Source: Hyphomicrobiales bacterium (GTDB lineage Bacteria; Pseudomonadota; Alphaproteobacteria; Rhizobiales; Rhizobiaceae). From it: a DNA stretch of 64,000 nucleotides. Below are positions 1-64,000 of the stretch, piece after piece (position 1 is the stretch's first letter; each line of letters starts with the position of its first letter). Under the pieces are notes generated by a model. That model was given only the letters and a program-made list of their open reading frames with translations. It did not search any database and was not told the origin of the DNA. The stretch is taken from assembly GCA_900473205.1 (NCBI GenBank), contig UCLB01000001.1:62001-126000 (forward strand), given 5' to 3'. A program made the translations under genes and the position numbers.

Positions 1-1
1 G

Positions 2-427
2 GCGCAATGGGAACCGGCATTGCCGCGATACCGCAAGGCCATCCGCGAATATGGTTTCGACCGTCAATGCGCCTCGGTGCGCAGTTTCGATCAGCCGCCG
101 GATTTCTCCAACCTGTTGGGCGGCAAGGAAGACAGTGTTTTCCCAAGCATGCGCGATGTTGCCATGCGCTGCATCGAGGAAGACGGAGCGGAGGTCATCT
201 GCCTGGGATCAACGACCATGCATCAGGCCGGAGAATATCTCGCTGCGAACCTGCCAGTGCCCGTCGTCAATCCCGGTCCACTCACCTACAAGCTGGTCGA
301 GACCTTTCTCGCGCTCGGCCTCACCCACGGCAGAGATGTCTATCCGCCACCGGTCGAGCCGCGGCTGGATATGCTCCACGCCATGATGAGGGCGGGAGCC
401 GCCGTGGAGAATGCGGCAAAGGGCTGA
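2..427 (+). CDS. Asp/Glu/hydantoin racemase family protein, 3' part
   Basis: The reading frame is already open at the window edge, so the true start lies upstream and only the last 141 residues are seen. The segment VICLGSTTMHQ, followed by LPVPVVNPGPL, matches the C-terminal catalytic cysteine region (C-x-G-S/T) of the Asp/Glu/hydantoin racemase superfamily, which inverts or isomerises carbon centres by a two-cysteine mechanism. The first catalytic cysteine would lie outside the window. The gene faces the GntR gene, with a hairpin terminator between them. Substrate cannot be deduced; hydantoin, aspartate and maleate are all possible for the family. Confidence 0.75.
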   Translation, partial: AQWEPALPRYRKAIREYGFDRQCASVRSFDQPPDFSNLLGGKEDSVFPSMRDVAMRCIEEDGAEVICLGSTTMHQAGEYLAANLPVPVVNPGPLTYKLVETFLALGLTHGRDVYPPPVEPRLDMLHAMMRAGAAVENAAKG

Positions 428-465
428 GCGATAGGTTCAGGGTTGCTGATGCCATAGTTTAGATG

Positions 466-498
466 AAGGCCGCGCATCCGATGTCCGGCCTTTTCTTT
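466..498. terminator. Hairpin terminator between convergent genes
   Basis: Perfect 7-bp arms AAGGCCG (466-472) and CGGCCTT (486-492), 13-nt loop, followed on the + strand by a T-rich tract (TTTTCTTT). It sits 38 bp after the racemase stop and just after the GntR stop on the other strand, so it could serve both genes. Confidence 0.6.
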
Positions 499-511
499 GG
501 TGCGAATGCGA

Positions 512-1279
512 TCAGTTCCCGAGCGAAAAATCCTTGCCGTCTTCCCGCTTTAGCGAGACGCGGTATTCATAGCGGTCGGCCCGGTAGAAAATTTCTGCTA
601 CATAGAACGGCTTCAGATCGGCGTTGAAGAACACGCGGTTCACCAGCATCAGCGGGGCTCCAATGGGAATTTCCAGATGCTTGGCGGCGTAATCATCGGC
701 AAGCGTGGCCGTCAGTGTCTGTTCGACCTGTTCCACCACCACACCGGTTTTCTGCACCAGATCGATCATATTGGTGGTCGCCAGGTCCTGGCGGTTCAGC
801 GTTTGGCCGATCTCGGGGAGGAGATAGGCAATCGACAGCGAATAGGGGCGTCGGTCGAGGGAGCGGATGCGGACGGCGCGTATCAGTTCTGTGGTGGGTG
901 GGACACCCATCTGCTCGCAGATGCGCGGTGGCGCTTCACCGAGATCGAGGCTGACGACCTTCAGCCGCGTATTCTTACCCACCGTGTTGAGGTAGCTGAA
1001 CAGGCTGTTGATGTTTGAAACGACAGCGCGGTTGAGTTTGTTTTCCTTAGAGCGGTCGGTGACATAGGTTCCGCGTCCGCGCGTCCGCGTCACCAAACCC
1101 TCCGCCGTCAACATTTCCATGGCCTTGCGGATGGTGATGCGGCTGACGGAAAAGCTTTCGGAAAGCTCCGCTTCGCTCGGCACCGGCACGTCGATTGGGT
1201 AATAACCCTTGACGATACGTTCGCGCATGACCGCATAAACGCGATGATAAAGCGGGGTCGGGGAATGTCGTTCGGCCAT
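512..1279 (-). CDS. GntR-family (HutC/UTRA type) transcriptional regulator
   Basis: 255 residues, typical for the HutC subfamily. Residues 8-75 form the winged helix-turn-helix (LYHRVYAVMRERI, then PSEAELSESFSVSRITIRKAM and the wing GLVTRTRGRGTYV). Residues about 95-245 fit the UTRA effector domain, which binds a small metabolite and releases DNA. The gene lies 49 bp downstream of the dehydrogenase on the same strand, so both are probably one transcript and the regulator likely controls this catabolic locus and the racemase side upstream of the window. Effector unknown. Confidence 0.9.
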   Translation of the reverse strand: MAERHSPTPLYHRVYAVMRERIVKGYYPIDVPVPSEAELSESFSVSRITIRKAMEMLTAEGLVTRTRGRGTYVTDRSKENKLNRAVVSNINSLFSYLNTVGKNTRLKVVSLDLGEAPPRICEQMGVPPTTELIRAVRIRSLDRRPYSLSIAYLLPEIGQTLNRQDLATTNMIDLVQKTGVVVEQVEQTLTATLADDYAAKHLEIPIGAPLMLVNRVFFNADLKPFYVAEIFYRADRYEYRVSLKREDGKDFSLGN

Positions 1280-1328
1280 ATATGCGTGGATCCATAAAGA
1301 TTAGAAAAAAGGATGTGAGCGAAGCTCG

Positions 1329-2261
1329 TTAGACGCGGCGACCTTTCAGGGCGCGTTGCACAGCAATCAGCCCGTCATCGCGCATAGCCTCCAGTTCGGA
1401 GATGTCTCTGCCACGCGTTTCGGCGGTGATGCCGTCAACGAGTTTTTCTTGCGTTGCGGCATCGAGGCGTGGCGAGCCGAGGTCTTGCCAACGGCGTTCC
1501 TGGCTGGGCCCGAGATGCGAAAGATAATGTGCGATGCCGCCTGCGCCGCCGCCCAGATGATATGCCATATGCGAACCAACCACGGACCAGCGAAGGCCGG
1601 GGCCGTAGACGAGAGCGGCATCGATATCCTCGACCTCGGCAATGTCTTCCGCCACCATATTGACCGCCTCCCGCCAGAGCGCCGAAGACAGGCGATTGGC
1701 GATGTGCCCCACGGCTTCCCGTTTCAATCTGACCGGATGGCGATCCAGCGTGCGGTAGAAAGACGCCGCAGCCTCAACGCGTTTGCGATCACTGCCATAG
1801 AGTTCGACCAGCGGCATCAGATGTGGTGGGTTGAAGGGATGGGCGGTGATGAGCCGTGACGGATCGGCCATCTCCGCACTCAACTCCGACCAGACCAGCG
1901 ATGAGGTGCTGGAGGCGATGGTGATCCCCGCCGGAGCGTCTGTTTCAATCGCAGAATAGAGTTCACGCTTCAGCGGTACGTTTTCTGGTGCATTCTCCTG
2001 CACCCAGATTGCGCCGGATACAGTGTCGGCAAGGTTTTCCGTCAAACGAAATTTGCCCGGCGCAGGCAGCGTTTGAGCCACCTCCGCAATCTGCGCCATT
2101 GCCGCATCAATGCGGACAGCGACGTGATCGCGACCAGCAACGGCGGGCTCGAACAGTGCCACGTCATATCCATAGGCCAGAAAAAGCGCAGACCAACTCG
2201 TCCCGATCAGTCCGCCGCCGATCACCGCTATCGCTTCGCGACCGCGCCCCGCATCACTCAT
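1329..2261 (-). CDS. 3-hydroxyacyl-CoA dehydrogenase-type NAD-dependent enzyme (L-carnitine / L-gulonate dehydrogenase-like)
   Basis: 310 residues. An N-terminal Rossmann motif GGGLIG (residues 15-20) is followed by the family segment AHPFNPPHLMPLVELYG with the catalytic-type histidine, and a helical C-terminal domain. The length is that of lambda-crystallin-like dehydrogenases, which oxidise the 3-hydroxyl of small acids (L-carnitine, L-gulonate, 3-hydroxybutyrate derivatives) with NAD. It is the first gene of a two-gene minus-strand unit with the GntR regulator. The exact substrate cannot be told from sequence alone. Confidence 0.85.
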   Translation of the reverse strand: MSDAGRGREAIAVIGGGLIGTSWSALFLAYGYDVALFEPAVAGRDHVAVRIDAAMAQIAEVAQTLPAPGKFRLTENLADTVSGAIWVQENAPENVPLKRELYSAIETDAPAGITIASSTSSLVWSELSAEMADPSRLITAHPFNPPHLMPLVELYGSDRKRVEAAASFYRTLDRHPVRLKREAVGHIANRLSSALWREAVNMVAEDIAEVEDIDAALVYGPGLRWSVVGSHMAYHLGGGAGGIAHYLSHLGPSQERRWQDLGSPRLDAATQEKLVDGITAETRGRDISELEAMRDDGLIAVQRALKGRRV

Positions 2262-2436
2262 TTGCTCCGCCCAAAACCGTTACTGTTTATGAACGAACAA
2301 TCTCATAGCGGGTCGCGCGGCGCAATTTAAAAGATTATAAGGTTATGTCATTTATACCATTTATCTTGATGCTTTAAGTCGATTGCCGACGAAAAATCCC
2401 CGCCGACAATCATGGTTCGTTATTGTCTTAACCGGG

Positions 2437-2489
2437 TTCGCTCACATCCAAGCTTTACGGATCGTCTGGATTTAAACATGATAATATTA
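2437..2489 (+). promoter_or_regulatory. Putative RhrA-activated promoter of rhtX-rhbABCDEF
   Basis: The 316-bp gap 2262-2577 holds no gene. Within it, TTCGCTCACATCCAAGC (2437-2453), CGTCT (2463-2467) and AAACATGATAATATTA (2474-2489) recur in the same order before rhtA, matching 15/17, 5/5 and 14/16, with block starts 37 versus 38 bp apart. The distal block fits an AraC-family activator site and the AT-rich block with GATAAT fits a -10 region. Assignment to RhrA is inferred from the adjacent gene. The start of rhtX lies 88 bp downstream. Confidence 0.65.
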
Positions 2490-2577
2490 CTCCTGTTTAA
2501 TTCACCGGTACGCACGGGCGTTTGACGCCAAGCCTTCAAGGTCTGTTGCGATACCGGCCAAACAATTCGGTTCCTGC

Positions 2578-3843
2578 ATGGCCAACATCAACGACACGAT
2601 TTCTGACAGCGCGGTTTCGACGACGCCATTCGAGCGCCGGTTGATGGGCGTGTTGGGCGGCCTCTATCTCGCTCAGGGCATTCCGACATACCTGGTGCTC
2701 GTCGCTCTGCCACCGATCATGCGGGAAAGTGGCGCATCGCGTACGGCCATCGGATTGTTTTCTCTGCTGATGTTGCCCTTGATCCTGAAGTTTCTGGTGG
2801 CGCCGTTGGTGGACCGCTGGTCGCCATGGCCAAAGATCGGGCATCGCCGGGGATGGGTTGTGCCCACCCAGCTTCTGGTGAGCGCCGGTATTGCGTCGAT
2901 GGCTCTGGTCGACCCAAGCAATGTCTCAGTGCTCTTTGCCATCTGCATTTGCATCACCGTTATCTCCTCCATTCAGGATATCGCGACGGATGGTTATGCG
3001 GTGCGGCAACTCACGGACCGGACGCGTTCCATGGGAAATGCCGTACAGGCGGGGGCCGTGGCTTTGGGCGTCATCATCGGCGGAACGGCGGCTCTGGTCG
3101 TCTTCCATCTTGCCGGATGGCAGACCATGATCCTGCTTGTCGCGGCCTTGTCTCTGCTGCCGCTTGCCGCTGCTGTCGCCATGCAGCCGGAAGCTCCGAC
3201 TGCTGAGAAAATCCAAAAGCCTGCGAGCCTGCTCGGCTTCTTCCGTCGCCCCAACGCCTGGCTGATCCTGGGTTTTGCGTTGACGTACCGGGCCAGCGAA
3301 GGTCTCGTCCGCGGCATGGAAGGCACCTATCTGGTCGATATCAAGGTGCCGACCGACTGGATCGGTTATCTCTCCGGCGGTGCAGCCGCAACGGCTGGCC
3401 TGATTGGCGTGGCGATTGCCGCGTTTCTCATCCGCAAGGCAGGATTGACGGCCACGCTCGTTCTTCTGGGTGGTCTGAGAAGCATCTGCTTCCTTGCTTT
3501 CACTTTGAACGCGGCAGGCATTCTCCCCGGCATCTGGGTGGCGCTGTCGGCCTCGGCGTTTCAGACACTGATCCGCTACATGGAACTCGTCGCCATCTAT
3601 TCATTCTTCATGAAATCCTCATCGCATGATCAGCCCGGCACGGATTTCACGATCCTGACCTGTGCGGAACTCATCATCTACATGGCTGGTGCATCTGTTG
3701 CCGGTATCGTAGCGGACAAGCTGGGTTATTCCGCGCTGTTTTCCACGGCGACCATCATCTCACTTGCTGGCATGGCGCTGTCCGTCTGGTTTCTTCAAAG
3801 GCTCGGGCGCTGTTCGAAGGCACCTGTTACGGCAGGTGTCTGA
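2578..3843 (+). CDS. rhtX: Siderophore transporter of the major facilitator superfamily (RhtX type)
   Basis: 421 residues with about twelve hydrophobic segments, beginning LMGVLGGLYLAQGIPTYLVL; the AmpG-like MFS layout is visible, including the loop DRWSPWPKIGHRRGW after the second helix. In Sinorhizobium meliloti, RhtX is a single-protein inner-membrane permease that imports ferri-rhizobactin 1021 after TonB-receptor uptake. Identification rests on this fold and on position as first gene before rhbA, 42 bp away. The ribosome site before 2578 is weak. It is preceded by the promoter element shared with rhtA. Export rather than import of the siderophore cannot be excluded from sequence. Confidence 0.88.
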   Translation: MANINDTISDSAVSTTPFERRLMGVLGGLYLAQGIPTYLVLVALPPIMRESGASRTAIGLFSLLMLPLILKFLVAPLVDRWSPWPKIGHRRGWVVPTQLLVSAGIASMALVDPSNVSVLFAICICITVISSIQDIATDGYAVRQLTDRTRSMGNAVQAGAVALGVIIGGTAALVVFHLAGWQTMILLVAALSLLPLAAAVAMQPEAPTAEKIQKPASLLGFFRRPNAWLILGFALTYRASEGLVRGMEGTYLVDIKVPTDWIGYLSGGAAATAGLIGVAIAAFLIRKAGLTATLVLLGGLRSICFLAFTLNAAGILPGIWVALSASAFQTLIRYMELVAIYSFFMKSSSHDQPGTDFTILTCAELIIYMAGASVAGIVADKLGYSALFSTATIISLAGMALSVWFLQRLGRCSKAPVTAGV

Positions 3844-3885
3844 GCGAACGCGAATTCCACGAAAGATTCCACCGGAGTTGATCTT

Positions 3886-5241
3886 ATGGACACGTTCCAA
3901 CGGCACGATAACGAGTTCTATCTCAAGCGTCAGGCGCGCCGAGAATCCAATGCCCGCAGCTATCCACGCCGCTTCCCGCTGGCCCTGAAATCCGCTTCCG
4001 GCTGCATGGTGACCGATGTCGAAGGCCGAACCTATCTCGATTGCCTTGCCGGTGCCGGAACTCTGGCACTTGGTCACAACCACCCCGAGGTTATCGCAAG
4101 CCTGCAAGAGGTTCTTACCTCAGGTCTGCCCCTGCACACGCTCGATCTCGTGACCCCGGTCAAAGACAAATTCGTATCGGATATCTACGAAACGCTGCCC
4201 GCCGGTCTGCGTGAGGAAGCCAAAATCCAGTTCTGCTCACCAAGCGGCACGGATGCGGTGGAAGCCGCGATAAAGCTTGCCAAGACGGCCACTGGCCGCA
4301 CCGATATTGTCGCATTTCGGGGTGCCTATCACGGAATGTCGCAGGGCTCATTGTCCCTCATGGGGTCTTTGGGGCCAAAGGCAGATGTCGGCCAGTTGAT
4401 GCCCGGTACACACTTCTTCCCTTATCCCTATGCCTATCGTTGCCCCTTTGGACGGGGTGGAGCGGAAACCGCAACGCTTGCTGCAGACTATTTCGAATCC
4501 GCCCTTCGTGATCCCGAAGGTGGTATCAATCTGCCCGCTGCCGTCATTCTGGAAGCCGTTCAGGGTGAGGGCGGTGTTATCCCCGCGCCGGTAGAGTGGC
4601 TGCGTCGGATTCGTGCAGTGACGCGTGAGCTCGGTATTCCGCTGATCCTCGATGAGGTGCAGAGCGGTGTTGGTCGTACTGGAACATTCTACGCGTTCCA
4701 AAAGGCGGGTATCGTTCCTGATATCATCATTCTTTCCAAGGCCATCGGCGGCGGTCTGCCAATGGCTGTCATGATCTACCGCGAAGGTCTCGATCTGTGG
4801 AAGCCGGGTGCCCATGCTGGCACCTTCCGTGGCAACCAGTTGGCCATGGCGGCGGGTTCCAAAACGCTTGAGATCATCAAGCGGGATGGTCTGGTCGAAC
4901 GCGCGGCCATTGCGGGGCGTAGACTGCGCGCCAATCTGGAGCGCATTCAGATGCAAACGCCTTATATTGGCGATGTGCGCGGTGAGGGTCTGATGCTGGG
5001 TGTTGAAATGATCGACCCGACGCGCAAGCCCGATAGTTCCGGCCAGCCACCGTATGGCGGAGATATGGCGCGAGCGGTGCAGGGTGAGGCCTTCAGGGCG
5101 GGGCTCATTCTCGAAACCGGTGGACGTCATGGAAGCGTGCTGCGGTTCCTGCCACCGCTCACCATTTCGGATGCCGAGATCGATCAGGTGTCGAACATTT
5201 TGTCCGATACGTTTTCGCGCCTTGGACGCAACGCGGCATGA
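3886..5241 (+). CDS. rhbA: L-2,4-diaminobutyrate:2-oxoglutarate aminotransferase
   Basis: 451 residues, class III PLP aminotransferase. Visible are FCSPSGTDAVEAAIKLAK (cofactor phosphate region), LILDEVQSGVGRTGTFYAF (PLP-binding Asp) and the Schiff-base lysine K285 in ILSKAIGGGLP. In the rhizobactin/schizokinen pathway the enzyme makes 2,4-diaminobutyrate from aspartate semialdehyde and glutamate, the precursor of 1,3-diaminopropane. Its stop overlaps the rhbB start by 4 bp (ATGA), so the two are translationally coupled and the products act in sequence. Confidence 0.93.
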   Translation: MDTFQRHDNEFYLKRQARRESNARSYPRRFPLALKSASGCMVTDVEGRTYLDCLAGAGTLALGHNHPEVIASLQEVLTSGLPLHTLDLVTPVKDKFVSDIYETLPAGLREEAKIQFCSPSGTDAVEAAIKLAKTATGRTDIVAFRGAYHGMSQGSLSLMGSLGPKADVGQLMPGTHFFPYPYAYRCPFGRGGAETATLAADYFESALRDPEGGINLPAAVILEAVQGEGGVIPAPVEWLRRIRAVTRELGIPLILDEVQSGVGRTGTFYAFQKAGIVPDIIILSKAIGGGLPMAVMIYREGLDLWKPGAHAGTFRGNQLAMAAGSKTLEIIKRDGLVERAAIAGRRLRANLERIQMQTPYIGDVRGEGLMLGVEMIDPTRKPDSSGQPPYGGDMARAVQGEAFRAGLILETGGRHGSVLRFLPPLTISDAEIDQVSNILSDTFSRLGRNAA

Positions 5242-6722
5242 ACGTGACCGTATTGAAAAGCAAACAGGTGCTTGACGCCGGGAATGAGCTTTCAGCGTCC
5301 ATCCTCGGCCCCGACCTCGCATCGCAGGCATCCTATCGCAAGGCAATGATCGAAGCGGTGGATATGGTCGTGCAGAACGCATCCCGGCACCGGGTTCATT
5401 CCGGGGTGGATGCGGATGATCTGCGTGGTTACCTCTCGTCGCTGGATGTGTTCCCGCAGCAGGGCACCGGTCTTTCCGCAGCGCTTGAGGATATTGGTGT
5501 TCCCGCCGTGCGGCATGCTCTTGATGTTGGTAATCCGGCAACCATGGCACATCTGCATTGCCCGGTTGCCGTGCCCGCACTGGCAGCTGAAGTCCTGATT
5601 TCCGCGACCAACCAATCGCTCGATTCCTGGGACCAATCGCCCTTTGCGACGCTGGTGGAGGAGCGAGTGCTGACGTGGCTGACGCAATTCACCGGTCTGC
5701 CCGCAGCGGCAAGCGGCAGCTTCACCAGTGGCGGCAGCCAATCCAACATGACGGCGCTCTATCTGGCAACGGAACGTTATGGGGCTGCGACAAGAAGCCG
5801 GGGTGTGATTTTCACATCCGAGCAGTCACATTTCAGCATCCGCAAAAGCGCCTCCGTTCTGGGCTTCGCCAGCGATGCCGTCGTAACGGTGCCGACGGAT
5901 ATAGAAGGCCGCATGTCGGTTTCGGCTTTGAAAGAGGCCGTCGATAGCGCCAAAGAGCAAGGCCGCGTACCCTTCGTCGTCGTGGCGACGGCGGGCACGA
6001 CCGATCTCGGTGCCATCGATCCCTTGAGCGAGGTAGCTGATTTCGCGGCGTCTCATGGGCTCTGGCTGCATGTGGATGCGGCCTATGGCGGCGGGCTTCT
6101 GTTTTCCCGGCATCGGGATCGCCTCGATGGCATCGAGCGGGCGGATTCCGTTGCACTGGATTTCCACAAAATGCTGTTCCAGCCAATCAGCTGCGGCGCC
6201 TTGCTGCTGCGCGACAGCGCGCATTTCTCGCCTCTGTCGATGAAAGCCGATTACCTCAACCCCGAGGTCTCGATTTTCGGAGATGTACCGAACTTCGTGG
6301 AATCATCCGTCCAGACCACACGCAGAAGCGATGCCCTGAAGGTTTTGATGACGCTACGTGCCATCGGCCAAGATGGTCTCGATGCGTTGATCTGCCGGAC
6401 ACTGGACAATGCACTTGCGGCGGCTGATTCCATTCGCGCTCGTGATTATCTACGACTGGCGCAGCAACCCACCCTGTCCACCGTCCTTTTCCGTTACGTC
6501 TCACCACACGGTGCGGCGCGATCCGACGAATTGACGCTGGCCATACGGGCACAGCTTTTTCGCGACGGCACCGCCGCCCTTGCGACCACCGTCCTTGATG
6601 GGCGGGTCCATTTCAAACTGACGCTTCTCAACCCGAATTCGACACCTGACGTCATCGACCGTGTTCTGGACGCGGTTGGAACCATGGCGCGCGAACTGGA
6701 GAACGACCATGTACGCCCGTAA
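5238..6722 (+). CDS. rhbB: L-2,4-diaminobutyrate decarboxylase
   Basis: 494 residues, group II PLP decarboxylase. HVDAAYGGG carries the PLP-contacting Asp, and the PLP lysine is K311 in ALDFHKMLFQP. GSFTSGGSQSNMTALYLA is the usual cofactor-binding segment. It turns 2,4-diaminobutyrate into 1,3-diaminopropane, the diamine backbone of rhizobactin 1021. Start 5238 overlaps the rhbA stop by 4 bp; the end overlaps rhbC by 14 bp. Confidence 0.93.
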   Translation: MNVTVLKSKQVLDAGNELSASILGPDLASQASYRKAMIEAVDMVVQNASRHRVHSGVDADDLRGYLSSLDVFPQQGTGLSAALEDIGVPAVRHALDVGNPATMAHLHCPVAVPALAAEVLISATNQSLDSWDQSPFATLVEERVLTWLTQFTGLPAAASGSFTSGGSQSNMTALYLATERYGAATRSRGVIFTSEQSHFSIRKSASVLGFASDAVVTVPTDIEGRMSVSALKEAVDSAKEQGRVPFVVVATAGTTDLGAIDPLSEVADFAASHGLWLHVDAAYGGGLLFSRHRDRLDGIERADSVALDFHKMLFQPISCGALLLRDSAHFSPLSMKADYLNPEVSIFGDVPNFVESSVQTTRRSDALKVLMTLRAIGQDGLDALICRTLDNALAAADSIRARDYLRLAQQPTLSTVLFRYVSPHGAARSDELTLAIRAQLFRDGTAALATTVLDGRVHFKLTLLNPNSTPDVIDRVLDAVGTMARELENDHVRP

Positions 6723-8463
6723 GGCAGCAACACTCGCCCTTCGATCCCTTCTCAACTGCGTGACACGCGAATATGCCAGCCGCATCGTCTGGGGCCATGA
6801 TGGCAGCGGCCAAAAACTGACGTTGAACTTTCCAGGCCACGGCGGCAGCCTGAAAATCCCGGTGCTCTATCGCTCCGCGACTGGCCATCACCTGTTCGGC
6901 GAGCAAATTCTGCTGACTGATGATAACGGCACCCGCGCCGTCAGCGCCAGCGCCACAATCAGCATCATCATCGAACGGCTGGAGGCCAATGCCTCCGACG
7001 AAGGCCGTCGCGACCTGCTAAACCGTGCTCATTCCAGCCGCCTGCTGGTGGAAGCCGCCCTTCAGGATCGTCAAGCTGATCTCGAAAAACTCATTGGCGA
7101 GGACGTTTCCTTTATCGAGGCGGAACAGGGCCTGATTGCCGGGCACGGCATTCACCCTTGCCCGAAAAGCCGCGATGGCATGACGGAAGAAGAAGGCAAG
7201 CGATATTCACCGGAATTCGCCGCAAGCTTTCCACTGCGTTGGTTTGCCGTCTCCAGTGACATCTATCACGCCGGCCATTCCAATGGTTCGCCTTCTGTCG
7301 AGGCTTGGTTGAAGACAGTAGAGGCCGAAACGCTGGACGCTCTGCGCAGCCAGCTGCCTGAGGGAGACTTTGCCTTCCTGCCGGTGCATCCCTGGCAGGC
7401 GTATGTCATGCTGAAAGATGCTGATGTCGCTGCACTGGTATCTTCAGGCAAAATCGTGGATTGCGGAGAGGCTGGAAAACCGTGGTTTCCCACGTCCTCC
7501 GTCCGCACGCTTTATCGGCCCGATGCGCCTTTCATGCTGAAGCTCTCACTCGGCATTGGCATTACCAACTCCGTGCGCATCAATCTGGCACGGGAGCTTT
7601 TGCGCGGCGATGACATGTATCGCTTCCGCGCAAGCGCGTTGGGGAACGCTCTCGCAACTGACTATCCCGGTCTGAATTTCATGCCTGACCCGGCTTATAT
7701 CGGTGTCTCCGTCGGCGGCGAAGTAATCGATGGGCTGTCCGTGTCTATGCGCGAAAACCCGTTCCATGGAGCGGAGGTTGACCGCAATGTCACGCTTCTG
7801 GCGGCGCTGTGCGAGCATTTGCCGGAGCGTGGCAGTCGGCTCGGAGTGTTGATCCGCAAGCGTGCCGACATTGAAAACCGCTCGGTAGAGGCTGTGGCGG
7901 AAGACTGGTTCGCCCGTTTCCTCGCTGTTTTCGTAACGCCCGTGTTTGCGCTCTATCTGCGCCACGGTATCGCCATTGAAGCACACCAGCAAAACATGCT
8001 GCTGGAAATTGCCGAGGGTTATCCTGTCGCGGCTTTTTATCGAGATAACCAAGGCTTCTTCCACCATGAGCGCGCCCATGGACCGCTGAATGCGGCCATT
8101 CCGGGCATTGGCCAGCGCAGCGAATCCGTGTTCGGTGAGGAAGCCGTGGACGAACGTGTGCTCTATTACGGCTTCATCAATTCAACGCTGGGCATGATCG
8201 GCGCGCTTGGTCGCGAGGGCCTGATCGACGAGCAACGGCTGATCGACATGCTGCGCGAGGCGCTGTTACAACTGGACGCGAAGGAAGGCGGCCAATCCCG
8301 CCTTGTCAGCAAGATGCTGGCGCCGGTTCTGCAATGCAAGGCAAACCTCAGAACTCGGCTTGCGCAGATGGATGAACTGGTCGGGCCGCTTGAAACGCAG
8401 TCCGTCTATCTGGAAATCGACAATCCGCTGTTTCAGAACGCCCGGGTGCAGGCCCATGGCTGA
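6709..8463 (+). CDS. rhbC: IucA/IucC-family siderophore synthetase (RhbC)
   Basis: 584 residues from the ATG at 6709, which has GGAGAA about 7 bp upstream and overlaps rhbB by 14 bp; an in-frame ATG at 6661 lies deeper inside rhbB and lacks such a site. NIS-synthetase features are [38 protein letters not shown] and HQQNMLLEI, covering the ATP- and carboxylate-binding core. It adenylates citrate and condenses it with an N-hydroxy-N-acyl-diaminopropane arm. A second NIS synthetase (rhbF) in the same operon would add the other arm. Confidence 0.92.
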
Positions 8464-9046
8464 TCTGACCACGGCCAGCAGCCAGTTTGCCTATTCAAGA
8501 TACGACCGGGATATTGGTCGCACGGTCAGTTTCCGGATGCTGGACAAGAACCGCGATCTCGATCTGCTCTGGCGCTGGATGAACCAGCCGCATGTGATGC
8601 CGCAATGGAAGATGGCAAAGCCGAAAGAGGATATTGCCGCCTACATCGACACCAATCTGGCCGATCCGCATCAGGACCCCTATATCGGTTTCATTGATGG
8701 CTCGCCCATGAGCTATTGGGAAGCCTATTGGGCGAAAGACGATATTCTCGGTCGCCATTACCCGGCGGCGGAGAAGGATCGTGGCTGGCACATGCTGGTG
8801 GGGGAGCCATCCTTTCTGGGTCACGGTATTGCGCCTGCTGTCATCCGCGCCTTCACGCGTTTTCTGTTTCTGGATGATCCTGCCACGGAAAAGATTGTGG
8901 GCGAACCAAGCGTGGCCGCCCGTCGCCTGCTTCGCTACGCTCCCGTTTGCGCCTTCGAGGAGCAGGGCGAAATCGATTTGCCAGATAAGCGTGCCAAGCT
9001 GATGTTTTGCCACAGGCAGCGTTTTACCGAACAATTTGGACTTTGA
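8456..9046 (+). CDS. rhbD: GNAT acetyltransferase acting on the hydroxylated diamine (RhbD)
   Basis: 196 residues from the ATG at 8456, overlapping the rhbC stop by 8 bp. It matches the AlcB/IucB type: [13 protein letters not shown] near residue 40, then [11 protein letters not shown], the acetyl-CoA loop [13 protein letters not shown] and the end [15 protein letters not shown]. It would acetylate N-hydroxy-1,3-diaminopropane to give the hydroxamate iron ligand. The C-terminal half of the acyltransferase at 15.6-16.7 kb is a clear paralogue. rhbE starts 2 bp after its stop. Confidence 0.92.
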
Positions 9047-9048
9047 TC

Positions 9049-10413
9049 ATGACAACACTCGATCTGACCGGCGTCGGTATCGGGCCATTCAATCTTGGCC
9101 TTGCCTCGCTTCTGTCCTCCCACCCGCAGGTCTCGGCGACGTTTTTAGAACGCAAGCCAAGCTTCCGCTGGCATGAGGGCCTCATTCTGCCTGGTACCAC
9201 GCTGCAAGTGCCGTTCCTGGCCGACCTCGTTTCCATGGCGGACCCGACGCATCGCTTGAGCTTCCTGAATTACCTTGCGGTGCATGATCGGCTCTACAAA
9301 TTCTATTTCTACGAAAACTTCCTGATCCCGCGTCAGGAATATGATGATTACTGCCGCTGGGCGTCGCAACAGCTGGAAAGCTGCCGGTTTGGTGAAAGCG
9401 TCATCGACGTGCGGCACGATGCGGCGTCGCAAACATTCGTGACGGAAACACGATCCCCGACCGGCGCTGTGCGCAGTTATCACAGCCGCAACATCGCTCT
9501 GGGCATCGGCACCGCACCGCATTTGCCCGCATGGGCAGGGCTGCGCGGCAATGCGCCGATTTTCCATTCTGCCGAATTTGCGAAGCGAAAGGCTGAACTG
9601 ACCAAGGCGCGTCGGGTCACCGTCATCGGTTCCGGCCAGAGCGCGGCCGAATGCGTGCTGGCGCTGTTCAACGAATTGACGCCTGAGAGGATTGCAGCCG
9701 GAGCTTCCATTCGCTGGATCACCCGTTCGGCAGGCTTCTTCCCCATGGAATATTCCAAGTTGGGTCTAGAATATTTCACGCCCGATTATATGCGCGCGTT
9801 CCACACGCTGCCGCGCTCGAAAAGACGCGATGTCGTTGCAGATCAGGGGCTGCTCTACAAGGGCATCAGCTTCTCGACCATCTCCGACATCTTCGACCTT
9901 CTCTATGAGCGCTCCATTGGCGGGCGCGACCCCGGCCTTTCCCTTTCGCCTAATTGCGAAGTCACCAATGTCGAAGGCACAGGCTTCTCTGGCGGCTTGA
10001 AGATTGGCGTCTGCCACAATCTTTCCGAGGAGGAAAGCATTGTCGAGGCCGACGCAATCGTGGCCGCGACGGGATATCGCCATGCCTGGCCGGAATGGCT
10101 GGACAGGCTGAAAGGTGATGTTCTGGAAACCTGTGAGCGCGGCGATCTTGTCGTTGGCGCCGATTTCCGGGCGCAACGCCGCGATGGTGGCAAGGGTGCG
10201 GTCTTCGTTCAAAACGCCGAGACTTTCCAGCATGGTGTCGGCGCGCCCGATCTTGGGCTCGGCGCGTTCCGCAACACCGTCATCATCAACCAGTTGCTCG
10301 AAAAAGAGCATTACCGGGTCACCGCACGCTCTGCATTCCAGAGCTTTGGAGTGCCACAAGACCCAGCCCAATCCTCGAAAATATCAGGAGATGTCTATGC
10401 CCGCGCCGTTTGA
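9049..10413 (+). CDS. rhbE: Diaminopropane N-monooxygenase (lysine/ornithine N-hydroxylase family)
   Basis: 454 residues from the ATG at 9049, 2 bp after rhbD; an ATG at 9007 lies inside rhbD. Motifs are the FAD site VGIGPFNLGLASLL (near residue 10), the NADPH site VIGSGQSAAECVLAL and the FATGY-type motif ATGYRHAWPEWL. The family uses FAD, NADPH and oxygen to hydroxylate a side-chain amine, here expected to be 1,3-diaminopropane, providing the oxygen of the hydroxamate. Its end overlaps rhbF by 17 bp. Confidence 0.93.
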   Translation: MTTLDLTGVGIGPFNLGLASLLSSHPQVSATFLERKPSFRWHEGLILPGTTLQVPFLADLVSMADPTHRLSFLNYLAVHDRLYKFYFYENFLIPRQEYDDYCRWASQQLESCRFGESVIDVRHDAASQTFVTETRSPTGAVRSYHSRNIALGIGTAPHLPAWAGLRGNAPIFHSAEFAKRKAELTKARRVTVIGSGQSAAECVLALFNELTPERIAAGASIRWITRSAGFFPMEYSKLGLEYFTPDYMRAFHTLPRSKRRDVVADQGLLYKGISFSTISDIFDLLYERSIGGRDPGLSLSPNCEVTNVEGTGFSGGLKIGVCHNLSEEESIVEADAIVAATGYRHAWPEWLDRLKGDVLETCERGDLVVGADFRAQRRDGGKGAVFVQNAETFQHGVGAPDLGLGAFRNTVIINQLLEKEHYRVTARSAFQSFGVPQDPAQSSKISGDVYARAV

Positions 10414-12202
10414 AGCACCCTTTCAGCCCGCTTTCGCACCGACCCTGTGGAAAGAAACATCCCGTCGCCTGCTGGCCAAGGTTATCGAAGAATTCGCCTA
10501 TGAGCGCGTGTTCCCGGTAACGCAGGAAAAGTCCGGCCATTACCGGATTGAATTTTCCAACGCATCCTATAGCTTCAAGGCAAAGCGCTATGTGTTCGAC
10601 AACCTCTCGGTCGAGCCACACAGCATCGTAAAACACGCCGATGGCATCGATACGCCGGTTCACGATCCACTCGCCTTTTGCGCAGAAGTGCTGCCCGAAC
10701 TTGGCGTAAAGCCGATGACGGTTGCACATTTCATTCGCGAACTTGGCAACACGCTGGTCTCGGATGCTCATATCGCGGCGCGCGCCAGCAAGACCGGAGC
10801 CGAACTGGCCGAGCTGGACGATATCCGTATGGAAGGCGAGACGACCGGCCATCCGTGGGTTACCGTCAGCAAGGGACGCATCGGTCTGGGCTATGCCGAC
10901 TATCTGGCCTATACGCCGGAAAACCGCGCAGCGATGAAAATCGTCTGGATCGGCGTCAGCCACGAGCGCGCAGCCTTTGTTGCTGAAGACGGCATGACGA
11001 ATGAGACACTCGTTACTGATGCTGTTGGCGATGAGACTTTTGCAGCCTTCGTCCAAAAGCTGGAAGCCGCCGGTGCATCACTGACGACACATGACATCAT
11101 GCCGGTTCATCCCTGGCAGTGGGACCACATGATCGTGCCGCATTTCGCTGCGGATATTTCGTCGGGGCATATCGTGCTTCTGGGCGAGGGGGACGATCTC
11201 TATCTGCCGCAGCAGTCCGTCCGCACCATGTCGAATGTCAGCGCGCCGGCAAAGTCGACGCTGAAGCTGTGCATGACCATTCTCAATACGGCGGTTTATC
11301 GCGGCATTCCGGGCAAGCGCGCCCTGACGGCGGCCCCCTTCACGACGTGGCTGGATAAGCTGTTGGCGAGCGACACTTTCCTATCCGAGGAATGCGGCCT
11401 AATTCTTCTCGGCGAACGCGCTGGCATGCATTATGTCCATCCGCAATTTTCTAACATTTCGGGCGCGCCTTACCAGTTCAACGAAATGCTGGGATGCCTG
11501 TGGCGCGACAGCCTTGCCGGTCACCTCAAAACCGGTGAGACCGGCATGCCATTGGCCGCCTTCATGCATGTGGGCAGCGATGGAAAGCCGGTTGTTCAGG
11601 CCTTGGCGGAGAAGGCCGGTGTCAGCGTTGAAACATGGATGGCGCGGTTCTTCGATGTTGTCTTGCCGCCCGTCTTCCATCTGCTCGCACGTCACGGTCT
11701 GGCCTTCTCAGCCCACGGCCAGAATGCGACGCTGATTTTGAAAGATGGCTTGCCGGAGCGGCTCGCGCTGCGCGACTTCATCGATGATGTCATCGTCTGC
11801 GACCTGAATTTTCCCGAGACTGCCAGCCTTCCAGCGAAAGTCGAGGACGTTCTCCTTCGCCTGCCGCCAGACTTCCTGATCCACTTCATTCAGACAACGC
11901 TCTTCGTTTGCGTGTTCCGCTACATGTCGGTGCTGCTGGACAAGAAGTCCGGCCTTTCGGAAGAGGCATTCTGGGCCTTGACTGGAGACGCGCTGAAGCG
12001 GTATCAGGCGCGGTTCCCTGACATGGCCGACCGCTTCGAAATCTTCGACCTCTTCGGTGACGAATATCCAAGGCTTTGCCTTAACCGCGTTCGCCTCTTC
12101 ACCCATGGTTACGCCGATGATGACGAGCGTCCGGTGCCCGACTTCCAAGGCATGGTCAGCAATCCGCTGGTCCATTTCGATCGGAAGAAAGAAGCAGCTT
12201 GA
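10397..12202 (+). CDS. rhbF: IucA/IucC-family siderophore synthetase (RhbF)
   Basis: 601 residues from the ATG at 10397. AGGAG (10386-10390) touches the ATG at 10391 but lies 6 bp before 10397, which is why that start was chosen. NIS-synthetase features are HPWQWDHMIVPHFAADI, QQSVRTMSNVSAPAKSTLKL, the C-terminal HGLAFSAHGQNATLIL and the ferric-reductase-like tail region. By analogy with IucC and RhbF it joins the second hydroxamate arm to the citryl intermediate. It is the last gene of the rhtX-rhb operon and converges on rhrA. Confidence 0.92.
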   Translation: MPAPFEAPFQPAFAPTLWKETSRRLLAKVIEEFAYERVFPVTQEKSGHYRIEFSNASYSFKAKRYVFDNLSVEPHSIVKHADGIDTPVHDPLAFCAEVLPELGVKPMTVAHFIRELGNTLVSDAHIAARASKTGAELAELDDIRMEGETTGHPWVTVSKGRIGLGYADYLAYTPENRAAMKIVWIGVSHERAAFVAEDGMTNETLVTDAVGDETFAAFVQKLEAAGASLTTHDIMPVHPWQWDHMIVPHFAADISSGHIVLLGEGDDLYLPQQSVRTMSNVSAPAKSTLKLCMTILNTAVYRGIPGKRALTAAPFTTWLDKLLASDTFLSEECGLILLGERAGMHYVHPQFSNISGAPYQFNEMLGCLWRDSLAGHLKTGETGMPLAAFMHVGSDGKPVVQALAEKAGVSVETWMARFFDVVLPPVFHLLARHGLAFSAHGQNATLILKDGLPERLALRDFIDDVIVCDLNFPETASLPAKVEDVLLRLPPDFLIHFIQTTLFVCVFRYMSVLLDKKSGLSEEAFWALTGDALKRYQARFPDMADRFEIFDLFGDEYPRLCLNRVRLFTHGYADDDERPVPDFQGMVSNPLVHFDRKKEAA

Positions 12203-12222
12203 GCGAAGACGGTGGGCGCTCA
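12200..12222. terminator. Possible hairpin between rhbF and rhrA
   Basis: Arms TGAGCG (12200-12205) and CGCTCA (12217-12222) start within the rhbF stop codon, between the convergent genes. There is no clear T-run after it, so function as a terminator is only suggested by position. Confidence 0.3.
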
Positions 12223-12230
12223 GCCCTTCG

Positions 12231-13187
12231 TCACGCCTCTTCGTTTTGTCCTGTCATACGCCGCAAATCCGTGGGGCGTATGCCATAACGGCTGCGGAAT
12301 GTCCGGTTGAAATAGGACAGGTCGTTGAAGCCGACGCTATAGACGATCTGGCTGATCGGCGTCGCTGCAATGTCGGACAGGATCAGGGTCTTGGCCAGGA
12401 CTAGCCGCCGTTCCAGCACATAGCGAGAGAATGTCGTGCCCGTCCGGCTGAAAATCTTCTGGATGGCTCGCGGCGTAATGCCTTCGGCCTTGGCGACATC
12501 GGTGATGGAGAATGAGCCATCCGCCAGATTGTCCTCGATCAACGCCTTCATCGTTTCGACCCGGTTTTGCGGCACATCCGGCGGGTTGGCATCGTCCTTC
12601 ACCTGCTGCGCCAGAACCGGCAGCAGGGAGTAGAAGTGCGCGACCATCATGCTGGCATGGTCTTTGTCCTGATGGTCCTGCCGCAAGAGATAGCCCGCGT
12701 AATTCGTCAGCAGTTGCAGTGGTAGGCACTCCGCCTGAAACCGTCGCAGCAGTAGGCTATCAAGCGATTTTCGAACCGGCGCAATGGCCGAGTGTGGCAG
12801 ATGCGCACAATCGAACCTGCCGCCCTCCGGCAAAACGATTTCCGAAGACGTATCCGCCGGAAGCAGAATGACGTCCCTCGACGCAAGCGTGAATGTCTGC
12901 TGACGATGATGCACGATCATTGGGCCATCAGTCGCGCGAAGCATAACGATATCAGGGGTGCCAATGCCGTTTGCGGTGAGGCGCAGCGGTGTTTTGGGGA
13001 GGTAAAGCGTTGCAAGCGAAAGATCGACGTGTTTCCAGAAAAGCCCGGTGACACCAGCCAGATCACCATCCTCGACTGTGATCGTCGCTTCACCCAGCAT
13101 ATCCAGCAAAATGGTGCGGCAAACGAGCCTGCTTTCGGAGTCGGGCAGAGAAATGGTCCCGAGTTTGAGAGGCCGAATTATTTCCAT
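12231..13187 (-). CDS. rhrA: AraC-family activator of the siderophore genes (RhrA)
   Basis: 318 residues. The C-terminal hundred residues hold two helix-turn-helix units: ITDVAKAEGITPRAIQKIF and the signature ISQIVYSVGFNDLSYFNRTFRSRYG. The N-terminal part is less conserved and would sense iron or siderophore status. In S. meliloti, RhrA is required for expression of the rhb genes and rhtA. Here it is transcribed away from rhtA across a gap (13188-13348) that carries the shared promoter element, and it converges on rhbF. Whether it also controls its own gene is not visible. Confidence 0.92.
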   Translation of the reverse strand: MEIIRPLKLGTISLPDSESRLVCRTILLDMLGEATITVEDGDLAGVTGLFWKHVDLSLATLYLPKTPLRLTANGIGTPDIVMLRATDGPMIVHHRQQTFTLASRDVILLPADTSSEIVLPEGGRFDCAHLPHSAIAPVRKSLDSLLLRRFQAECLPLQLLTNYAGYLLRQDHQDKDHASMMVAHFYSLLPVLAQQVKDDANPPDVPQNRVETMKALIEDNLADGSFSITDVAKAEGITPRAIQKIFSRTGTTFSRYVLERRLVLAKTLILSDIAATPISQIVYSVGFNDLSYFNRTFRSRYGIRPTDLRRMTGQNEEA

Positions 13188-13237
13188 TAAAAATCAACCC
13201 GTCTTTATTGTTGATGTTCGCAATTATCCAAAACGTG

Positions 13238-13291
13238 TTCGTTCTCATCCAAGCGCTTCAACGTCTTAACTCATAAAACATGATAAAAATA
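13238..13291 (+). promoter_or_regulatory. Putative RhrA-activated promoter of rhtA
   Basis: TTCGTTCTCATCCAAGC (13238-13254), CGTCT (13262-13266) and AAACATGATAAAAATA (13276-13291) repeat the arrangement found before rhtX. The element lies 57 bp or more upstream of the preferred rhtA start and within the region shared with the divergent rhrA promoter. The second block contains the ATG at 13280, an argument against using that ATG as the gene start. Confidence 0.65.
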
Positions 13292-13348
13292 GTCTTGTAT
13301 TTTTCGCAGTTGGACGGCTGTGGGGATTTTTTGTGCATCGGGGGCGAA

Positions 13349-15610
13349 ATGAACGGAAAATGGAATATTGGTGTTAGCCTGTTGGCTATCGCCGTTGCAA
13401 CAGGTTTGCATGCAGCAGCGCAAGCGCAGGATGCGTCTGAAAATACGCAGACGAGCGGGGGCTCGACGGTTCTGGAAACGATCGTGGTGACAGGTGGTCG
13501 CTCTCCGCAGCAGATTTCCGAAACTGCCAAGACAATCTATGTGGTCGAAAGTGAAGAAATCTCCTCGCAGGCCAATGCCGGGAAGTCCGTTCAGCAGATA
13601 CTCGCTGATACGGTCCCAAGCTTCGACCCAGCCAGCGACGGTGCCCGAACTTCCTACGGTCAAAATCTTCGTGGTCGTACGGCTCTCGTGCTGATCGATG
13701 GTGTGTCCATGAACTCCGCCCGCGGATTGAGCCGCCAGTTCGACTCGATTGACCCGTTCAATATCGCGCGCATCGAAGTCTTGTCCGGCGCGACAGCCAT
13801 CTACGGTGGTAACGCGACCGGCGGCATCATCAACATCATTACCAAAAAGGGCAAGGATGCCCAACCCGGCATGCACAGCGAAGTCACCGTCGGCGCGGAA
13901 ACCGGCTTTGCCGGAAGCCAGGATTTCGACCGCTTTGCCAAGGGCGCAATGACCTATAATGCCGAAAACTGGGATGCACGTCTCTCCATCGCGGGCAACC
14001 GCAGTGGCGCTTACTACGACGGTAGTGGAACTATGGTTATTCCAGACATTGTTCAGACGTCGACGGCGTTCAATAAGCGTTTGGATTTCCTTGGGTCCGT
14101 TGGTTTCCAGATCGACGATACGCGGAGGTTGGAGCTGTCGGGGCAGTATTACGATAGTAAGCAGGACTCCGATTACGGTCTTTATTACGGTGCTGGTTTG
14201 GCTGGTTTCGTAGATCCAAGCTTGTTTGACACGCGGAGCGGATATGAATCGGACTTCAATCCTCGGACACAGCGTACGATGTTCAACGCGACGTATACTG
14301 ACGAAGATTTTTTCGGGCAGCAGTTGTTGCTGCAAGGCGCTTTCCGAAAAGAGCGGATAAAGTTCAATCCGTTTCCCGTCATCAACGGCGCGCCTTATGG
14401 GACGTATTTTGGTGGCAGCGCCCAGGATACGGACTACTATTCAGTAAAAGCAGCTTTGGTGGCAGAGCCAACCGATAAGTTGAAAATTACTTACGGTATT
14501 GATGCGGATCACGACTCGTTGTCATCCCATCAGAACGTTTTCGATTCAGCGACTGCTGCGTCCAGCGGGGGGCTGAATTTTGATACGATTGGAATAGCAG
14601 GACTTTATCCGGGAATTAAAGTATCCACCGTTTCTGGTTTTGCAGAAGCATCCTATGAAGCAACCGATCGTCTCACCTTCAACGGCGGTGTCCGCTATCA
14701 GTTCGTTCACACAGAGGTCTCGGATTTTGTCGGCGCATTACAGCAGGTCGCTATCGTAAGAGGCATCGCAACTTCTGCGGATACTATCCCGGGCGGTAGC
14801 GTCAACTATGGCGATTTTCTTTTCAATTTTGGATCGACGTACGAGATTTCCAACACTCAACAAGTCTATGCCAATTTTAGTCAGGGGTTCGAACTACCAG
14901 ATCCAGCAAAATACTATGGAACAGGAGATTACAGTCTGGTGGGTGGACGCTTCGTCCTCAATAACAGTGTGAACGTAGCAGATTCAGCTCTTCAGGCAAT
15001 TAAGACAAATTCCGTTGAGGTTGGCTATCGTCTTGACGATGGGACTTACAATCTTGAAACAGCGGCCTATTATTCGCTGTCCGATAAATCCATCGTCCTC
15101 GACTCAACAAACATGTCGGTCGATGTCGCCAACGATGACAAGCGCGTCTATGGAATCGAGGGTAAAGCGGGTGTGAAACTCGACCACGGCTTCGATGTCG
15201 GCGTTTTGGGACAGTGGGTTCGCACAGACGTGAAAGGCGCTAATGGCTGGGAAAAGGCTACGGTTCAAAATGCCAGTGTCTCGAAACTTGGCGGTTATGT
15301 CGGCTGGACGGATGATGCGCTGAGTCTAAAATTCACCGGGCAACATATCTTCGATCTGACCGATGCTAAAAACTTCAAGATCGATGGTTACACGCTTTTC
15401 GATTTGACAGGTGGCTATAAGTTTGAAACAGCCAATACTACGTTGAATTTCGGTATCCAGAACGTGTTTGACACCGAATACACGACCATTTGGGGATCCC
15501 GGGCAAAAGCTCTTTATGACCAAAGCGTTGGTTCAGCGATTGCCAACGAAATCTTCGACTACAAGGGACGCGGTCGTACTTTCGCCGTGTCGCTAACGAA
15601 AGTCTTCTGA
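13349..15610 (+). CDS. rhtA: TonB-dependent ferri-siderophore outer-membrane receptor
   Basis: 753 residues from the ATG at 13349, which has GGGG 5 bp upstream and begins a normal signal peptide (NGKWNIGVSLLAIAVATGLHA, cleaved near AAQAQ). The TonB box ETIVVTG follows, then the plug domain (QNLRGRTALVLIDGV, TGGIINIITKKG) and a beta-barrel ending in the aromatic C-terminus TFAVSLTKVF. It would take up ferri-rhizobactin using TonB energy. Part of the barrel, roughly 14050-15100, is visibly more AT-rich in codon use than either end, which may mark a recombined or fast-evolving ligand region. The stop overlaps the next gene by 1 bp. Confidence 0.92.
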   Translation: MNGKWNIGVSLLAIAVATGLHAAAQAQDASENTQTSGGSTVLETIVVTGGRSPQQISETAKTIYVVESEEISSQANAGKSVQQILADTVPSFDPASDGARTSYGQNLRGRTALVLIDGVSMNSARGLSRQFDSIDPFNIARIEVLSGATAIYGGNATGGIINIITKKGKDAQPGMHSEVTVGAETGFAGSQDFDRFAKGAMTYNAENWDARLSIAGNRSGAYYDGSGTMVIPDIVQTSTAFNKRLDFLGSVGFQIDDTRRLELSGQYYDSKQDSDYGLYYGAGLAGFVDPSLFDTRSGYESDFNPRTQRTMFNATYTDEDFFGQQLLLQGAFRKERIKFNPFPVINGAPYGTYFGGSAQDTDYYSVKAALVAEPTDKLKITYGIDADHDSLSSHQNVFDSATAASSGGLNFDTIGIAGLYPGIKVSTVSGFAEASYEATDRLTFNGGVRYQFVHTEVSDFVGALQQVAIVRGIATSADTIPGGSVNYGDFLFNFGSTYEISNTQQVYANFSQGFELPDPAKYYGTGDYSLVGGRFVLNNSVNVADSALQAIKTNSVEVGYRLDDGTYNLETAAYYSLSDKSIVLDSTNMSVDVANDDKRVYGIEGKAGVKLDHGFDVGVLGQWVRTDVKGANGWEKATVQNASVSKLGGYVGWTDDALSLKFTGQHIFDLTDAKNFKIDGYTLFDLTGGYKFETANTTLNFGIQNVFDTEYTTIWGSRAKALYDQSVGSAIANEIFDYKGRGRTFAVSLTKVF

Positions 15611-16713
15611 TGGATCATCAGGGTGACATACGGCACGGTATCGTCAACACCCTAGGACGCCCTCCCTCGGCTTGGGCGTCCGGCCCTGTCGTGTATCGAG
15701 CCTTCTGCCTCGACGGTCTGCATGCCGTCGAGGTGCGTCGAAAAGATCTTGTCCTGTCCGTCTCTGCTGGGCGAGAGCGCAATGCTACGTTCAGGTTCAC
15801 ACTGAGCGGTTCTCATGCGCATATTGAGCTTGTCGATATTTCAAGCGATCTGGATAGCCGCTGGCGGTTGGTGAGTGCCGTTTTCGAGTATCTGTTTTCT
15901 TCACTGCCCGCGCTTCAATCTTTGGTGCTCAGGGATGAGGCGTGGTTCGGTTTTCGCGATGAGCTATCCCGCAAAGGAATTTGGCTGCAGGAGAATGCGT
16001 CGGCTACGGAGCTGGTGGTGCTTGCGGATATGTTCTGGCAGACCACCGGCTTGTGGACGTCGTCTGCCCCAGCCGCTTTTCCACGGCATGATATTTTCGA
16101 TGGCAGGATAGCGCATCCGTTGCGGCCACCTAAACAAAAGGGAACCGTCTACGCTCGCTATATTCCCTGGTTAGGTGGCGTGTTTTCGCTTGATTTGGCC
16201 ACGCTTGACGATCTGCCCAGCGTGCATCGCTGGATGAATGATCCACGGGTCAACGAGTTCTGGCACGAGGCTGGCGACGAAGACAGGCACCGCCGCTATC
16301 TGGAGGGCATGTTTGCCGATCCGCACATCATGCCGCTGATTGGCCGTTTCGATGATAAGGCATTCGCCTATTTCGAAGTCTATTGGGCCAAGGAAGATAT
16401 TGTCGGCACCTTCTGCGACGCCGGAGATTACGACAGAGGCTGCCATGTGATCGTCGGGGATGAAGCCTGCCGTGGTCGTGACTGGTTCACCGCATGGCTA
16501 CCTTCGCTTCTCCACTTCATGTTTCTGGATGATCCCCGCACGCAATCTATCGTGCAGGAGCCAAGCAGCAACCATCATCGGCAATTGCGCAATCTCCAGA
16601 AATCAGGCTTTTCCCATGTGAAGAGCGTCAATCTGCCGATGAAGCACGCGGCGATCATGGCCATCACCCGCCAGAGATTTTTTGCGGATCGCTTGTGGCA
16701 CGCTGCCGATTAA
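15610..16713 (+). CDS. Two-part siderophore acyltransferase with RhbD-like C-terminal domain
   Basis: 367 residues. Residues about 185-365 are paralogous to RhbD in this window: HRWMNDPRVNEFW, YFEVYWAKEDIVG and MFLDDPRTQSIVQEPS match Rhb[27 protein letters not shown] and [15 protein letters not shown]. Residues 1-180 form an extra domain without clear motifs. The start overlaps the rhtA stop by 1 bp (TGATG), so it is coupled to the receptor. Rhizobactin 1021 carries a decenoyl tail on one arm, and a second acyltransferase is expected to attach it. That role is inference; this gene could also be a divergent acetyltransferase. Confidence 0.75.
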   Translation: MDHQGDIRHGIVNTLGRPPSAWASGPVVYRAFCLDGLHAVEVRRKDLVLSVSAGRERNATFRFTLSGSHAHIELVDISSDLDSRWRLVSAVFEYLFSSLPALQSLVLRDEAWFGFRDELSRKGIWLQENASATELVVLADMFWQTTGLWTSSAPAAFPRHDIFDGRIAHPLRPPKQKGTVYARYIPWLGGVFSLDLATLDDLPSVHRWMNDPRVNEFWHEAGDEDRHRRYLEGMFADPHIMPLIGRFDDKAFAYFEVYWAKEDIVGTFCDAGDYDRGCHVIVGDEACRGRDWFTAWLPSLLHFMFLDDPRTQSIVQEPSSNHHRQLRNLQKSGFSHVKSVNLPMKHAAIMAITRQRFFADRLWHAAD

Positions 16714-16755
16714 GCAGGCACGACTGCGCAACCATTGTTAATCATTTAAGCAAAC

Positions 16756-16765
16756 TCGTATATAC
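16756..16765 (+). promoter_or_regulatory. Sequence shared by two polysaccharide promoters
   Basis: TCGTATATAC occurs here, 56 bp before the glycosyltransferase start, and again at 22421-22430 before the chain-length gene. It may be a -10 region or part of a common regulator site. Confidence 0.35.
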
Positions 16766-16821
16766 ATTCCGGCTACAGAGTGTAATTTTACGCCATCGCT
16801 TACTGGTTGCAGGATTCGGGT

Positions 16822-17817
16822 TTGAAGATATCGGTCATCCTCAAAACGCTCAACGAAGAGAAGCGCATTGCAGCGGCTATCGAAAGCGTCATGGCTGCTT
16901 TGCAGGGCATGGACGGCGAGATTATCATTGCCGATAGCGGCTCGCGGGACAGGACTGTCGAGATCGCCTTCGGCTATCCCGTCATTATCGCGCAGATCGA
17001 AGCGCCTGCCAAAGCAAGCTGCGGCATTGGTCCGCAGCTTGGATTTCAGTACAGCAAAGGCGAATTTGTCTGCCTGATGGATGGCGACATGCTGCTGGAT
17101 GCGGCGTTTTTGCCCGCCGCTTTGGACTATCTGAATGACAACCCGAAGGTCGCGGGCGTGAGTGGGCATGTCAACGAGGTCAATCTCGACAATCTCGAAT
17201 TCACCCGACGAGTGCAGCGAAACGCGCCGGAAAATCGCAGCGGTGTTCTTGATCGTCTGAACGGCGGCGGGCTTTATCGCCGCGCGGCGATTGAAGAGGT
17301 GGGATATTTTTCGGATCGGAATCTTCACGGCTATGAGGAGTTCGATCTGGGCCAGCGTCTGCGCATGCGCGGTTGGGCGCTTTACCGTTTGGATCGCCGC
17401 TTTGTCGATCACTTCGGCCACAGCATCAATTCCTATGTGCTGCTGACGCGCCGCTGGTCCTCGAAATATCTTCGTGGGGTTGGAGAGCTTTTGCGGGCCG
17501 GGTCGGAACAGTCGCGTTTGAAAGCTTTGATCAATGAGCTTTCCGAGATACGGCTGTGGTTCGGTGTTTATCTGTGGTGGGCCATATTGCTGGTGTGTCT
17601 GATTGCAGGCTTTTTCAGTGCTTCCGGCTTCATCGCATTCCTCGTTGCCCTTCTGCTCCCGGTCGTTCTCATGAGCATCAAGCAGAAAAGCCTGTCTTTG
17701 GGGTTTTATGCCGTTGTTGCTTGGTGCTTCCATGCCGCGGCCTTGCCGCTCGGCTTCTTCGGCTCTCGCCAGCCGCCGGATCAGTGGATTGAAAGCAAAC
17801 TTCTGAAGTCGCAATGA
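16822..17817 (+). CDS. Family 2 glycosyltransferase, membrane-anchored
   Basis: 331 residues from the TTG at 16822, which has AGGA 7 bp upstream; a TTG at 16807 lacks a ribosome site. GT-A features are ISVILKTLNEEKRI, IIIADSGSRDRTVEIA and the metal-binding FVCLMDGDM, with the acceptor-side YEEFDLGQRLR later. Two or three hydrophobic helices near the C-terminus (LWWAILLVCLIAGFF and following) anchor it to the inner membrane. It would transfer a sugar to a lipid-linked repeat unit. The stop overlaps the hydrolase gene by 4 bp (ATGA). Confidence 0.88.
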   Translation: MKISVILKTLNEEKRIAAAIESVMAALQGMDGEIIIADSGSRDRTVEIAFGYPVIIAQIEAPAKASCGIGPQLGFQYSKGEFVCLMDGDMLLDAAFLPAALDYLNDNPKVAGVSGHVNEVNLDNLEFTRRVQRNAPENRSGVLDRLNGGGLYRRAAIEEVGYFSDRNLHGYEEFDLGQRLRMRGWALYRLDRRFVDHFGHSINSYVLLTRRWSSKYLRGVGELLRAGSEQSRLKALINELSEIRLWFGVYLWWAILLVCLIAGFFSASGFIAFLVALLLPVVLMSIKQKSLSLGFYAVVAWCFHAAALPLGFFGSRQPPDQWIESKLLKSQ

Positions 17818-19979
17818 AGCATACCGTTTTAGCCAGCCTCGTCGCCTGCCTGCTGTTTTGCCAGCAGGTTCGTGCGGCTGCATGGCTGCCGGTGCGGGAG
17901 GTGTCGCTGGAAGTCCAGCCCGGCAGTCCGCTCGATTTCTCCACCATACTTCCTAGTCCGCCTATCGATGACGCTAGCCGGATTGTTATCAATTCAGCCG
18001 GGAAACTGGCGAAGGCTGGCGACGGTGAGACATCTCAGCGCTTCCTTTGCGCCTCTCTTGCATGGAGCCCCGCATCCGGTGGGTTTCCCGATCATGCAAC
18101 GGCGGATCGATATGCGGCGCAACTGAAGATGCACGGCTATAACATTGCGCGTTTTCACTATGTCGATGCAGCGCTGATGGAAGGACGTACGACGGATTTC
18201 GATTTTAATTCGGAGGTTCTCGACCGTATCCATTATCTCATGGCTGCCTTGAAGAGGAACGGTATTTACTGGATCATGGACGGGCTCAGCTCATCGCGCG
18301 GAGCCTTTGGCGGCTTTGATGATCGTTGGGAGGTGAAGGGTGATCTGAAGCTGGGTGTTCAAATCGATGATGCGGATTTTGAGCATTGGCTCAAGTTCCA
18401 GCAGCTCGTTCTGGCCAAGGTCAATCCTTACACCCGTGTCGCCCCCATCCGTGATCCAGCTCTCGTCGCAATCGTGCCGTTCAACGAGAACGGTCTGGAG
18501 TTCGATTCCATGATGCAGGAGAATGTGCGGGGCAGCGTGTTTTCCGAGCGCCTGAAACCGCTGTTCAACGATTGGCTTTTCAAGAAATACGGCACGACCG
18601 AAGCGCTTGCTGCGAAGTGGGGATGGTGGGTCACGAGCGGCGATCTTTTCAACCGCTCTATAGCCCTGCCGACCAATCGTTACGAGCGCAGTGAGCGGAT
18701 ACGCGACCTGCAATCCTTTTTCATCGATGTGGAACAACAGGCCACAGGGCGGATGACAAAGGCGCTTCGGGACCTCGGTTTTCGGGGCATCATCCTTCCC
18801 TATAACAATTGGCCGACGATCCAGACCGGGATTACCCGCAGCATTCAGGATGCGGTGGCAATGAACACCTATCAGGATTGGGTCGATTCCTATGCATCGG
18901 GCACCAGCATTCAGGGCAAAAGCTCTCTGGAAGACGGCCTTCTTTATCTCAGAACCATAGGGGCTGCGCGTTGGCTGGGGCGGCCGTTTTTTGTGACCGA
19001 GTATGACCATCTGTTCTGGAGCCCTTATCGATATGAGGCAGGGCTTGCCGCGCCTGCCTTCGCTGCTTTGCAGGATTGGGATGTGTTGTGCAGGCATGCC
19101 CACGGTCCCATCATCCTGTCTTATGGCGAAGATGTTCCGCATAAAAAACAGATGCTTCCCTATGCCATCGCGCTCGATCCCGTCGCGCGTGCCGGGGAAA
19201 CATTGAGCGCGCTCGTCTTTCGAAGGGGCGATGCGACAGCTGCCTCGCTTCTCATCCCGTTTCTTGTCGATGGTCGGGCCGGTTTGCCTGATGGAATCAA
19301 CGATATGGAGCCGGAGATGTTGACCCGGCTCGGATTGGTCGGCGCAATGGGACTTCAGGCCGCGAAGGGTGGAGATGGTACTGTCGCTGTTCAACCCTTG
19401 CGCAGTGGCCAGACGCCGATGCAAATCGTCGCACAATTGAAACAGGCGGGCACCCTGGATGCTGTCCACCCAACCGATCTCGATCAGGGACATCTAGTCA
19501 GTCAGACCGGCGAGGTACAGCTAGACGCGCCGGAGAAGAGCCTTGCGCTACGCTCGCCCAAGACCGAGGCTCTGGCCTTCGACAAGATCGATACGCCAGT
19601 CGATCTTGGCTTTGCCACTGTGCAAACGGCAGATGGGCGTGGGTTGTTTGCGATGTCATCGCTGGATGACCTGCCGCTGGAAAGCAGCAAGAGACAATTG
19701 CTGATAATGGCTTCCGATGCTCACAATACGGGCATGACGTTTCGAGATGCGGATGAACGGGTCATCGAGAATTTTGGGCGTCTCCCGGTCATGATCCGTC
19801 GAATGGAGATTGGCCTGACGTTCAAAGCCACCGGTGCTTTCAGGATTTCTCCGGTCGGTCTGGATGGGCGAGTTTATCCGCCGGTGATTAGTTCCGCAGG
19901 CGGGGAGGCGGTGACGCTGACCAATGATACGCCTCAAGGGCCGACCACTTATTTTCTTCTCGAAAAAATCACTCAATAA
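17814..19979 (+). CDS. Secreted glycoside hydrolase, clan GH-A-like
   Basis: 721 residues with signal peptide (HTVLASLVACLLFCQQVRA). The central TIM-barrel-like region has the clan GH-A pattern: the acid/base site FNENG with E225 and the nucleophile site FFVTEYDHLFW with E396. The last 250 residues form a beta-rich accessory region. It would cleave or trim a polysaccharide in the periplasm or outside. Translational coupling to the glycosyltransferase suggests it acts on the polymer made by this cluster. The exact GH family could not be assigned. Its 3' end overlaps the convergent gene by 7 bp. Confidence 0.75.
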   Translation: MKHTVLASLVACLLFCQQVRAAAWLPVREVSLEVQPGSPLDFSTILPSPPIDDASRIVINSAGKLAKAGDGETSQRFLCASLAWSPASGGFPDHATADRYAAQLKMHGYNIARFHYVDAALMEGRTTDFDFNSEVLDRIHYLMAALKRNGIYWIMDGLSSSRGAFGGFDDRWEVKGDLKLGVQIDDADFEHWLKFQQLVLAKVNPYTRVAPIRDPALVAIVPFNENGLEFDSMMQENVRGSVFSERLKPLFNDWLFKKYGTTEALAAKWGWWVTSGDLFNRSIALPTNRYERSERIRDLQSFFIDVEQQATGRMTKALRDLGFRGIILPYNNWPTIQTGITRSIQDAVAMNTYQDWVDSYASGTSIQGKSSLEDGLLYLRTIGAARWLGRPFFVTEYDHLFWSPYRYEAGLAAPAFAALQDWDVLCRHAHGPIILSYGEDVPHKKQMLPYAIALDPVARAGETLSALVFRRGDATAASLLIPFLVDGRAGLPDGINDMEPEMLTRLGLVGAMGLQAAKGGDGTVAVQPLRSGQTPMQIVAQLKQAGTLDAVHPTDLDQGHLVSQTGEVQLDAPEKSLALRSPKTEALAFDKIDTPVDLGFATVQTADGRGLFAMSSLDDLPLESSKRQLLIMASDAHNTGMTFRDADERVIENFGRLPVMIRRMEIGLTFKATGAFRISPVGLDGRVYPPVISSAGGEAVTLTNDTPQGPTTYFLLEKITQ

Positions 19980-21061
19980 AAATCCCGCACCAGACGGCTC
20001 CAGCTTTCACCGGCGATGCCGCCAATATAGGCCTGGCCGCTGAGCATGGCCTGCCTGAATTCAGAGGAGCGGGAGGAAGCGGAAACGCCGGTAACGTGCC
20101 GATACCAGATGCCGTTATATTTCGACAAGGACGGTATCATTTCCGGTCTAAGCTGGGCGGAAGCGAAGGCGAAGCCAGCCTCTTTCAGTGCCGCGAAAGC
20201 GGTCTCCAACACCGCGTCCTGTTTGCCATCATGCGCTAGAAAGTCGAGGATTTGCGCTTCACCACCGCGCGCGCCGGCGAAAGAGAAGACGCCGCAGATA
20301 TCGCCATTTTCGTCATGCACCTGTGCAAGAGCGAGCTTGCCACGGCCACTTGGACCGCTTGATGCCTTGATCGTCCACTCAATCTCCTCGGATGTGTAGA
20401 CCGGTGCGACCACGTAGCTGCTGAGGAAACGATTGGCGTATTGTGCGAAGACAGCAGGCGTTGCCTGCGAGGCGCTATATCCTGCCGACGTTGTCGTCCC
20501 TGCAAGAGTGACAGGTTCATGCAGCGCGCCTGCGCTCAGAATGAATGGATATTTGTGCGAGATACGACGCCGGATATAGCCCAACGCAGAGGGTAAAGGC
20601 TTGAAAAGCTTGTACCACCTCAGGCCCTGGACCGGCAGTTCTGTGCCGCCAATGGCCTTCAGATGGGAAATGCTGACAGGGGCGGCGCTATCGGAAAAGC
20701 TGATCTGGTTTGCGCGTGGCCGCAGCTGAAAAATGAGCGACGCTATGCCGCGCGGATTGGCATCCTCTGCGGCCATAAAGGTACAGGCCAGGCGTGCGAT
20801 AACCCTTTCCTCGCCGATGCGATAGGAAAGTGGCAAGGTCGTCAGTGCGCTTTTAACATTGCCGACATGATCGACGGATACCATGCTGCCGTTTTCAGGC
20901 GTGTAGTTTGGGTGCGAAAACAGAAGTTGCGACATGTAGGCGCTGAGGTCGGCCTTGTCCGGCTTCGTGCGTTTTCGAAATACGCTGGCAAACAGGTCGG
21001 CGATTTGGGGAACGTCAGCCGGTTCCGCAGGTCTGATCTTGGTGGCGTTATCTGGTGTCAT
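19973..21061 (-). CDS. GNAT-family acyltransferase of the polysaccharide cluster
   Basis: 362 residues from the ATG at 21061, chosen because GGAGG stands 7 bp before it and because it overlaps the flippase stop by 4 bp (ATGA). The N-terminus KIRPAEPADVPQIADLFASVF is a typical GNAT opening; the rest is diverged, with a possible second GNAT half in the last 130 residues. Coupling to the flippase suggests acylation of the polysaccharide or its lipid-linked unit. HfsK of Caulobacter holdfast synthesis is a comparable case of similar length. Family membership is moderately sure, substrate unknown. Confidence 0.65.
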   Translation of the reverse strand: MTPDNATKIRPAEPADVPQIADLFASVFRKRTKPDKADLSAYMSQLLFSHPNYTPENGSMVSVDHVGNVKSALTTLPLSYRIGEERVIARLACTFMAAEDANPRGIASLIFQLRPRANQISFSDSAAPVSISHLKAIGGTELPVQGLRWYKLFKPLPSALGYIRRRISHKYPFILSAGALHEPVTLAGTTTSAGYSASQATPAVFAQYANRFLSSYVVAPVYTSEEIEWTIKASSGPSGRGKLALAQVHDENGDICGVFSFAGARGGEAQILDFLAHDGKQDAVLETAFAALKEAGFAFASAQLRPEMIPSLSKYNGIWYRHVTGVSASSRSSEFRQAMLSGQAYIGGIAGESWSRLVRDFY

Positions 21062-22347
21062 GGCTGGACCTCCCGACTTTTCTCCAGTGAGCGGGTGACA
21101 TGGACTTTGACGACGATCCATGCCGCCACGACGATGCTCAGCTCAATCATGTAACCTGCGATGAAAATGCCATAGGGCGGCCAGGCCCAGGCGGCGGCTC
21201 CGATAAGGATCGCGCCGATGCCGTTGGACAGGTTCAAAACCCATGCGCGCGACGAATGCCGACCAGCCGCGCCAAGCAAATCCACGGCGATGGACCAGAC
21301 GGCGACCAGAACGATGAGCCACGCCATGATCCGCAGGAAATGCGGCAGGGAGACATATTCCGGGCCGAAGATCAAAGGCATGAAGAAGGCGGAGACGTAA
21401 ATCACTATGGCCGCCGTTAGGCCAAGCGCGAGAGCCACGCCAAGAATACGGATTGTCAGGCGAAAGGCGTTGTGAATGCCGGTCATACTGGCCACGGCAA
21501 GGCGTGGATAAACCAGTCGGTTCAGCGCATCGATGGCCATGTAGCTGCTGTCTGTGATCCGTCGCGCAACCCCGTAGCTGCCCACCAGTTCGGCACCGGC
21601 CACAAAGCCAAGCACCAGCAAATCGACATTTTGACGGATAGCGCGGAAAATAAACGGCGTCGCGAACAGGAGCCCAAGCCGGATTTCGTCTCGCTCGATG
21701 ACATATTTGGGACGCCCGATGCGAAACGCGATGAAGGCATAAAGAATGAGTGTGATGAGATGGGCCGCAAGCTGCCACGTCGCCCAGCTTTCAACCGTTG
21801 AAACATGGAAGGCAAAACATGCCAGCGCTGCCGTAACCGTGCGAATGAAAGCGAAGCCGACGACGGAAGCGTTGGCGGCGCCGTATTTGCCATGGGCGAG
21901 AAAAATGCTTTCGCCGAGCATGATCAGCCGCACCAGCACGACATTGGTCAGCACCAGCTGAAAGGTGGTCAGAATGCTTTGGCTGGTCGTTTCGCCAAAG
22001 CTTATGAACTCCGGCAATATGGCGGTGCCGAGCGCCACCAGAACTGCACCGCTGACGAAGGTAAGGATGAGGTTGTGGCCGAAAATGCGCGGAAAACAGC
22101 TGGGGTCTTGCGGCACGCGGCGCACAAGGCATTCCGATGCACCAAGGCCGCATAGATGCACGGCGATGCTGGTGATGGCGATGAAAGAGACATAGCGCCC
22201 GAACTCCTCCGCACCGAATGAGCGTGCAAGAATCGCGAAGGTGACGAGCTGCGCCGCATTGGCAATCAACAGGCTGGCCGAGGATGCGCTGTAGGACAGC
22301 AGCATGCCGATCAACCGTGGCTTGTCCTTTTTGTCGCTGCTGCTCAT
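21058..22347 (-). CDS. Polysaccharide repeat-unit flippase (Wzx type)
   Basis: 429 residues from the ATG at 22347 (GGAG 9 bp upstream); in-frame ATGs at 22362 and 22356 have poorer sites. It has about twelve hydrophobic segments, starting LLIANAAQLVTFAILARSFG followed by EEFGRYVSF, the signature of the MATE-like polysaccharide transporter superfamily. It would flip lipid-linked repeat units across the inner membrane for the Wzy polymerase encoded on the other strand. It diverges from the chain-length gene across 126 bp. Confidence 0.88.
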   Translation of the reverse strand: MSSSDKKDKPRLIGMLLSYSASSASLLIANAAQLVTFAILARSFGAEEFGRYVSFIAITSIAVHLCGLGASECLVRRVPQDPSCFPRIFGHNLILTFVSGAVLVALGTAILPEFISFGETTSQSILTTFQLVLTNVVLVRLIMLGESIFLAHGKYGAANASVVGFAFIRTVTAALACFAFHVSTVESWATWQLAAHLITLILYAFIAFRIGRPKYVIERDEIRLGLLFATPFIFRAIRQNVDLLVLGFVAGAELVGSYGVARRITDSSYMAIDALNRLVYPRLAVASMTGIHNAFRLTIRILGVALALGLTAAIVIYVSAFFMPLIFGPEYVSLPHFLRIMAWLIVLVAVWSIAVDLLGAAGRHSSRAWVLNLSNGIGAILIGAAAWAWPPYGIFIAGYMIELSIVVAAWIVVKVHVTRSLEKSREVQP

Positions 22348-22410
22348 ACGGTTCATCTCCATGCCGCAAAAATAGACGTGCTGTAAACTATTTATCAGCG
22401 GACTATGTGA

Positions 22411-22434
22411 TTTAGTAAGATCGTATATACTAAA
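22411..22434. promoter_or_regulatory. Inverted repeat in the flippase / chain-length intergenic region
   Basis: TTTAGT-N12-ACTAAA is a perfect inverted repeat (22411-22416 and 22429-22434) in an AT-rich region between divergent genes. It encloses TCGTATATAC, which also occurs before the glycosyltransferase at 16.8 kb. It fits a dimeric repressor or activator site; MucR/RosR-type proteins control such genes in rhizobia, but the binder here is unknown. Confidence 0.45.
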
Positions 22435-22473
22435 AACGTTTCGTTTTGATTGATATAGGGGTTACGGTAGCGC

Positions 22474-23943
22474 ATGTACGAGTACCCAGCCGAGAAACGG
22501 GCGAAACCCGTTTTTGACGATTCAGCGCCTCGCGTAAGCGTTCACCCACGCGGTTCGACCACTGCCGAACCCCTGATAACGCCTGCAAAACTGCTGATCT
22601 GGCTCCGGCGTGGCCTGCTGTCTATCGTTATTTTTGCACTTCTTGGTGGTGTGCTTGCGGTTGGTTTTGGCATGGCGGTGAAGCCGCGTTACACATCCAG
22701 CATGGACATTCTCCTGCCGCCGCCCACGGGGCAGGTGGTGCCAAATGAACTGACGACGCCCAATATTCAAAGCGATGCGCAAATTCTGGATATTTCCAGC
22801 AAGCTGCTGCTGATCACCTCCGGCAATGTCCTGCGACGGACCGTCGAGCTCGAGAATCTTCAGCAGTTGCCGGAATTCAATTCCGCCGTCGATACCGAGG
22901 AAGGGCTGTTCAGCTGGTTGAAACCGGCAAGCCCAGCCCCCGCAGATGATGGCGTGGTCGTTGCCATGCGCAACCTTGCCAAGCGCATCAAGGTCGCGCG
23001 ACAAGGCGGCACTTATCTGGTCTCCATCAGCCTCTGGACCCGGGATTCCGGCAGGTCAGTCAGTGTTCTTTCGACACTGGCTCAGTCTTTCCGGGAAGAG
23101 CTGGAGGCAACACAGACCGACCTTGCCAGAAATGCAAGCCAGGCTCTTTCCAACCGGCTTGAGGAGTTGAGGCAGGCGGCAACGCAGGCTGCAAATGCCG
23201 TCGTGCAGTTCCGTCAGGATAACAATCTTCAAAATCTCGGCGGCACGGGCTCCGTTAATATTCAGAGCGTCTCGCAACTGAACACGCTTTTGAACGAGGC
23301 ATCGTCGCGGCTGTCAGACGTTCAGTCGCGTTACCGCCGTCTCAGCCAACCGGCCGCCGATGGCGTAACGCCTTCCGACACGCTGGATTCGCCGACGCTG
23401 ATTGCGCTTCGGTCGCAATATAGCGTGCTGAAGCAGCAATATGAGGAACTGGCGCTGACTTACGGCACACGTTATCCAAGGCTTGTCAGCGCGCGTGCAC
23501 AGCTCGGTACGCTAAGGGCTGAAATGGCGCGGGAGACCGAGAGGTCGCTACAGACCATTCAGGTCGATCTCAATCAGGCGGAAAATTCCGTTGCGACGCT
23601 CCGCACCCAGCTGGAAGAAGCGCAGAAACGAGTCTCCACCGATGACAGCGCGCAGGTTCAGTTGCAGGAGCTGGAGCGCAACAGCCAGGCAAAATCCGCA
23701 CTTTACGATACGTTCCTGAAACGCGTTGGGGAAACCAGCGAGCAGCAGCAGATCAGTGTCTCCAACCTGCGTATCGTCACAGAACCCGTGCCACCGGAAA
23801 AGCGCAGCTGGCCACCGCCAACATTACTTCTTGCCATTGGTGGCGTTCTCGCTGGCCTGATCCTCGGCGTCATCGCCGTTCTGGCAACACGTCTCTTCAT
23901 CGTTCTCAAACAAAACAATTGGCGTTTTGAGCGAGTAAGCTGA
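22474..23943 (+). CDS. Polysaccharide chain-length determinant (Wzz/GumC type)
   Basis: 489 residues. A membrane helix near residues 48-70 (LSIVIFALLGGVLAVGF) is followed by KPRYTSSMDILL, a long coiled-coil periplasmic stretch (about 205-410) and a second helix preceded by the proline-rich motif VPPEKRSWPPPTLLLAIGGV. There is no C-terminal tyrosine-kinase domain, so this is a short copolymerase lacking its own kinase. It sets polymer length with the Wzy-like protein encoded next, whose start overlaps its stop by 1 bp. Confidence 0.88.
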   Translation: MYEYPAEKRAKPVFDDSAPRVSVHPRGSTTAEPLITPAKLLIWLRRGLLSIVIFALLGGVLAVGFGMAVKPRYTSSMDILLPPPTGQVVPNELTTPNIQSDAQILDISSKLLLITSGNVLRRTVELENLQQLPEFNSAVDTEEGLFSWLKPASPAPADDGVVVAMRNLAKRIKVARQGGTYLVSISLWTRDSGRSVSVLSTLAQSFREELEATQTDLARNASQALSNRLEELRQAATQAANAVVQFRQDNNLQNLGGTGSVNIQSVSQLNTLLNEASSRLSDVQSRYRRLSQPAADGVTPSDTLDSPTLIALRSQYSVLKQQYEELALTYGTRYPRLVSARAQLGTLRAEMARETERSLQTIQVDLNQAENSVATLRTQLEEAQKRVSTDDSAQVQLQELERNSQAKSALYDTFLKRVGETSEQQQISVSNLRIVTEPVPPEKRSWPPPTLLLAIGGVLAGLILGVIAVLATRLFIVLKQNNWRFERVS

Positions 23944-25277
23944 TGCAGAAAGCGGCGGCGTTGGGGGTGGACGGAACAGGGCTTCAGGCCAAGGTCAGAA
24001 CGCTGGTCTTCATGGGCCTCTTCCTGTTTTTCTGGATCACCACCAATCCCTTTGTGGATCTGGTCAGCGTCGAGGCGAGCGGGTCGGACGCCACTGGCGG
24101 CTCCAATCTCATCAACCAGCTGACCTTCCTCGTTTTGACGTTGCTGACGGTCTATGCCGCGCTTACCCACCCCCTGCGGTCGCGAATATGCCAGCCGCAA
24201 TGGCTCGTTATTGCCCTGTTTTCATGGTTCCTGATCTCGTCTGCTCTTTCGCATTATCCGGTAGATGGGATCAAAAGAACGATCCTTGCCATATTGACTT
24301 GCGCCAATGCGGGCATGTTCCTGCTGCTTCCGCGTTCCGAACAGCAGTTCGCACGGCTGATGTTGATCGGAACGGCCATTACGCTTGGAATGGCCTATTT
24401 TGGCGTGATTTTTCTGCCAAGGCTGTCGATCCATCAGGCGGACGAGTTGATCGAGCCCATGAATGCGGGCTTCTGGAGAGGGCAATATTCCCACAAAAAT
24501 CTGGCCGCCGCCGTCATGCTGGTGGCCGCGTTCTTTGGTCTCTATTTTCGCAGCGTCGGTTACAAAAAGAGCGGGATCGCGGTCATCGTCCTGTCCGTCT
24601 TCTTCCTCATTCAGACGGGCGGTAAATCCTCGACCGCCATGCTGCCGCTGATCCTTGGTCTGCAATGGGTCTTCGAGAAATTCCGCTGGACCAGATGGCC
24701 CATTGCAGTCGGCGGTATTCTGGCCTTCAACCTTCTGGCTCTCGGTGCTGCACAGTCTGAAGGCTTTCGCGGATTGATCGCGGCACTCGGGGTCGATCCC
24801 ACATTTACCAACAGAACCGACATCTGGAAGATCGCCTTCGACGCCATTACCCAGTCGCCCATTCTCGGATACGGCTTTCAGGGTTTCTGGCAAACCTCTG
24901 ATATCACGCAGAGTTCGGCGGGTCTGGAAACATGGGCGGTGAAGGCATTCAACGGGCATAATGCCTATGTCGATGCGCTGCTGACGACAGGAATTCCGGG
25001 GTTTCTCCTGACTATCGCATTGGTCATTTTCGTGCCTTTGCGCGCGGTGGGGCGGCTTGGGCCTACTCCGAATAGCCCGGCGCTGTCGCGCCTGTTCATG
25101 CGCGTCTGGCTCTACGTCATCTATGCCGGTTGTCTCGAAGTTATCTTTTTCCAGAGCGGCAGTCCGATCTGCTTTTTCCTGCTGGTCTCCATTTTCGGTC
25201 TGGAAATGCAGTCGCGCATGAACCTTGTGGAAGAACGAAAAGCCGAGTGGGAGGGGAAACATGCCGTTGCTGTCTAA
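23943..25277 (+). CDS. O-antigen ligase / Wzy-type polymerase
   Basis: 444 residues with ten or more hydrophobic segments and a large periplasmic loop. The Wzy_C/WaaL region is seen in FWRGQYSHKNLAAAVMLVAAF, TGGKSSTAM and FNGHNAYVDALLTTGIPGFLL. Such proteins polymerise repeat units or ligate them to a lipid on the periplasmic face. The position between a Wzz-like protein and a deacetylase favours a polymerase. It overlaps the deacetylase gene by 17 bp. Confidence 0.85.
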   Translation: MQKAAALGVDGTGLQAKVRTLVFMGLFLFFWITTNPFVDLVSVEASGSDATGGSNLINQLTFLVLTLLTVYAALTHPLRSRICQPQWLVIALFSWFLISSALSHYPVDGIKRTILAILTCANAGMFLLLPRSEQQFARLMLIGTAITLGMAYFGVIFLPRLSIHQADELIEPMNAGFWRGQYSHKNLAAAVMLVAAFFGLYFRSVGYKKSGIAVIVLSVFFLIQTGGKSSTAMLPLILGLQWVFEKFRWTRWPIAVGGILAFNLLALGAAQSEGFRGLIAALGVDPTFTNRTDIWKIAFDAITQSPILGYGFQGFWQTSDITQSSAGLETWAVKAFNGHNAYVDALLTTGIPGFLLTIALVIFVPLRAVGRLGPTPNSPALSRLFMRVWLYVIYAGCLEVIFFQSGSPICFFLLVSIFGLEMQSRMNLVEERKAEWEGKHAVAV

Positions 25278-26031
25278 GGCTGTTTCGAAGCTGCAGCATG
25301 TGCGGGATCGCGTCGCGGAGCGGGCCGTCCGCGCCTTTCCCGTTTCCACACTGAACGTGAAGTGCACGCGCCCCATCGTGTCCTTCACCTTCGACGACGT
25401 TCCAGAAACGGCGCATTCCGCAGGCGCACGCATTCTTGACGAATATGGCGTCAGGGGAACGTTCTATATCGCGGGTGGTCTGTTGGGTAACAAGGAGCCG
25501 GACCGCGAACTGATATCGGCTGAAGGCTGCAAGCTGCTTGCGGATGCCGGTCACGAAATTGGATGTCACACCTTCGCGCACAGGGCAGTGCGTACCCTGT
25601 CGAGCGCGGCGCTGGACCACGATCTCGACCGCAACAGGGACATGCTGGACAGCTTCGATCCCAACATCGGGAGACGAAACTTTGCCTATCCCTATAATCA
25701 AGGCTCCCTTCGCCATCGGCAGGCCTTTGCGAAGCGCTATACGACAGCGCGCGGTGGTGGAGATCGTATCAATCGCGGCGTGGTCAATCGCTCCTATCTC
25801 TGGGGCATGGAGATCAGGCAGCCGGAAAGCGATGCTCTGGCTCTCACCAGTCAGATCGATGCCGTGCTTGCGCAGCCGGGCTGGCTGATTTTCTTCACGC
25901 ATGATGTGAGCGAAACGCCGACCCCCTATGGCTGTCGGCGTGAAACCTTCGCCACGCTTGTTCATTACGCCGTCTCAAAGGGCTGTCTTGTCTTGCCCGT
26001 GCGTGACGCCCTTCAGCACATTGCAGAATAG
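25261..26031 (+). CDS. Polysaccharide deacetylase (NodB domain, CE4)
   Basis: 256 residues from the ATG at 25261, preceded by GAGGGG. The CE4 metal site is complete: SFTFDD with D45/D46, and CHTFAH with H103 and H107. RNFAYPYN gives motif 3. It would remove N-acetyl groups from amino sugars of the polysaccharide. No signal peptide is obvious, as in HfsH-type enzymes of holdfast synthesis. It overlaps the polymerase stop and is followed 12 bp later by a glycosyltransferase. Confidence 0.88.
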   Translation: MPLLSKAVSKLQHVRDRVAERAVRAFPVSTLNVKCTRPIVSFTFDDVPETAHSAGARILDEYGVRGTFYIAGGLLGNKEPDRELISAEGCKLLADAGHEIGCHTFAHRAVRTLSSAALDHDLDRNRDMLDSFDPNIGRRNFAYPYNQGSLRHRQAFAKRYTTARGGGDRINRGVVNRSYLWGMEIRQPESDALALTSQIDAVLAQPGWLIFFTHDVSETPTPYGCRRETFATLVHYAVSKGCLVLPVRDALQHIAE

Positions 26032-26043
26032 GAACGCCAGAGG

Positions 26044-27279
26044 ATGGGAGGGACGCTGCTTGCAATCAACAATTACTTCTACCGTCGTGGCGGCGCAGAG
26101 GCGATCTTTCTCGATCAGATGGATATGTTCGAGCGTGCAGGCTGGCAGGCGGTGCCGTTTTCCATGCAGCATCCCAACAATCTGAATTCGGATTGGTCAT
26201 CCTATTTCATTCCCGAGATCGAGTTCGGTCGCCAAAGCGGCTTGATGACCAAGGTCGAGCATAGTCTCGAGGTCATTTATTCAAGAAAAGCGCGCGCCCA
26301 TTTGAACCGTCTGATCGATGCGGTGCGCCCAGATGTCGCCCATGCTCACAATGTCTATCACCATATTTCCCCTTCGATTTTTCCGCTTCTGAAGAAAAGG
26401 GGAATACCGACGGTTCTGACGGCGCATGACCTGAAACTGGCCTGTCCGGCCTATAAGATGCTATCGCCGCAGGGCATCTGTGAGAAATGCAAGGGCGGCA
26501 AAATATACAACGTGCTCGTCAATCGCTGCATGAAGGAATCCGTTGCGCTGAGCGGCCTTGTGATGGTGGAGACGGCGGTTCACCGCACGCTCGGCCTCTA
26601 TCGCAACCATTTGGACAAGATCATCGTCCCCAGCCGGTTCTATCAGGCCAAACTCATGGAATGGGGTTGGCCGAGCGAGCAGCTTGTCCATATTCCAAAC
26701 TTCGTCGATCAGTCGATCACCGACCATCCCGTTTCGGTCGATGAAGGCGACTATTTCCTGTTTGCCGGGCGGTTGGCACCTGAAAAGGGCATCGCGACGC
26801 TGATCAAGGCGGCGGGTCTCTCCGGGCAACGTCTTCGCATTGCTGGCACTGGGCCGGACGAGGCAGCACTTCGTGCATTGGCGCAGGAGGTCGGTGCGGA
26901 TGTGGAGTTTCTGGGCTACATGACGGGACGGGCGCTGCATGAAACGATTGCTGGCGCTAAGGCTCTTGTGCTGCCATCCGAGTGGTATGAAAACGCGCCT
27001 GTGAGTTTGCTTGAAGCCTATGCGCTTGGTCGCCCTGTTATCGGCACCAATATCGGCGGTATTCCAGAATTGATCAAAGACGGTGAGACCGGGCTGATTG
27101 CGCAGCCATCCGATCCGCAGGGTCTGGCCCGGGTGCTGAACTCCATGAGCCATCTGTCAGAAAACGCGCGCCGGGATATGGGCGCTCGCGGTCGTGCCTG
27201 GGTGCAGCAGGATTTTTCGCAGGCTGCCTATCTGGACCGCACGACGACGCTTTACCGCGAACTCGGCGTTCGGCCTTGA
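26044..27279 (+). CDS. GT4-family glycosyltransferase
   Basis: 411 residues, GT-B fold. The N-terminal acceptor domain opens LLAINNYFYRRGGAEAIFLDQ. The C-terminal nucleotide-sugar domain has FAGRLAPEKGIATLIKAA, LRIAGTGPDE and the E-x7-E-type motif EWYENAPVSLLEAYALGRPVI. It would add one sugar to the repeat unit. It is the last gene of the wzz-wzy-deacetylase operon, and its stop is 4 bp from the convergent methyltransferase stop. Confidence 0.9.
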   Translation: MGGTLLAINNYFYRRGGAEAIFLDQMDMFERAGWQAVPFSMQHPNNLNSDWSSYFIPEIEFGRQSGLMTKVEHSLEVIYSRKARAHLNRLIDAVRPDVAHAHNVYHHISPSIFPLLKKRGIPTVLTAHDLKLACPAYKMLSPQGICEKCKGGKIYNVLVNRCMKESVALSGLVMVETAVHRTLGLYRNHLDKIIVPSRFYQAKLMEWGWPSEQLVHIPNFVDQSITDHPVSVDEGDYFLFAGRLAPEKGIATLIKAAGLSGQRLRIAGTGPDEAALRALAQEVGADVEFLGYMTGRALHETIAGAKALVLPSEWYENAPVSLLEAYALGRPVIGTNIGGIPELIKDGETGLIAQPSDPQGLARVLNSMSHLSENARRDMGARGRAWVQQDFSQAAYLDRTTTLYRELGVRP

Positions 27280-27283
27280 GGCT

Positions 27284-28162
27284 TCAAGGATACCGGCTGA
27301 TGATGACGGCATCCAGCATATGCATATCCATGTCCGGCGAACGAAACCGATCTGCAAGGCCCGCCGTCAGCATCTTGCGCTGATCTTCTGGGATCGATTT
27401 TGCCGCAATCACCTCAACACTCACCCAGCCATTGCGCTCGAATGCCCTGACATAATCGATGGGACGTTTGCGGTTCGGCTGGCCGGGAAAAGCGAGTAGC
27501 GAATAGAACCAGTCCGAAAATCGGTAGATGTTGTTGGGATCGCGTTGGCGGATGGCGTTGGTGTGTGTCTGAAGATCGACGATATGCAGGCTGACGCAGC
27601 CGCTTTTCGCGACCTTGGTCAGGCCATCTATGGTCGTCTCGATGGCATCGAAATGCTCGAAGGCGGCGCAACTGAGGATAAGGTCGAATGTCTGCCCCTT
27701 GCAGATGGCCGGAATGTCGAAGCTGGCATCCACATGATATTGAAAAGGCGGAGAAAAATCGTCTAGCACGGCATTGGCTGCTTTGATGTCATCAGGCTGC
27801 ATCGTGCCATTGAAACGCGCAATCGCATCGCGTCTAAAGTCTCCGGTCTCGCCCACCGCCAGTCTGAAGGCATCCACTGCCGTATAGGACTTCGCGCCAT
27901 GGGCAAGCAAAAGCCCGCCCGTCGCCAGCGATGACCCTGGTCCAAGCTCCAGCACCGCACGGTTTTTGACCGAAACATCCGCAGGCAAAAACCTGAGCCA
28001 TGATTGCATGACATCATGGACGTAGTCGATCCGGGCATCGCGGTCGTCTGCCGATACTGTGTTGGGCTTGCGATACCCCATCAAGCGATGCTTGGCCCAG
28101 ACGCTGAACAGGATTGCAGCGCCGAAAATTTTGAACAGAAAATTCCGTAAGAAAATTGGCAT
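27284..28162 (-). CDS. SAM-dependent methyltransferase
   Basis: 292 residues. Motif I VLELGPGSSLATGG at about residues 70-83 and the later acidic LILSCAAFEHFDAIETTIDGL are class I methyltransferase features. The first 30 residues are hydrophobic (FLFKIFGAAILFSVW), suggesting membrane association. In this setting it probably methylates a sugar of the polysaccharide; that is inferred from neighbours only. It diverges from the acyltransferase gene across about 200 bp. Confidence 0.8.
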   Translation of the reverse strand: MPIFLRNFLFKIFGAAILFSVWAKHRLMGYRKPNTVSADDRDARIDYVHDVMQSWLRFLPADVSVKNRAVLELGPGSSLATGGLLLAHGAKSYTAVDAFRLAVGETGDFRRDAIARFNGTMQPDDIKAANAVLDDFSPPFQYHVDASFDIPAICKGQTFDLILSCAAFEHFDAIETTIDGLTKVAKSGCVSLHIVDLQTHTNAIRQRDPNNIYRFSDWFYSLLAFPGQPNRKRPIDYVRAFERNGWVSVEVIAAKSIPEDQRKMLTAGLADRFRSPDMDMHMLDAVIISRYP

Positions 28163-28361
28163 TTCCAGACCCGTGCAATGTTGAATTCAGCCGGTTCGTC
28201 GGCATTTCAGATGTTTACGCGCCGATATTCAAGGGCCGCGTCAACATCCATGCAATCGTAGAGGGGAATTAGTTATTTTAGAATTTACTGCAATACACTA
28301 AATCTGCAAATGCCGGATCCAATCCAGTGCGCGGTCCGATACAGCGGAGAGGTGTGGTTCG
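28163..28361. promoter_or_regulatory. Divergent promoter region, methyltransferase / O-acyltransferase
   Basis: An AT-rich segment near 28267-28305 includes TTTAG (28277-28281) and CTAAA (28298-28302), reminiscent of the TTTAGT/ACTAAA repeat before the chain-length gene but with different spacing. No gene is visible here. Confidence 0.35.
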
Positions 28362-29516
28362 ATGCAGTCTTCAGACGTTACATCCAGTGGGTCGCCAGTG
28401 CCGGTCACGGTCGTTCTCGATCAAGGCACTGCTCGAAGACCGGCGAACCGATATGAAAACATTGATGCCCTTCGTGCAATTGCCGCCCTTGCAGTGGTGG
28501 TTCAGCACTTCTTCGGCGACATCATTCGGGAGGCAACGGATCAGCAGGGTGTCGCGGTCCATGTTGCCTCGTCCAGCGTCTCATATTTCGATGCCGGTCG
28601 GTTTGGCGTGGTCCTGTTCTTTCTCATCAGCGGGTTCGTCGTTCCCTTCAGCATCAAGGGAAGTTATCCGCTACATCGCTTTGCAATATCGAGATTTTTC
28701 CGGCTTTTCCCCGCCATGTGGCTGGCGCTTTTCTGTCTGGCGGCTGCGTCACTCTTCCACGGGCAAATGCCGTCGCTGCCCACATTTCTGGCGAATATGA
28801 CGATGCTGCCAGCTGCATTCCGGCAGCCATGGATGTCCGGCGCTTACTGGACCCTCACCATCGAACTGGTATTTTACGCCCTGTCCGCAGGCCTTTTTGC
28901 ATTGGGCGCGCTTTATCGGCCCGCGATTATTGCGCTCTTCGCCATATTGCTCGCGCTGGCCACCGCCATTCCCATTCCGTTGCGATCCTACGGGATATCG
29001 CTGCCCGTTCAATATATCAGCCTGCACGTTTCCTTTCTCTATCTCGGCTTGCTGCTGCGGATGACGCTGATCGACAGGCTTGCGGGTGCTAAGTTCGGCG
29101 CAATAGGCGTGCTGCTCACGCAGGCCATTATTCTTCTGACAATCGGGGAATTCTCCCTGTCGCGGCAGGATGGTTTCTTTCTGGTCGGGTCTGTTCCGAT
29201 CCTGACCAGCTATGTCGCCGCACTTTGTGTCTTCGTGTTTTCGGTCAAAACGGGAACGCCAAACCACCCGCTGCTCTCATGGCTCGGCGCGCTCAGCTAT
29301 TCGATCTATCTGTTCCACGGCATCGCGACACTTCTGGTTTTTGCGTTCCTGCCGCTTACGGGCACATGGGCGGACCTACCCATAGGGATTACCAGCCTCG
29401 TCCTCACCATCCTTATCTCAGTCTTCGTCTACGAGTATTTGGAGAAGTCAATGATCAACCTTGGGTATAGGTTTATTAGGCGTGAGGATAATACTGAGTC
29501 GAAGATAGCCGTCTAG
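28362..29516 (+). CDS. Membrane O-acyltransferase (acyltransferase 3 / OafA type)
   Basis: 384 residues with about ten hydrophobic segments. The opening YENIDALRAIAALAVVVQHFFGD holds the family histidine, and RFFRLFPAMWLALF the arginine-rich cytoplasmic loop motif. These integral membrane proteins O-acetylate or O-succinylate exopolysaccharides and lipopolysaccharides. The N-terminal 30 residues before the domain are polar and unassigned. The gene stands alone between two promoter-like regions within the polysaccharide cluster. Confidence 0.9.
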   Translation: MQSSDVTSSGSPVPVTVVLDQGTARRPANRYENIDALRAIAALAVVVQHFFGDIIREATDQQGVAVHVASSSVSYFDAGRFGVVLFFLISGFVVPFSIKGSYPLHRFAISRFFRLFPAMWLALFCLAAASLFHGQMPSLPTFLANMTMLPAAFRQPWMSGAYWTLTIELVFYALSAGLFALGALYRPAIIALFAILLALATAIPIPLRSYGISLPVQYISLHVSFLYLGLLLRMTLIDRLAGAKFGAIGVLLTQAIILLTIGEFSLSRQDGFFLVGSVPILTSYVAALCVFVFSVKTGTPNHPLLSWLGALSYSIYLFHGIATLLVFAFLPLTGTWADLPIGITSLVLTILISVFVYEYLEKSMINLGYRFIRREDNTESKIAV

Positions 29517-29646
29517 AAGACGGGTTTCCACAGCCACGCCGTTTACTATGTCGGTGAGTTCAAAAGGGTGATGTTGCGACCCCACTAGCCTAATCCTCAT
29601 TTTAAGTTATTATATCCTAATGTTCTAATGTAATTAGGAGCGGGTT

Positions 29647-30903
29647 ATGGATTACGGTCACACGCAAGACGATCAGCCTGCACTTGAGGTGGAAGATACC
29701 GCTGATCGCCGGGATGAAGATAAGCGGATGCTCGATCAAATGCGCATCTGCATGATCGGTCTGCGCGGCATTCCGGACGTGCAGGGCGGGGTCGAAACCC
29801 ATGTCGAGCAGCTGGTTTCCAACCTTGTCGATCTGGGTGCGGATGTGCATGTCTTTGCCCGCAAGAACTATGTAGCCGACACCAAGCCTTACATCTGGCG
29901 CGGTATCACCGTTCATCCATTATGGGCACCACGCAGCACCCGTTTCGAGGCGATTTTTCATACCGCCCTTGCCTTGGTGAAAGCACGGTTTCTGCACCCG
30001 GATATCGTCCATATTCACGCGGTTGGGCCGTCGCTGGTGGCGCCGCTGGCACGCATACTGGGCCTGCGCGTTGTCTTTACTCATCATGGCTATGACTACG
30101 ACCGAGAGAAATGGAATTCGTTTGAAAAGCGCGTCTTGCAGCTTGGCGAATGGGCCGGAATGCGGTTCTCGCATGCGCGTATCGCTATTGCCAAACATAT
30201 TGCCGACAGGATGCAGAAGGATTTTCAGGCGCCCGTGCATTTCATTCCGAACGGTGTGAAAGTCGATACGCGCAATCTGGAAGATAGCGTTCTCGGTGAA
30301 TTCGGGCTGGAAAAAGGACGCTACATCCTGCTCGTCGCCCGTCTGGTTGCCGAAAAACGCCAGCTCGATCTGGTCGAAGCCTTCGCTCGCACGAATCTTA
30401 AAGGCACAAAGCTCGTTCTCGTCGGTGGCGGCGATCTGGAAAGCGGCTATGTCACGGAGCTCAAGGCGCGCGCCAACGACAATCCGAATGTTGTTCTCAC
30501 AGGGGTTCAGTCCGGTCGTAAACTCGCCAGTCTCTTTGCAAATGCCGGGCTTTTTGTTCTGCCTTCCAGCCATGAAGGCATGCCGATTGCGCTTCTCGAG
30601 GCCATGGCGCATGGGCTGCCGGTTCTGGCCAGTGACATCGAAGCCAATCTTGCTCTGGCTCTGGATGACGCCTCATACTTCCCGCTCGGCAACATCCACG
30701 CTTTGTCGAACTCGCTGCAAACCAAAATGGAAAACAAATCCGCTGCCCGCGCATCTCGCCTGAACGGCTCGCGCATCATGTCGAAATACGATTGGCGGAC
30801 GATTGGCCTGAGGACGGCTGAAATCTACAAGTCGATTGCAGGCGCGACGCCTCCGAAACCATACCGCCAGCCCAAGCGGCAGCCTGAGCCGGCGACCCGG
30901 TGA
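29647..30903 (+). CDS. GT4-family glycosyltransferase
   Basis: 418 residues. AGGAG 7 bp before the ATG at 29647 supports this start, although it gives a 30-residue polar leader before the domain (MRICMIGLRGIPDVQGGVETH). The C-terminal half has LVARLVAEKRQLDLVEAFA, LVLVGGGDLESGY and the E-x7-E motif region SSHEGMPIALLEAMAHGLPVL. It resembles rhamnosyl- or mannosyl-type GT4 enzymes. The AT-rich 130 bp upstream, with repeated CTAAT words, would be its promoter. Confidence 0.88.
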   Translation: MDYGHTQDDQPALEVEDTADRRDEDKRMLDQMRICMIGLRGIPDVQGGVETHVEQLVSNLVDLGADVHVFARKNYVADTKPYIWRGITVHPLWAPRSTRFEAIFHTALALVKARFLHPDIVHIHAVGPSLVAPLARILGLRVVFTHHGYDYDREKWNSFEKRVLQLGEWAGMRFSHARIAIAKHIADRMQKDFQAPVHFIPNGVKVDTRNLEDSVLGEFGLEKGRYILLVARLVAEKRQLDLVEAFARTNLKGTKLVLVGGGDLESGYVTELKARANDNPNVVLTGVQSGRKLASLFANAGLFVLPSSHEGMPIALLEAMAHGLPVLASDIEANLALALDDASYFPLGNIHALSNSLQTKMENKSAARASRLNGSRIMSKYDWRTIGLRTAEIYKSIAGATPPKPYRQPKRQPEPATR

Positions 30904-30920
30904 AGGATGACAGCGGCTCA

Positions 30921-30940
30921 AGGCGTCGATAACGACGCCT
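30921..30940. terminator. Hairpin between convergent genes
   Basis: Perfect 8-bp arms AGGCGTCG and CGACGCCT around an ATAA loop, 18 bp after the glycosyltransferase stop and 37 bp from the SDR stop. There is no strong T-run, but position and symmetry fit a bidirectional transcription end. Confidence 0.5.
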
Positions 30941-30977
30941 CGCGTGGTTCCTTTTCTCGACGTGTTTTGCAAACCGC

Positions 30978-31748
30978 TTAGAGAACAGCGAGCATGCCGC
31001 CATCGACATAGATGATCTGGCCGTTGATGTAGTCGGATGCTGAAGACGCCAGGAAGACGGCTGTGCCGATCAGTTCTTCAGGCTTGCCCCAGCGCTTCGA
31101 CGGTGTACTTGCCTTGACCCAGGCATCGAATTCCGGATTGTCGATGAGCGCCTGGTTCATATCCGTCAGCATATAACCGGGGCCGATTGCGTTCGACTGA
31201 ATGCCGTGTTGCGCCCATTCGGCGGCCATGGCGCGGGTCAGCATTTTGATGCCGCCCTTGGCAACGGTATAGGGCGCCACGGTTGCGCGGGCGAGTTCGC
31301 TTGTCAGGGAGCCGATATTGACGATCTTGCCGTAACCGCGAGGGATCATCCGTTTCGCTGCTTCCCGACCAATCACGAAAGCACTGGTCAGATTGGTGTC
31401 GATCACCCGCTGCCAGTCAGCCGTTTCCAGCTCGATCATGGGTTTGCGAAACTGGATGCCAGCATTGTTGACGAGAATGTCGATGTTGATCCCATCTGCA
31501 TCAAAGCGTGCGAAGGCTTCGAGGATGGATGCTTCTGAGGTCACGTCAAAAGCCGCAGCGTCTGCAGAATGGCCCGCGTCTTTGAACCAAGTAACGGTTT
31601 CGGCCACGCGCACCGCATCTGTTCCGTTGACGAGAATGCTTGCACCGGCATTGGCAAGTCCTTCCGCCATGGCTCTCCCAAGCCCGCGAGACGAGCCGGT
31701 GACCAAGGCGGTCTTTCCGGAAAGATCGAAAATTCCAGGGGTGTTCAT
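30978..31748 (-). CDS. Short-chain dehydrogenase/reductase (gluconate 5-dehydrogenase-like)
   Basis: 256 residues, classical SDR. TGSSRGLG is the cofactor motif, NNAG follows, and the catalytic pair is YTVAK with upstream serine in NIGSLTS. The C-terminus ASDYINGQIIYVDGGM is typical of gluconate/ketogluconate dehydrogenases. It follows the enolase-superfamily gene by 10 bp, so the pair probably works in one sugar-acid pathway: dehydration to a 2-keto-3-deoxy acid and an oxidoreduction step. Confidence 0.88.
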   Translation of the reverse strand: MNTPGIFDLSGKTALVTGSSRGLGRAMAEGLANAGASILVNGTDAVRVAETVTWFKDAGHSADAAAFDVTSEASILEAFARFDADGINIDILVNNAGIQFRKPMIELETADWQRVIDTNLTSAFVIGREAAKRMIPRGYGKIVNIGSLTSELARATVAPYTVAKGGIKMLTRAMAAEWAQHGIQSNAIGPGYMLTDMNQALIDNPEFDAWVKASTPSKRWGKPEELIGTAVFLASSASDYINGQIIYVDGGMLAVL

Positions 31749-31758
31749 AGTATCCTCC

Positions 31759-32961
31759 TCAAAGTGAACTGCGGCGAACCGTCAGGTCCGGGCGTTCGAA
31801 TAGCTGCGGCAGCAATTCCGTGCCAAGTCCCGGTCCTTCCATCGGCAGGACATAGCCATTTTCGATCACGGGAACATTCGTCACCAGCTCGCTATACCAT
31901 CCCGTATAGAAAGCCCGCACAGATTCTTGAATCATCGTGTTGGTCTGAGAGAACGACGAATGGACCGCCGCTGCGTAGGCAACAGGTCCCGTGCAATCAT
32001 GCGGGGCATAGGGGCGGTGGTAGGTATCGGCGAGCGAGGCGATCTTGCGGCCTTCGGTCAAACCGCCTGTCCAGACCAGATCGGTCATGACAATGCCGAT
32101 AGCACCGGCTTCCAGCATGTCCTTGTAGGGAAAGCGGGAGCCCAGAGTTTCGGATGCGCAGATCGGCACGCTGGTGGACGCTGCGAGTTCGGACAGGGCC
32201 GAAACGGAGTTCATCCGTATCGGATCTTCGTACCAAGTGGGGTCAAATGCCTCCAACTCGCGCGCGATCCTTTTGATCGTCGGCAGGTTCCAGAGGCTGT
32301 GAAACTCGACCATGACACGCATGTGATCGCCCACCCGTTTGCGGATTTGCTCGAAGGGCTTAATGGCCGTCCGCAATTGCTCGGCGGTGATGTAGCGACC
32401 GTCATTTTCAAGGGCGGCGGGGTCGAATGGCCAAATCTTCATCGCGGAAATACCCTGCTCAAGCAGATTTTCGGCGAGCGCGCCCGCGTCGGTCATGAAG
32501 CCCCTGAGGTCTTCATAGGGACCTTCCGGGTCATCACGAAAGTTCCACGTATCGACAGGCTTGATCTTGTTGGAGCGCACATAGCCGTAACCGGCGCAAG
32601 TGTTGTAAACGGGAATACGGTCATGACACAGGCCGCCAAGCATCTGATGCACAGGTTGGTCGCAGACCTTTCCGAAAATGTCCCACAGCGCAAGATCGAT
32701 TGCGGACGCCGCCCGGTATTCCGCCCCGGTTGATGCTTGTGCCATCGGCAGATTCACAAGCTCTCGAGAAAGCGCTTCGATGCGCAACGGATCTTTCCCG
32801 AGCAGACGACTGGCGAGGATATCGTGAATATGCGCTTCTACTGACCCAGCGCCGTAAAAGGTTTCTCCAAGCCCGATATGCCCGGCGTCGGTGTGGAGCC
32901 GCACCCATAACACATTCGCAAACTCCTCCGTCCGCAAGGTCTCGATTGCGGTAATCTTCAT
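31759..32961 (-). CDS. Enolase-superfamily sugar-acid dehydratase (mandelate racemase group)
   Basis: 400 residues from the ATG at 32961 (GGAGGATT 5 bp upstream). The N-terminal capping domain begins MKITAIETLRT. The barrel shows MKIWPFD (catalytic Lys region), three metal-ligand glutamates in MVEFHSLW, WYEDPI and ICASETLG, and the late histidine in YAPHDCTGPVAY. This set belongs to acid-sugar dehydratases. Substrate is not resolved; galactonate, gluconate and mannonate are candidates. It is first in a minus-strand pair with the SDR gene. Confidence 0.85.
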   Translation of the reverse strand: MKITAIETLRTEEFANVLWVRLHTDAGHIGLGETFYGAGSVEAHIHDILASRLLGKDPLRIEALSRELVNLPMAQASTGAEYRAASAIDLALWDIFGKVCDQPVHQMLGGLCHDRIPVYNTCAGYGYVRSNKIKPVDTWNFRDDPEGPYEDLRGFMTDAGALAENLLEQGISAMKIWPFDPAALENDGRYITAEQLRTAIKPFEQIRKRVGDHMRVMVEFHSLWNLPTIKRIARELEAFDPTWYEDPIRMNSVSALSELAASTSVPICASETLGSRFPYKDMLEAGAIGIVMTDLVWTGGLTEGRKIASLADTYHRPYAPHDCTGPVAYAAAVHSSFSQTNTMIQESVRAFYTGWYSELVTNVPVIENGYVLPMEGPGLGTELLPQLFERPDLTVRRSSL

Positions 32962-33272
32962 GCAATAATCCTCCCATCCTCGGCGCACTCAGGATGACGA
33001 AATGAGTTGTCACCCATGTTGAGCACTGCCGTTGCCTCGCACATGTAACGGTGTTCATGCATCAAAGTAAAATCTCTTAGACCTCACCGCCGAAACGCCT
33101 GGACTTCAGTCCTCGACCTCCAACTGCGTAAAAATAACGCACGCTTGCGACGCCTATGCCCCGTAGCTGTAGTTGACGCTTTTAAAAAGACGAGGTTCAT
33201 TGCCAAATCAGTATTCATTTGGCCAGTTTGCTTCCTTTGCGGAGCAGGGCGGCATCTTACCAAGGCTTTGAC
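32962..33272. promoter_or_regulatory. Divergent promoter region before pntA, with inverted repeat
   Basis: 311 bp without a gene. GCCAAAT-N8-ATTTGGC (33202-33208 and 33217-33223) is a perfect 7-bp inverted repeat 50 bp before the pntA start; it could be an operator or a leader hairpin. TTGACG at 33173-33178 is a possible -35 box without a convincing -10. Nothing else stands out. Confidence 0.45.
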
Positions 33273-34847
33273 ATGAAAATTGGATCGCCGAAAGAACGAT
33301 ATCCGGGAGAGGCCCGTTGCGCACTGACACCTGAAAGTGCTTTGCAGTTACAGAAACTGGGACATGAGTGTCTTGTCGAGACCGGGGCTGGAGTGGATGC
33401 GGGTTTTTCCGATGAGACCTATCGCGCGGCTGGTGTGACGGTGGTCGAGAGTGCCGATCAGCTGTTTTCGGAAGCCGACGTCATTACCAAGGTTCGCCCG
33501 CCTGAGCAGGCGGAGCTTGAACGCTTGCAGGCCGGCAAAACGCTGATCTCGTTCTTCTATCCCGCCCAGAACAAGGATTTGCTGGAGCAGGCTAAAGGCA
33601 CAGGCGCCAATGTCATCGCCATGGACATGGTGCCGCGCATTTCCCGCGCCCAGAAAATGGATGCGCTCTCCTCCATGGCCAACATTGCCGGTTACCGCGC
33701 GGTGATCGAAGCCGGTAACAATTTTGGACGGTTCTTCACCGGGCAGGTGACGGCTGCGGGCAAGGTGCCGCCGGCCAAGGTGCTGGTGATTGGTGCCGGT
33801 GTCGCAGGTCTTGCTGCCATCGGTACGGCGACCTCGCTTGGTGCTGTGACCTATGCCTTCGATGTGCGCCCGGAAGTGGCAGAGCAGATCGAAAGCATGG
33901 GGGCGGAATTCGTCTATCTCGATTTCAGCGATCAGCATCAGGATGGTGCCGCCACCGGCGGCTATGCCGCGCCATCTTCGCCCGAGTTTCGCGAGAAGCA
34001 ACTGGCAAAATTCCGCGAACTGGCACCGCAGATCGATATCGTCATTACCACGGCGCTGATCCCGGGCCGGGATGCGCCGAAGCTTTGGCTGTCCGACATG
34101 GTGGAAATGATGAAGCCGGGCTCCGTCATTATCGATCTCGCTGCTGAGCGCGGTGGCAATTGCGATCTGACCGTTGCCGACCAGCGCGTCGTCTCCGACA
34201 ACGACGTCGTCGTCATCGGCTACACGGATTTTCCAAGCCGCATGGCCGCGCAGGCATCCACGCTTTATGCGACCAATATTCGCCATATGATTGCCGACCT
34301 GACACCCGGCAAGGATGGCAAGATCGTCCACAACATGGAAGACGATGTCATCCGGGGTGCGACGGTTGCCTATGAGGGCGAGATTACCTTCCCTCCACCA
34401 CCGCCGAAGGTGCAGGCCATTGCTGCGGCCAAGCCCAAAGCCAAGGTCAAGGAGCCAACGGCTGAGGAAAAGAAGGCGCAGGAGCTGGCCGCATTCAAGG
34501 CGCAAACCAGAAATCAGGGCATTTTGCTGGCAGTGGGAACGGGGCTGCTTCTGCTGGTCGGTGCGGTTGCCCCGGCCAGTGTCATGAGCCACTTCGTGGT
34601 TTTCGTTCTGTCCTGCTTCATCGGTTTCCAGGTCATCTGGAATGTCTCGCATTCGCTGCACACACCGTTGATGGCCGTGACCAATGCCATTTCCGGCATC
34701 GTCATTCTCGGTGCACTCCTGCAGGTCGGGTCGGGTAACTGGCTCGTGGTGATCCTAGCCGCATTGTCCGTGCTGGTTGCGACGGTCAATATCGTCGGCG
34801 GCTTCCTCGTGACACGGCGCATGCTCGCCATGTTCCAGAAGTCTTGA
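33273..34847 (+). CDS. pntA: Proton-translocating NAD(P) transhydrogenase, alpha subunit
   Basis: 524 residues from the ATG at 33273 (AAGG 7 bp upstream), which begins the canonical [13 protein letters not shown]. Domain I (NAD-binding, residues 1-380) shows [26 protein letters not shown] and [16 protein letters not shown] linker rich in Lys and Ala precedes four membrane helices (about 430-520). Domain I and the membrane part are in one chain, as in E. coli, and not split into PntAA and PntAB. The complex uses proton flow to make NADPH. pntB follows after 20 bp. Confidence 0.95.
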
Positions 34848-34867
34848 GCGGGTAGGGGAAGATCAAC

Positions 34868-36301
34868 ATGACAATCGGAATCGTTTCGGCGGCCTATATC
34901 TCTGCGGCTGTTCTCTTCATCCTTTCGCTGGGCGGCCTCTCCGGTCAGGAAAGCGCCAGACGCGCCATCTGGTACGGCATCGTCGGCATGGCGCTGGCCG
35001 TCATCGCCACCATTTTCGGCCCCGGTGTCGAAAACTGGTTTGTCATCATCGTCATGATTGCGGTCGGCGCGGTGCTGGGAACCTATGTGGCGCAGCGCGT
35101 GCAGATGACGGAAATGCCGCAGCTGGTGGCCGCGCTGCATTCTTTCGTGGGTCTGGCAGCCGTTTTCATCGGCTTCAACGCCCATATTGAAGCATGGCGT
35201 GTAGCAGGCATGGATGCGGTGGAGCGGGCGGGTCTTGTCGGTTTTGCGGGTATCCTTGCCCACAAGACCCCCGTGGAACTCGCCATCATGAAGGTGGAGG
35301 TTTTCCTCGGCGTGTTCATCGGTGCCGTCACCTTCACCGGCTCCGTCGTTGCCTTCGGCAAGCTTGCGGGCAAGCTGGACGGCAAGGCGAAGAAACTGCC
35401 AGGCGGGCATTTCCTCAATGCCGGTGCGGCAATCTTCTCGCTCATTCTTTTGATGATGTATGCAAATGGTGCGGGCGTCTGGACCTTGATCCTGATGACG
35501 CTGTTTGCCTTCTTCATCGGCTATCACCTGATCATGGGCATTGGTGGCGCGGATATGCCGGTCGTGGTGTCGATGCTCAATTCCTATTCGGGATGGGCAG
35601 CGGCAGCCATCGGCTTTACGCTGGGCAACGACCTGCTGATCGTTACCGGCGCACTGGTGGGCTCATCGGGTGCGATCCTCTCCTACATCATGTGCAAGGC
35701 GATGAACCGCTCCTTCATCTCAGTCATTATAGGTGGCTTTGGCGGCACGACCGGGCCTGCCATGGAAATCGAAGGAGAACAGATCGCCATCGATGCCGAC
35801 GGCGTGGCAGCAGCTCTCAACGATGCCGACAGCATCGTTATCGTGCCCGGCTATGGCATGGCGGTGGCACAGGCCCAGCAGGCAGTCTCGGAGTTGACCC
35901 GCAAACTGCGTGCCGCCAACAAGACGGTACGTTTTGCCATCCATCCAGTGGCGGGACGCCTTCCCGGCCATATGAATGTGCTGCTTGCCGAAGCCCGTGT
36001 GCCTTACGACATCGTTCTGGAAATGGATGAGATCAATGACGATTTCCCCGAGACAGACGTGGTGATCGTCATCGGCTCCAACGATATCGTCAATCCGGCA
36101 GCACAGGAAGACCCCAACTCACCGATTGCCGGTATGCCGGTGCTGGAAGTGTGGAAGGCGCGGCAAGTTTTCGTGTCCAAGCGCGGCCAGGGCACAGGCT
36201 ATTCGGGCATCGAGAACCCGCTGTTTTACAAGGAAAATACACGCATGTTCTACGGCGACGCCAAGAAGTCAGTGTCGGAATTGCTGCCCAAAATCAATTG
36301 A
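34868..36301 (+). CDS. pntB: Proton-translocating NAD(P) transhydrogenase, beta subunit
   Basis: 477 residues. About nine membrane helices come first, then the NADP-binding domain III (from about residue 290) with [35 protein letters not shown] and [31 protein letters not shown], all hallmark motifs. GGGGAAG lies 8 bp upstream. It works with PntA. Confidence 0.96.
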
Positions 36302-36310
36302 TAAAGATGG

Positions 36311-36328
36311 CGGCACCTTCGGGTGCCG
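36311..36328. terminator. Hairpin after pntB
   Basis: CGGCACC and GGTGCCG (7-bp arms) close a TTCG tetraloop 9 bp after the pntB stop. The stable UUCG loop supports a real RNA hairpin; no U-tract follows, so it may protect the mRNA end or act with Rho. Confidence 0.5.
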
Positions 36329-36366
36329 ACATGCTCGCAAGTCACTGACAGGAAAGCCAGTCGGTC

Positions 36367-36627
36367 TCAATGCACGGCGGGTTCTTCGCCCTCAAGGAAA
36401 GTCTTGATACCGTCCTTCTCGACGGTCGCAAGAAACTCTTCCCAGGCATCCTTGTCCGTCGCAAAGGGTTCGTCCCAAGAGGTCACGTCATCCTCTTCAC
36501 TGACGACTTCCATCTGCCAGTCCTGCTGGGTGCCAGCAGGCCGAAAAATATCGACCAGCACGGTCACGCCGTCGTCTTCGAATTCACCTGAAAATTCGGA
36601 ATGTTCCAACTTCTGTTTCTTTGGCAT
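36367..36627 (-). CDS. Small acidic protein of unknown function
   Basis: 86 residues, strongly acidic, no membrane segment. I do not recognise the family. The sequence alternates beta-prone stretches (GVTVLVDIFRP, WQMEVVSEEDD) with an acidic helix (DAWEEFLATVEKDG). Its start overlaps the stop of the XRE regulator gene (1 bp), so the two are co-translated and may form a regulator-partner or toxin-antitoxin-like pair; no toxin motif is visible. Reading frame quality and coupling argue that it is a real gene. Confidence 0.7.
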   Translation of the reverse strand: MPKKQKLEHSEFSGEFEDDGVTVLVDIFRPAGTQQDWQMEVVSEEDDVTSWDEPFATDKDAWEEFLATVEKDGIKTFLEGEEPAVH

Positions 36628-36974
36628 CAGCCACCTGCACCTGTCGGCGCATCCGGCGCCAAATGTTCGGGATATTGAACGGTCTGAGACTGATCGGTAT
36701 CGAATTCGTCTGGCGACTTCAACAACCGAACGCCCGGACCGCCCGCAGAAGACGTCTGGTTGTCATCAATAAAGGAAATGCCAGCGGATTGAAGCGCGCT
36801 TACCACTGCCCGGAGATCATCGGAGTCGTTTGTGGGGTTCGCACGGTTGGCTTCTATCGCACGCAACGCATCTTCTGATATATTCGACGCCCCAGCGAGC
36901 CCTGCCTGATCAAGCCCCAACAGAGCCCTTGCGGCAGCAATCTGACGACCCGTGACCTGGCCATAGCCGCTCAT
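36627..36974 (-). CDS. XRE-family (Cro/CI-like) regulator
   Basis: 115 residues. Residues about 8-65 make a helix-turn-helix of the Cro/CI type (TGRQIAAARALLGLDQAGLAGASNISEDALRAIEAN). Helix 2-3 diverges from the usual Q-x-x-L-A form. The remaining half is polar and proline-rich. A perfect 13-bp inverted repeat begins 22 bp upstream of its start and is a likely self-regulatory operator. Followed by the acidic 86-residue protein. Confidence 0.85.
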   Translation of the reverse strand: MSGYGQVTGRQIAAARALLGLDQAGLAGASNISEDALRAIEANRANPTNDSDDLRAVVSALQSAGISFIDDNQTSSAGGPGVRLLKSPDEFDTDQSQTVQYPEHLAPDAPTGAGG

Positions 36975-36996
36975 GATAGCAAAAATCGCATGTGGT

Positions 36997-37051
36997 GCCC
37001 TTCGTTGATACTATCAGTTACCACCAAGGGCGGAATTGATCAACGAAGGGC
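36997..37051. promoter_or_regulatory. Perfect 13-bp inverted repeat upstream of the XRE gene
   Basis: GCCCTTCGTTGAT (36997-37009) and ATCAACGAAGGGC (37039-37051) are exact reverse complements separated by 29 bp, placed between the XRE gene and the end of the oxidoreductase gene. The distance and perfect symmetry fit two half-sites of a looped or cooperative operator. A hairpin in the transcript is the alternative. Confidence 0.6.
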
Positions 37052-37121
37052 TGCGGGCCTTATTGGAAAGAGGCCTATAAAGGGTCCGCAAATGCGCGCC
37101 CTTTAAGTAAGCGCTCTCACG

Positions 37122-38246
37122 TCATTTGGTAAAACGTTCGGGACGGAATGTCGCCAGAAGCGGATGGCGCTTGCCGGTCGCCATTTCATAAGCCGTCAAT
37201 TCCCCGACAATAAGTCCGAGGGTCGCACCGCTGTGGCTGAACGCAACGTGGCATCCCGGCAGATTGGGCAGCGCGCCGAGTACGGGATCTCCATCACCGG
37301 GTATCGGTTTACGTCCGGCTGCATAAGACGCCAACTCGAGCTTGGGATGACCAGACAGAACCTTGGAGGCCTCCGTCAACAGGCCATCAACGGTCGTCTG
37401 TGCCACCTCATAGGAACCGTCGGGTTGGGCCTCGACCTCATCGGCTGCCCAATCCGCATCGATAGCAAAGCCGCCATCGGGTGTCGGGCGCACTGCGACT
37501 CGAGGTGTGTTCAGCACCGCCTTCAAGGGGTGGTCGAAGGGCTTTGTCGTTAAAAGAAGGGCGACTGGGGTGCCGTCAACAATCGTTTCGCCAAGGTCCG
37601 CCGCCATGGCAGGAACCGCTGATCCGGTCGCGAGCAGCACCGCGTCAGCCAGACGGGATTTATCCGCTGTCGTCTTGACGCCAATAGCACGGCCATTTTC
37701 AACGAGAACATGGGCTTTGCCCTCGTCGGTTACGAGTATGCCGCCCTTCTTCGTAAACTCATTCATCAGCAAGGCTATGAGTGAAGGAAGGTCCACCCAG
37801 CCTTCGCCCGGGTTGAAGATTGCCGCCCCGCCGGTGATGGCCGTTGAATCGATGCCGGGTGTCGCATGGGCGACCTCAGAGGGCGCAAGATGCCTAGCAT
37901 CATAAGCGAGCGAGACTTCATGAGCATAGGCCGCTTCGATCTCGTTGCCTTTTCCTTCCGGGTCCCAAGTCAGGCCTCCGTTGAACTGAAGCCAGTCAAC
38001 CGGGCCAATTTGGCTCGACAATGTCCTGTAACGGTCTATCCCGGCCATCCGCAGCAAATGGTAAGGGTTGGAGCGCAAGCGTGCCGAATTCAACCATGAT
38101 AGGGAGCGCCCGGACGCACCGTTGCCAATTGGACCGTCGTTGATCAGGGTTACGGAGACGCCCCGTCGCAAAAGCTGCACGGCGGTTGAAACGCCGAAAA
38201 TGCCTGCGCCAATGATGACGGCGGAAGAGATTGTGTTCTCGGACAT
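37122..38246 (-). CDS. FAD-dependent amine/amino-acid oxidase (DAO family)
   Basis: 374 residues from the ATG at 38246; a GTG at 38261 is possible but has no spaced ribosome site. The dinucleotide site VIIGAGIFGVSTAVQLLRRG lies at the N-terminus and the C-terminal FAD segment is HVAFSHSGATLGLIVGELTAYE, both typical of the DadA/SoxB glycine-oxidase group. The gene follows the ABC transporter genes on the same strand, so it likely oxidises the imported amino acid or amine, producing the keto acid and hydrogen peroxide. Substrate unknown. Confidence 0.85.
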   Translation of the reverse strand: MSENTISSAVIIGAGIFGVSTAVQLLRRGVSVTLINDGPIGNGASGRSLSWLNSARLRSNPYHLLRMAGIDRYRTLSSQIGPVDWLQFNGGLTWDPEGKGNEIEAAYAHEVSLAYDARHLAPSEVAHATPGIDSTAITGGAAIFNPGEGWVDLPSLIALLMNEFTKKGGILVTDEGKAHVLVENGRAIGVKTTADKSRLADAVLLATGSAVPAMAADLGETIVDGTPVALLLTTKPFDHPLKAVLNTPRVAVRPTPDGGFAIDADWAADEVEAQPDGSYEVAQTTVDGLLTEASKVLSGHPKLELASYAAGRKPIPGDGDPVLGALPNLPGCHVAFSHSGATLGLIVGELTAYEMATGKRHPLLATFRPERFTK

Positions 38247-38312
38247 GAGATTGTCTTTCACTCAGTTTGTTTTGAAATTCGAACTTGGGGGCGATCCCCG
38301 TACATTGCTTCG

Positions 38313-39827
38313 TCACAGCACTTCGGCGAGGAAGCGTTGCAGGCGCGGGCTTTGTGGATCATTGAAGATGCGCTCTGGCGTGCCAGCTTCCACAACGCGG
38401 CCTTCGTCCATGAAGACCACCTGATCCGCCACGCGTCTGGCAAAACCCATCTCGTGCGTCACCACGACCATGGTCATGCCACGCCCGCCAAGATCAGCCA
38501 TGAGGTTGAGGACACCCTTCACCAATTCCGGGTCTAGTGCGCTGGTTACTTCGTCAAAAAGAATGACTTCAGGCTCCATTGCAAGCGCGCGGGCAATGGC
38601 CACGCGCTGCTGCTGGCCGCCGGACAGTCCGCCGGGGCGGTGATGTTGACGGCTGGCGAGACCCACGTCCGCAAGCCGCGCCTTGGCAATACGTTCTGCC
38701 TGCGCACGCGGCATACGCTTTATCTTCGTTAGCGACAGCATGACATTGTCGAGGGCCGTGTGATCTGGAAACAGGTTGAAATGCTGAAAGACCATGCCGA
38801 CACGACGGCGCAAGCGTTCTGGCTTCATTGCAAGGATGCTGTCGCCGTCAAGCAGAAGCGTCCCGCCCTTGGGTTCTACCAGCCGGTTGAGGCACCGCAA
38901 CAGGGTGGATTTGCCGGAGCCGGAAGGGCCGATGATGCAGGTAACGCTGCCCGCCTTTACTGTTAAGTCAACGCCTTTCAAGACGTCCAATTCACCATAG
39001 GCCATGGTTAGCCCAAGCACCTCGAGGCTTCCGCCCTTGAAGGACGTGCTTGTGTCTTTGGCCTGATTGGCCCGGTCGAGTTCCGAGACCTCTTCCAGTC
39101 CGCTTGTGATGGTGGTTGATTTCTGCTTGCCGATGCGCAGGCGCGTATCGATGGTGTTGACCAGATGTGTCAGCGGCACCGTGATGACCAGATAGAACAC
39201 CCCGGCCAGCAGCAATGGCGATAGGTTGCCAGTCACAACGGCCTGGTCCTGTCCTACGCGAAAAATCTCGCGTTCGGAGGCAAGGAGGCCAAGGAAGTAG
39301 ACAAGGCTCGAATCCTTGACGTTGCCAATGAACTGGTTGACCAGCGCAGGTAAAACCCGACGCACGCCTTGAGGCACGACGATGAGCCGCATGCCCTGCC
39401 CGTAGCTCATGCTAAGAGCCCGAGACGCTTCCATCTGTCCTCGATCCACGCTTTGGATGCCGGAGCGGAAAATCTCGCCAATATAAGCACCGGCAATGAG
39501 GCTCAGAGCCATAATCCCGAGTGGGTAGGGTGATGGCCCGAAAATATCTCTGCCGATACGGGCGAAACCCTGACCGATCAGCAGAATGGTGACGATGGCT
39601 GGCAGCCCCCGGAAAACATCCGTGTATATGCGTGCGGGAATGCGCAGCCACGGCGAGCGTGAGATGCCCATGATCGCCAGGATCATACCGATGACGACAC
39701 CAAAGACCGTGGATGCGAACGCAAGGATCAAAGTGTTCTTGAGACCAACCCTGATCATCGCCGGCAGAACCTCCGCCATCGCATTCCAGTCGAAAAAGCT
39801 CCGGCTGATATTATCGAACCAGTTCAT
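38313..39827 (-). CDS. Amino-acid ABC transporter, permease-ATPase fusion
   Basis: 504 residues. Residues 1-220 are a HisM/GlnP-type permease ([18 protein letters not shown], and the EAA loop around [28 protein letters not shown]). After a short linker, residues 255-504 are a full HisP-type ATPase: Walker [10 protein letters not shown], signature [15 protein letters not shown], Walker [13 protein letters not shown], switch histidine in VVTHE. The two parts are normally separate genes. With only one permease type, two fused chains would form the complete transporter. The binding-protein gene lies upstream. Confidence 0.93.
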
Positions 39828-39893
39828 ATGGTCTTCCTTGGAAGTTTATTATTGGGGGGCAAGGTGGAGAACCAGTCTGCCGCTCAAGCCAGC

Positions 39894-39924
39894 GTCGGGA
39901 AACCCGACCGCAATGCGGTCGGGT
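39894..39924 (-). promoter_or_regulatory. Alternative hairpins between binding-protein and permease genes
   Basis: ACCCGACCGC/GCGGTCGGGT (39902-39911, 39915-39924; 10-bp arms, AAT loop) overlaps a second possible stem GTCGGG/CCCGAC (39894-39899, 39903-39908). The position just after the binding-protein stop fits the common arrangement in which a hairpin stabilises the abundant binding-protein mRNA and reduces readthrough into the transporter gene. Confidence 0.6.
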
Positions 39925-39931
39925 CCGTATG

Positions 39932-40771
39932 CTACTTCTTGGGAAGATAAGCGTCCGGCATTGGCGAACCTGGGAACCACTTCTCGTACAGGGTTTTCCA
40001 GGTGCCATCCTGCATGGCATCGTGCAGCCCCTTATTCAGAGCCGTGCGCAAGCCATCATTACCCTTGCGGATAACGAAGCCAGCAGGCGCGTCGAAGCTG
40101 GGAATGTTAATAGTGATTTTGAGTGCGGAATAACGGGTCGTGTAGTCCTTCGCGGCTTCGTAATCGAGAAAGTGACCGTCGATGGTTCCGTTGTTCAGGC
40201 CTGAGATTGCAGAATTGTTGTCGGGAAATTTGACAAGGTCTGTGCCGGTAAAGTTCTTTTCGGCATAGATTTCCTGCAATGTGCCTTGCACAACGCCGAG
40301 GCGCTTTCCCTTCAGCGCATCAGCATTGGTAATCTCGGCGTCCGGCGTGACTACCGAGAGATAACCGGCAAGATAACCATCAGAAAAATCGACCGTCTGC
40401 TTTCGCTTTTCGGTGGTGCCGATGGCAGCCACGGCGACATCGAAGCGGCCATTGGCAACCGATGGCATGAGAGCGGAAAACTCTTGGCCTGTAAAGATCA
40501 CCTGATCCTTCTTGAAACCCATCCGATCTGCAACGTTCAGAAACAGTTCGATGTCGAAGCCCGTGAAATTGCCGTCCGCTGTCGTGAAGGTGTAGGGCTT
40601 TGAATCGCCCATCGTGCCAACGCTGATCGTTTGCGGGTCGATCAATCCATACGGATTGTCGGCGGCCTTTGCGGTGATGGTGAGACCGCCGGACAGCGCG
40701 AGGCCAAAGGCCAGCGCCGCACTACGCATCCGGGCTGAAAATGAGAGCTTTGTCATAGCAGAAATCGTCAT
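39932..40771 (-). CDS. Periplasmic amino-acid binding protein (family 3)
   Basis: 279 residues with signal peptide ([24 protein letters not shown]). The mature protein shows [26 protein letters not shown] and [15 protein letters not shown], the usual polar-amino-acid binding-protein features. GGAG stands 6 bp before the start. It delivers substrate to the fused permease-ATPase encoded next. The divergent LacI gene with two operator-like palindromes in between suggests substrate-controlled expression. Confidence 0.92.
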
Positions 40772-40894
40772 TTTGTTCTCCGTCTCTGTTGGTTGTTATT
40801 GGATTTGGTTTGCAAGAACGGGCGCAGGCTCCAGTAGGGACAGTTATCTCCACATTGCTCTGCTCTGTTAGAACCAATCTCTTCTATTTTAGTA

Positions 40895-40930
40895 TGAGAC
40901 CGCTCTCTTTCCTCTTTGAGACCGGTCTCA
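40895..40930. promoter_or_regulatory. Two LacI-type operators in the divergent intergenic region
   Basis: TGAGACCGGTCTCA (40917-40930) is a perfect 14-bp palindrome with the central CG typical of LacI-family sites. TGAGACCGCTCTCT (40895-40908) matches it at 12 of 14 bases. Their centres are 22 bp apart, two helical turns, and both lie between the binding-protein gene and lacI-type gene, which they probably control. Confidence 0.75.
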
Positions 40931-40995
40931 TATTTACTTGACGATTGTTATATTCGAGTTGACCGCCCGTCAATATCTCTTGTAAAGCTTGGCGC

Positions 40996-42090
40996 ATGAA
41001 AGAATCTCAGCCGAAAAATTCAGCCGCGACGGTGGCTGATGTTGCGCGTTCTGCCGGCGTGTCCAAGGCCACGGCTGCCCGCGTCCTAGGTGGATATGGA
41101 ACAGTCAGCGAAAAGGTGCGCGACGCCGTAAAACGGGCTGCCAAGGCGTTGGATTACAGGCCCAACGAACTGGCACGCAGCATGACGACCGGGCGGTCTG
41201 GCACTATTGGCGTGGTGGTTGGCGATATTGAAAACCCGTTCTTTGGGTCGGCGGTGAGAGGAATATCGGACGCCGCGCGTGCCGCAGGCTTCAACGTCGT
41301 CCTCGCGAATTCCGGAGAGGATATCGATGTCGAGCGTGCCGCAATCAAAACCCTTGTCGCAAAGCGCGTCGATGGATTGATCGTTTCACCAGCGCGTGAA
41401 AACGAAGTCGGCCACCTTCAAGACATCAGCCGCGCTGGGCGTCCGCTCGTCCTCCTGGATCGCGCGATTGCAACGCTTGATGTGGACAGCGTAGCGGCAG
41501 ATGATCGGGAGGCAGCGGAAGCCGTCACGCGACTGCTGGTCACCCGCGGTCATCGCCATATCGCTTATGTCACGGCCTGCGATACGCCAACGCATCTCTA
41601 CGAGCGCCCCAGCGACATCCTGACAGCGTCCGTTCGCGAACGTATTGAAGGATTTCTTCATGTTGGTGAGGAAGAGGGGATAGCCGATATGCCGCAATGG
41701 GTTCGGCTGGGTGCAACGACGCCCGAAGCGACCCGTCGACTGACGCTCGGTTTATTGAACGCAAAGACGCCGCCCAGTGCGATTATCGCGTCCGATAGTC
41801 TCATTGCCTTGGAAATATTCAAGATAGCTCGCGAACTTGGCATTGCCATTCCGCACACGCTGTCGCTCATGACCTTTCATGATGCCGCCTGGACGGCGGT
41901 GACGACACCACCTGTGACTGTCGTTCGTCAGCCTGTCTACGAACTGGGTGAAGCGGCTGCCCGAATGCTGATCGAGCGTTTGAATGGCGAAGAGTGTCCG
42001 GCGCGGCGCGTCGTCATCCCAACCCAGCTGATCGAGCGAGGGTCCATCGCAGACCTTGCACGAGGCAAAGCTCGAAAACTCATTGGTTGA
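40996..42090 (+). CDS. LacI-family transcriptional regulator
   Basis: 364 residues. The DNA-binding head TVADVARSAGVSKATAARVLGGYGTVSEKVRDAV and hinge YRPNELARSMTTGRSGTIGVVV are canonical, followed by a periplasmic-binding-protein-like effector domain. It faces away from the amino-acid transporter operon and probably represses it until ligand binds. The sulfur-gene operon ends 3 bp after its stop on the other strand, so no terminator space is left. Confidence 0.93.
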   Translation: MKESQPKNSAATVADVARSAGVSKATAARVLGGYGTVSEKVRDAVKRAAKALDYRPNELARSMTTGRSGTIGVVVGDIENPFFGSAVRGISDAARAAGFNVVLANSGEDIDVERAAIKTLVAKRVDGLIVSPARENEVGHLQDISRAGRPLVLLDRAIATLDVDSVAADDREAAEAVTRLLVTRGHRHIAYVTACDTPTHLYERPSDILTASVRERIEGFLHVGEEEGIADMPQWVRLGATTPEATRRLTLGLLNAKTPPSAIIASDSLIALEIFKIARELGIAIPHTLSLMTFHDAAWTAVTTPPVTVVRQPVYELGEAAARMLIERLNGEECPARRVVIPTQLIERGSIADLARGKARKLIG

Positions 42091-42092
42091 CG

Positions 42093-43400
42093 CTAGTTGG
42101 GATAAGGAAGTCCATACCGGTCTCTTATCGTCCGCCCCTCATATTCCCGCGGATATACGCCTCTATCCTGCAAAATTGGCACGACCTGATCCACGAATTC
42201 GATGATGTCATCCGGCGCGCGTGGAGGCTGGAGGGTATAGCCATCTACGGTTCCGTCCTGCCATAGATCGATGATGCCATCTGCTACCTCTTCGGGGGTG
42301 CCCAATATCAGGCGGTGATGTCCCTCGGAGCGTCGTACGACTTGGCGGGCCGTCAGCCGCTCATGGGTCAGGAGATCGGAGAGGCCGAGTCCCATCCCGA
42401 CTGCCCATTGGCGGTTCTGGTCCGGTATGAATTCTTCGGCATTCAGTACGGCATCCGGGTCGAAGCGGTCCGGATCGAGGCCATTTTCTTTGATGAAGCG
42501 GGCGATTAGTCCATCTTCAGAACCCGTGCCGCTGAAGAGTTCGTGTTTTCTCAAGGCCTCCTCGCGGGTTTTACCTAAAATAACGACAAGGCCGGGGACG
42601 ATGCGGATGCCGGAGGGATTGCGACCGAAGGCGGTCGCGCGGTCTCGCACTTTCTTGCCGAAAGCCTGCCCGGCGGGCCGTGAGAGAATGTTGCAATAGA
42701 TGATTTCGCCATGGCGGGCGGCCAGATCAATGCCACTTTCCGACGCGCCTGCTTGGGCGATGACAGGGTGGCCTTGCGGTCCGCGCGGCACGTTGAGCGG
42801 ACCTTTGATGGTGAAGAATTCGCCTTCATGCTCGATGGCTTGTGCGCTCGTCGCGTCCCAGAACCGGTCCTCGGGCACGTTTTGTTCTCGTCGCTCATCC
42901 CAACTGGACCAGAGTTTTTTGGCGACGTCCAAAAATTCCGTGGCCTTCGCGTAACGCTCGCTGCGCGGTGGCAACGGTTCATTGCCAAAATTGGCTGCGA
43001 CATTTGGATTGAAGGAAGACACAACATTGATGATCAGGCGACCACCCGAGACGATGTCGATGGACTGCGTCCGTCTCGCCAGATTGTAAGGGGAGTTATA
43101 GGTGGAGGAAATTGTCGCCACGAAACCGATGTCTGGCACTTGGGCCGCAAGGGATGTGGACAGGATCAGCGGGTCGATGGTGTGAAAGGGCCGGCTGAGC
43201 GGATCGGTGAGAAGTGCTGGATGATCCGACAAAAACACCGCATCGAACCGGCCCCGATGAGCGATTTCCGTCAGGCGGCGATAATAGTCGATATCATTGA
43301 TGTCATGCCGGGTGCCGGTGCGGTATTTCCAGGCATTGGGGAGATAGCCGGTAGTGTTGATACCAACGTTCAGGTTCAGCCGGCGTTGAGGTTTGCTCAT
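42093..43400 (-). CDS. FMN-dependent monooxygenase of the DszA/NtaA/SnaA group
   Basis: 435 residues, luciferase-like fold. Family segments are GRFDAVFLSDHPAL, DIGFVATISSTYNSPYNLARRTQSIDIVSGGRLIINVVSS, the RYAKATEFLDVAKKLW helix and GPLNVPRGPQGHPVIAQAGASESG. Members use FMNH2 and oxygen to cleave C-S or C-N bonds (sulfones, nitrilotriacetate, S-alkyl cysteines). The start overlaps the stop of the DszC-like gene by 4 bp, so the two act together as in dszA/dszC. It is the last gene of a four-gene operon. Needs a reductase such as the nitroreductase-like or NmrA-like neighbours, or one elsewhere. Confidence 0.88.
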   Translation of the reverse strand: MSKPQRRLNLNVGINTTGYLPNAWKYRTGTRHDINDIDYYRRLTEIAHRGRFDAVFLSDHPALLTDPLSRPFHTIDPLILSTSLAAQVPDIGFVATISSTYNSPYNLARRTQSIDIVSGGRLIINVVSSFNPNVAANFGNEPLPPRSERYAKATEFLDVAKKLWSSWDERREQNVPEDRFWDATSAQAIEHEGEFFTIKGPLNVPRGPQGHPVIAQAGASESGIDLAARHGEIIYCNILSRPAGQAFGKKVRDRATAFGRNPSGIRIVPGLVVILGKTREEALRKHELFSGTGSEDGLIARFIKENGLDPDRFDPDAVLNAEEFIPDQNRQWAVGMGLGLSDLLTHERLTARQVVRRSEGHHRLILGTPEEVADGIIDLWQDGTVDGYTLQPPRAPDDIIEFVDQVVPILQDRGVYPREYEGRTIRDRYGLPYPN

Positions 43401-44650
43401 GCGTTTGTTTTTTCTTTGTCTGTCTGCACCGCTACCCCGACGCCACCATTGGCTGGCGGAGAGACACCGTTGACGGCGAAATCGCCGACGATCCGGTCGT
43501 GGTAGATGCGTGGATTATGGGAGGTGATGGTGCGTGCGTTGCGCCAGTGACGATCAAGTCCATGGCTGCGTTTGGCCGAGGAGGCACCAAGGGCGTCGAA
43601 AAGTGTGGTGGAAGCTTCGAGTATTAGTTTGCTGACAACCGTCACGGATTGGCTGACCTCGATTTCCGCATTGCGGTTGGTAAAGGCGATCTGCTCTTCG
43701 TCGCCAGAAAGATTGGCGTCATATGCGGCTTGCAGCGCCTCCGCTGCCTTCAGCACGATGGCGCCCGCAGTATAGGCTGCACCCCGCACCTGACCGACGA
43801 CCTGAAGGATTTGCGGATCATCAGCATAGCGGCCCGCATTGCTACGCTGATAGACCCGCTTTCGATCCGCCACCAGGCGCGCGAGATCCGAGGCCGCAGC
43901 GCGGCCAATGCCGGCAAGCGATGCCAGATGAACGAGTTGGAAAAATCCGCCGGAGTAGCTGAAACGAAGCGCGCTGGGTTTGATCAGTTCATCTGCGATA
44001 GCCACATCGGTAAAACGCGCCGTGCCACTTGCCGTCAGCGCCTGCCCGAAGCCATCCCAATCGTTGACGATGTCAACGCCGGGCGCACGCGTCGGCACGA
44101 GTGCACCGATAGGCTGGCCATCTCCGTCCACGGCACCAAGCGTGATCCAGTCTGCGTAAAGGGAGCCAGTGGTGTAGTATTTTTCGCCATTCAGGCGCCA
44201 GCCACTTCCGTCACGGATCAATTGTGTCGAATAGGTCCCAAGCCGCGTGTCACCCAGTTCTGAGAAGCCGCTGCCGATGGTGTCGCCCTTTCCTAGCCGG
44301 GCAAGCCAGATGTCGCGCCATGCACTCGGCGGGGCGTTGAGCAGATCTTCGGTAAAACCGAAATGGCTGCGATAGGCATTGGTAAGGTTGGGATCGGCTT
44401 CAGCCAATTCGATGATTAGGCCGAATAGTTCGGGCAGGGTGAGACCGAGACCACCATGCTGTTCCGGCAGGCGCAGTTTGGAAAAGCTTGCCGCTTTCAA
44501 CGCTTCATATGCGTCGAAGCGAAGTTGCCTGTCGAGATCGCGCGCCACCGTATCGGTGGCAATCTGCGCGAAAATCGGACGAAACCGGTTTGCAAATGTT
44601 TCATAGCGTTTGCTGGGTGGGGAGCCCCAGGCGTGCAGGGTGTCGGTCAT
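43397..44650 (-). CDS. Acyl-CoA-dehydrogenase-fold monooxygenase (SfnB/DszC type)
   Basis: 417 residues. It has the acyl-CoA dehydrogenase fold (LRLPEQHGGLGLTLPELFGLI; GWRLNGEKYYTTGSLYADW), but the C-terminal motif HGLDRHWRNARTITSHNP is that of DszC/SfnB flavin monooxygenases, with the catalytic-type histidine. DszC oxidises thioether sulfur to sulfoxide and sulfone with FMNH2. Coupled by a 4-bp overlap to the DszA-like gene downstream. A paralogue lies at 59.6-60.9 kb. Real substrate unknown. Confidence 0.85.
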   Translation of the reverse strand: MTDTLHAWGSPPSKRYETFANRFRPIFAQIATDTVARDLDRQLRFDAYEALKAASFSKLRLPEQHGGLGLTLPELFGLIIELAEADPNLTNAYRSHFGFTEDLLNAPPSAWRDIWLARLGKGDTIGSGFSELGDTRLGTYSTQLIRDGSGWRLNGEKYYTTGSLYADWITLGAVDGDGQPIGALVPTRAPGVDIVNDWDGFGQALTASGTARFTDVAIADELIKPSALRFSYSGGFFQLVHLASLAGIGRAAASDLARLVADRKRVYQRSNAGRYADDPQILQVVGQVRGAAYTAGAIVLKAAEALQAAYDANLSGDEEQIAFTNRNAEIEVSQSVTVVSKLILEASTTLFDALGASSAKRSHGLDRHWRNARTITSHNPRIYHDRIVGDFAVNGVSPPANGGVGVAVQTDKEKTNA

Positions 44651-44782
44651 CCATTAAATCCTGTGCGCGGAAGCATCCGGGCAATATCCATGATGGTAGC
44701 AGCCGGGATTCCGGCTGCGAGTTAAAAATCCTTGGCCCGGGAGAAAGAAAAACTTGCGGAGCCTGCAGGTAGATGTCGTGGC

Positions 44783-45871
44783 TCAGGCGGCGGCCTGTGC
44801 ACTTTGCTCGAAATCATGGAGGTGAAGCGCGATCTCAAAACCACGCCGTTTCAGCCAGTGCGCAACTATGCGTGCACGCGCTCCCAAAAGGTCATCAACG
44901 AGAATGACCCGTGCCCCGCGCACCGCAATGCTGCGGTAGGCAACGCCAAGCAGTTGGCCGCCTTCCGATGAAATCGAGCCCGGCAGATGCGACGCCGCGA
45001 ACTCTTCTGGGGTGCGAACGTCGAGGAAATAAGTCGTCCGGTCGTTATCCGCCAACCAGCGTTCGACGGTGACACTGTCGATGAAGGTGAGGTCATCCTC
45101 GCTCGAGAGGGTTTCGAGACGAGACTGTGCAAATCGCTTTGCTGCCGGACTTGCAGGCGGGTAGATGCCCGATCGGCCCGTCTCCAGTTCAAAGCCATCG
45201 TCCGTCCAGCCGCGCGTTCCATCATGCAGGTAGCTGACGCTGTTTTCGATGCCTGCATTGATCAAGGTCTGTGCGCCAAGGATTGCGCGGGGGAGCCCAG
45301 CGCAGGACACCACGATCTTCGTTTCCGCGGAGGGAACGAGGTCTGCAAAACGCAGCAACAGTTCCGCGCCCGGTACGTTGATAGCGCCGGGAACATGCGC
45401 CTTTTCATATTCAGGCGTGGTGCGGGTGTCGATAACAAGGACGTCTTCTTCAGCGTCCTTCCATGCCTTGAGTTCACGGGCAAAGATAACGGGCGTATTC
45501 TTTTCCGCGCGCACCTTCTGCACGAAAGGAACGCCGGGAATGTCAAAGGTTGGGAGCTTGTCCAAACCGGCTTCGATCCATGCAGGTATACCGCCATCAA
45601 GAAAATGGATGTTGCTCCAACCGTTTGCTTTCAGCTGTTCAGCCGTGTGGTGGCCAATGTCCGTGCCATCATCCACCAGCACTGTGCGAACGGATCGGCG
45701 CGGAACGAAACGATCAAGCTCGGCATCCAGCCTGTCGGCGGGCAGATTGGTCGCAAACAGTGGTGAGGCATAGCCGACAACGTCCGTGGGCCGGATATCG
45801 ATAACGGCCAGTTCCTGGCTGTCGCCAAGCCAGTTGACGAGCGTGTTCTTGCTGATGGAGTGTTCTGACAT
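44783..45871 (-). CDS. Triple-rhodanese-domain sulfurtransferase
   Basis: 362 residues from the ATG at 45871 (AAGGAG 6 bp upstream). Three rhodanese-like domains: about 10-105, 125-235 and 255-355. Only the middle one has the catalytic cysteine (C190 in VVSCAGLPRAI); the equivalent loops are VLVDD (64-68) and ILVDD (323-327) in the outer domains, so they are catalytically dead and perhaps structural. The enzyme would transfer sulfane sulfur, for example from thiosulfate. It stands between a binding protein (23 bp upstream) and the DszC-like gene, 132 bp downstream. Confidence 0.88.
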   Translation of the reverse strand: MSEHSISKNTLVNWLGDSQELAVIDIRPTDVVGYASPLFATNLPADRLDAELDRFVPRRSVRTVLVDDGTDIGHHTAEQLKANGWSNIHFLDGGIPAWIEAGLDKLPTFDIPGVPFVQKVRAEKNTPVIFARELKAWKDAEEDVLVIDTRTTPEYEKAHVPGAINVPGAELLLRFADLVPSAETKIVVSCAGLPRAILGAQTLINAGIENSVSYLHDGTRGWTDDGFELETGRSGIYPPASPAAKRFAQSRLETLSSEDDLTFIDSVTVERWLADNDRTTYFLDVRTPEEFAASHLPGSISSEGGQLLGVAYRSIAVRGARVILVDDLLGARARIVAHWLKRRGFEIALHLHDFEQSAQAAA

Positions 45872-45894
45872 GCTGATCTCCTTGGGTAATGTGA

Positions 45895-47499
45895 TCAAGA
45901 ATTTGGATCGAGCCAAAGGTCGCCAAAGCTATAGTTGAGCCCCTGCGCGCCGGTGACGTAGTTCTTCACCTTCTTGTGGGCTACAATCTGGCTGCCTGCT
46001 GCCACAAGGTCCACCGAGGCGACTTCGTCGTGGATGAGATGCTGAAAGCTGCTCCATATCTCTTTACGTTTCGCCTCATCCGGCTCGATGGCTGCCGCCT
46101 CGAGCAAGGCGTCGGCTTGCGGGTTCGAATAGTGAGCGGCGTTGGAGAAGGGCAGGCCAAGCTTGAAGTTTTTGCTCCAATAGGCACGCTGTATGCCAAG
46201 TGAAGGGTCGAAAGTATTGGAGAGGGATTCCACCACAAGATCGAAGGCGCGGTCGGTGTAAACCGTCTTGAGATAGGTCGGCAGATCGTATTTGCGGATT
46301 TCGACCGCGATGCCTATCTTTTCGAGTTGGTTGCGAATGACATCCGCGTAACCCGGCGTCAGGTAGGAATTATAGGTCAGCCGCACCGGGAAACGTTTGC
46401 CATCCGCCTTGCGTGGATATCCGGCTGCATCCAGAAGCTTTTCGGCCTCTTTCGGATCGTCCGGATAAGCTGTGACCGAAGGATCATACCATTTGGGCAG
46501 CGCGGTGCTGACGGGGCTCGGCGAAATCTGACCGTAACCGAACAGCGCCACATTGACGATTTCTTCGAGATTGATCGCCTTGGCGATGGCTAGACGGACG
46601 TCTTTCTTTGCGAAGATTTCGTTGTCGTAATTGAAAAACAGCTGCTGCTGTGGCCCCGCATAGGCATAGGTCGTCGTATCCAGCACCAGATCGGGATTTT
46701 GCTTCAGCCGTTCCAGATCGGTCAGCGGAACGGGGTTATCACCGATATCAACCTCGCCGGTTTCCAGCGCAACCGCGCGCGCAGCCGGGTCAGTAATGAT
46801 GCGCAGGACAATGCGGTCGAGATAAGGTTTGCCAGCATCCCAATAATCCGGATTGCGCTCGAAAATGAGATGGCTGCCGGGTGTCCACTCCGTCAGCTTG
46901 AACGGGCCGGTGCCGATGGCGGTTTTGAGTGTCTGCCCATCGCCGGGCTTCAGCGTTTCGAAAATGTGTTTCGGCACGATTGGGGATTCAGAACTGGATT
47001 GCGCAGCAATCAGGAACGGCGCCGGTTTGGACAGAACGATGATTGCGGTCAGCGGGTCGGGCGTTTCGACGGCGGTCACATTCTGGTAGGTGATGCGACC
47101 GCGCGGATGCACCTCCTTGAGCCGGAAAATTGAAAAGGCCACGTCATCGGAAGTAAAATCATTGCCGTCATGCCATTTCACATTCGGGCGCAATTTAAAC
47201 GTATAGCGAAGATGATCTTCCGAGACCGACCATTCGGTTGCCAAAAGCGGTTGCGGTGTAAGATCGAAATCGAACGTTAGCAGGCCTTCTACGATTTTCG
47301 GGCCGATGGCCTGACCCGTTCCCGAAGATGTATTGATGGCAAACAGGGCATTGCCCGGATCGACCCGATAAAGAAGATTGAGCGTGCCGCCGGAAACCGG
47401 GCGCCGCGTGGCATCCGCTGCAAAGACGGAGCCTGGCAGGGCGGTGCCTGCGGTGGCTAGAAGTAACAACTGGTTGAATTCACGACGTCCTATAGCCAT
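45895..47499 (-). CDS. ABC transporter substrate-binding protein, family 5 (peptide/nickel type), Tat-exported
   Basis: 534 residues. The signal peptide contains GRREFNQLLLLATAG, a twin-arginine motif, so export folded through Tat is likely. Family 5 features are LATEWSVSEDHLRYTFKLRPNVKWHDGNDFTSDDV and TGPFKLTEWTPGSHLIFERNPDYW. It resembles the protein at 55.6 kb most closely in this window. No permease or ATPase lies in its operon; the Opp-type transporter at 62-64 kb is a candidate partner. First gene of the rhodanese-DszC-DszA operon. Confidence 0.9.
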   Translation of the reverse strand: MAIGRREFNQLLLLATAGTALPGSVFAADATRRPVSGGTLNLLYRVDPGNALFAINTSSGTGQAIGPKIVEGLLTFDFDLTPQPLLATEWSVSEDHLRYTFKLRPNVKWHDGNDFTSDDVAFSIFRLKEVHPRGRITYQNVTAVETPDPLTAIIVLSKPAPFLIAAQSSSESPIVPKHIFETLKPGDGQTLKTAIGTGPFKLTEWTPGSHLIFERNPDYWDAGKPYLDRIVLRIITDPAARAVALETGEVDIGDNPVPLTDLERLKQNPDLVLDTTTYAYAGPQQQLFFNYDNEIFAKKDVRLAIAKAINLEEIVNVALFGYGQISPSPVSTALPKWYDPSVTAYPDDPKEAEKLLDAAGYPRKADGKRFPVRLTYNSYLTPGYADVIRNQLEKIGIAVEIRKYDLPTYLKTVYTDRAFDLVVESLSNTFDPSLGIQRAYWSKNFKLGLPFSNAAHYSNPQADALLEAAAIEPDEAKRKEIWSSFQHLIHDEVASVDLVAAGSQIVAHKKVKNYVTGAQGLNYSFGDLWLDPNS

Positions 47500-47898
47500 T
47501 GCACTGTCCTCATCCCCTGAGAAAACCTTGTGTCGAACCGCTAAAGCATGTCGGCAGAGGCATTATTTCGTAAGAATAATTTTCTTCGGAAACGCGCAAG
47601 AAATTGTTTCTTGGAGAATGGAATTCTAATTGGGCGTCTAGAAGTGTTGAGGCATGCCTTATGGTCCGCTTGATTTAGGCCCGCGTTGCAGGTTGGCGCA
47701 TAAAGACAGAACGGTTAAAATCGAACACCGCTGCTTGCCACGTCTAAGGCTGGAAATGTTCTTCCAAAGCGAGGATGTCGATTGGCAAAGCTTTCCTCGG
47801 CTGTCTGTGTTTAGAAGCATATGAATTATAAGACCGTTGCCGGGTAGCTGGCTTCAAGCGCGTCTCCCAATGTCTTTTGATCGCCCAAGGGGTTTTCC
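47500..47898. promoter_or_regulatory. Divergent control region of the sulfur genes
   Basis: 399 bp without a gene, between two outward operons. AAGAA-N5-TTCTT occurs twice, at 47572-47586 and 47598-47612 (the second within CAAGAAATTGTTTCTTG), centres 26 bp apart. A 10-bp palindrome AGGCATGCCT lies at 47650-47659. The paired repeats are the best candidate for the regulator site of this island. No classic promoter could be fixed. Confidence 0.55.
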
Positions 47899-48744
47899 AT
47901 GACGATACATTCTTCTTCCATCACTGACGGCGAAGTGCCACAGCAGCGCCTTGCCGCGCGCTACGGCGTGGATCAGGATTTCGCGCTGCCTTTCTGGAAC
48001 AGCACCGTCGATGCCCTTCTGAACCATCGCACCGCGCGCGCCTATCTACCGAAACCATTGCCCGAGGGCACGTTGGAACTTTTGGTGGCAGCGGCCCAGT
48101 CCGCGCCGACCTCGTCCAATCTTCAGGCCTGGAGCGTCGTTGCGGTTCAGGACAAGGACCGAAAGGCACGGCTTGCTGGTTATACCGGCGGCAACGCCCA
48201 TATTCTGGCCGCGCCGCTTTTCCTTGTCTGGCTTGTCGATCTGAAGCGCCTCAGAACCGTTGCCCAGCAACATGGCAATGAGGGAGAGGGGCTGGATTAT
48301 CTGGAAAGTTTCTTGATCGGCGCCATCGATGCGGCTCTTGCGGCACAGAATGCCGTCGCGGCAATCGATAGTCTTGGTCTCCGCTCATGCTACGTGGGCG
48401 GTGTCCGCAACCAACCGCATGACGTAGCCCGTGAACTTCAGTTGCCGCCGGAAACAGTCGCGGTCTTTGGCCTCACCGTCGGATATCCCGACCCTGACGT
48501 CATCACCGACGTGAAGCCGCGTCTGCCTCAATCGTCGGTGCTGTTTCATGAGACATACGCCGGAACGCCTGAGACGGATTTGAGTGCTTACGACGACGTG
48601 CTGAAAGCATTTCAGCTCAAGCAAAAGCTGCCACAGGCGGGCTGGACAGGGCCGATTTCAAAGCGTGTCGAGAATGCAGCGGCGCTGAAGAGCAGGGCGG
48701 AATTGACGGAAACTTTGCGGACACTCGGCTTTCCGATTAAGTAA
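47899..48744 (+). CDS. Nitroreductase-family FMN oxidoreductase
   Basis: 281 residues, NfsA-like. The FMN site is seen in HRTARAYLPKPLP (near residue 35) and AAQSAPTSSNLQAWSVV; a second contact region is NAVAAIDSLGLRSCYVGGVRN. Such enzymes reduce quinones, nitro groups or free flavin with NADPH. Next to several reduced-flavin-dependent monooxygenases it could supply FMNH2, like DszD does functionally, although it belongs to a different family. A hairpin follows it, so downstream genes may have their own promoter. Confidence 0.85.
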   Translation: MTIHSSSITDGEVPQQRLAARYGVDQDFALPFWNSTVDALLNHRTARAYLPKPLPEGTLELLVAAAQSAPTSSNLQAWSVVAVQDKDRKARLAGYTGGNAHILAAPLFLVWLVDLKRLRTVAQQHGNEGEGLDYLESFLIGAIDAALAAQNAVAAIDSLGLRSCYVGGVRNQPHDVARELQLPPETVAVFGLTVGYPDPDVITDVKPRLPQSSVLFHETYAGTPETDLSAYDDVLKAFQLKQKLPQAGWTGPISKRVENAAALKSRAELTETLRTLGFPIK

Positions 48745-48752
48745 TGGCTGAC

Positions 48753-48780
48753 TGCACGGTGTGCGCAAGCAGACCGTGCA
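48753..48780. terminator. Hairpin after the nitroreductase gene
   Basis: TGCACGGT (48753-48760) and ACCGTGCA (48773-48780), perfect 8-bp arms, 12-nt loop, 8 bp after the stop. A second stem CGCTTT/AAAGCG follows at 48784-48799. The AT-rich stretch 48815-48865 after it, with palindrome ATCTATAGAT (48833-48842), may be the promoter of the next operon. Confidence 0.45.
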
Positions 48781-48897
48781 ACCCGCTTTTGGAAAAGCGA
48801 TCTCACCAACACCATGATAAATAGTATAGTATATCTATAGATTATATAATTATCCTTATAGCGTGCCTGATACAGCTCGTATTTAAGGATGATGGCC

Positions 48898-49953
48898 ATG
48901 GCAGACGCAGCCCTTCGCAAGGTAACGCAACCAGACACCGTGTGGTATGCTCGCTGCCCGGCACCGACACCTTTATCGATTGCTGCGCAACTCGGTTGGA
49001 TCGAAGAAGGTTTTGCGGCTCATGGCATCGGAGTCACCTCCATTCGAGATGCGACCGATCCGGCCATTCGCCAGAGCCACTTCGATCACCGGCTGGACTG
49101 GTCCTTTCGCCAAGGCGGCAATATCCCGCCGATCTGGACGCGCTCGAAAGGTCGCCAGACCCGGCTGATCGGTCTGACGCGGACGGATGAGTTTCAGGCC
49201 GTTATCGCCCTGCCGGAAAGCGGCATCACCAAAGGCGCGGATTTGAAGGGCCGACGAATAGGTCTGCCGAAACGACCAAATGAGGTCATCGACTTTCAGC
49301 GCGCCACGTCGCTCAAGGGTATCGTCTCGGCTCTAACGATCTCCGGCCTTGTGCCGGATGATGTGGAATTGGTGGATATCGGCGCGTCCGAGCCGGTTCT
49401 GCTCAACCCTACGGATCAACGGCTTCATGGCCTCAAGCGTCGTTTTCCTTACGGCGAAGAAATCGCGGCGCTGCACCGCGGCGAAATCGACGCCTTCTTC
49501 GTGAAGGGTGCCGAGGGGATAACGGTTGCCAACCTGCTCGGCGCTCGTGTCGTCGTTTCCACCGGATTTCATCCAGACCCGAAAATCCGCATCAATAATG
49601 GTACGCCGAGACCACTGACTGTCGATGCGACTTTTGCGGACGAGCGCCCGGATTTGGTTGCCGAATTGGTTTCGGTCGTGCAGCGGGTCTCTCAATGGGC
49701 AAATGATAACCCGCAAGATGCGGTTCGCTTTATTGCGCGCGAAATCGGGGTGAGTGAAGACGCCGTTCTGGCCGCCAATGGCCCTGACGTGCATCGCCAA
49801 CTGGTACTCGATCTAGATCCTGCCGAAGTGGATGCCATCAGCCACTTCAAGGACTTCCTCCTCGAATGGAAGTTCATTCCCGCCGATTTCAATGTTCACG
49901 ACTGGCTCGACCCGCGCCCGCTGGCAGCGTCGCGTTCGTCGCTTGTGAAGTGA
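48898..49953 (+). CDS. DszB-like sulfinate desulfinase (binding-protein fold, cytosolic)
   Basis: 351 residues from the ATG at 48898 (AAGGA 8 bp upstream). At first sight it looks like an aliphatic-sulfonate ABC binding protein, but it has no signal peptide or lipobox. It carries C20 in YARCPAPTPL, H61 in QSHFDH and R71 in FRQGGNIPP. These match Cys27, His60 and Arg70-x-Gly-Gly of the dibenzothiophene desulfinase DszB, with the same ten-residue His-Arg spacing and nearby TRLIGLT and DLKGRRIG segments. DszB releases sulfite from an aromatic sulfinate. Neighbouring DszA- and DszC-type genes support an enzyme role. The substrate is probably not dibenzothiophene. A diverged binding protein is the alternative. 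Confidence 0.75.
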   Translation: MADAALRKVTQPDTVWYARCPAPTPLSIAAQLGWIEEGFAAHGIGVTSIRDATDPAIRQSHFDHRLDWSFRQGGNIPPIWTRSKGRQTRLIGLTRTDEFQAVIALPESGITKGADLKGRRIGLPKRPNEVIDFQRATSLKGIVSALTISGLVPDDVELVDIGASEPVLLNPTDQRLHGLKRRFPYGEEIAALHRGEIDAFFVKGAEGITVANLLGARVVVSTGFHPDPKIRINNGTPRPLTVDATFADERPDLVAELVSVVQRVSQWANDNPQDAVRFIAREIGVSEDAVLAANGPDVHRQLVLDLDPAEVDAISHFKDFLLEWKFIPADFNVHDWLDPRPLAASRSSLVK

Positions 49954-49963
49954 GGGCTGGGAT

Positions 49964-50860
49964 ATGGCGGTGGACATTCTTGTAACGGGTGCAACGGGCA
50001 AGCTGGGAAAGCTTGTCGTGCCACGGCTTCTGGATGCGGGCAAAACGGTTCGCGTGCTGACCCGGCGTCCGCAGGACGCGTATGATCTATGGGGCGACAA
50101 GGTTGAGGTCGCGCAGGGAGATTTCGCTGACCCGGCGACAGTGAGGGAGGCAGCGCGGGGCGCTCAGAAACTTTTCCTGCTTTCGCCGATCAGCGAAGCA
50201 CTCACCGCTCATCAAAACGCCGCCATTGATGCCGCGAAAGCCGCCGGTGTTCTCAGGATCGTCAAGATATCCGGGTCTGACTGGACCTTGCGAAATGCTG
50301 ACCGCTCCATATCCGGTGCCGCCCATGAGGCGGTAGAAAAGCATCTGGCCGCCAGCGGTATTGCGCATGCCATTCTGCGGCCCAATGCCTGGATGCAGGT
50401 ATCTCTTGCCCCGGTTATCGCCGCTGCCATTAAAGGCGAGGATTTACCAGGTCGATACGGAAATGCTGCCGTGTCCTATATCGATGCGAAGGATATTGCC
50501 GATGTCGCAGTTCAGGCTTTGCTCGATCACTCGATCTCATCCGACCCCTTGGTTTTGACGGGTGCAGAGGCGTTGACCTCACTTGAGGTCGCACGTATCG
50601 CGGCCCGAATATTACAGCGACCGATTGGCATATCTGACGCCTCATCCACTCCTCTGCCATCCCATCTCGATGCATTCGAACGACGCGCCATCGGCGAGTT
50701 CGTTGAGTTAATCGGTGCCGGGCTGGCTGTACCAGTAACACAGACGGTGTCGCGCATCACCAGCAAGCAGCCACGCACTGTGGAGGAATTTTTGCACAGC
50801 CATCTCGGTCCTACCCAAACGCAAACACACGGTCCGAAGGGAGAAACGACATGGCAGTGA
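49964..50860 (+). CDS. NmrA-like NAD(P)-binding protein
   Basis: 298 residues, atypical short-chain dehydrogenase. The cofactor motif is VTGATGKLGKLVVPRLLDAG at the N-terminus; no catalytic Y-x-x-x-K is evident, as in NmrA/quinone-oxidoreductase-2 relatives. It may be a redox sensor or an NADPH:quinone/flavin reductase. It starts 10 bp after the desulfinase gene and overlaps the next monooxygenase gene by 10 bp, so all three are co-expressed. Confidence 0.85.
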   Translation: MAVDILVTGATGKLGKLVVPRLLDAGKTVRVLTRRPQDAYDLWGDKVEVAQGDFADPATVREAARGAQKLFLLSPISEALTAHQNAAIDAAKAAGVLRIVKISGSDWTLRNADRSISGAAHEAVEKHLAASGIAHAILRPNAWMQVSLAPVIAAAIKGEDLPGRYGNAAVSYIDAKDIADVAVQALLDHSISSDPLVLTGAEALTSLEVARIAARILQRPIGISDASSTPLPSHLDAFERRAIGEFVELIGAGLAVPVTQTVSRITSKQPRTVEEFLHSHLGPTQTQTHGPKGETTWQ

Positions 50861-52023
50861 CTGCGCCGATTACCGGAGATCTGGAGCTCAAAGGGCCGTT
50901 CGATTTTGCAGACAGCCCGCTTAGCAGTGCTGCACGACAGCCCTTGATGCTGGGACTTTTTCTCAATCTTCAAGACATCAATTTTTCAAGCCTGCCGACC
51001 AGCAACAGCTGGACCTTCGATTACAATGTCGAACTGGTGAGGCGAGCGGAGGAGCTGGGTTTCGAGTTGGCTTTCAGCCGAACCCAATGGCTGCCGAAGG
51101 GTGGTTACGATGGGGATTCATCGCTCGACAGCTTCGTTGCCTTGGGCGCCATGGCAGCGGTGACGAAAAGCATTTTGCTGATTTCGACCATTCATGTCCT
51201 TTACGGCCCGCTCCATCCCCTGCATCTGGCCAAGTATGGAGCAACGCTAGATCATATCGCCAAGGGTCGGTGGGGCATCAACATTGTTACCGGTCACCGC
51301 GCCATCGAGCATGAAATGTTCGGTTGGCAGCGCATCGAGCACGACAAGCGCTACGATATGGCGAGCGAACTTTTCGACGTGTTGCACCGGCTGTGGAGCG
51401 AAACCGAGAACTTCTCCCATGAGGGAAAGCTCAATCCATGGGCCATCAGCAACGGCTGGATCACGCCGAAGCCTGCGTTCGGTCGGCCCAACCTCGTCAC
51501 GGCCACAGGCTCTCCAGCCGGCATCGATTTTGCGGCGCGCCATTCCGATCTGGTGTTCGTCACATCGCCCGGCGGTGCCCACATCGATAGCGCGTTGGAA
51601 ACGCTTCCCGACCACATCGCGACCATCAAAAACCGCGCAAAGGTCTATGGGCGGCAGGTGAAAACGATCATCAATCCCATCATCGTCAGCCGCGATACGG
51701 AAGCCGAGGCAATCGCCTATGCGGACGCCATAGAAGCGGGTAAGCCGCAGCCGGGCGGCACGCGCGCTTTCGCGGCTACCAATTATGAAAGCGATGCGCA
51801 TGCCTGGCGTGGACGCGGCGACCCTCGCCACAAGCAGGGGCGCAATCTCGGCGGCAATATCGAGATCATCGGTTCACCGGAACAGGTGGTCGAGCAACTG
51901 GTGGCGCTCAAAGCTGTCGGCATCGATGGTGTTCAGCTCAACTTCTACGATTTCCGAGAAGACCTGGAATATTTCGGTGACCGTATTCTGCCGCTGATGA
52001 AAGAGGCTGGGCTGAGGCTTTGA
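50851..52023 (+). CDS. FMN-dependent monooxygenase, SfnG/SsuD-like
   Basis: 390 residues, luciferase-like fold. ELVRRAEELGFELAFSRTQW, LISTIHVLYGPLHPLHLAKYGATLDHIAKGRWGINIVTGH and EHDKRYDMASELFDVLHRLW match the alkanesulfonate/dimethyl-sulfone monooxygenase group (SsuD, SfnG), which cleave the C-S bond of sulfonates or sulfones and release sulfinate or sulfite. It differs from the DszA/NtaA-type enzymes elsewhere in the window. Coupled to the NmrA-like gene; the M20 hydrolase follows after 81 bp. Confidence 0.87.
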   Translation: MAVTAPITGDLELKGPFDFADSPLSSAARQPLMLGLFLNLQDINFSSLPTSNSWTFDYNVELVRRAEELGFELAFSRTQWLPKGGYDGDSSLDSFVALGAMAAVTKSILLISTIHVLYGPLHPLHLAKYGATLDHIAKGRWGINIVTGHRAIEHEMFGWQRIEHDKRYDMASELFDVLHRLWSETENFSHEGKLNPWAISNGWITPKPAFGRPNLVTATGSPAGIDFAARHSDLVFVTSPGGAHIDSALETLPDHIATIKNRAKVYGRQVKTIINPIIVSRDTEAEAIAYADAIEAGKPQPGGTRAFAATNYESDAHAWRGRGDPRHKQGRNLGGNIEIIGSPEQVVEQLVALKAVGIDGVQLNFYDFREDLEYFGDRILPLMKEAGLRL

Positions 52024-52104
52024 TGCTTCGTCCCGTTCATTCTGGCCCTGCATCGCCATGATTTTGGCGACGCAATTTTTTCCCAATCGCAATGAGGACT
52101 AACC

Positions 52105-53304
52105 GTGAATATTGCCGTCGATCCCGTCAAAACACCCGCACTTGAGATTATCGATCTGATCGCAACATATGTTCCCGAACTGGTCGATATCAGGCACGAT
52201 CTGCACCGCCACCCGGAAATCGGCTTCGAGGAAGTGCGCACCTCCGGCATCGTCGCGGAAAAGCTGACGTCGTGGGGTATCGAGGTTCATCGCGGATACG
52301 GCAAGACCGGTCTCGTCGGCGTGCTTCGCGGCAAACATGCAGGCAACCGCGTCATCGGTCTGCGCGCAGACATGGATGCTCTGCCGATGCCGGAAGAAAC
52401 TGGTTTACCCTACGCTTCGGTCTATCCCGGCAAGTTCCATGGTTGCGGGCACGATGTCCACACCACGATCCTGTTGGGAACGGCACGTTATCTTGCCGAA
52501 ACGCGGGATTTCGCAGGCTCCGTGGTTTTCATTTTCCAGCCTGCCGAGGAAGGGTTGGGCGGCGCGCGCGCAATGATCGCGGACGGGCTGTTCAAAGATT
52601 TCCCCGTGGACGAGCTTTACGGGCTGCACAATTCGTCACACGCCGCACCCAATCACCTCAAGGTATCGCCGGGAACGATCCTGGCAGGGGCTGATTTCTT
52701 CGATATTCGATTTAAGGGCAAAGGCGCGCATGCCGCCCATCCGGATGTGGCGCATGACCCCGTGCCCGCAATCGGTGAACTCATCACCGCTTTGCAGACG
52801 ATTGTCAGCCGCAATGTGTCGCCCACCGAACCTGCGGTCCTGTCGATCACACGCATCGAAGCCGGGTCCGCCTATAATGTCATTCCAGAGACGGCTTCGA
52901 TTGCTGGAACGGTGCGGGCCTTCTCGGATACGGTGCGCGAAACCATTCGCTCGCGCATCCGCACGATTTCGGAGCATATCGCGCAGGCCCATGGTCTTTC
53001 GGCAGAGGTGGATATTCGCGATATTTTCTCGGTTCTGACCAATGACGACGCATCGGTCGAAATCGTTGCCGATGTTGCGCGCCAGGTCTTGGGCGAGGCT
53101 CGTGTATCGACGGAGCCCAGCCGTTTCATGGGCAGCGAGGATTTCGCCGATCTCCTGAAACATGCGCCTGGTGCGTTTTTCACGCTCGGCCATTCAGGCA
53201 CTGTCCCAGCCCATAATCCCGGCTTCATCGTCGATGACGCGATCCTTCCGGTCGGCGCAACACTGTTTGCGCGTCTGGTGGAAAGCCGTCTGAAGCCGCT
53301 CTGA
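52105..53304 (+). CDS. M20-family amidohydrolase (N-acyl-amino-acid hydrolase)
   Basis: 399 residues from a GTG with GAGG upstream. Metal-site motifs are RHDLHRHPEIGFEE, GLRADMDALPM, FHGCGHDVHTT and QPAEEGLGG, with the late ligand region FMGSEDFA. The group includes hippurate hydrolase and N-acetylcysteine-conjugate deacetylases. In a sulfur operon it may free S-substituted cysteines from N-acyl conjugates, comparable to the deacetylases that accompany NtaA-type monooxygenases in Bacillus S-alkylcysteine salvage. No signal peptide, so cytosolic. Confidence 0.88.
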   Translation: MNIAVDPVKTPALEIIDLIATYVPELVDIRHDLHRHPEIGFEEVRTSGIVAEKLTSWGIEVHRGYGKTGLVGVLRGKHAGNRVIGLRADMDALPMPEETGLPYASVYPGKFHGCGHDVHTTILLGTARYLAETRDFAGSVVFIFQPAEEGLGGARAMIADGLFKDFPVDELYGLHNSSHAAPNHLKVSPGTILAGADFFDIRFKGKGAHAAHPDVAHDPVPAIGELITALQTIVSRNVSPTEPAVLSITRIEAGSAYNVIPETASIAGTVRAFSDTVRETIRSRIRTISEHIAQAHGLSAEVDIRDIFSVLTNDDASVEIVADVARQVLGEARVSTEPSRFMGSEDFADLLKHAPGAFFTLGHSGTVPAHNPGFIVDDAILPVGATLFARLVESRLKPL

Positions 53305-53345
53305 CGCAGCACCCCTTTCATAACCAAAACGTAAAGGAAACAATC

Positions 53346-54941
53346 ATGGATCTGACGAGGCGTAAGACATTGCTTTTGGGTGCGGCGTTCGGCGGGGCAG
53401 CACTTCTGCCATCGCTGTCCTTTGCCGCGCCACAGACACCCAGCAAGGGCGGCATCGTGACGTTTGCCGGGCTGGGCGAGCCTACAACGCTCGTTCCGCT
53501 CTCGGACAGCAATACGCGCACGCGCGCCATTTCCACGAAAATCCTTGAAGGACTGGTGCGGTTCGACAGCGAGTTCAAGCCGCATCCTGTTCTGGCAGAA
53601 AGCTGGGATGTGTCCAGTGATGGTCTGCGCTATACGTTCAAGCTTCGCCAAGGTGTCAAATGGCACGACAGCAAAGATCTCACTTCGGCGGATGTGAAAT
53701 TCTCGCTGCTGGCCTTCAAGAAGGTGGGCCCACGCGGGCGCATCACATTTGCAAGCATTGCCGATATCGAAACACCCGATCCGCTGACTGCCATCGTGGT
53801 GCTTTCCAAGCCGGCACCCTATTTGCTGCGGGCACTCGTCGGTGGTGAAACGCCGATCCTGCCTGCTCATGCCTACCCGTCGGAGAATTACAGTGGAAGT
53901 CCGAACGGCAATGCGCCTATCGGTACCGGGCCTTTCATCTTCGAAGAGTGGAAGCGCGGTAGCTATGTGAAGCTCAAGCGTAACCCGAACTACTGGCAGG
54001 CCGGGCTGCCGCATCTGGATGGCTTCATCGCACGTTTCGTTGCGGACTCTGCATCAGCGACAATCGCGGTGGAAACGGGTGAGGCAGACTACGCGACCGA
54101 TGTGTCCTACGGCGATCTGGAGCGCCTGCGGCAAGATCCGAAGCTGGCCGTCGATGTCTATACGGATGCCTATCTGAACAACGCAGCCGTCTTCGAGTTC
54201 AATCTCGAAAATCCCATACTCGCCAAGAAAGAGGTTCGCCACGCGCTGGCGCATGCCATCGACCGCGATTTTATCAATGACGCCATTTTCTATGGCACGG
54301 CAAAGCCTGCCGGATCGAACATTCCCTCGGTCTTTGCGACCTATAATGACGAAGCGCCGTTCAACTATCCGTTTGATCTTGCCAAGGCCAACGCCTTGCT
54401 CGACGAAGCGGGTTATCCGAAAGGCGCGGATGGGACACGGTTTTCGCTGCGCCTCGCCTTCCTGCCGTCGGATGTTTTCCGCAAAACCTCTGAATATCTG
54501 CGCTCGTCATTCGGCAAGCTCGGGGTCAAGGTCGAGACTCTCGACGGTGATCTTGCGACCTTCATCAAGCGTGTCTACACCGAGCGCGGCTTCGATCTGA
54601 CCGTCAACGGTATCAGCCGCCTATTCGACCCGACAGCTGGCGTACAGCGGCTCTACTGGTCCGATGGCATCAAGAACCCGGCACCTTATGTCAACGCGGC
54701 GCATTATAACAATCCAAAGGTGGATGACCTTTTCCGTGCCGCTGCCATTGAGAGCGATGAGGCTAAGCGCGCCGCGCAGTTCAAGGAAATCCAGAAGATT
54801 ACCGGCGATGAATTGCCGAACTTCTCCATCGTTGCGCTGCCGACAGTCATTTTGCGAAACGCAAATCTGCAATCCCTGGTCACGACCATCGATGTGGCCT
54901 ACAGCGACCTCGCGACTGCATGGAAGCAACCGCAAAGCTGA
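53346..54941 (+). CDS. ABC transporter substrate-binding protein, family 5, Tat-type signal
   Basis: 531 residues. The signal LTRRKTLLLGAAFGGAALLP has a twin arginine. Family features are LAESWDVSSDGLRYTFKLRQGVKWHDSKDLTSADV and GTGPFIFEEWKRGSYVKLKRNPNYW. It is somewhat diverged from the other two family-5 proteins in the window, suggesting a different ligand. It follows the M20 hydrolase by 41 bp, so the imported compound may be the hydrolase substrate. A terminator comes 23 bp after the stop. Confidence 0.9.
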   Translation: MDLTRRKTLLLGAAFGGAALLPSLSFAAPQTPSKGGIVTFAGLGEPTTLVPLSDSNTRTRAISTKILEGLVRFDSEFKPHPVLAESWDVSSDGLRYTFKLRQGVKWHDSKDLTSADVKFSLLAFKKVGPRGRITFASIADIETPDPLTAIVVLSKPAPYLLRALVGGETPILPAHAYPSENYSGSPNGNAPIGTGPFIFEEWKRGSYVKLKRNPNYWQAGLPHLDGFIARFVADSASATIAVETGEADYATDVSYGDLERLRQDPKLAVDVYTDAYLNNAAVFEFNLENPILAKKEVRHALAHAIDRDFINDAIFYGTAKPAGSNIPSVFATYNDEAPFNYPFDLAKANALLDEAGYPKGADGTRFSLRLAFLPSDVFRKTSEYLRSSFGKLGVKVETLDGDLATFIKRVYTERGFDLTVNGISRLFDPTAGVQRLYWSDGIKNPAPYVNAAHYNNPKVDDLFRAAAIESDEAKRAAQFKEIQKITGDELPNFSIVALPTVILRNANLQSLVTTIDVAYSDLATAWKQPQS

Positions 54942-54964
54942 TCCATGCCTCTTCCGCCTTCTGA

Positions 54965-54989
54965 ACCCGGCGCCTGCGTCGGGTTTTTT
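54965..54989 (+). terminator. Rho-independent terminator after the binding-protein gene
   Basis: ACCCGGCG (54965-54972) pairs with CGTCGGGT (54977-54984), with one G-U pair and a CCTG loop, followed by five T. It ends the operon that includes the desulfinase-like gene. The rest of the 287-bp gap to 55228 shows no gene. Confidence 0.85.
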
Positions 54990-55228
54990 ATTGCGCGTCG
55001 CTTCAGTCACACGTTTCCCAAACGTTTGCGTGAGGCGCGTAATTGGCGAATGTCATTGTCCTTTTGAACCACTCAGGAAAAGGAAATGCCTGGAGAGTAA
55101 TCTTCCAAAGAACGCTATTTCATCATTGTTTTTCGGCAAATTTATTCTTCGCATGGCGGCAAAAATACGTTTCTGGACCCATCATTTGTCACGCGTCAGT
55201 GTCGGCTCACCCCAACTGTCAATGATGG

Positions 55229-55573
55229 ATGCCAATGGCCAAAGACACGCTTTTTCTCATCGCCCCCGGTTTTGAAGACCCGAAACATCCGGGGGTGACG
55301 TTCGTCTGCCCACACTGCAACCAGATCGAAGGATTGCTTGCAAGTTTTCCTGATCTGGCCGAACGGCTCGATATTCACCGTGTTGGCTTTACCCGTCCGC
55401 GAGAGGCGGTGATTGCGCAGGTTGGAGAGCAGAACCAGTCGCTGCCGTTGCTGATCTTTGCGGGCGATGCGCCTGAAGATGCGACGGTTCACGGCGACAA
55501 GCGGTTCGTTCAGGACACGAAACGCATCCTTTCCCTGCTGGCCGAACGTCACGGCTTTCCGCAGATTCATTGA
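55229..55573 (+). CDS. Small CPHC-motif protein (DUF3088-like)
   Basis: 114 residues; an ATG at 55235 is equally possible. FVCPHCNQIEGLLASFPDL carries a C-x-x-C pair like thioredoxin-fold proteins, and the rest (LPLLIFAGDAPEDATVHGDKRFVQDTKRIL) fits the small DUF3088 family as I remember it. Function is not known; a thiol-redox or sulfur-carrier role is suggested by the motif and by the sulfur genes around it. The next gene starts 33 bp later. Confidence 0.7.
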   Translation: MPMAKDTLFLIAPGFEDPKHPGVTFVCPHCNQIEGLLASFPDLAERLDIHRVGFTRPREAVIAQVGEQNQSLPLLIFAGDAPEDATVHGDKRFVQDTKRILSLLAERHGFPQIH

Positions 55574-55606
55574 TATCGGTCCATTCGCTTTACGCCGGAG
55601 ACAGAG

Positions 55607-57202
55607 ATGAGTTTTTCCAGACGCCAGTTCCACAAAATCGCGCTTGCTGCAGGGGCGTTCGTTGCCCTTCCCGGCGGTTCCTTCGCGGCAGCCGAAGAGC
55701 CGGTTTCAGGCGGCACGTTGAAGATCGTCTATTTCCCGGAGCCGACCCAGCTCGTCGCGATCAACACCAGCGCTGGTGGTCCGCAGTTTGTCGGCTCCAA
55801 GATTTATGATGGGCTTTTGACCTATGATTATGATCTGACACCCAAGCCAAGTCTGGCGAAGGCGTGGTCAGTATCAGCCGATGGGTTGGAATATGTGTTC
55901 CATCTACAGCCGAACGCGAAATTTCACGATGGCAAACCCGTCACTTCGCAAGATGTCGCCTTCTCTGTTTTGCGCCTGAAAGAAGCTCATCCGCGCGGTC
56001 GTGCCACCTTCTCACAGGTCGAGAGCGTCGATACATCGGACCCGCTTGTTGCGAAACTCAAGCTCGCCAGGCCTTCTCCGGGGCTGATTACGGCGCTGGC
56101 TGCGTCGGAATCGCCGATTGTGCCGAAACACATATTCGAGACGTTCAAGCCGACCGAAAACACCAAAACGGACCAGATCATCGGCAGCGGACCTTTCGTT
56201 CTGAAAGAGTGGACGCCGGGCAGTCACATTCTTTTGGAAAAGAACGCCGATTACTGGGACCAGCCGCGCCCGCATCTGGACCGGGTCATCATCCGGCTGA
56301 TCAACGATGCGGGCGCGCGGGCGGCAGCGCTTGAAACCGGGGAGGGCGATATCGGTCACAATCCGGTGGCCCTGTCTGATCTGGAGCGCTTGAAAGCCGT
56401 GCCGTCGCTGAAGGTAGACGACCAGATTTATGCCTATGCGGGTCAGCAAAACCAGCTCGTCATCAATCTCGAGAACGAATATCTCAAGAGCCTGAAGGTG
56501 AGGCAGGCTATCGCCCACGCCATCAACGTTCCCTCCCTGATCGATATCGTGCTTTACGGTTATGCTGTGCCGTCTCCCACGCCCATCAGCCCCGGTCTGC
56601 CGAAATTCCACAATCCGGATATCGGCTTTGCCAAGTTTGACACTGCGCTTTCGGAAAAGCTGCTGGATGAGGCGGGCTTCCCGCGCAAGGGGGATGGCAA
56701 ACGCTTCAAGCTGAGGGTAACGACCAATCCATTCAATCCGCAGACTTATTCCGATTTTATCGCTCAGGCCCTGATCAAGATCGGTATCGAAGCTGATATT
56801 CAGAAGTTCGATTTCGGGACCTATGTGAAAGTCGTCTATACCGACCGGGCCTGGGATCTTTCGGTGGAATCACTCTCCAACACGTTCGATCCGACGGCTG
56901 GCGTTCAGCGTGTGTACTGGAGCAAGAACTTCAAGATCGGCCTGCCTTTCTCCAATGCCAGCCACTACGAAAACCCCGAGGTCGACCGCTTGCTGGAAGC
57001 GGCGGCCGTGGAGCCGGATATCGAGAAGCGCGCCAAGCTGTTCAAAGAGTTTCAGGTCATCATCGCCAAGGACCTGCCTGTCATCAATCTCGTCTCACCC
57101 ATTCAGCCGGTCGTCGGCAATATCATGGTCAAGGATTATGCCGTTGGCGCCGAGGGCCTCAGCGGCAATCTGGCACAGGCATGGCTGACGAAAGAAGCCT
57201 GA
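55607..57202 (+). CDS. ABC transporter substrate-binding protein, family 5, Tat-exported
   Basis: 531 residues. SFSRRQFHKIALAAGAFVALPG is a good twin-arginine signal. It is a close paralogue of the 45.9-47.5 kb protein: both share LERLK after a long common stretch, TGPF/SGPF-LTEWTPGSH segments and SVESLSNTFDP near residue 420. It is followed 64 bp later by a DszA-type monooxygenase gene, as the first copy shares an operon with a DszA-like gene: two parallel import-and-oxidise modules. Confidence 0.9.
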   Translation: MSFSRRQFHKIALAAGAFVALPGGSFAAAEEPVSGGTLKIVYFPEPTQLVAINTSAGGPQFVGSKIYDGLLTYDYDLTPKPSLAKAWSVSADGLEYVFHLQPNAKFHDGKPVTSQDVAFSVLRLKEAHPRGRATFSQVESVDTSDPLVAKLKLARPSPGLITALAASESPIVPKHIFETFKPTENTKTDQIIGSGPFVLKEWTPGSHILLEKNADYWDQPRPHLDRVIIRLINDAGARAAALETGEGDIGHNPVALSDLERLKAVPSLKVDDQIYAYAGQQNQLVINLENEYLKSLKVRQAIAHAINVPSLIDIVLYGYAVPSPTPISPGLPKFHNPDIGFAKFDTALSEKLLDEAGFPRKGDGKRFKLRVTTNPFNPQTYSDFIAQALIKIGIEADIQKFDFGTYVKVVYTDRAWDLSVESLSNTFDPTAGVQRVYWSKNFKIGLPFSNASHYENPEVDRLLEAAAVEPDIEKRAKLFKEFQVIIAKDLPVINLVSPIQPVVGNIMVKDYAVGAEGLSGNLAQAWLTKEA

Positions 57203-57266
57203 TGCGCCCGGCGGGCTCGCGAGTGCGCCGATCATCTCAAGACAAACGAACAGGATCGGAACGATT

Positions 57267-58619
57267 ATGAGCAGGACATCCGAAAAACTCGTTCTCAACG
57301 CATTCATCTATCCCGGCGGCCATCATGAAGCAGCCTGGCGGCATCCGCAGTCTGAGCCGCATCGCGTGACCGACATCAAGCTTTATCAGGAGATCGCGCG
57401 GCGCGCCGAAGCGGCCAAACTGGACGCGATTTTCTTTGCCGATGCGCCGGCGCTGGATAGCAACATTCGTTATGCCGCCCGCCATCGCTTGGAGCCGATC
57501 ACCATGCTTGCCGCACTTGCGGCGGTAACGGAGAAGATCGGCTTCATCGCCACCGCGTCCACCACCTATTACGAGCCCTATAATCTGGCGAGGCTGTTTG
57601 CCTCCGTTGATCATATCAGTGGTGGCCGTGTCGGCTGGAACATCGTTACGACATCGGCAGATGCGGCAGCCGCCAACTTCAACCTCGAAAAGCACCCGCC
57701 CCATGCCGACCGGTATCGTCAGGCGACCGAGTTTGTCGATGTGGTGACGAAGCTCTGGGATAGCTGGGAAGACGATGCCATCGTGGCAGACAAGGAAAGC
57801 GGTCTGTTTGCCGATACGGACCGCATCCATCCGGCCAATCACAAGGGTGATTTCTATCAGGTTCGTGGCGCTTTGAACCTGCCGCGTTCGCCGCAGGGCC
57901 GTCCGGTCTATGTGCAGGCTGGGTCTTCAGAAGATGGGCGGGGTTTTGCGGCGCGCTATGCCGAAGCGATTTTCACCGCGCACCAGACGCTTGAAAGCGC
58001 CAAGAGCTTCTATTCCGACATCAAGAAACGCGTGGCCGCAGCGGGGCGCAATCCCGCACATGTAAAAATCCTGCCCGGCATCAGCCCCTTCATCGCCTCG
58101 ACGGAAACGGAAGCACGCAAGCTGGAGGCCGAATTCAACGACCTCGTCCAGCCAGCCTTTTCTCTAGCGCAGCTGAACCGCATCACCGGCATCGATCTCG
58201 GTTCAGCCGATCTCGACAAACCCTTGCCGCGAGAAGCGGTTGAAGCAACACGCGCCCAAGCCGACAGCAGCCGTCATCAGCTTGTTCTCGATGTGATCGA
58301 CAGGGAAAATCCGACGATCCGGCAGTTATTGCACAGGCTTGCGGGCGGGCGTGGCCACAAGGTCATTGCCGGCACACCAGAGCAGGTGGCTGACTGGATC
58401 GAGACATGGTTCCGGGAGGGCGCTGCGGATGGATTCAACATCATGCCGCCGTGGCTCACGGGCGGGTTCGATATCTTCATCGATGAAGTCGTGCCGCTTC
58501 TTCAAAAGCGCGGCCTGTTCCGACTGGATTACAAGGGAGACACCCTGCGCGATCATTACGGCTTGCCGCGGCCTGAGAATATCTACACCGTGCCGACAGC
58601 CGCCAGAGAAAGTGCTTGA
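57267..58619 (+). CDS. FMN-dependent monooxygenase of the DszA/NtaA/SnaA group
   Basis: 450 residues. AKLDAIFFADAPALDSN, KIGFIATASTTYYEPYNLARLFASVDHISGGRVGWNIVTT, RYRQATEFVDVVTKLWDSW and GALNLPRSPQGRPVYVQAGSSEDG are the family segments, similar to the 42.1-43.4 kb copy. It ends DYKGDTLRDHYGLPRP, as does the other copy (EGRTIRDRYGLPYP). C-S or C-N bond cleavage with FMNH2 is the family reaction. Last gene of its operon, 9 bp from the convergent LysR stop. Confidence 0.88.
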   Translation: MSRTSEKLVLNAFIYPGGHHEAAWRHPQSEPHRVTDIKLYQEIARRAEAAKLDAIFFADAPALDSNIRYAARHRLEPITMLAALAAVTEKIGFIATASTTYYEPYNLARLFASVDHISGGRVGWNIVTTSADAAAANFNLEKHPPHADRYRQATEFVDVVTKLWDSWEDDAIVADKESGLFADTDRIHPANHKGDFYQVRGALNLPRSPQGRPVYVQAGSSEDGRGFAARYAEAIFTAHQTLESAKSFYSDIKKRVAAAGRNPAHVKILPGISPFIASTETEARKLEAEFNDLVQPAFSLAQLNRITGIDLGSADLDKPLPREAVEATRAQADSSRHQLVLDVIDRENPTIRQLLHRLAGGRGHKVIAGTPEQVADWIETWFREGAADGFNIMPPWLTGGFDIFIDEVVPLLQKRGLFRLDYKGDTLRDHYGLPRPENIYTVPTAARESA

Positions 58620-58628
58620 AGGATGACG

Positions 58629-59606
58629 TTAGGCGGCGGCAGCGCTCAAGGAAGGCCCATCATCACGCAGCAATGCGATGAGCGATGCGATTTCCGGCTG
58701 TCGCCGCCTCTCCTGGCTGGCGAGGAGATGGTAGCGGCAGGCGGTGGGCTGCGGTGAGCCGATGGGTGAGACGAGCCTGCCGGTCCTCAACTCTTCGGAC
58801 ACGAGAGATTGGCGTACCAGCGCGATGCCGTGACCGGCAAGAGCAGCCTCGATCAGGACCGGCTGATGGGAGAAGCGCGGTCCAAGAGTTGCGAGCCTGA
58901 TATGGATGCCGCAGGAGCGCAACCAGTTGGCCCACTCGAAGGCACCATCGCTGCCACTGCCTCGCAAGATTTCGCCCGAGAGTTCGCGAAGCCGTTCCGG
59001 ATGACCGATCAGCCGATGGCGCGCGGCAAAGTCCGGTGCGCAGACTGCCAGGACGGCATCATCGAACAGCGGCTCATAGACATATCCTACGATCCGTTCG
59101 CCGGATGCGACGATTGCGCAATCGGCGTCATCCAGTTGAAGGCGGTCGAGTGGCCCTTCATCCAGTGTTTCTATGGAAAGCTCCACATCGCCAAGCGCAT
59201 GGCTGATCCGTCCTAGTCGCGGCCCGAGCCAGCGGGCAGCAAAAGACGGGCAGGCCAGGATGCTGAGCCTTGGCCGAGAGCCGGCACGCAGAAGATCCGA
59301 CAGACTTCCCACCATGGTTTCGAAAGCCTCCGCCATGCCGGGATAAAGGGCCGCACCGGCATCTGTCAGTGCCAGTTCGCCGCGCTGACGGCTGAAGAGT
59401 GGTTGGCCGAGATGGGTTTCGAGAATGCGAACCTGCTGACCGATGGCTGCGGTTGAGACATGCAGTTCATCCGCCGCGCGCGAAAAACTGGCATGTCGCG
59501 CAGCGACGACGAAAGCACGCAGGGCCGTGAGCGGCGGCAGACGCGAGAGCGTCGGCAATCGCAAGGGCGCGTTTGCTTTGGGCGGAGACAGAAACTCTGC
59601 TCTCAT
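58629..59606 (-). CDS. LysR-family regulator (GcvA-like)
   Basis: 325 residues from the ATG at 59606; upstream ATGs lie within the preceding gene. The helix-turn-helix LTALRAFVVAARHASFSRAADELHVSTAAIGQQVRILE is of the GcvA type, followed by an effector domain (RPRLSILACPSFAARWLGPRLGRI). It is the last gene of the minus-strand transporter-AKR-DszC-like operon (19 bp after it) and converges on a DszA-like gene. It is the only regulator inside the sulfur region, so it is the best candidate for controlling it; effector unknown. Confidence 0.9.
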   Translation of the reverse strand: MRAEFLSPPKANAPLRLPTLSRLPPLTALRAFVVAARHASFSRAADELHVSTAAIGQQVRILETHLGQPLFSRQRGELALTDAGAALYPGMAEAFETMVGSLSDLLRAGSRPRLSILACPSFAARWLGPRLGRISHALGDVELSIETLDEGPLDRLQLDDADCAIVASGERIVGYVYEPLFDDAVLAVCAPDFAARHRLIGHPERLRELSGEILRGSGSDGAFEWANWLRSCGIHIRLATLGPRFSHQPVLIEAALAGHGIALVRQSLVSEELRTGRLVSPIGSPQPTACRYHLLASQERRRQPEIASLIALLRDDGPSLSAAAA

Positions 59607-59625
59607 GACGGTCTCACTCTCATCA

Positions 59626-60867
59626 TCAGAAAACCCGGCCTTCTGCAAGGTGCGTGGTGGTGCCATTCAAATAGTAGTCACCGATGACCCGTGCCTTGTG
59701 CTGCAACGGATTGTGGTTGTAGACGGTGCGGATATTGCGCCAGTGCCGGTCGAAGTTGCGTTCGCTCGATGTGGCCGAACCGCCACCCAGTTCGTAAATG
59801 GTTGTCGCTACGTTCAAGGAAAGCTGGGAGGCGATGATCTGTGTGCGGGCAGTAGCAAGTGAGCCGTCAATAAGAGCGGCTTCTATCGCTGCTTCGTCAC
59901 CCGTCTGAAAGGTCAAAGCCGTCACATCCAGCGTGCGCGCCGCCTCGCGGATCAGCGTCTTGACCGCAAAGGCACCGGCGCTGAGCTCTCCGATCGTCTT
60001 CTGCACGAACGGGTCCTGATTGGCGGTTTCGGCGGCGCTGTGAAGCGTGGTGCGCGCCTGCTTCAGCACGTATTCGATGCCGTCTCTCACGGCGGCCTGT
60101 ACCGCACCAGTGGCGGATGCGGCCAGATGCAGTTGGCGCATAGCGGAGCAGTGACGCCCGATCTGGGTCGTCAGTCGCCGTGTCGTCAGTTCATGCGGTA
60201 AGACCTCGACATTATCCAGAAGCACACCGCCACTGGCGGTCATGCGCTGGCCCATGCTGTCCCAGTCATCAAGCACGGTGATGCCCTTGCGATCCAGCGG
60301 AATGAGAACACCAATCGGTTGTTCGTCGTCACCAATCGCGCTGAATGAACCGAAGTCCGCAAAGGCGGTGCCCGTGGCGTACCACTTCCGACCATTCAAT
60401 CTGTAACGGTCACCATCGGCGCTCAGGCGGGTGGTGATTTCACCGGGACGCTTGGTGCCCTGTTCCGTACTCGCACCCGCAAAAAGCTTGCCGGACAGCA
60501 CGTTCTCCAGATGCCTGCGGTCTTCAAGCTCGATGGGACCAAGCGCGAGGTGTTCGGTGAAATTGAAGTGGCTGCGCAGCGCATGCGGAATATTGCTGTC
60601 GGCTTCACCAAGGATCATCAATAGTTCGATGTAATCGGCAATGGAGCCGCCCGGTCCGCCCTTCGACTTGGGAATGCGCAGAGTGCCGAGTTTCGCTTGC
60701 TTGATGCGGGCAAAGACGTCGAAGGGCAATTCCCGCTCACGCTCGCGTCGGGCGGCGTCTTTTGCGGCAAAGGCTGCGATGTCTTTGGCACGCGACAGGA
60801 TTTCGTCACGGCTGGGCACGTCGGACAGGTTGGTGGTTTCTACGTTGGCTGTATTGGCGTTCGACAT
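59626..60867 (-). CDS. Acyl-CoA-dehydrogenase-fold monooxygenase (SfnB/DszC type), second copy
   Basis: 413 residues from the ATG at 60867 (AAGGA 9 bp upstream); an ATG at 60930 would add a low-complexity leader without a ribosome site. RIPKSKGGPGGSIADYIELL, LNGRKWYATGTAFADF and the C-terminal NFDRHWRNIRTVYNHNP are shared with the 43.4-44.7 kb paralogue and with DszC/SfnB. It would oxygenate a sulfur compound using reduced flavin. Lies between an aldo/keto reductase and the LysR gene in one operon with an ABC transporter. Confidence 0.85.
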   Translation of the reverse strand: MSNANTANVETTNLSDVPSRDEILSRAKDIAAFAAKDAARRERERELPFDVFARIKQAKLGTLRIPKSKGGPGGSIADYIELLMILGEADSNIPHALRSHFNFTEHLALGPIELEDRRHLENVLSGKLFAGASTEQGTKRPGEITTRLSADGDRYRLNGRKWYATGTAFADFGSFSAIGDDEQPIGVLIPLDRKGITVLDDWDSMGQRMTASGGVLLDNVEVLPHELTTRRLTTQIGRHCSAMRQLHLAASATGAVQAAVRDGIEYVLKQARTTLHSAAETANQDPFVQKTIGELSAGAFAVKTLIREAARTLDVTALTFQTGDEAAIEAALIDGSLATARTQIIASQLSLNVATTIYELGGGSATSSERNFDRHWRNIRTVYNHNPLQHKARVIGDYYLNGTTTHLAEGRVF

Positions 60868-60938
60868 CGCATTGGGTCCTTGAGCGGATCGGGTGGCCTG
60901 CGGCGCTGTTTGCACCGCAGGTTTTGTCATGATGGCAG

Positions 60939-61994
60939 TCAGGCAACCGCGCGGGTCTGGACCGGCGCGCGTGGTGCAGGCTCGACATTGCGCGGTACGC
61001 GGCCCTCTACCGGATGGCTCGGATCGTTGAAGCCGGGTGTCGAGGGATGGCCGGTGGTCACGAGGCTATCGACCAGGGCTTCGTCATCGGCGTCGATGGT
61101 CACGTCGAGCGCTCTGACATAGCGGTTCCAGTGCTCTTCGGTGCGCGGGCCGGTGATGGCGGCGGTGACGAACTTGTTGTTCAACACCCAGGCCAGCGCA
61201 AAATCGGCAGCAGAGACACCCTTGGCGGCGGCATGAGCAGCAACCTTCTGTGCAATCTCCACCGATTCCGGACGCCATTCCGTTTCCAGAACACGCTTGT
61301 CGCCACGGCCGACACGGGTATCAGCACCCGGCTGCTGGCCCGGTTGGTACTTGCCGGTCAACACGCCACGCGCCAGCGGCGAATAGGAAACAACACCGAG
61401 GCCATAATGGTTGGCGGCGGGAAGCTGCTCGGCCTCTGCCGTGCGGTTGACGATGTTGTAGAGCGGCTGGCTTGCCACCGGGCGGTCGATGCCAAGCTGG
61501 TCAGCAAGATGCGAGATTTCTGCGATCCGCCATCCGCGGAAATTCGAGACGCCGAAATAGCGCAGTTTGCCCGCGCGAATAAGGTCTGCAATGGCGCGCA
61601 ACGGTTCTTCCAGCGGCGCGTCGAAGACGGCGCGGTGGAAATAGAGAATGTCGATATAGTTGGTGTTGAGACGGCGTAGTGAGTTTTCGACGGTTTCGAT
61701 CACCCATTTGCGCGAATGGCCACCCAGATTGGGGCCTTTCTTGTGTGAGTTGACGAATTTCGTCGCCAGCACCCAATGATCGCGGTGATCCTTGATGCCG
61801 CGACCGACGACCTCTTCGGATTTGCCGTCGTGATAGACATCGGCGGTATCGATGAAGTTGATGCCCTGTTCGCGCGCCTTGTCGATGATGCGGAAGGCGA
61901 CGTCATCAGGCGTCGGGCCACCGAACATCATGGTGCCGAGGCTCAACGGTGAAACTTTCAGCGCGCTGCGCCCGAGATAGCGGTAATCGACCAT
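60939..61994 (-). CDS. Aldo/keto reductase
   Basis: 351 residues from the ATG at 61994 (AAGGAG 8 bp upstream). The catalytic tetrad is visible: Asp in FIDTADVYHDG with its Tyr, Lys in WVLATKFVN, His in ILYFHRAVFD. The C-terminal NADPH site includes VAAITGPRTEEHWNRYVRAL. This is the YajO/YhdN-like group. It may reduce an aldehyde released when a monooxygenase cleaves a C-S bond, which leaves a carbonyl. Its ABC-transporter neighbour ends 20 bp upstream. Confidence 0.9.
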   Translation of the reverse strand: MVDYRYLGRSALKVSPLSLGTMMFGGPTPDDVAFRIIDKAREQGINFIDTADVYHDGKSEEVVGRGIKDHRDHWVLATKFVNSHKKGPNLGGHSRKWVIETVENSLRRLNTNYIDILYFHRAVFDAPLEEPLRAIADLIRAGKLRYFGVSNFRGWRIAEISHLADQLGIDRPVASQPLYNIVNRTAEAEQLPAANHYGLGVVSYSPLARGVLTGKYQPGQQPGADTRVGRGDKRVLETEWRPESVEIAQKVAAHAAAKGVSAADFALAWVLNNKFVTAAITGPRTEEHWNRYVRALDVTIDADDEALVDSLVTTGHPSTPGFNDPSHPVEGRVPRNVEPAPRAPVQTRAVA

Positions 61995-62014
61995 GTTATG
62001 TACTCCTTGGATTG

Positions 62015-62950
62015 TCATTGGGCATAGTGGCAGGCCACGGCGTGGCTCTCACCGAAAAGCTGGTGTTCCGGCGCTGTTTCGCGACAGAGATCGGTCGCCA
62101 GCGGGCAGCGCGTGTGAAAGCGACAGCCCGAGGGCGGATTGTGCGGGCTTGGCAGATCGCCCGAAATGGGTGCCGCCTGCTTGCGCCGCGCCGGGTCCGG
62201 CACAGCGGCCAGCAGCGCCCGCGTGTAGGGATGTTTGGGCGATGCCCATAGCTGCGCGGTAGGGGCGCTTTCAACGATCTTACCGAGATACATGACCAGC
62301 ACGCGATCCGAAAAATACCGGACGACGGAGAGGTCATGCGAAACGAAGAGATAGGACAGCGACAGGCGGTTCTTCATCTCCACAAGGAGATTGAGGATTT
62401 GCGCCTGAATGGATAGATCGAGCGCCGAGACGGGTTCGTCGCAAACGACCAGTTCCGGCTCCAGGATTAACGCACGGGCGATGCCGATACGCTGGCGCTG
62501 CCCGCCGGAAAACTCGTGCGGATAACGGTCGAGGGCGTCAGGTGGTAGTCCAACCTGGGCGACGATGGCTTCGACAATCTCGCGCTGTCGCTTGCCGTCT
62601 CCAATCCCGTGCACTTTCAGCGGTGCGGTGAGGATCGTGCGAACCGTCTGGCGGGGATTGAGCGAAGCGAAAGGGTCTTGAAAGATCATCTGGATGCGAC
62701 GGCGAATGCCCCGCAATTGCGAGGATGACATTGCCGTCACGTCAGCACCCTTGAAGGTGACCTTGCCGGAAGAAGGCTCCACCAGGCGCATCAGGGATTT
62801 GCCGAGCGATGACTTTCCGCACCCGGATTCCCCGACCAGGGCTACCGTTTCACCGGCCGCGATCTCCAGCGATACGTCATCAACGGCACGCACCGTTCCA
62901 CGACCGCCAGCGTATTTAGTGGAAAGCCTATGCACTGACAAAAGCGCCAT
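62015..62950 (-). CDS. Oligopeptide-type ABC transporter ATPase (OppF/DppF)
   Basis: 311 residues. Walker A GESGCGKSS, signature FSGGQRQRIGIARAL, Walker B LVVCDEPVSALD and the C-terminal oligopeptide-transporter extension (PYTRALLAAVPDP, SGCRFHTRCPLATDLC with its cysteines) are present. It forms a heterodimer with the OppD-like ATPase whose gene overlaps its start by 23 bp. The transporter likely serves one or more of the three family-5 binding proteins in this window. Confidence 0.94.
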   Translation of the reverse strand: MALLSVHRLSTKYAGGRGTVRAVDDVSLEIAAGETVALVGESGCGKSSLGKSLMRLVEPSSGKVTFKGADVTAMSSSQLRGIRRRIQMIFQDPFASLNPRQTVRTILTAPLKVHGIGDGKRQREIVEAIVAQVGLPPDALDRYPHEFSGGQRQRIGIARALILEPELVVCDEPVSALDLSIQAQILNLLVEMKNRLSLSYLFVSHDLSVVRYFSDRVLVMYLGKIVESAPTAQLWASPKHPYTRALLAAVPDPARRKQAAPISGDLPSPHNPPSGCRFHTRCPLATDLCRETAPEHQLFGESHAVACHYAQ

Positions 62951-63926
62951 GGGAGACCTCCGCAGCTGTTGTGTTGACGAAAGGGCAGGCTGCCTGTCGG
63001 CCCTCGGAAATGGTCCTCAGCGGCGGTACGAATTGGCCGCAGACACTGCGGGCACTCGGACAGCGCGGCTTGAATGAACAGCCTTTCTCACCAGTGGCCG
63101 AAACAATCGACCCGGGAATTTCAAGCAGCGGTCCGTCGCGGTAGTGCTGACCTGCTTCCGCACGCGGCGACGCGGCGAGAAGTCCGCGTGTGTAGGGATG
63201 ATAGGGGCTGCGGAACACTGGTTCCGGCAAGCCTTCCTCGACTTTTCGGCCCGCATACATGACCATTACCCTGTCAGCCCATTGTGCCACGATACCTAAA
63301 TCATGGGTAATCAAAATGACGGCCATGTTGAGATCGCGGCGGAGGTTGTCGAGAAGCTGGAGGATTTGCGCCTGGATCGTCACATCCAGCGCTGTCGTCG
63401 CCTCATCGGCAATCAGGAGCTTGGGATTGCAGGCAACGCCGATGGCGATCATGACGCGCTGGCGCATGCCGCCGGAAAGCTGGTGCGGATAATCATCCAC
63501 ACGCCGTCCGGCCTCTGGAATATTGACGAGGTCCAGCAGTTCGATGGCGCGTTTTCGCGCCTGACGCTTGTCGATTTTCTCGTGGATGCGAAGTACCTCG
63601 ACGATCTGCTCACCAATGGTCAGAACCGGGTTGAGAGAGGTCATCGGCTCCTGAAAGATCATGCCGATATCGCTGCCGCGAATACCGCGCCATTGGCGTT
63701 CGGACATGGACAAGAGGTTGCGATCCTCCAGCAAAATCTTGCCGCCGACCTTGGCGTGTGATGGCAAGAGGCCGATCAACCCAAGCGCAGTCAGCGATTT
63801 TCCGGATCCGCTTTCGCCGACGATTGCCAGCATCTCTCCAGCCGAGACGCTGAAGCTGACGCCCTTGACGGGCTGGGTCTCGCCGAAGCTTACGGAAAAA
63901 TCCTTCACATCGATCAGCTTGGTCAT
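62928..63926 (-). CDS. Oligopeptide-type ABC transporter ATPase (OppD/DppD)
   Basis: 332 residues. Walker [10 protein letters not shown], signature [16 protein letters not shown], Walker [13 protein letters not shown], and the C-terminal region [15 protein letters not shown] with the cysteine segment [15 protein letters not shown]. The start overlaps the permease stop by 4 bp (ATGA). Confidence 0.94.
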
Positions 63927-64000
63927 CGGCGTTCCTCCGAAAAGCGCGGATTGAGCGCATCGTTGAGACCATCACTGATCAGGTTAAGCGAAATCACCGT
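63923..64000 (-). CDS. ABC transporter permease, DppC type, last 25 residues
   Basis: Only the C-terminus is in the window, ending LNLISDGLNDALNPRF plus a short polar tail, the typical end of DppC/OppC permeases. It overlaps the ATPase start by 4 bp. The rest, and presumably a DppB-type partner, lie beyond 64000. Confidence 0.85.
   Translation of the reverse strand, partial: TVISLNLISDGLNDALNPRFSEERR

Follow-up and report, generated by a model that had tools for sequence, protein, structure and literature searches.

The window, a 64,000-nucleotide stretch of a Hyphomicrobiales bacterium contig (UCLB01000001.1, positions 62,001 to 126,000), contains a predicted DszB-like desulfinase gene in a cluster of monooxygenase, hydrolase and transport genes (Table 1). 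The DszB-like reading frame is open throughout and encodes 351 residues from the ATG at 48898, which is preceded by an AAGGA ribosome site at normal distance; an in-frame ATG farther upstream, at 48889, would add three residues. The nitroreductase-family flavoprotein encoded upstream may be a flavin reductase. Past the window end the cluster continues with two permeases, another family-5 binding protein, a second DszB-like gene and a further oxidase of the acyl-CoA dehydrogenase fold. The second DszB-like gene (G000:C49:129901-130902, equivalent to L138 5818-6924; 57% identical) lies beside the Opp genes and that oxidase. We refer to the gene in the window as type I and to the second gene as type II; in several agrobacteria the two types lie about 19 kb apart.

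Table 1. Genes and sequence elements of the cluster, in window coordinates.
Feature	Position	Strand	Remark
NtaA/DmoA-family monooxygenase	42093..43400	-	nearest solved relative EDTA monooxygenase, also DszA
SfnB/DszC-like oxidase	43397..44650	-	nearest solved relative TdsC, then MsuC
Rhodanese-domain protein	44783..45916	-	
Family-5 solute-binding protein	45895..47499	-	divergent operon
Nitroreductase-family flavoprotein	47899..48744	+	upstream of DszB-like gene
Promoter-like element TAGTAYA-N6-CTATAGA	48822..48841	+	identical spacing in 16 type I loci examined (L008-L023)
DszB-like desulfinase gene (type I), predicted	48898..49953	+	first gene of its tight operon
C20 codon (RCPAPTPL)	48955..48957	+	aligned with catalytic Cys27 of DszB
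H61 codon	49078..49080	+	aligned with His60 of DszB
R71-Q72-G73-G74 codons	49108..49119	+	aligned with Arg70-x-Gly-Gly of DszB
NmrA/NAD(P)-binding protein	49964..50860	+	starts about 10 nt past stop of DszB-like gene
SfnG-like FMNH2-dependent monooxygenase	50851..52023	+	overlaps NmrA-type gene
M20 amidohydrolase	52105..53304	+	nearest solved relative YxeP, then IAA-amino acid hydrolase
Family-5 (Opp/GsiB-like) solute-binding protein	53346..54941	+	
Second family-5 solute-binding protein on + strand	55607..57202	+	
NtaA/DmoA-family monooxygenase	57267..58619	+	nearest solved relative YtnJ/MoxC, also DszA
Second DszC-like oxidase (acyl-CoA dehydrogenase fold)	59626..60930	-	nearest solved relative 8cda, then TdsC
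Aldo/keto reductase and two Opp ATPases	60939..63926	-	

The first-pass annotation had described the neighbours as DszA-, DszC- and SfnG-type. This is right in kind, but the names fail the curated cut-offs: both "DszA-type" proteins belong to the NtaA/DmoA family, the "DszC-type" protein at 43397 is SfnB-like (265 of 430.9 bits) and far from the DszC cut-off (103 of 850), and the "SfnG-type" protein lies under the SfnG cut-off (189 of 383).

The best PDB match of the window protein by phmmer is DszB (2de2, E 6.2e-16), and the next family is SsuA-like (3e4r, E 0.23). A profile built from 32 relatives gave 5.1e-23 for DszB and 0.011 for SsuA. The phmmer alignment pairs C20 with C27, H61 with H60, R71 with R70 and G74 with G73 of DszB, and so places all the residues proposed earlier (C20, H61 and R71-x-G-G) at the catalytic positions. 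The spacing, also said to match, is identical from His to Arg-x-Gly-Gly, but 41 residues separate Cys from His compared with 33 in DszB. The protein is predicted to adopt the two-lobed PBP fold of DszB, with H61 inside a predicted helix (55-63) that matches the mobile 55-62 segment of DszB.

These residues are invariant in 32 of 32 aligned relatives. When 68 rows are aligned, 50 of the 52 non-exported ones carry the whole set and none of the 16 exported ones does; the two non-exported exceptions are Sphingobium TomTYG65_29800 (His to Asp) and P0169 (Cys to Gly). Two homologue searches at E <= 0.001 gave 1107 and 2194 matches, which overlap to an extent not removed and whose weak members may be genuine binding proteins, and the signature is kept in 120/120 of the best matches of each. 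With DszB as the query it is complete in 75 of 82 matches, the seven misses being P0169, the exported-type P0203 and five rows that are fragments or gapped. P0169 is X2FZZ9, a Rhodococcus erythropolis entry named HPBS desulfinase, in which the Gly at the catalytic Cys position is possibly a sequencing error or the mark of a dead copy. Sphingobium TomTYG65 carries two DszB-like genes (L095 6516-7568 and 9001-10116), named monooxygenase and located near ssuD-type genes, one of them with Asp for the catalytic His. In DszB, the H60Q variant is only about 17 times less active, and mutants of R70 are insoluble, R70 hence being taken as structural (PMC6100217). Conservation of the His and Arg is therefore weaker proof of catalysis than that of the Cys.

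As annotated, the protein would be the substrate-binding component of an SsuA/TauA-type ABC importer. It matches Pfam NMT1 above cut-off and has a general resemblance to SsuA, although under the NCBIfam cut-offs (TIGR01728, 79.4 of 163.5 bits; TIGR01729, 16.7 of 304.25). Among the 14 NMT1-family matches in the genome, however, signal-peptide-like N-termini were read by eye in all 12 others and in neither DszB-like protein, in agreement with the earlier claim that the window protein has no signal peptide.

We built a maximum-likelihood tree (IQ-TREE, LG+C20+F+G4) from 68 hand-chosen rows, all retained by the program: the window protein, 11 of 120, 16 of 82 (15 DszB and P0203) and 9 of 120 listed matches, proteins encoded at fetched loci, and eight exported NMT1-family matches out of the 12 in the genome; the other four (L107, L109-L111) are short or weak matches and were kept out. 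The 16 exported rows were checked by eye for signal- or lipoprotein-like N-termini, and the eight from the source genome were entered as whole open frames that include some non-protein upstream letters. A 100/100 branch parts the 16 exported proteins from the 52 DszB and DszB-like rows, and the window protein falls on the DszB side. The DszB rows group together as a clade of their own (15 rows, 100/99). The window protein belongs to another, of 35 rows (100/98), which unites rhizobial proteins of types I and II with proteins of Streptomyces, Burkholderia, Sphingobium, Variovorax and Paracoccus. Branches are long in twelve rows, of which 11 are exported proteins and one is from Rhizobium, and relations among the exported proteins are therefore not trustworthy. 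A Rhizobium pair (L007 7947-9122 and L113 6001-7167) keeps the Cys, His and Arg-x-Gly-Gly but is remote and weakly placed (85/29); the L113 gene, from R. leguminosarum, sits among genes for 2-hydroxyacyl-CoA dehydratase and its activase, rhodaneses and a sulfate permease.

Pairwise scores follow the same division. The window protein has a median phmmer score of 74.7 bits with the DszB rows and 11.7 with the exported rows, although the two ranges overlap at their extremes: the top exported row reaches 46.1 bits and the lowest DszB row, the Cys-less P0169, 42.3. Four DszB queries gave medians of 55-72 bits for the 35-row clade and 7-17 for the exported rows. The 82 matches of the DszB query, drawn from the 7999 candidates with the most words in common, contain no evident member of the 35-row clade yet include the exported-type P0203.

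Gene context also bears on the importer reading. SsuA and TauA share the fold and the Pfam family NMT1 with the window protein; unlike it, they are exported, paired with SsuBC and without the Cys, His and Arg-x-Gly-Gly. No SsuB or SsuC partner was recognised in the cluster (window and L138), where the importer is Opp-type with family-5 binding proteins of its own. Neighbours were counted in the best 80 of 560 loci in genome contigs (35 type I and 45 type II), many from close species and some cut short, each neighbour being named by its best BLASTP match to an in-house reference set. In these 80 loci, SsuB-like genes occur in 3 of 35 type I and 2 of 45 type II loci, and SsuC-like genes in 0 and 1, respectively. 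We set aside an exported binding protein on the N-terminus reading and the separate clade, and consider the annotated importer role highly improbable.

The same 80 loci show what the DszB-like genes do accompany. Type I loci contain an NtaA_A-type monooxygenase (33 of 35), NmrA (30), an SfnG-like gene (16) and an M20 gene (15), and type II loci contain OppB, C, D and F and the aldo/keto reductase (45 of 45 each) with an SfnG-like gene in 35. A DszC-like gene of any kind is present in 17/35 type I and 41/45 type II loci, and an LLM monooxygenase of any kind in 34/35 and 38/45. Extra genes appear at the Variovorax locus (cysteine dioxygenase, metC), the Mesorhizobium locus (msuE FMN reductase, rhodanese) and the Paracoccus locus (M20 aminoacylase). 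In Streptomyces (L006 7971-12651) the DszB-like gene directly precedes genes for an exported-type solute-binding protein, a permease and an ATPase, followed by a further solute-binding protein and an LLM monooxygenase; import proteins and a putative enzyme therefore adjoin there under one annotation.

The gene is patchily distributed, with matches in 6 of 199 genomes of the family (E <= 1e-40) and 6 of 299 of the phylum (E <= 1e-30), the source genome counting in both. Sinorhizobium meliloti ml46 has one type I and one type II copy in a single operon on pSymA, divergent from an Opp transporter, and S. meliloti 1021 has DszB-like matches at two places. Two divergent S. meliloti operons, the five-gene sma2085-2077 and the eight-gene sma2087-2101, are described as up-regulated on loss of a pSymB segment (PMC5940162). 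Their layout resembles locus L098, and we infer that these tags include the DszB-like genes; the string "sulf" is absent from the available text of that paper.

The substrate pocket differs from that of DszB. From the DszB pocket F61/W155/F203 only F61 is kept (F62 in the window protein). W155 is Trp in 15/15 DszB rows and in 0/35 rows of the clade, where Thr, Met, Ala or Ser replaces it (T137 here), and F203 pairs with H177, but uncertainly, the alignment there being broken by gaps and the model weak. Y63 becomes H64 (33/35 clade rows) and the Trp or Phe at 225 becomes K203 (34/35); these two, with R231, N233 and R238 (34/35), are conserved in the clade and not in DszB. The substrate-contacting S25 is A18 in the window protein and Thr in 33/35 clade rows. 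The biphenyl sulfinate derived from dibenzothiophene is improbable as the substrate because only F61 of the pocket is kept and positions 63 and 225 are changed too; the probable substrate is an aryl, heteroaryl or alkenyl sulfinate that is smaller or more polar.

The pocket bears directly on whether the gene is simply an ordinary 4S-pathway DszB for dibenzothiophene, or a benzothiophene version, with a DszA and a DszC encoded nearby as its partners. With DszB (PDB 2de2, 2de3, 2de4) the window protein shares the catalytic Cys, His and Arg-x-Gly-Gly, the predicted two-lobed PBP fold, the absence of a signal peptide and DszA- and DszC-related neighbours. A precedent for the benzothiophene version is BdsA of Gordonia terrae C-6, accession KC831580, a low-homology DszB analogue encoded in the bdsABC operon for benzothiophene with DszC-like and SsuD-like monooxygenases beside ABC transport genes, and Sinorhizobium sp. 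KT55 is described as desulfurizing benzothiophene; BdsA is actinobacterial, unlike the window protein (PMC3868597). Against this, the window protein is only 25-29% identical to the DszB rows, sits in its own clade, has Trp155 (missing in 35/35 clade rows) and Trp/Phe225 replaced and has a Cys-His spacing eight residues longer. The DszC-like neighbour scores far under the DszC cut-off, as given above, and the cluster is without the dszABC gene order; its peptide-type transporter and M20 hydrolase would be ill-suited to a hydrophobic fuel compound. A plain DszB was rejected on the separate clade and the replaced pocket residues, and we judge the 4S or benzothiophene reading improbable, the benzothiophene version less firmly so.

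It is also conceivable that the fold and the Cys/His/Arg site serve another reaction on a different anion, such as decarboxylation or hydrolysis, making the protein a DszB homologue that is not a desulfinase. The PBP fold hosts several unrelated enzymes, and those of other chemistries (Thi5, MqnD and a dihydroxyphthalate decarboxylase) also match the window protein; the five clade-only residues imply a different ligand, and the remote R. leguminosarum gene adjoins 2-hydroxyacyl-CoA dehydratase genes. However, the three catalytic positions and the RxGG are kept throughout both sets of 120 best listed relatives, and the neighbours are sulfur-type monooxygenases and a rhodanese, joined in other species by the msuE FMN reductase and cysteine dioxygenase. 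We regard another reaction as unlikely, though the least so of the three alternatives.

The window protein is solidly a homologue of DszB, an enzyme of known catalytic kind, with the catalytic set intact and with a putative function and substrate. We think it likely that it is a cytosolic, cofactor-free DszB-type sulfinate desulfinase catalysing a late, sulfur-releasing step of the surrounding organosulfur pathway. Our observations are of sequence, predicted fold, clade, motif conservation and gene context, and from them we infer the catalysis, the step order and the substrate. The earlier proposal of a sulfinate desulfinase with a probably non-dibenzothiophene substrate is thus supported by homology, clade, motif conservation and context, with catalysis argued by analogy to DszB. 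Counted against a desulfinase are A18 for S25, the longer Cys-His spacing, the DszC-like gene in only 17 of the 35 type I loci among the best 80 of 560, the matches to other PBP-fold chemistries and the overlap of single-sequence scores at the edge.

By analogy with DszB (PMC6100217, PMC12168087), the sulfinate group would be bound by R71 and by the backbone of G74. Closure of segment 55-63 over the substrate would bring H61 into the site, and a proton from the C20 thiol would then take the place of the sulfinate on the carbon, yielding sulfite and R-H. Such a desulfinase would suit sulfinates of the aryl, heteroaryl or alkenyl kind, since in the published mechanism the proton of the Cys carries out an electrophilic substitution. 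Alkyl sulfinates can instead be oxidised and, presumably, handled by SsuD-type enzymes.

In the proposed pathway, family-5 binding proteins and the Opp transporter would take up an organosulfur compound, the M20 hydrolase would possibly remove an acyl group, SfnB/DszC-like flavoenzymes would oxidise the sulfur, and NtaA/SfnG-like monooxygenases would cleave the C-S bond to a sulfinate ready for desulfination. The imported compound is plausibly an S-conjugate, since the YxeP-like hydrolase and the YtnJ-like monooxygenase (YtnJ being, we presume, CmoJ) recall the salvage of S-substituted cysteines and the transporter belongs to the peptide class; IAA-amino acid hydrolases are close relatives of the M20 protein as well. 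In Bacillus subtilis, that salvage proceeds by acetylation, cleavage and deacetylation (PMC10863075, PMC9706529), and CmoJ is a homologue of YxeK and DszA (PMC10863075). The CmoO/CmoJ and YxeK/YxeP pathways resemble the window in the YxeP-related M20 hydrolase and YtnJ-related monooxygenase; they differ in that cysteine is returned, and the available text of both papers names no DszB-type desulfinase (PMC10863075, PMC9706529).

Among the open-licence PMC papers listed by our searches, none was seen to describe the DszB-like clade of rhizobia or Streptomyces. A sulfolane degrader and G. alkanivorans 135 were dropped as precedents, both being without dszB in the available text (PMC6395730, PMC11852219). 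In a Chelatococcus study of dibenzothiophene, the DszB peptide matches R. erythropolis DszB (PMC4839641) and is therefore uninformative on the 35-row clade. Some relatives among the matches listed are already named dibenzothiophene desulfurization enzyme B, desulfurase or 2'-hydroxybiphenyl-2-sulfinate desulfinase.

The window protein is very probably an enzyme of the DszB kind, which removes sulfur from fuel compounds, and it belongs to a large and mostly mislabelled protein family of soil bacteria whose members probably act on other sulfur compounds. If so, many database "binding proteins" would be candidate desulfinases, given the signature in all 240 listed relatives (the best 120 of 1107 and the best 120 of 2194); the origin of DszB would be open to study, and natural variants would be supplied of an enzyme whose step in biodesulfurization is described as slow and inhibited by its product (PMC12168087). 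S. meliloti is a laboratory model, and as strain ml46 carries two copies in one operon and strain 1021 has matches at two places, the substrate question is directly testable. More tentatively, and with the odds somewhat against it, DszB may represent one lineage within a large natural family of sulfinate desulfinases that work in the cytosol of soil bacteria (rhizobia, Streptomyces, Burkholderia, Sphingobium, Variovorax). Their substrates would be water-soluble aryl, heteroaryl or alkenyl sulfinates, probably of plant or conjugate origin and taken up as peptide- or cysteine-like conjugates, from which they would free sulfite. This would be an organosulfur route without a sulfonate step, its key enzyme mostly going under the label of binding protein.

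The promoter-like element upstream of the type I gene was considered as a sulfur regulon box. The shortened pattern AGTAYA-N6-CTATAGA has one exact match in the genome, at the DszB-like gene, and 26 further matches with one or two mismatches (13 forward and 14 reverse in all, compared with 50 and 41 in the control). The regulon box was rejected, the inexact matches being no commoner than chance, and the element hence looks gene-specific. Farther upstream, many of the type I loci examined carry an inverted repeat of the form GGAAA-N4-TTTCC.
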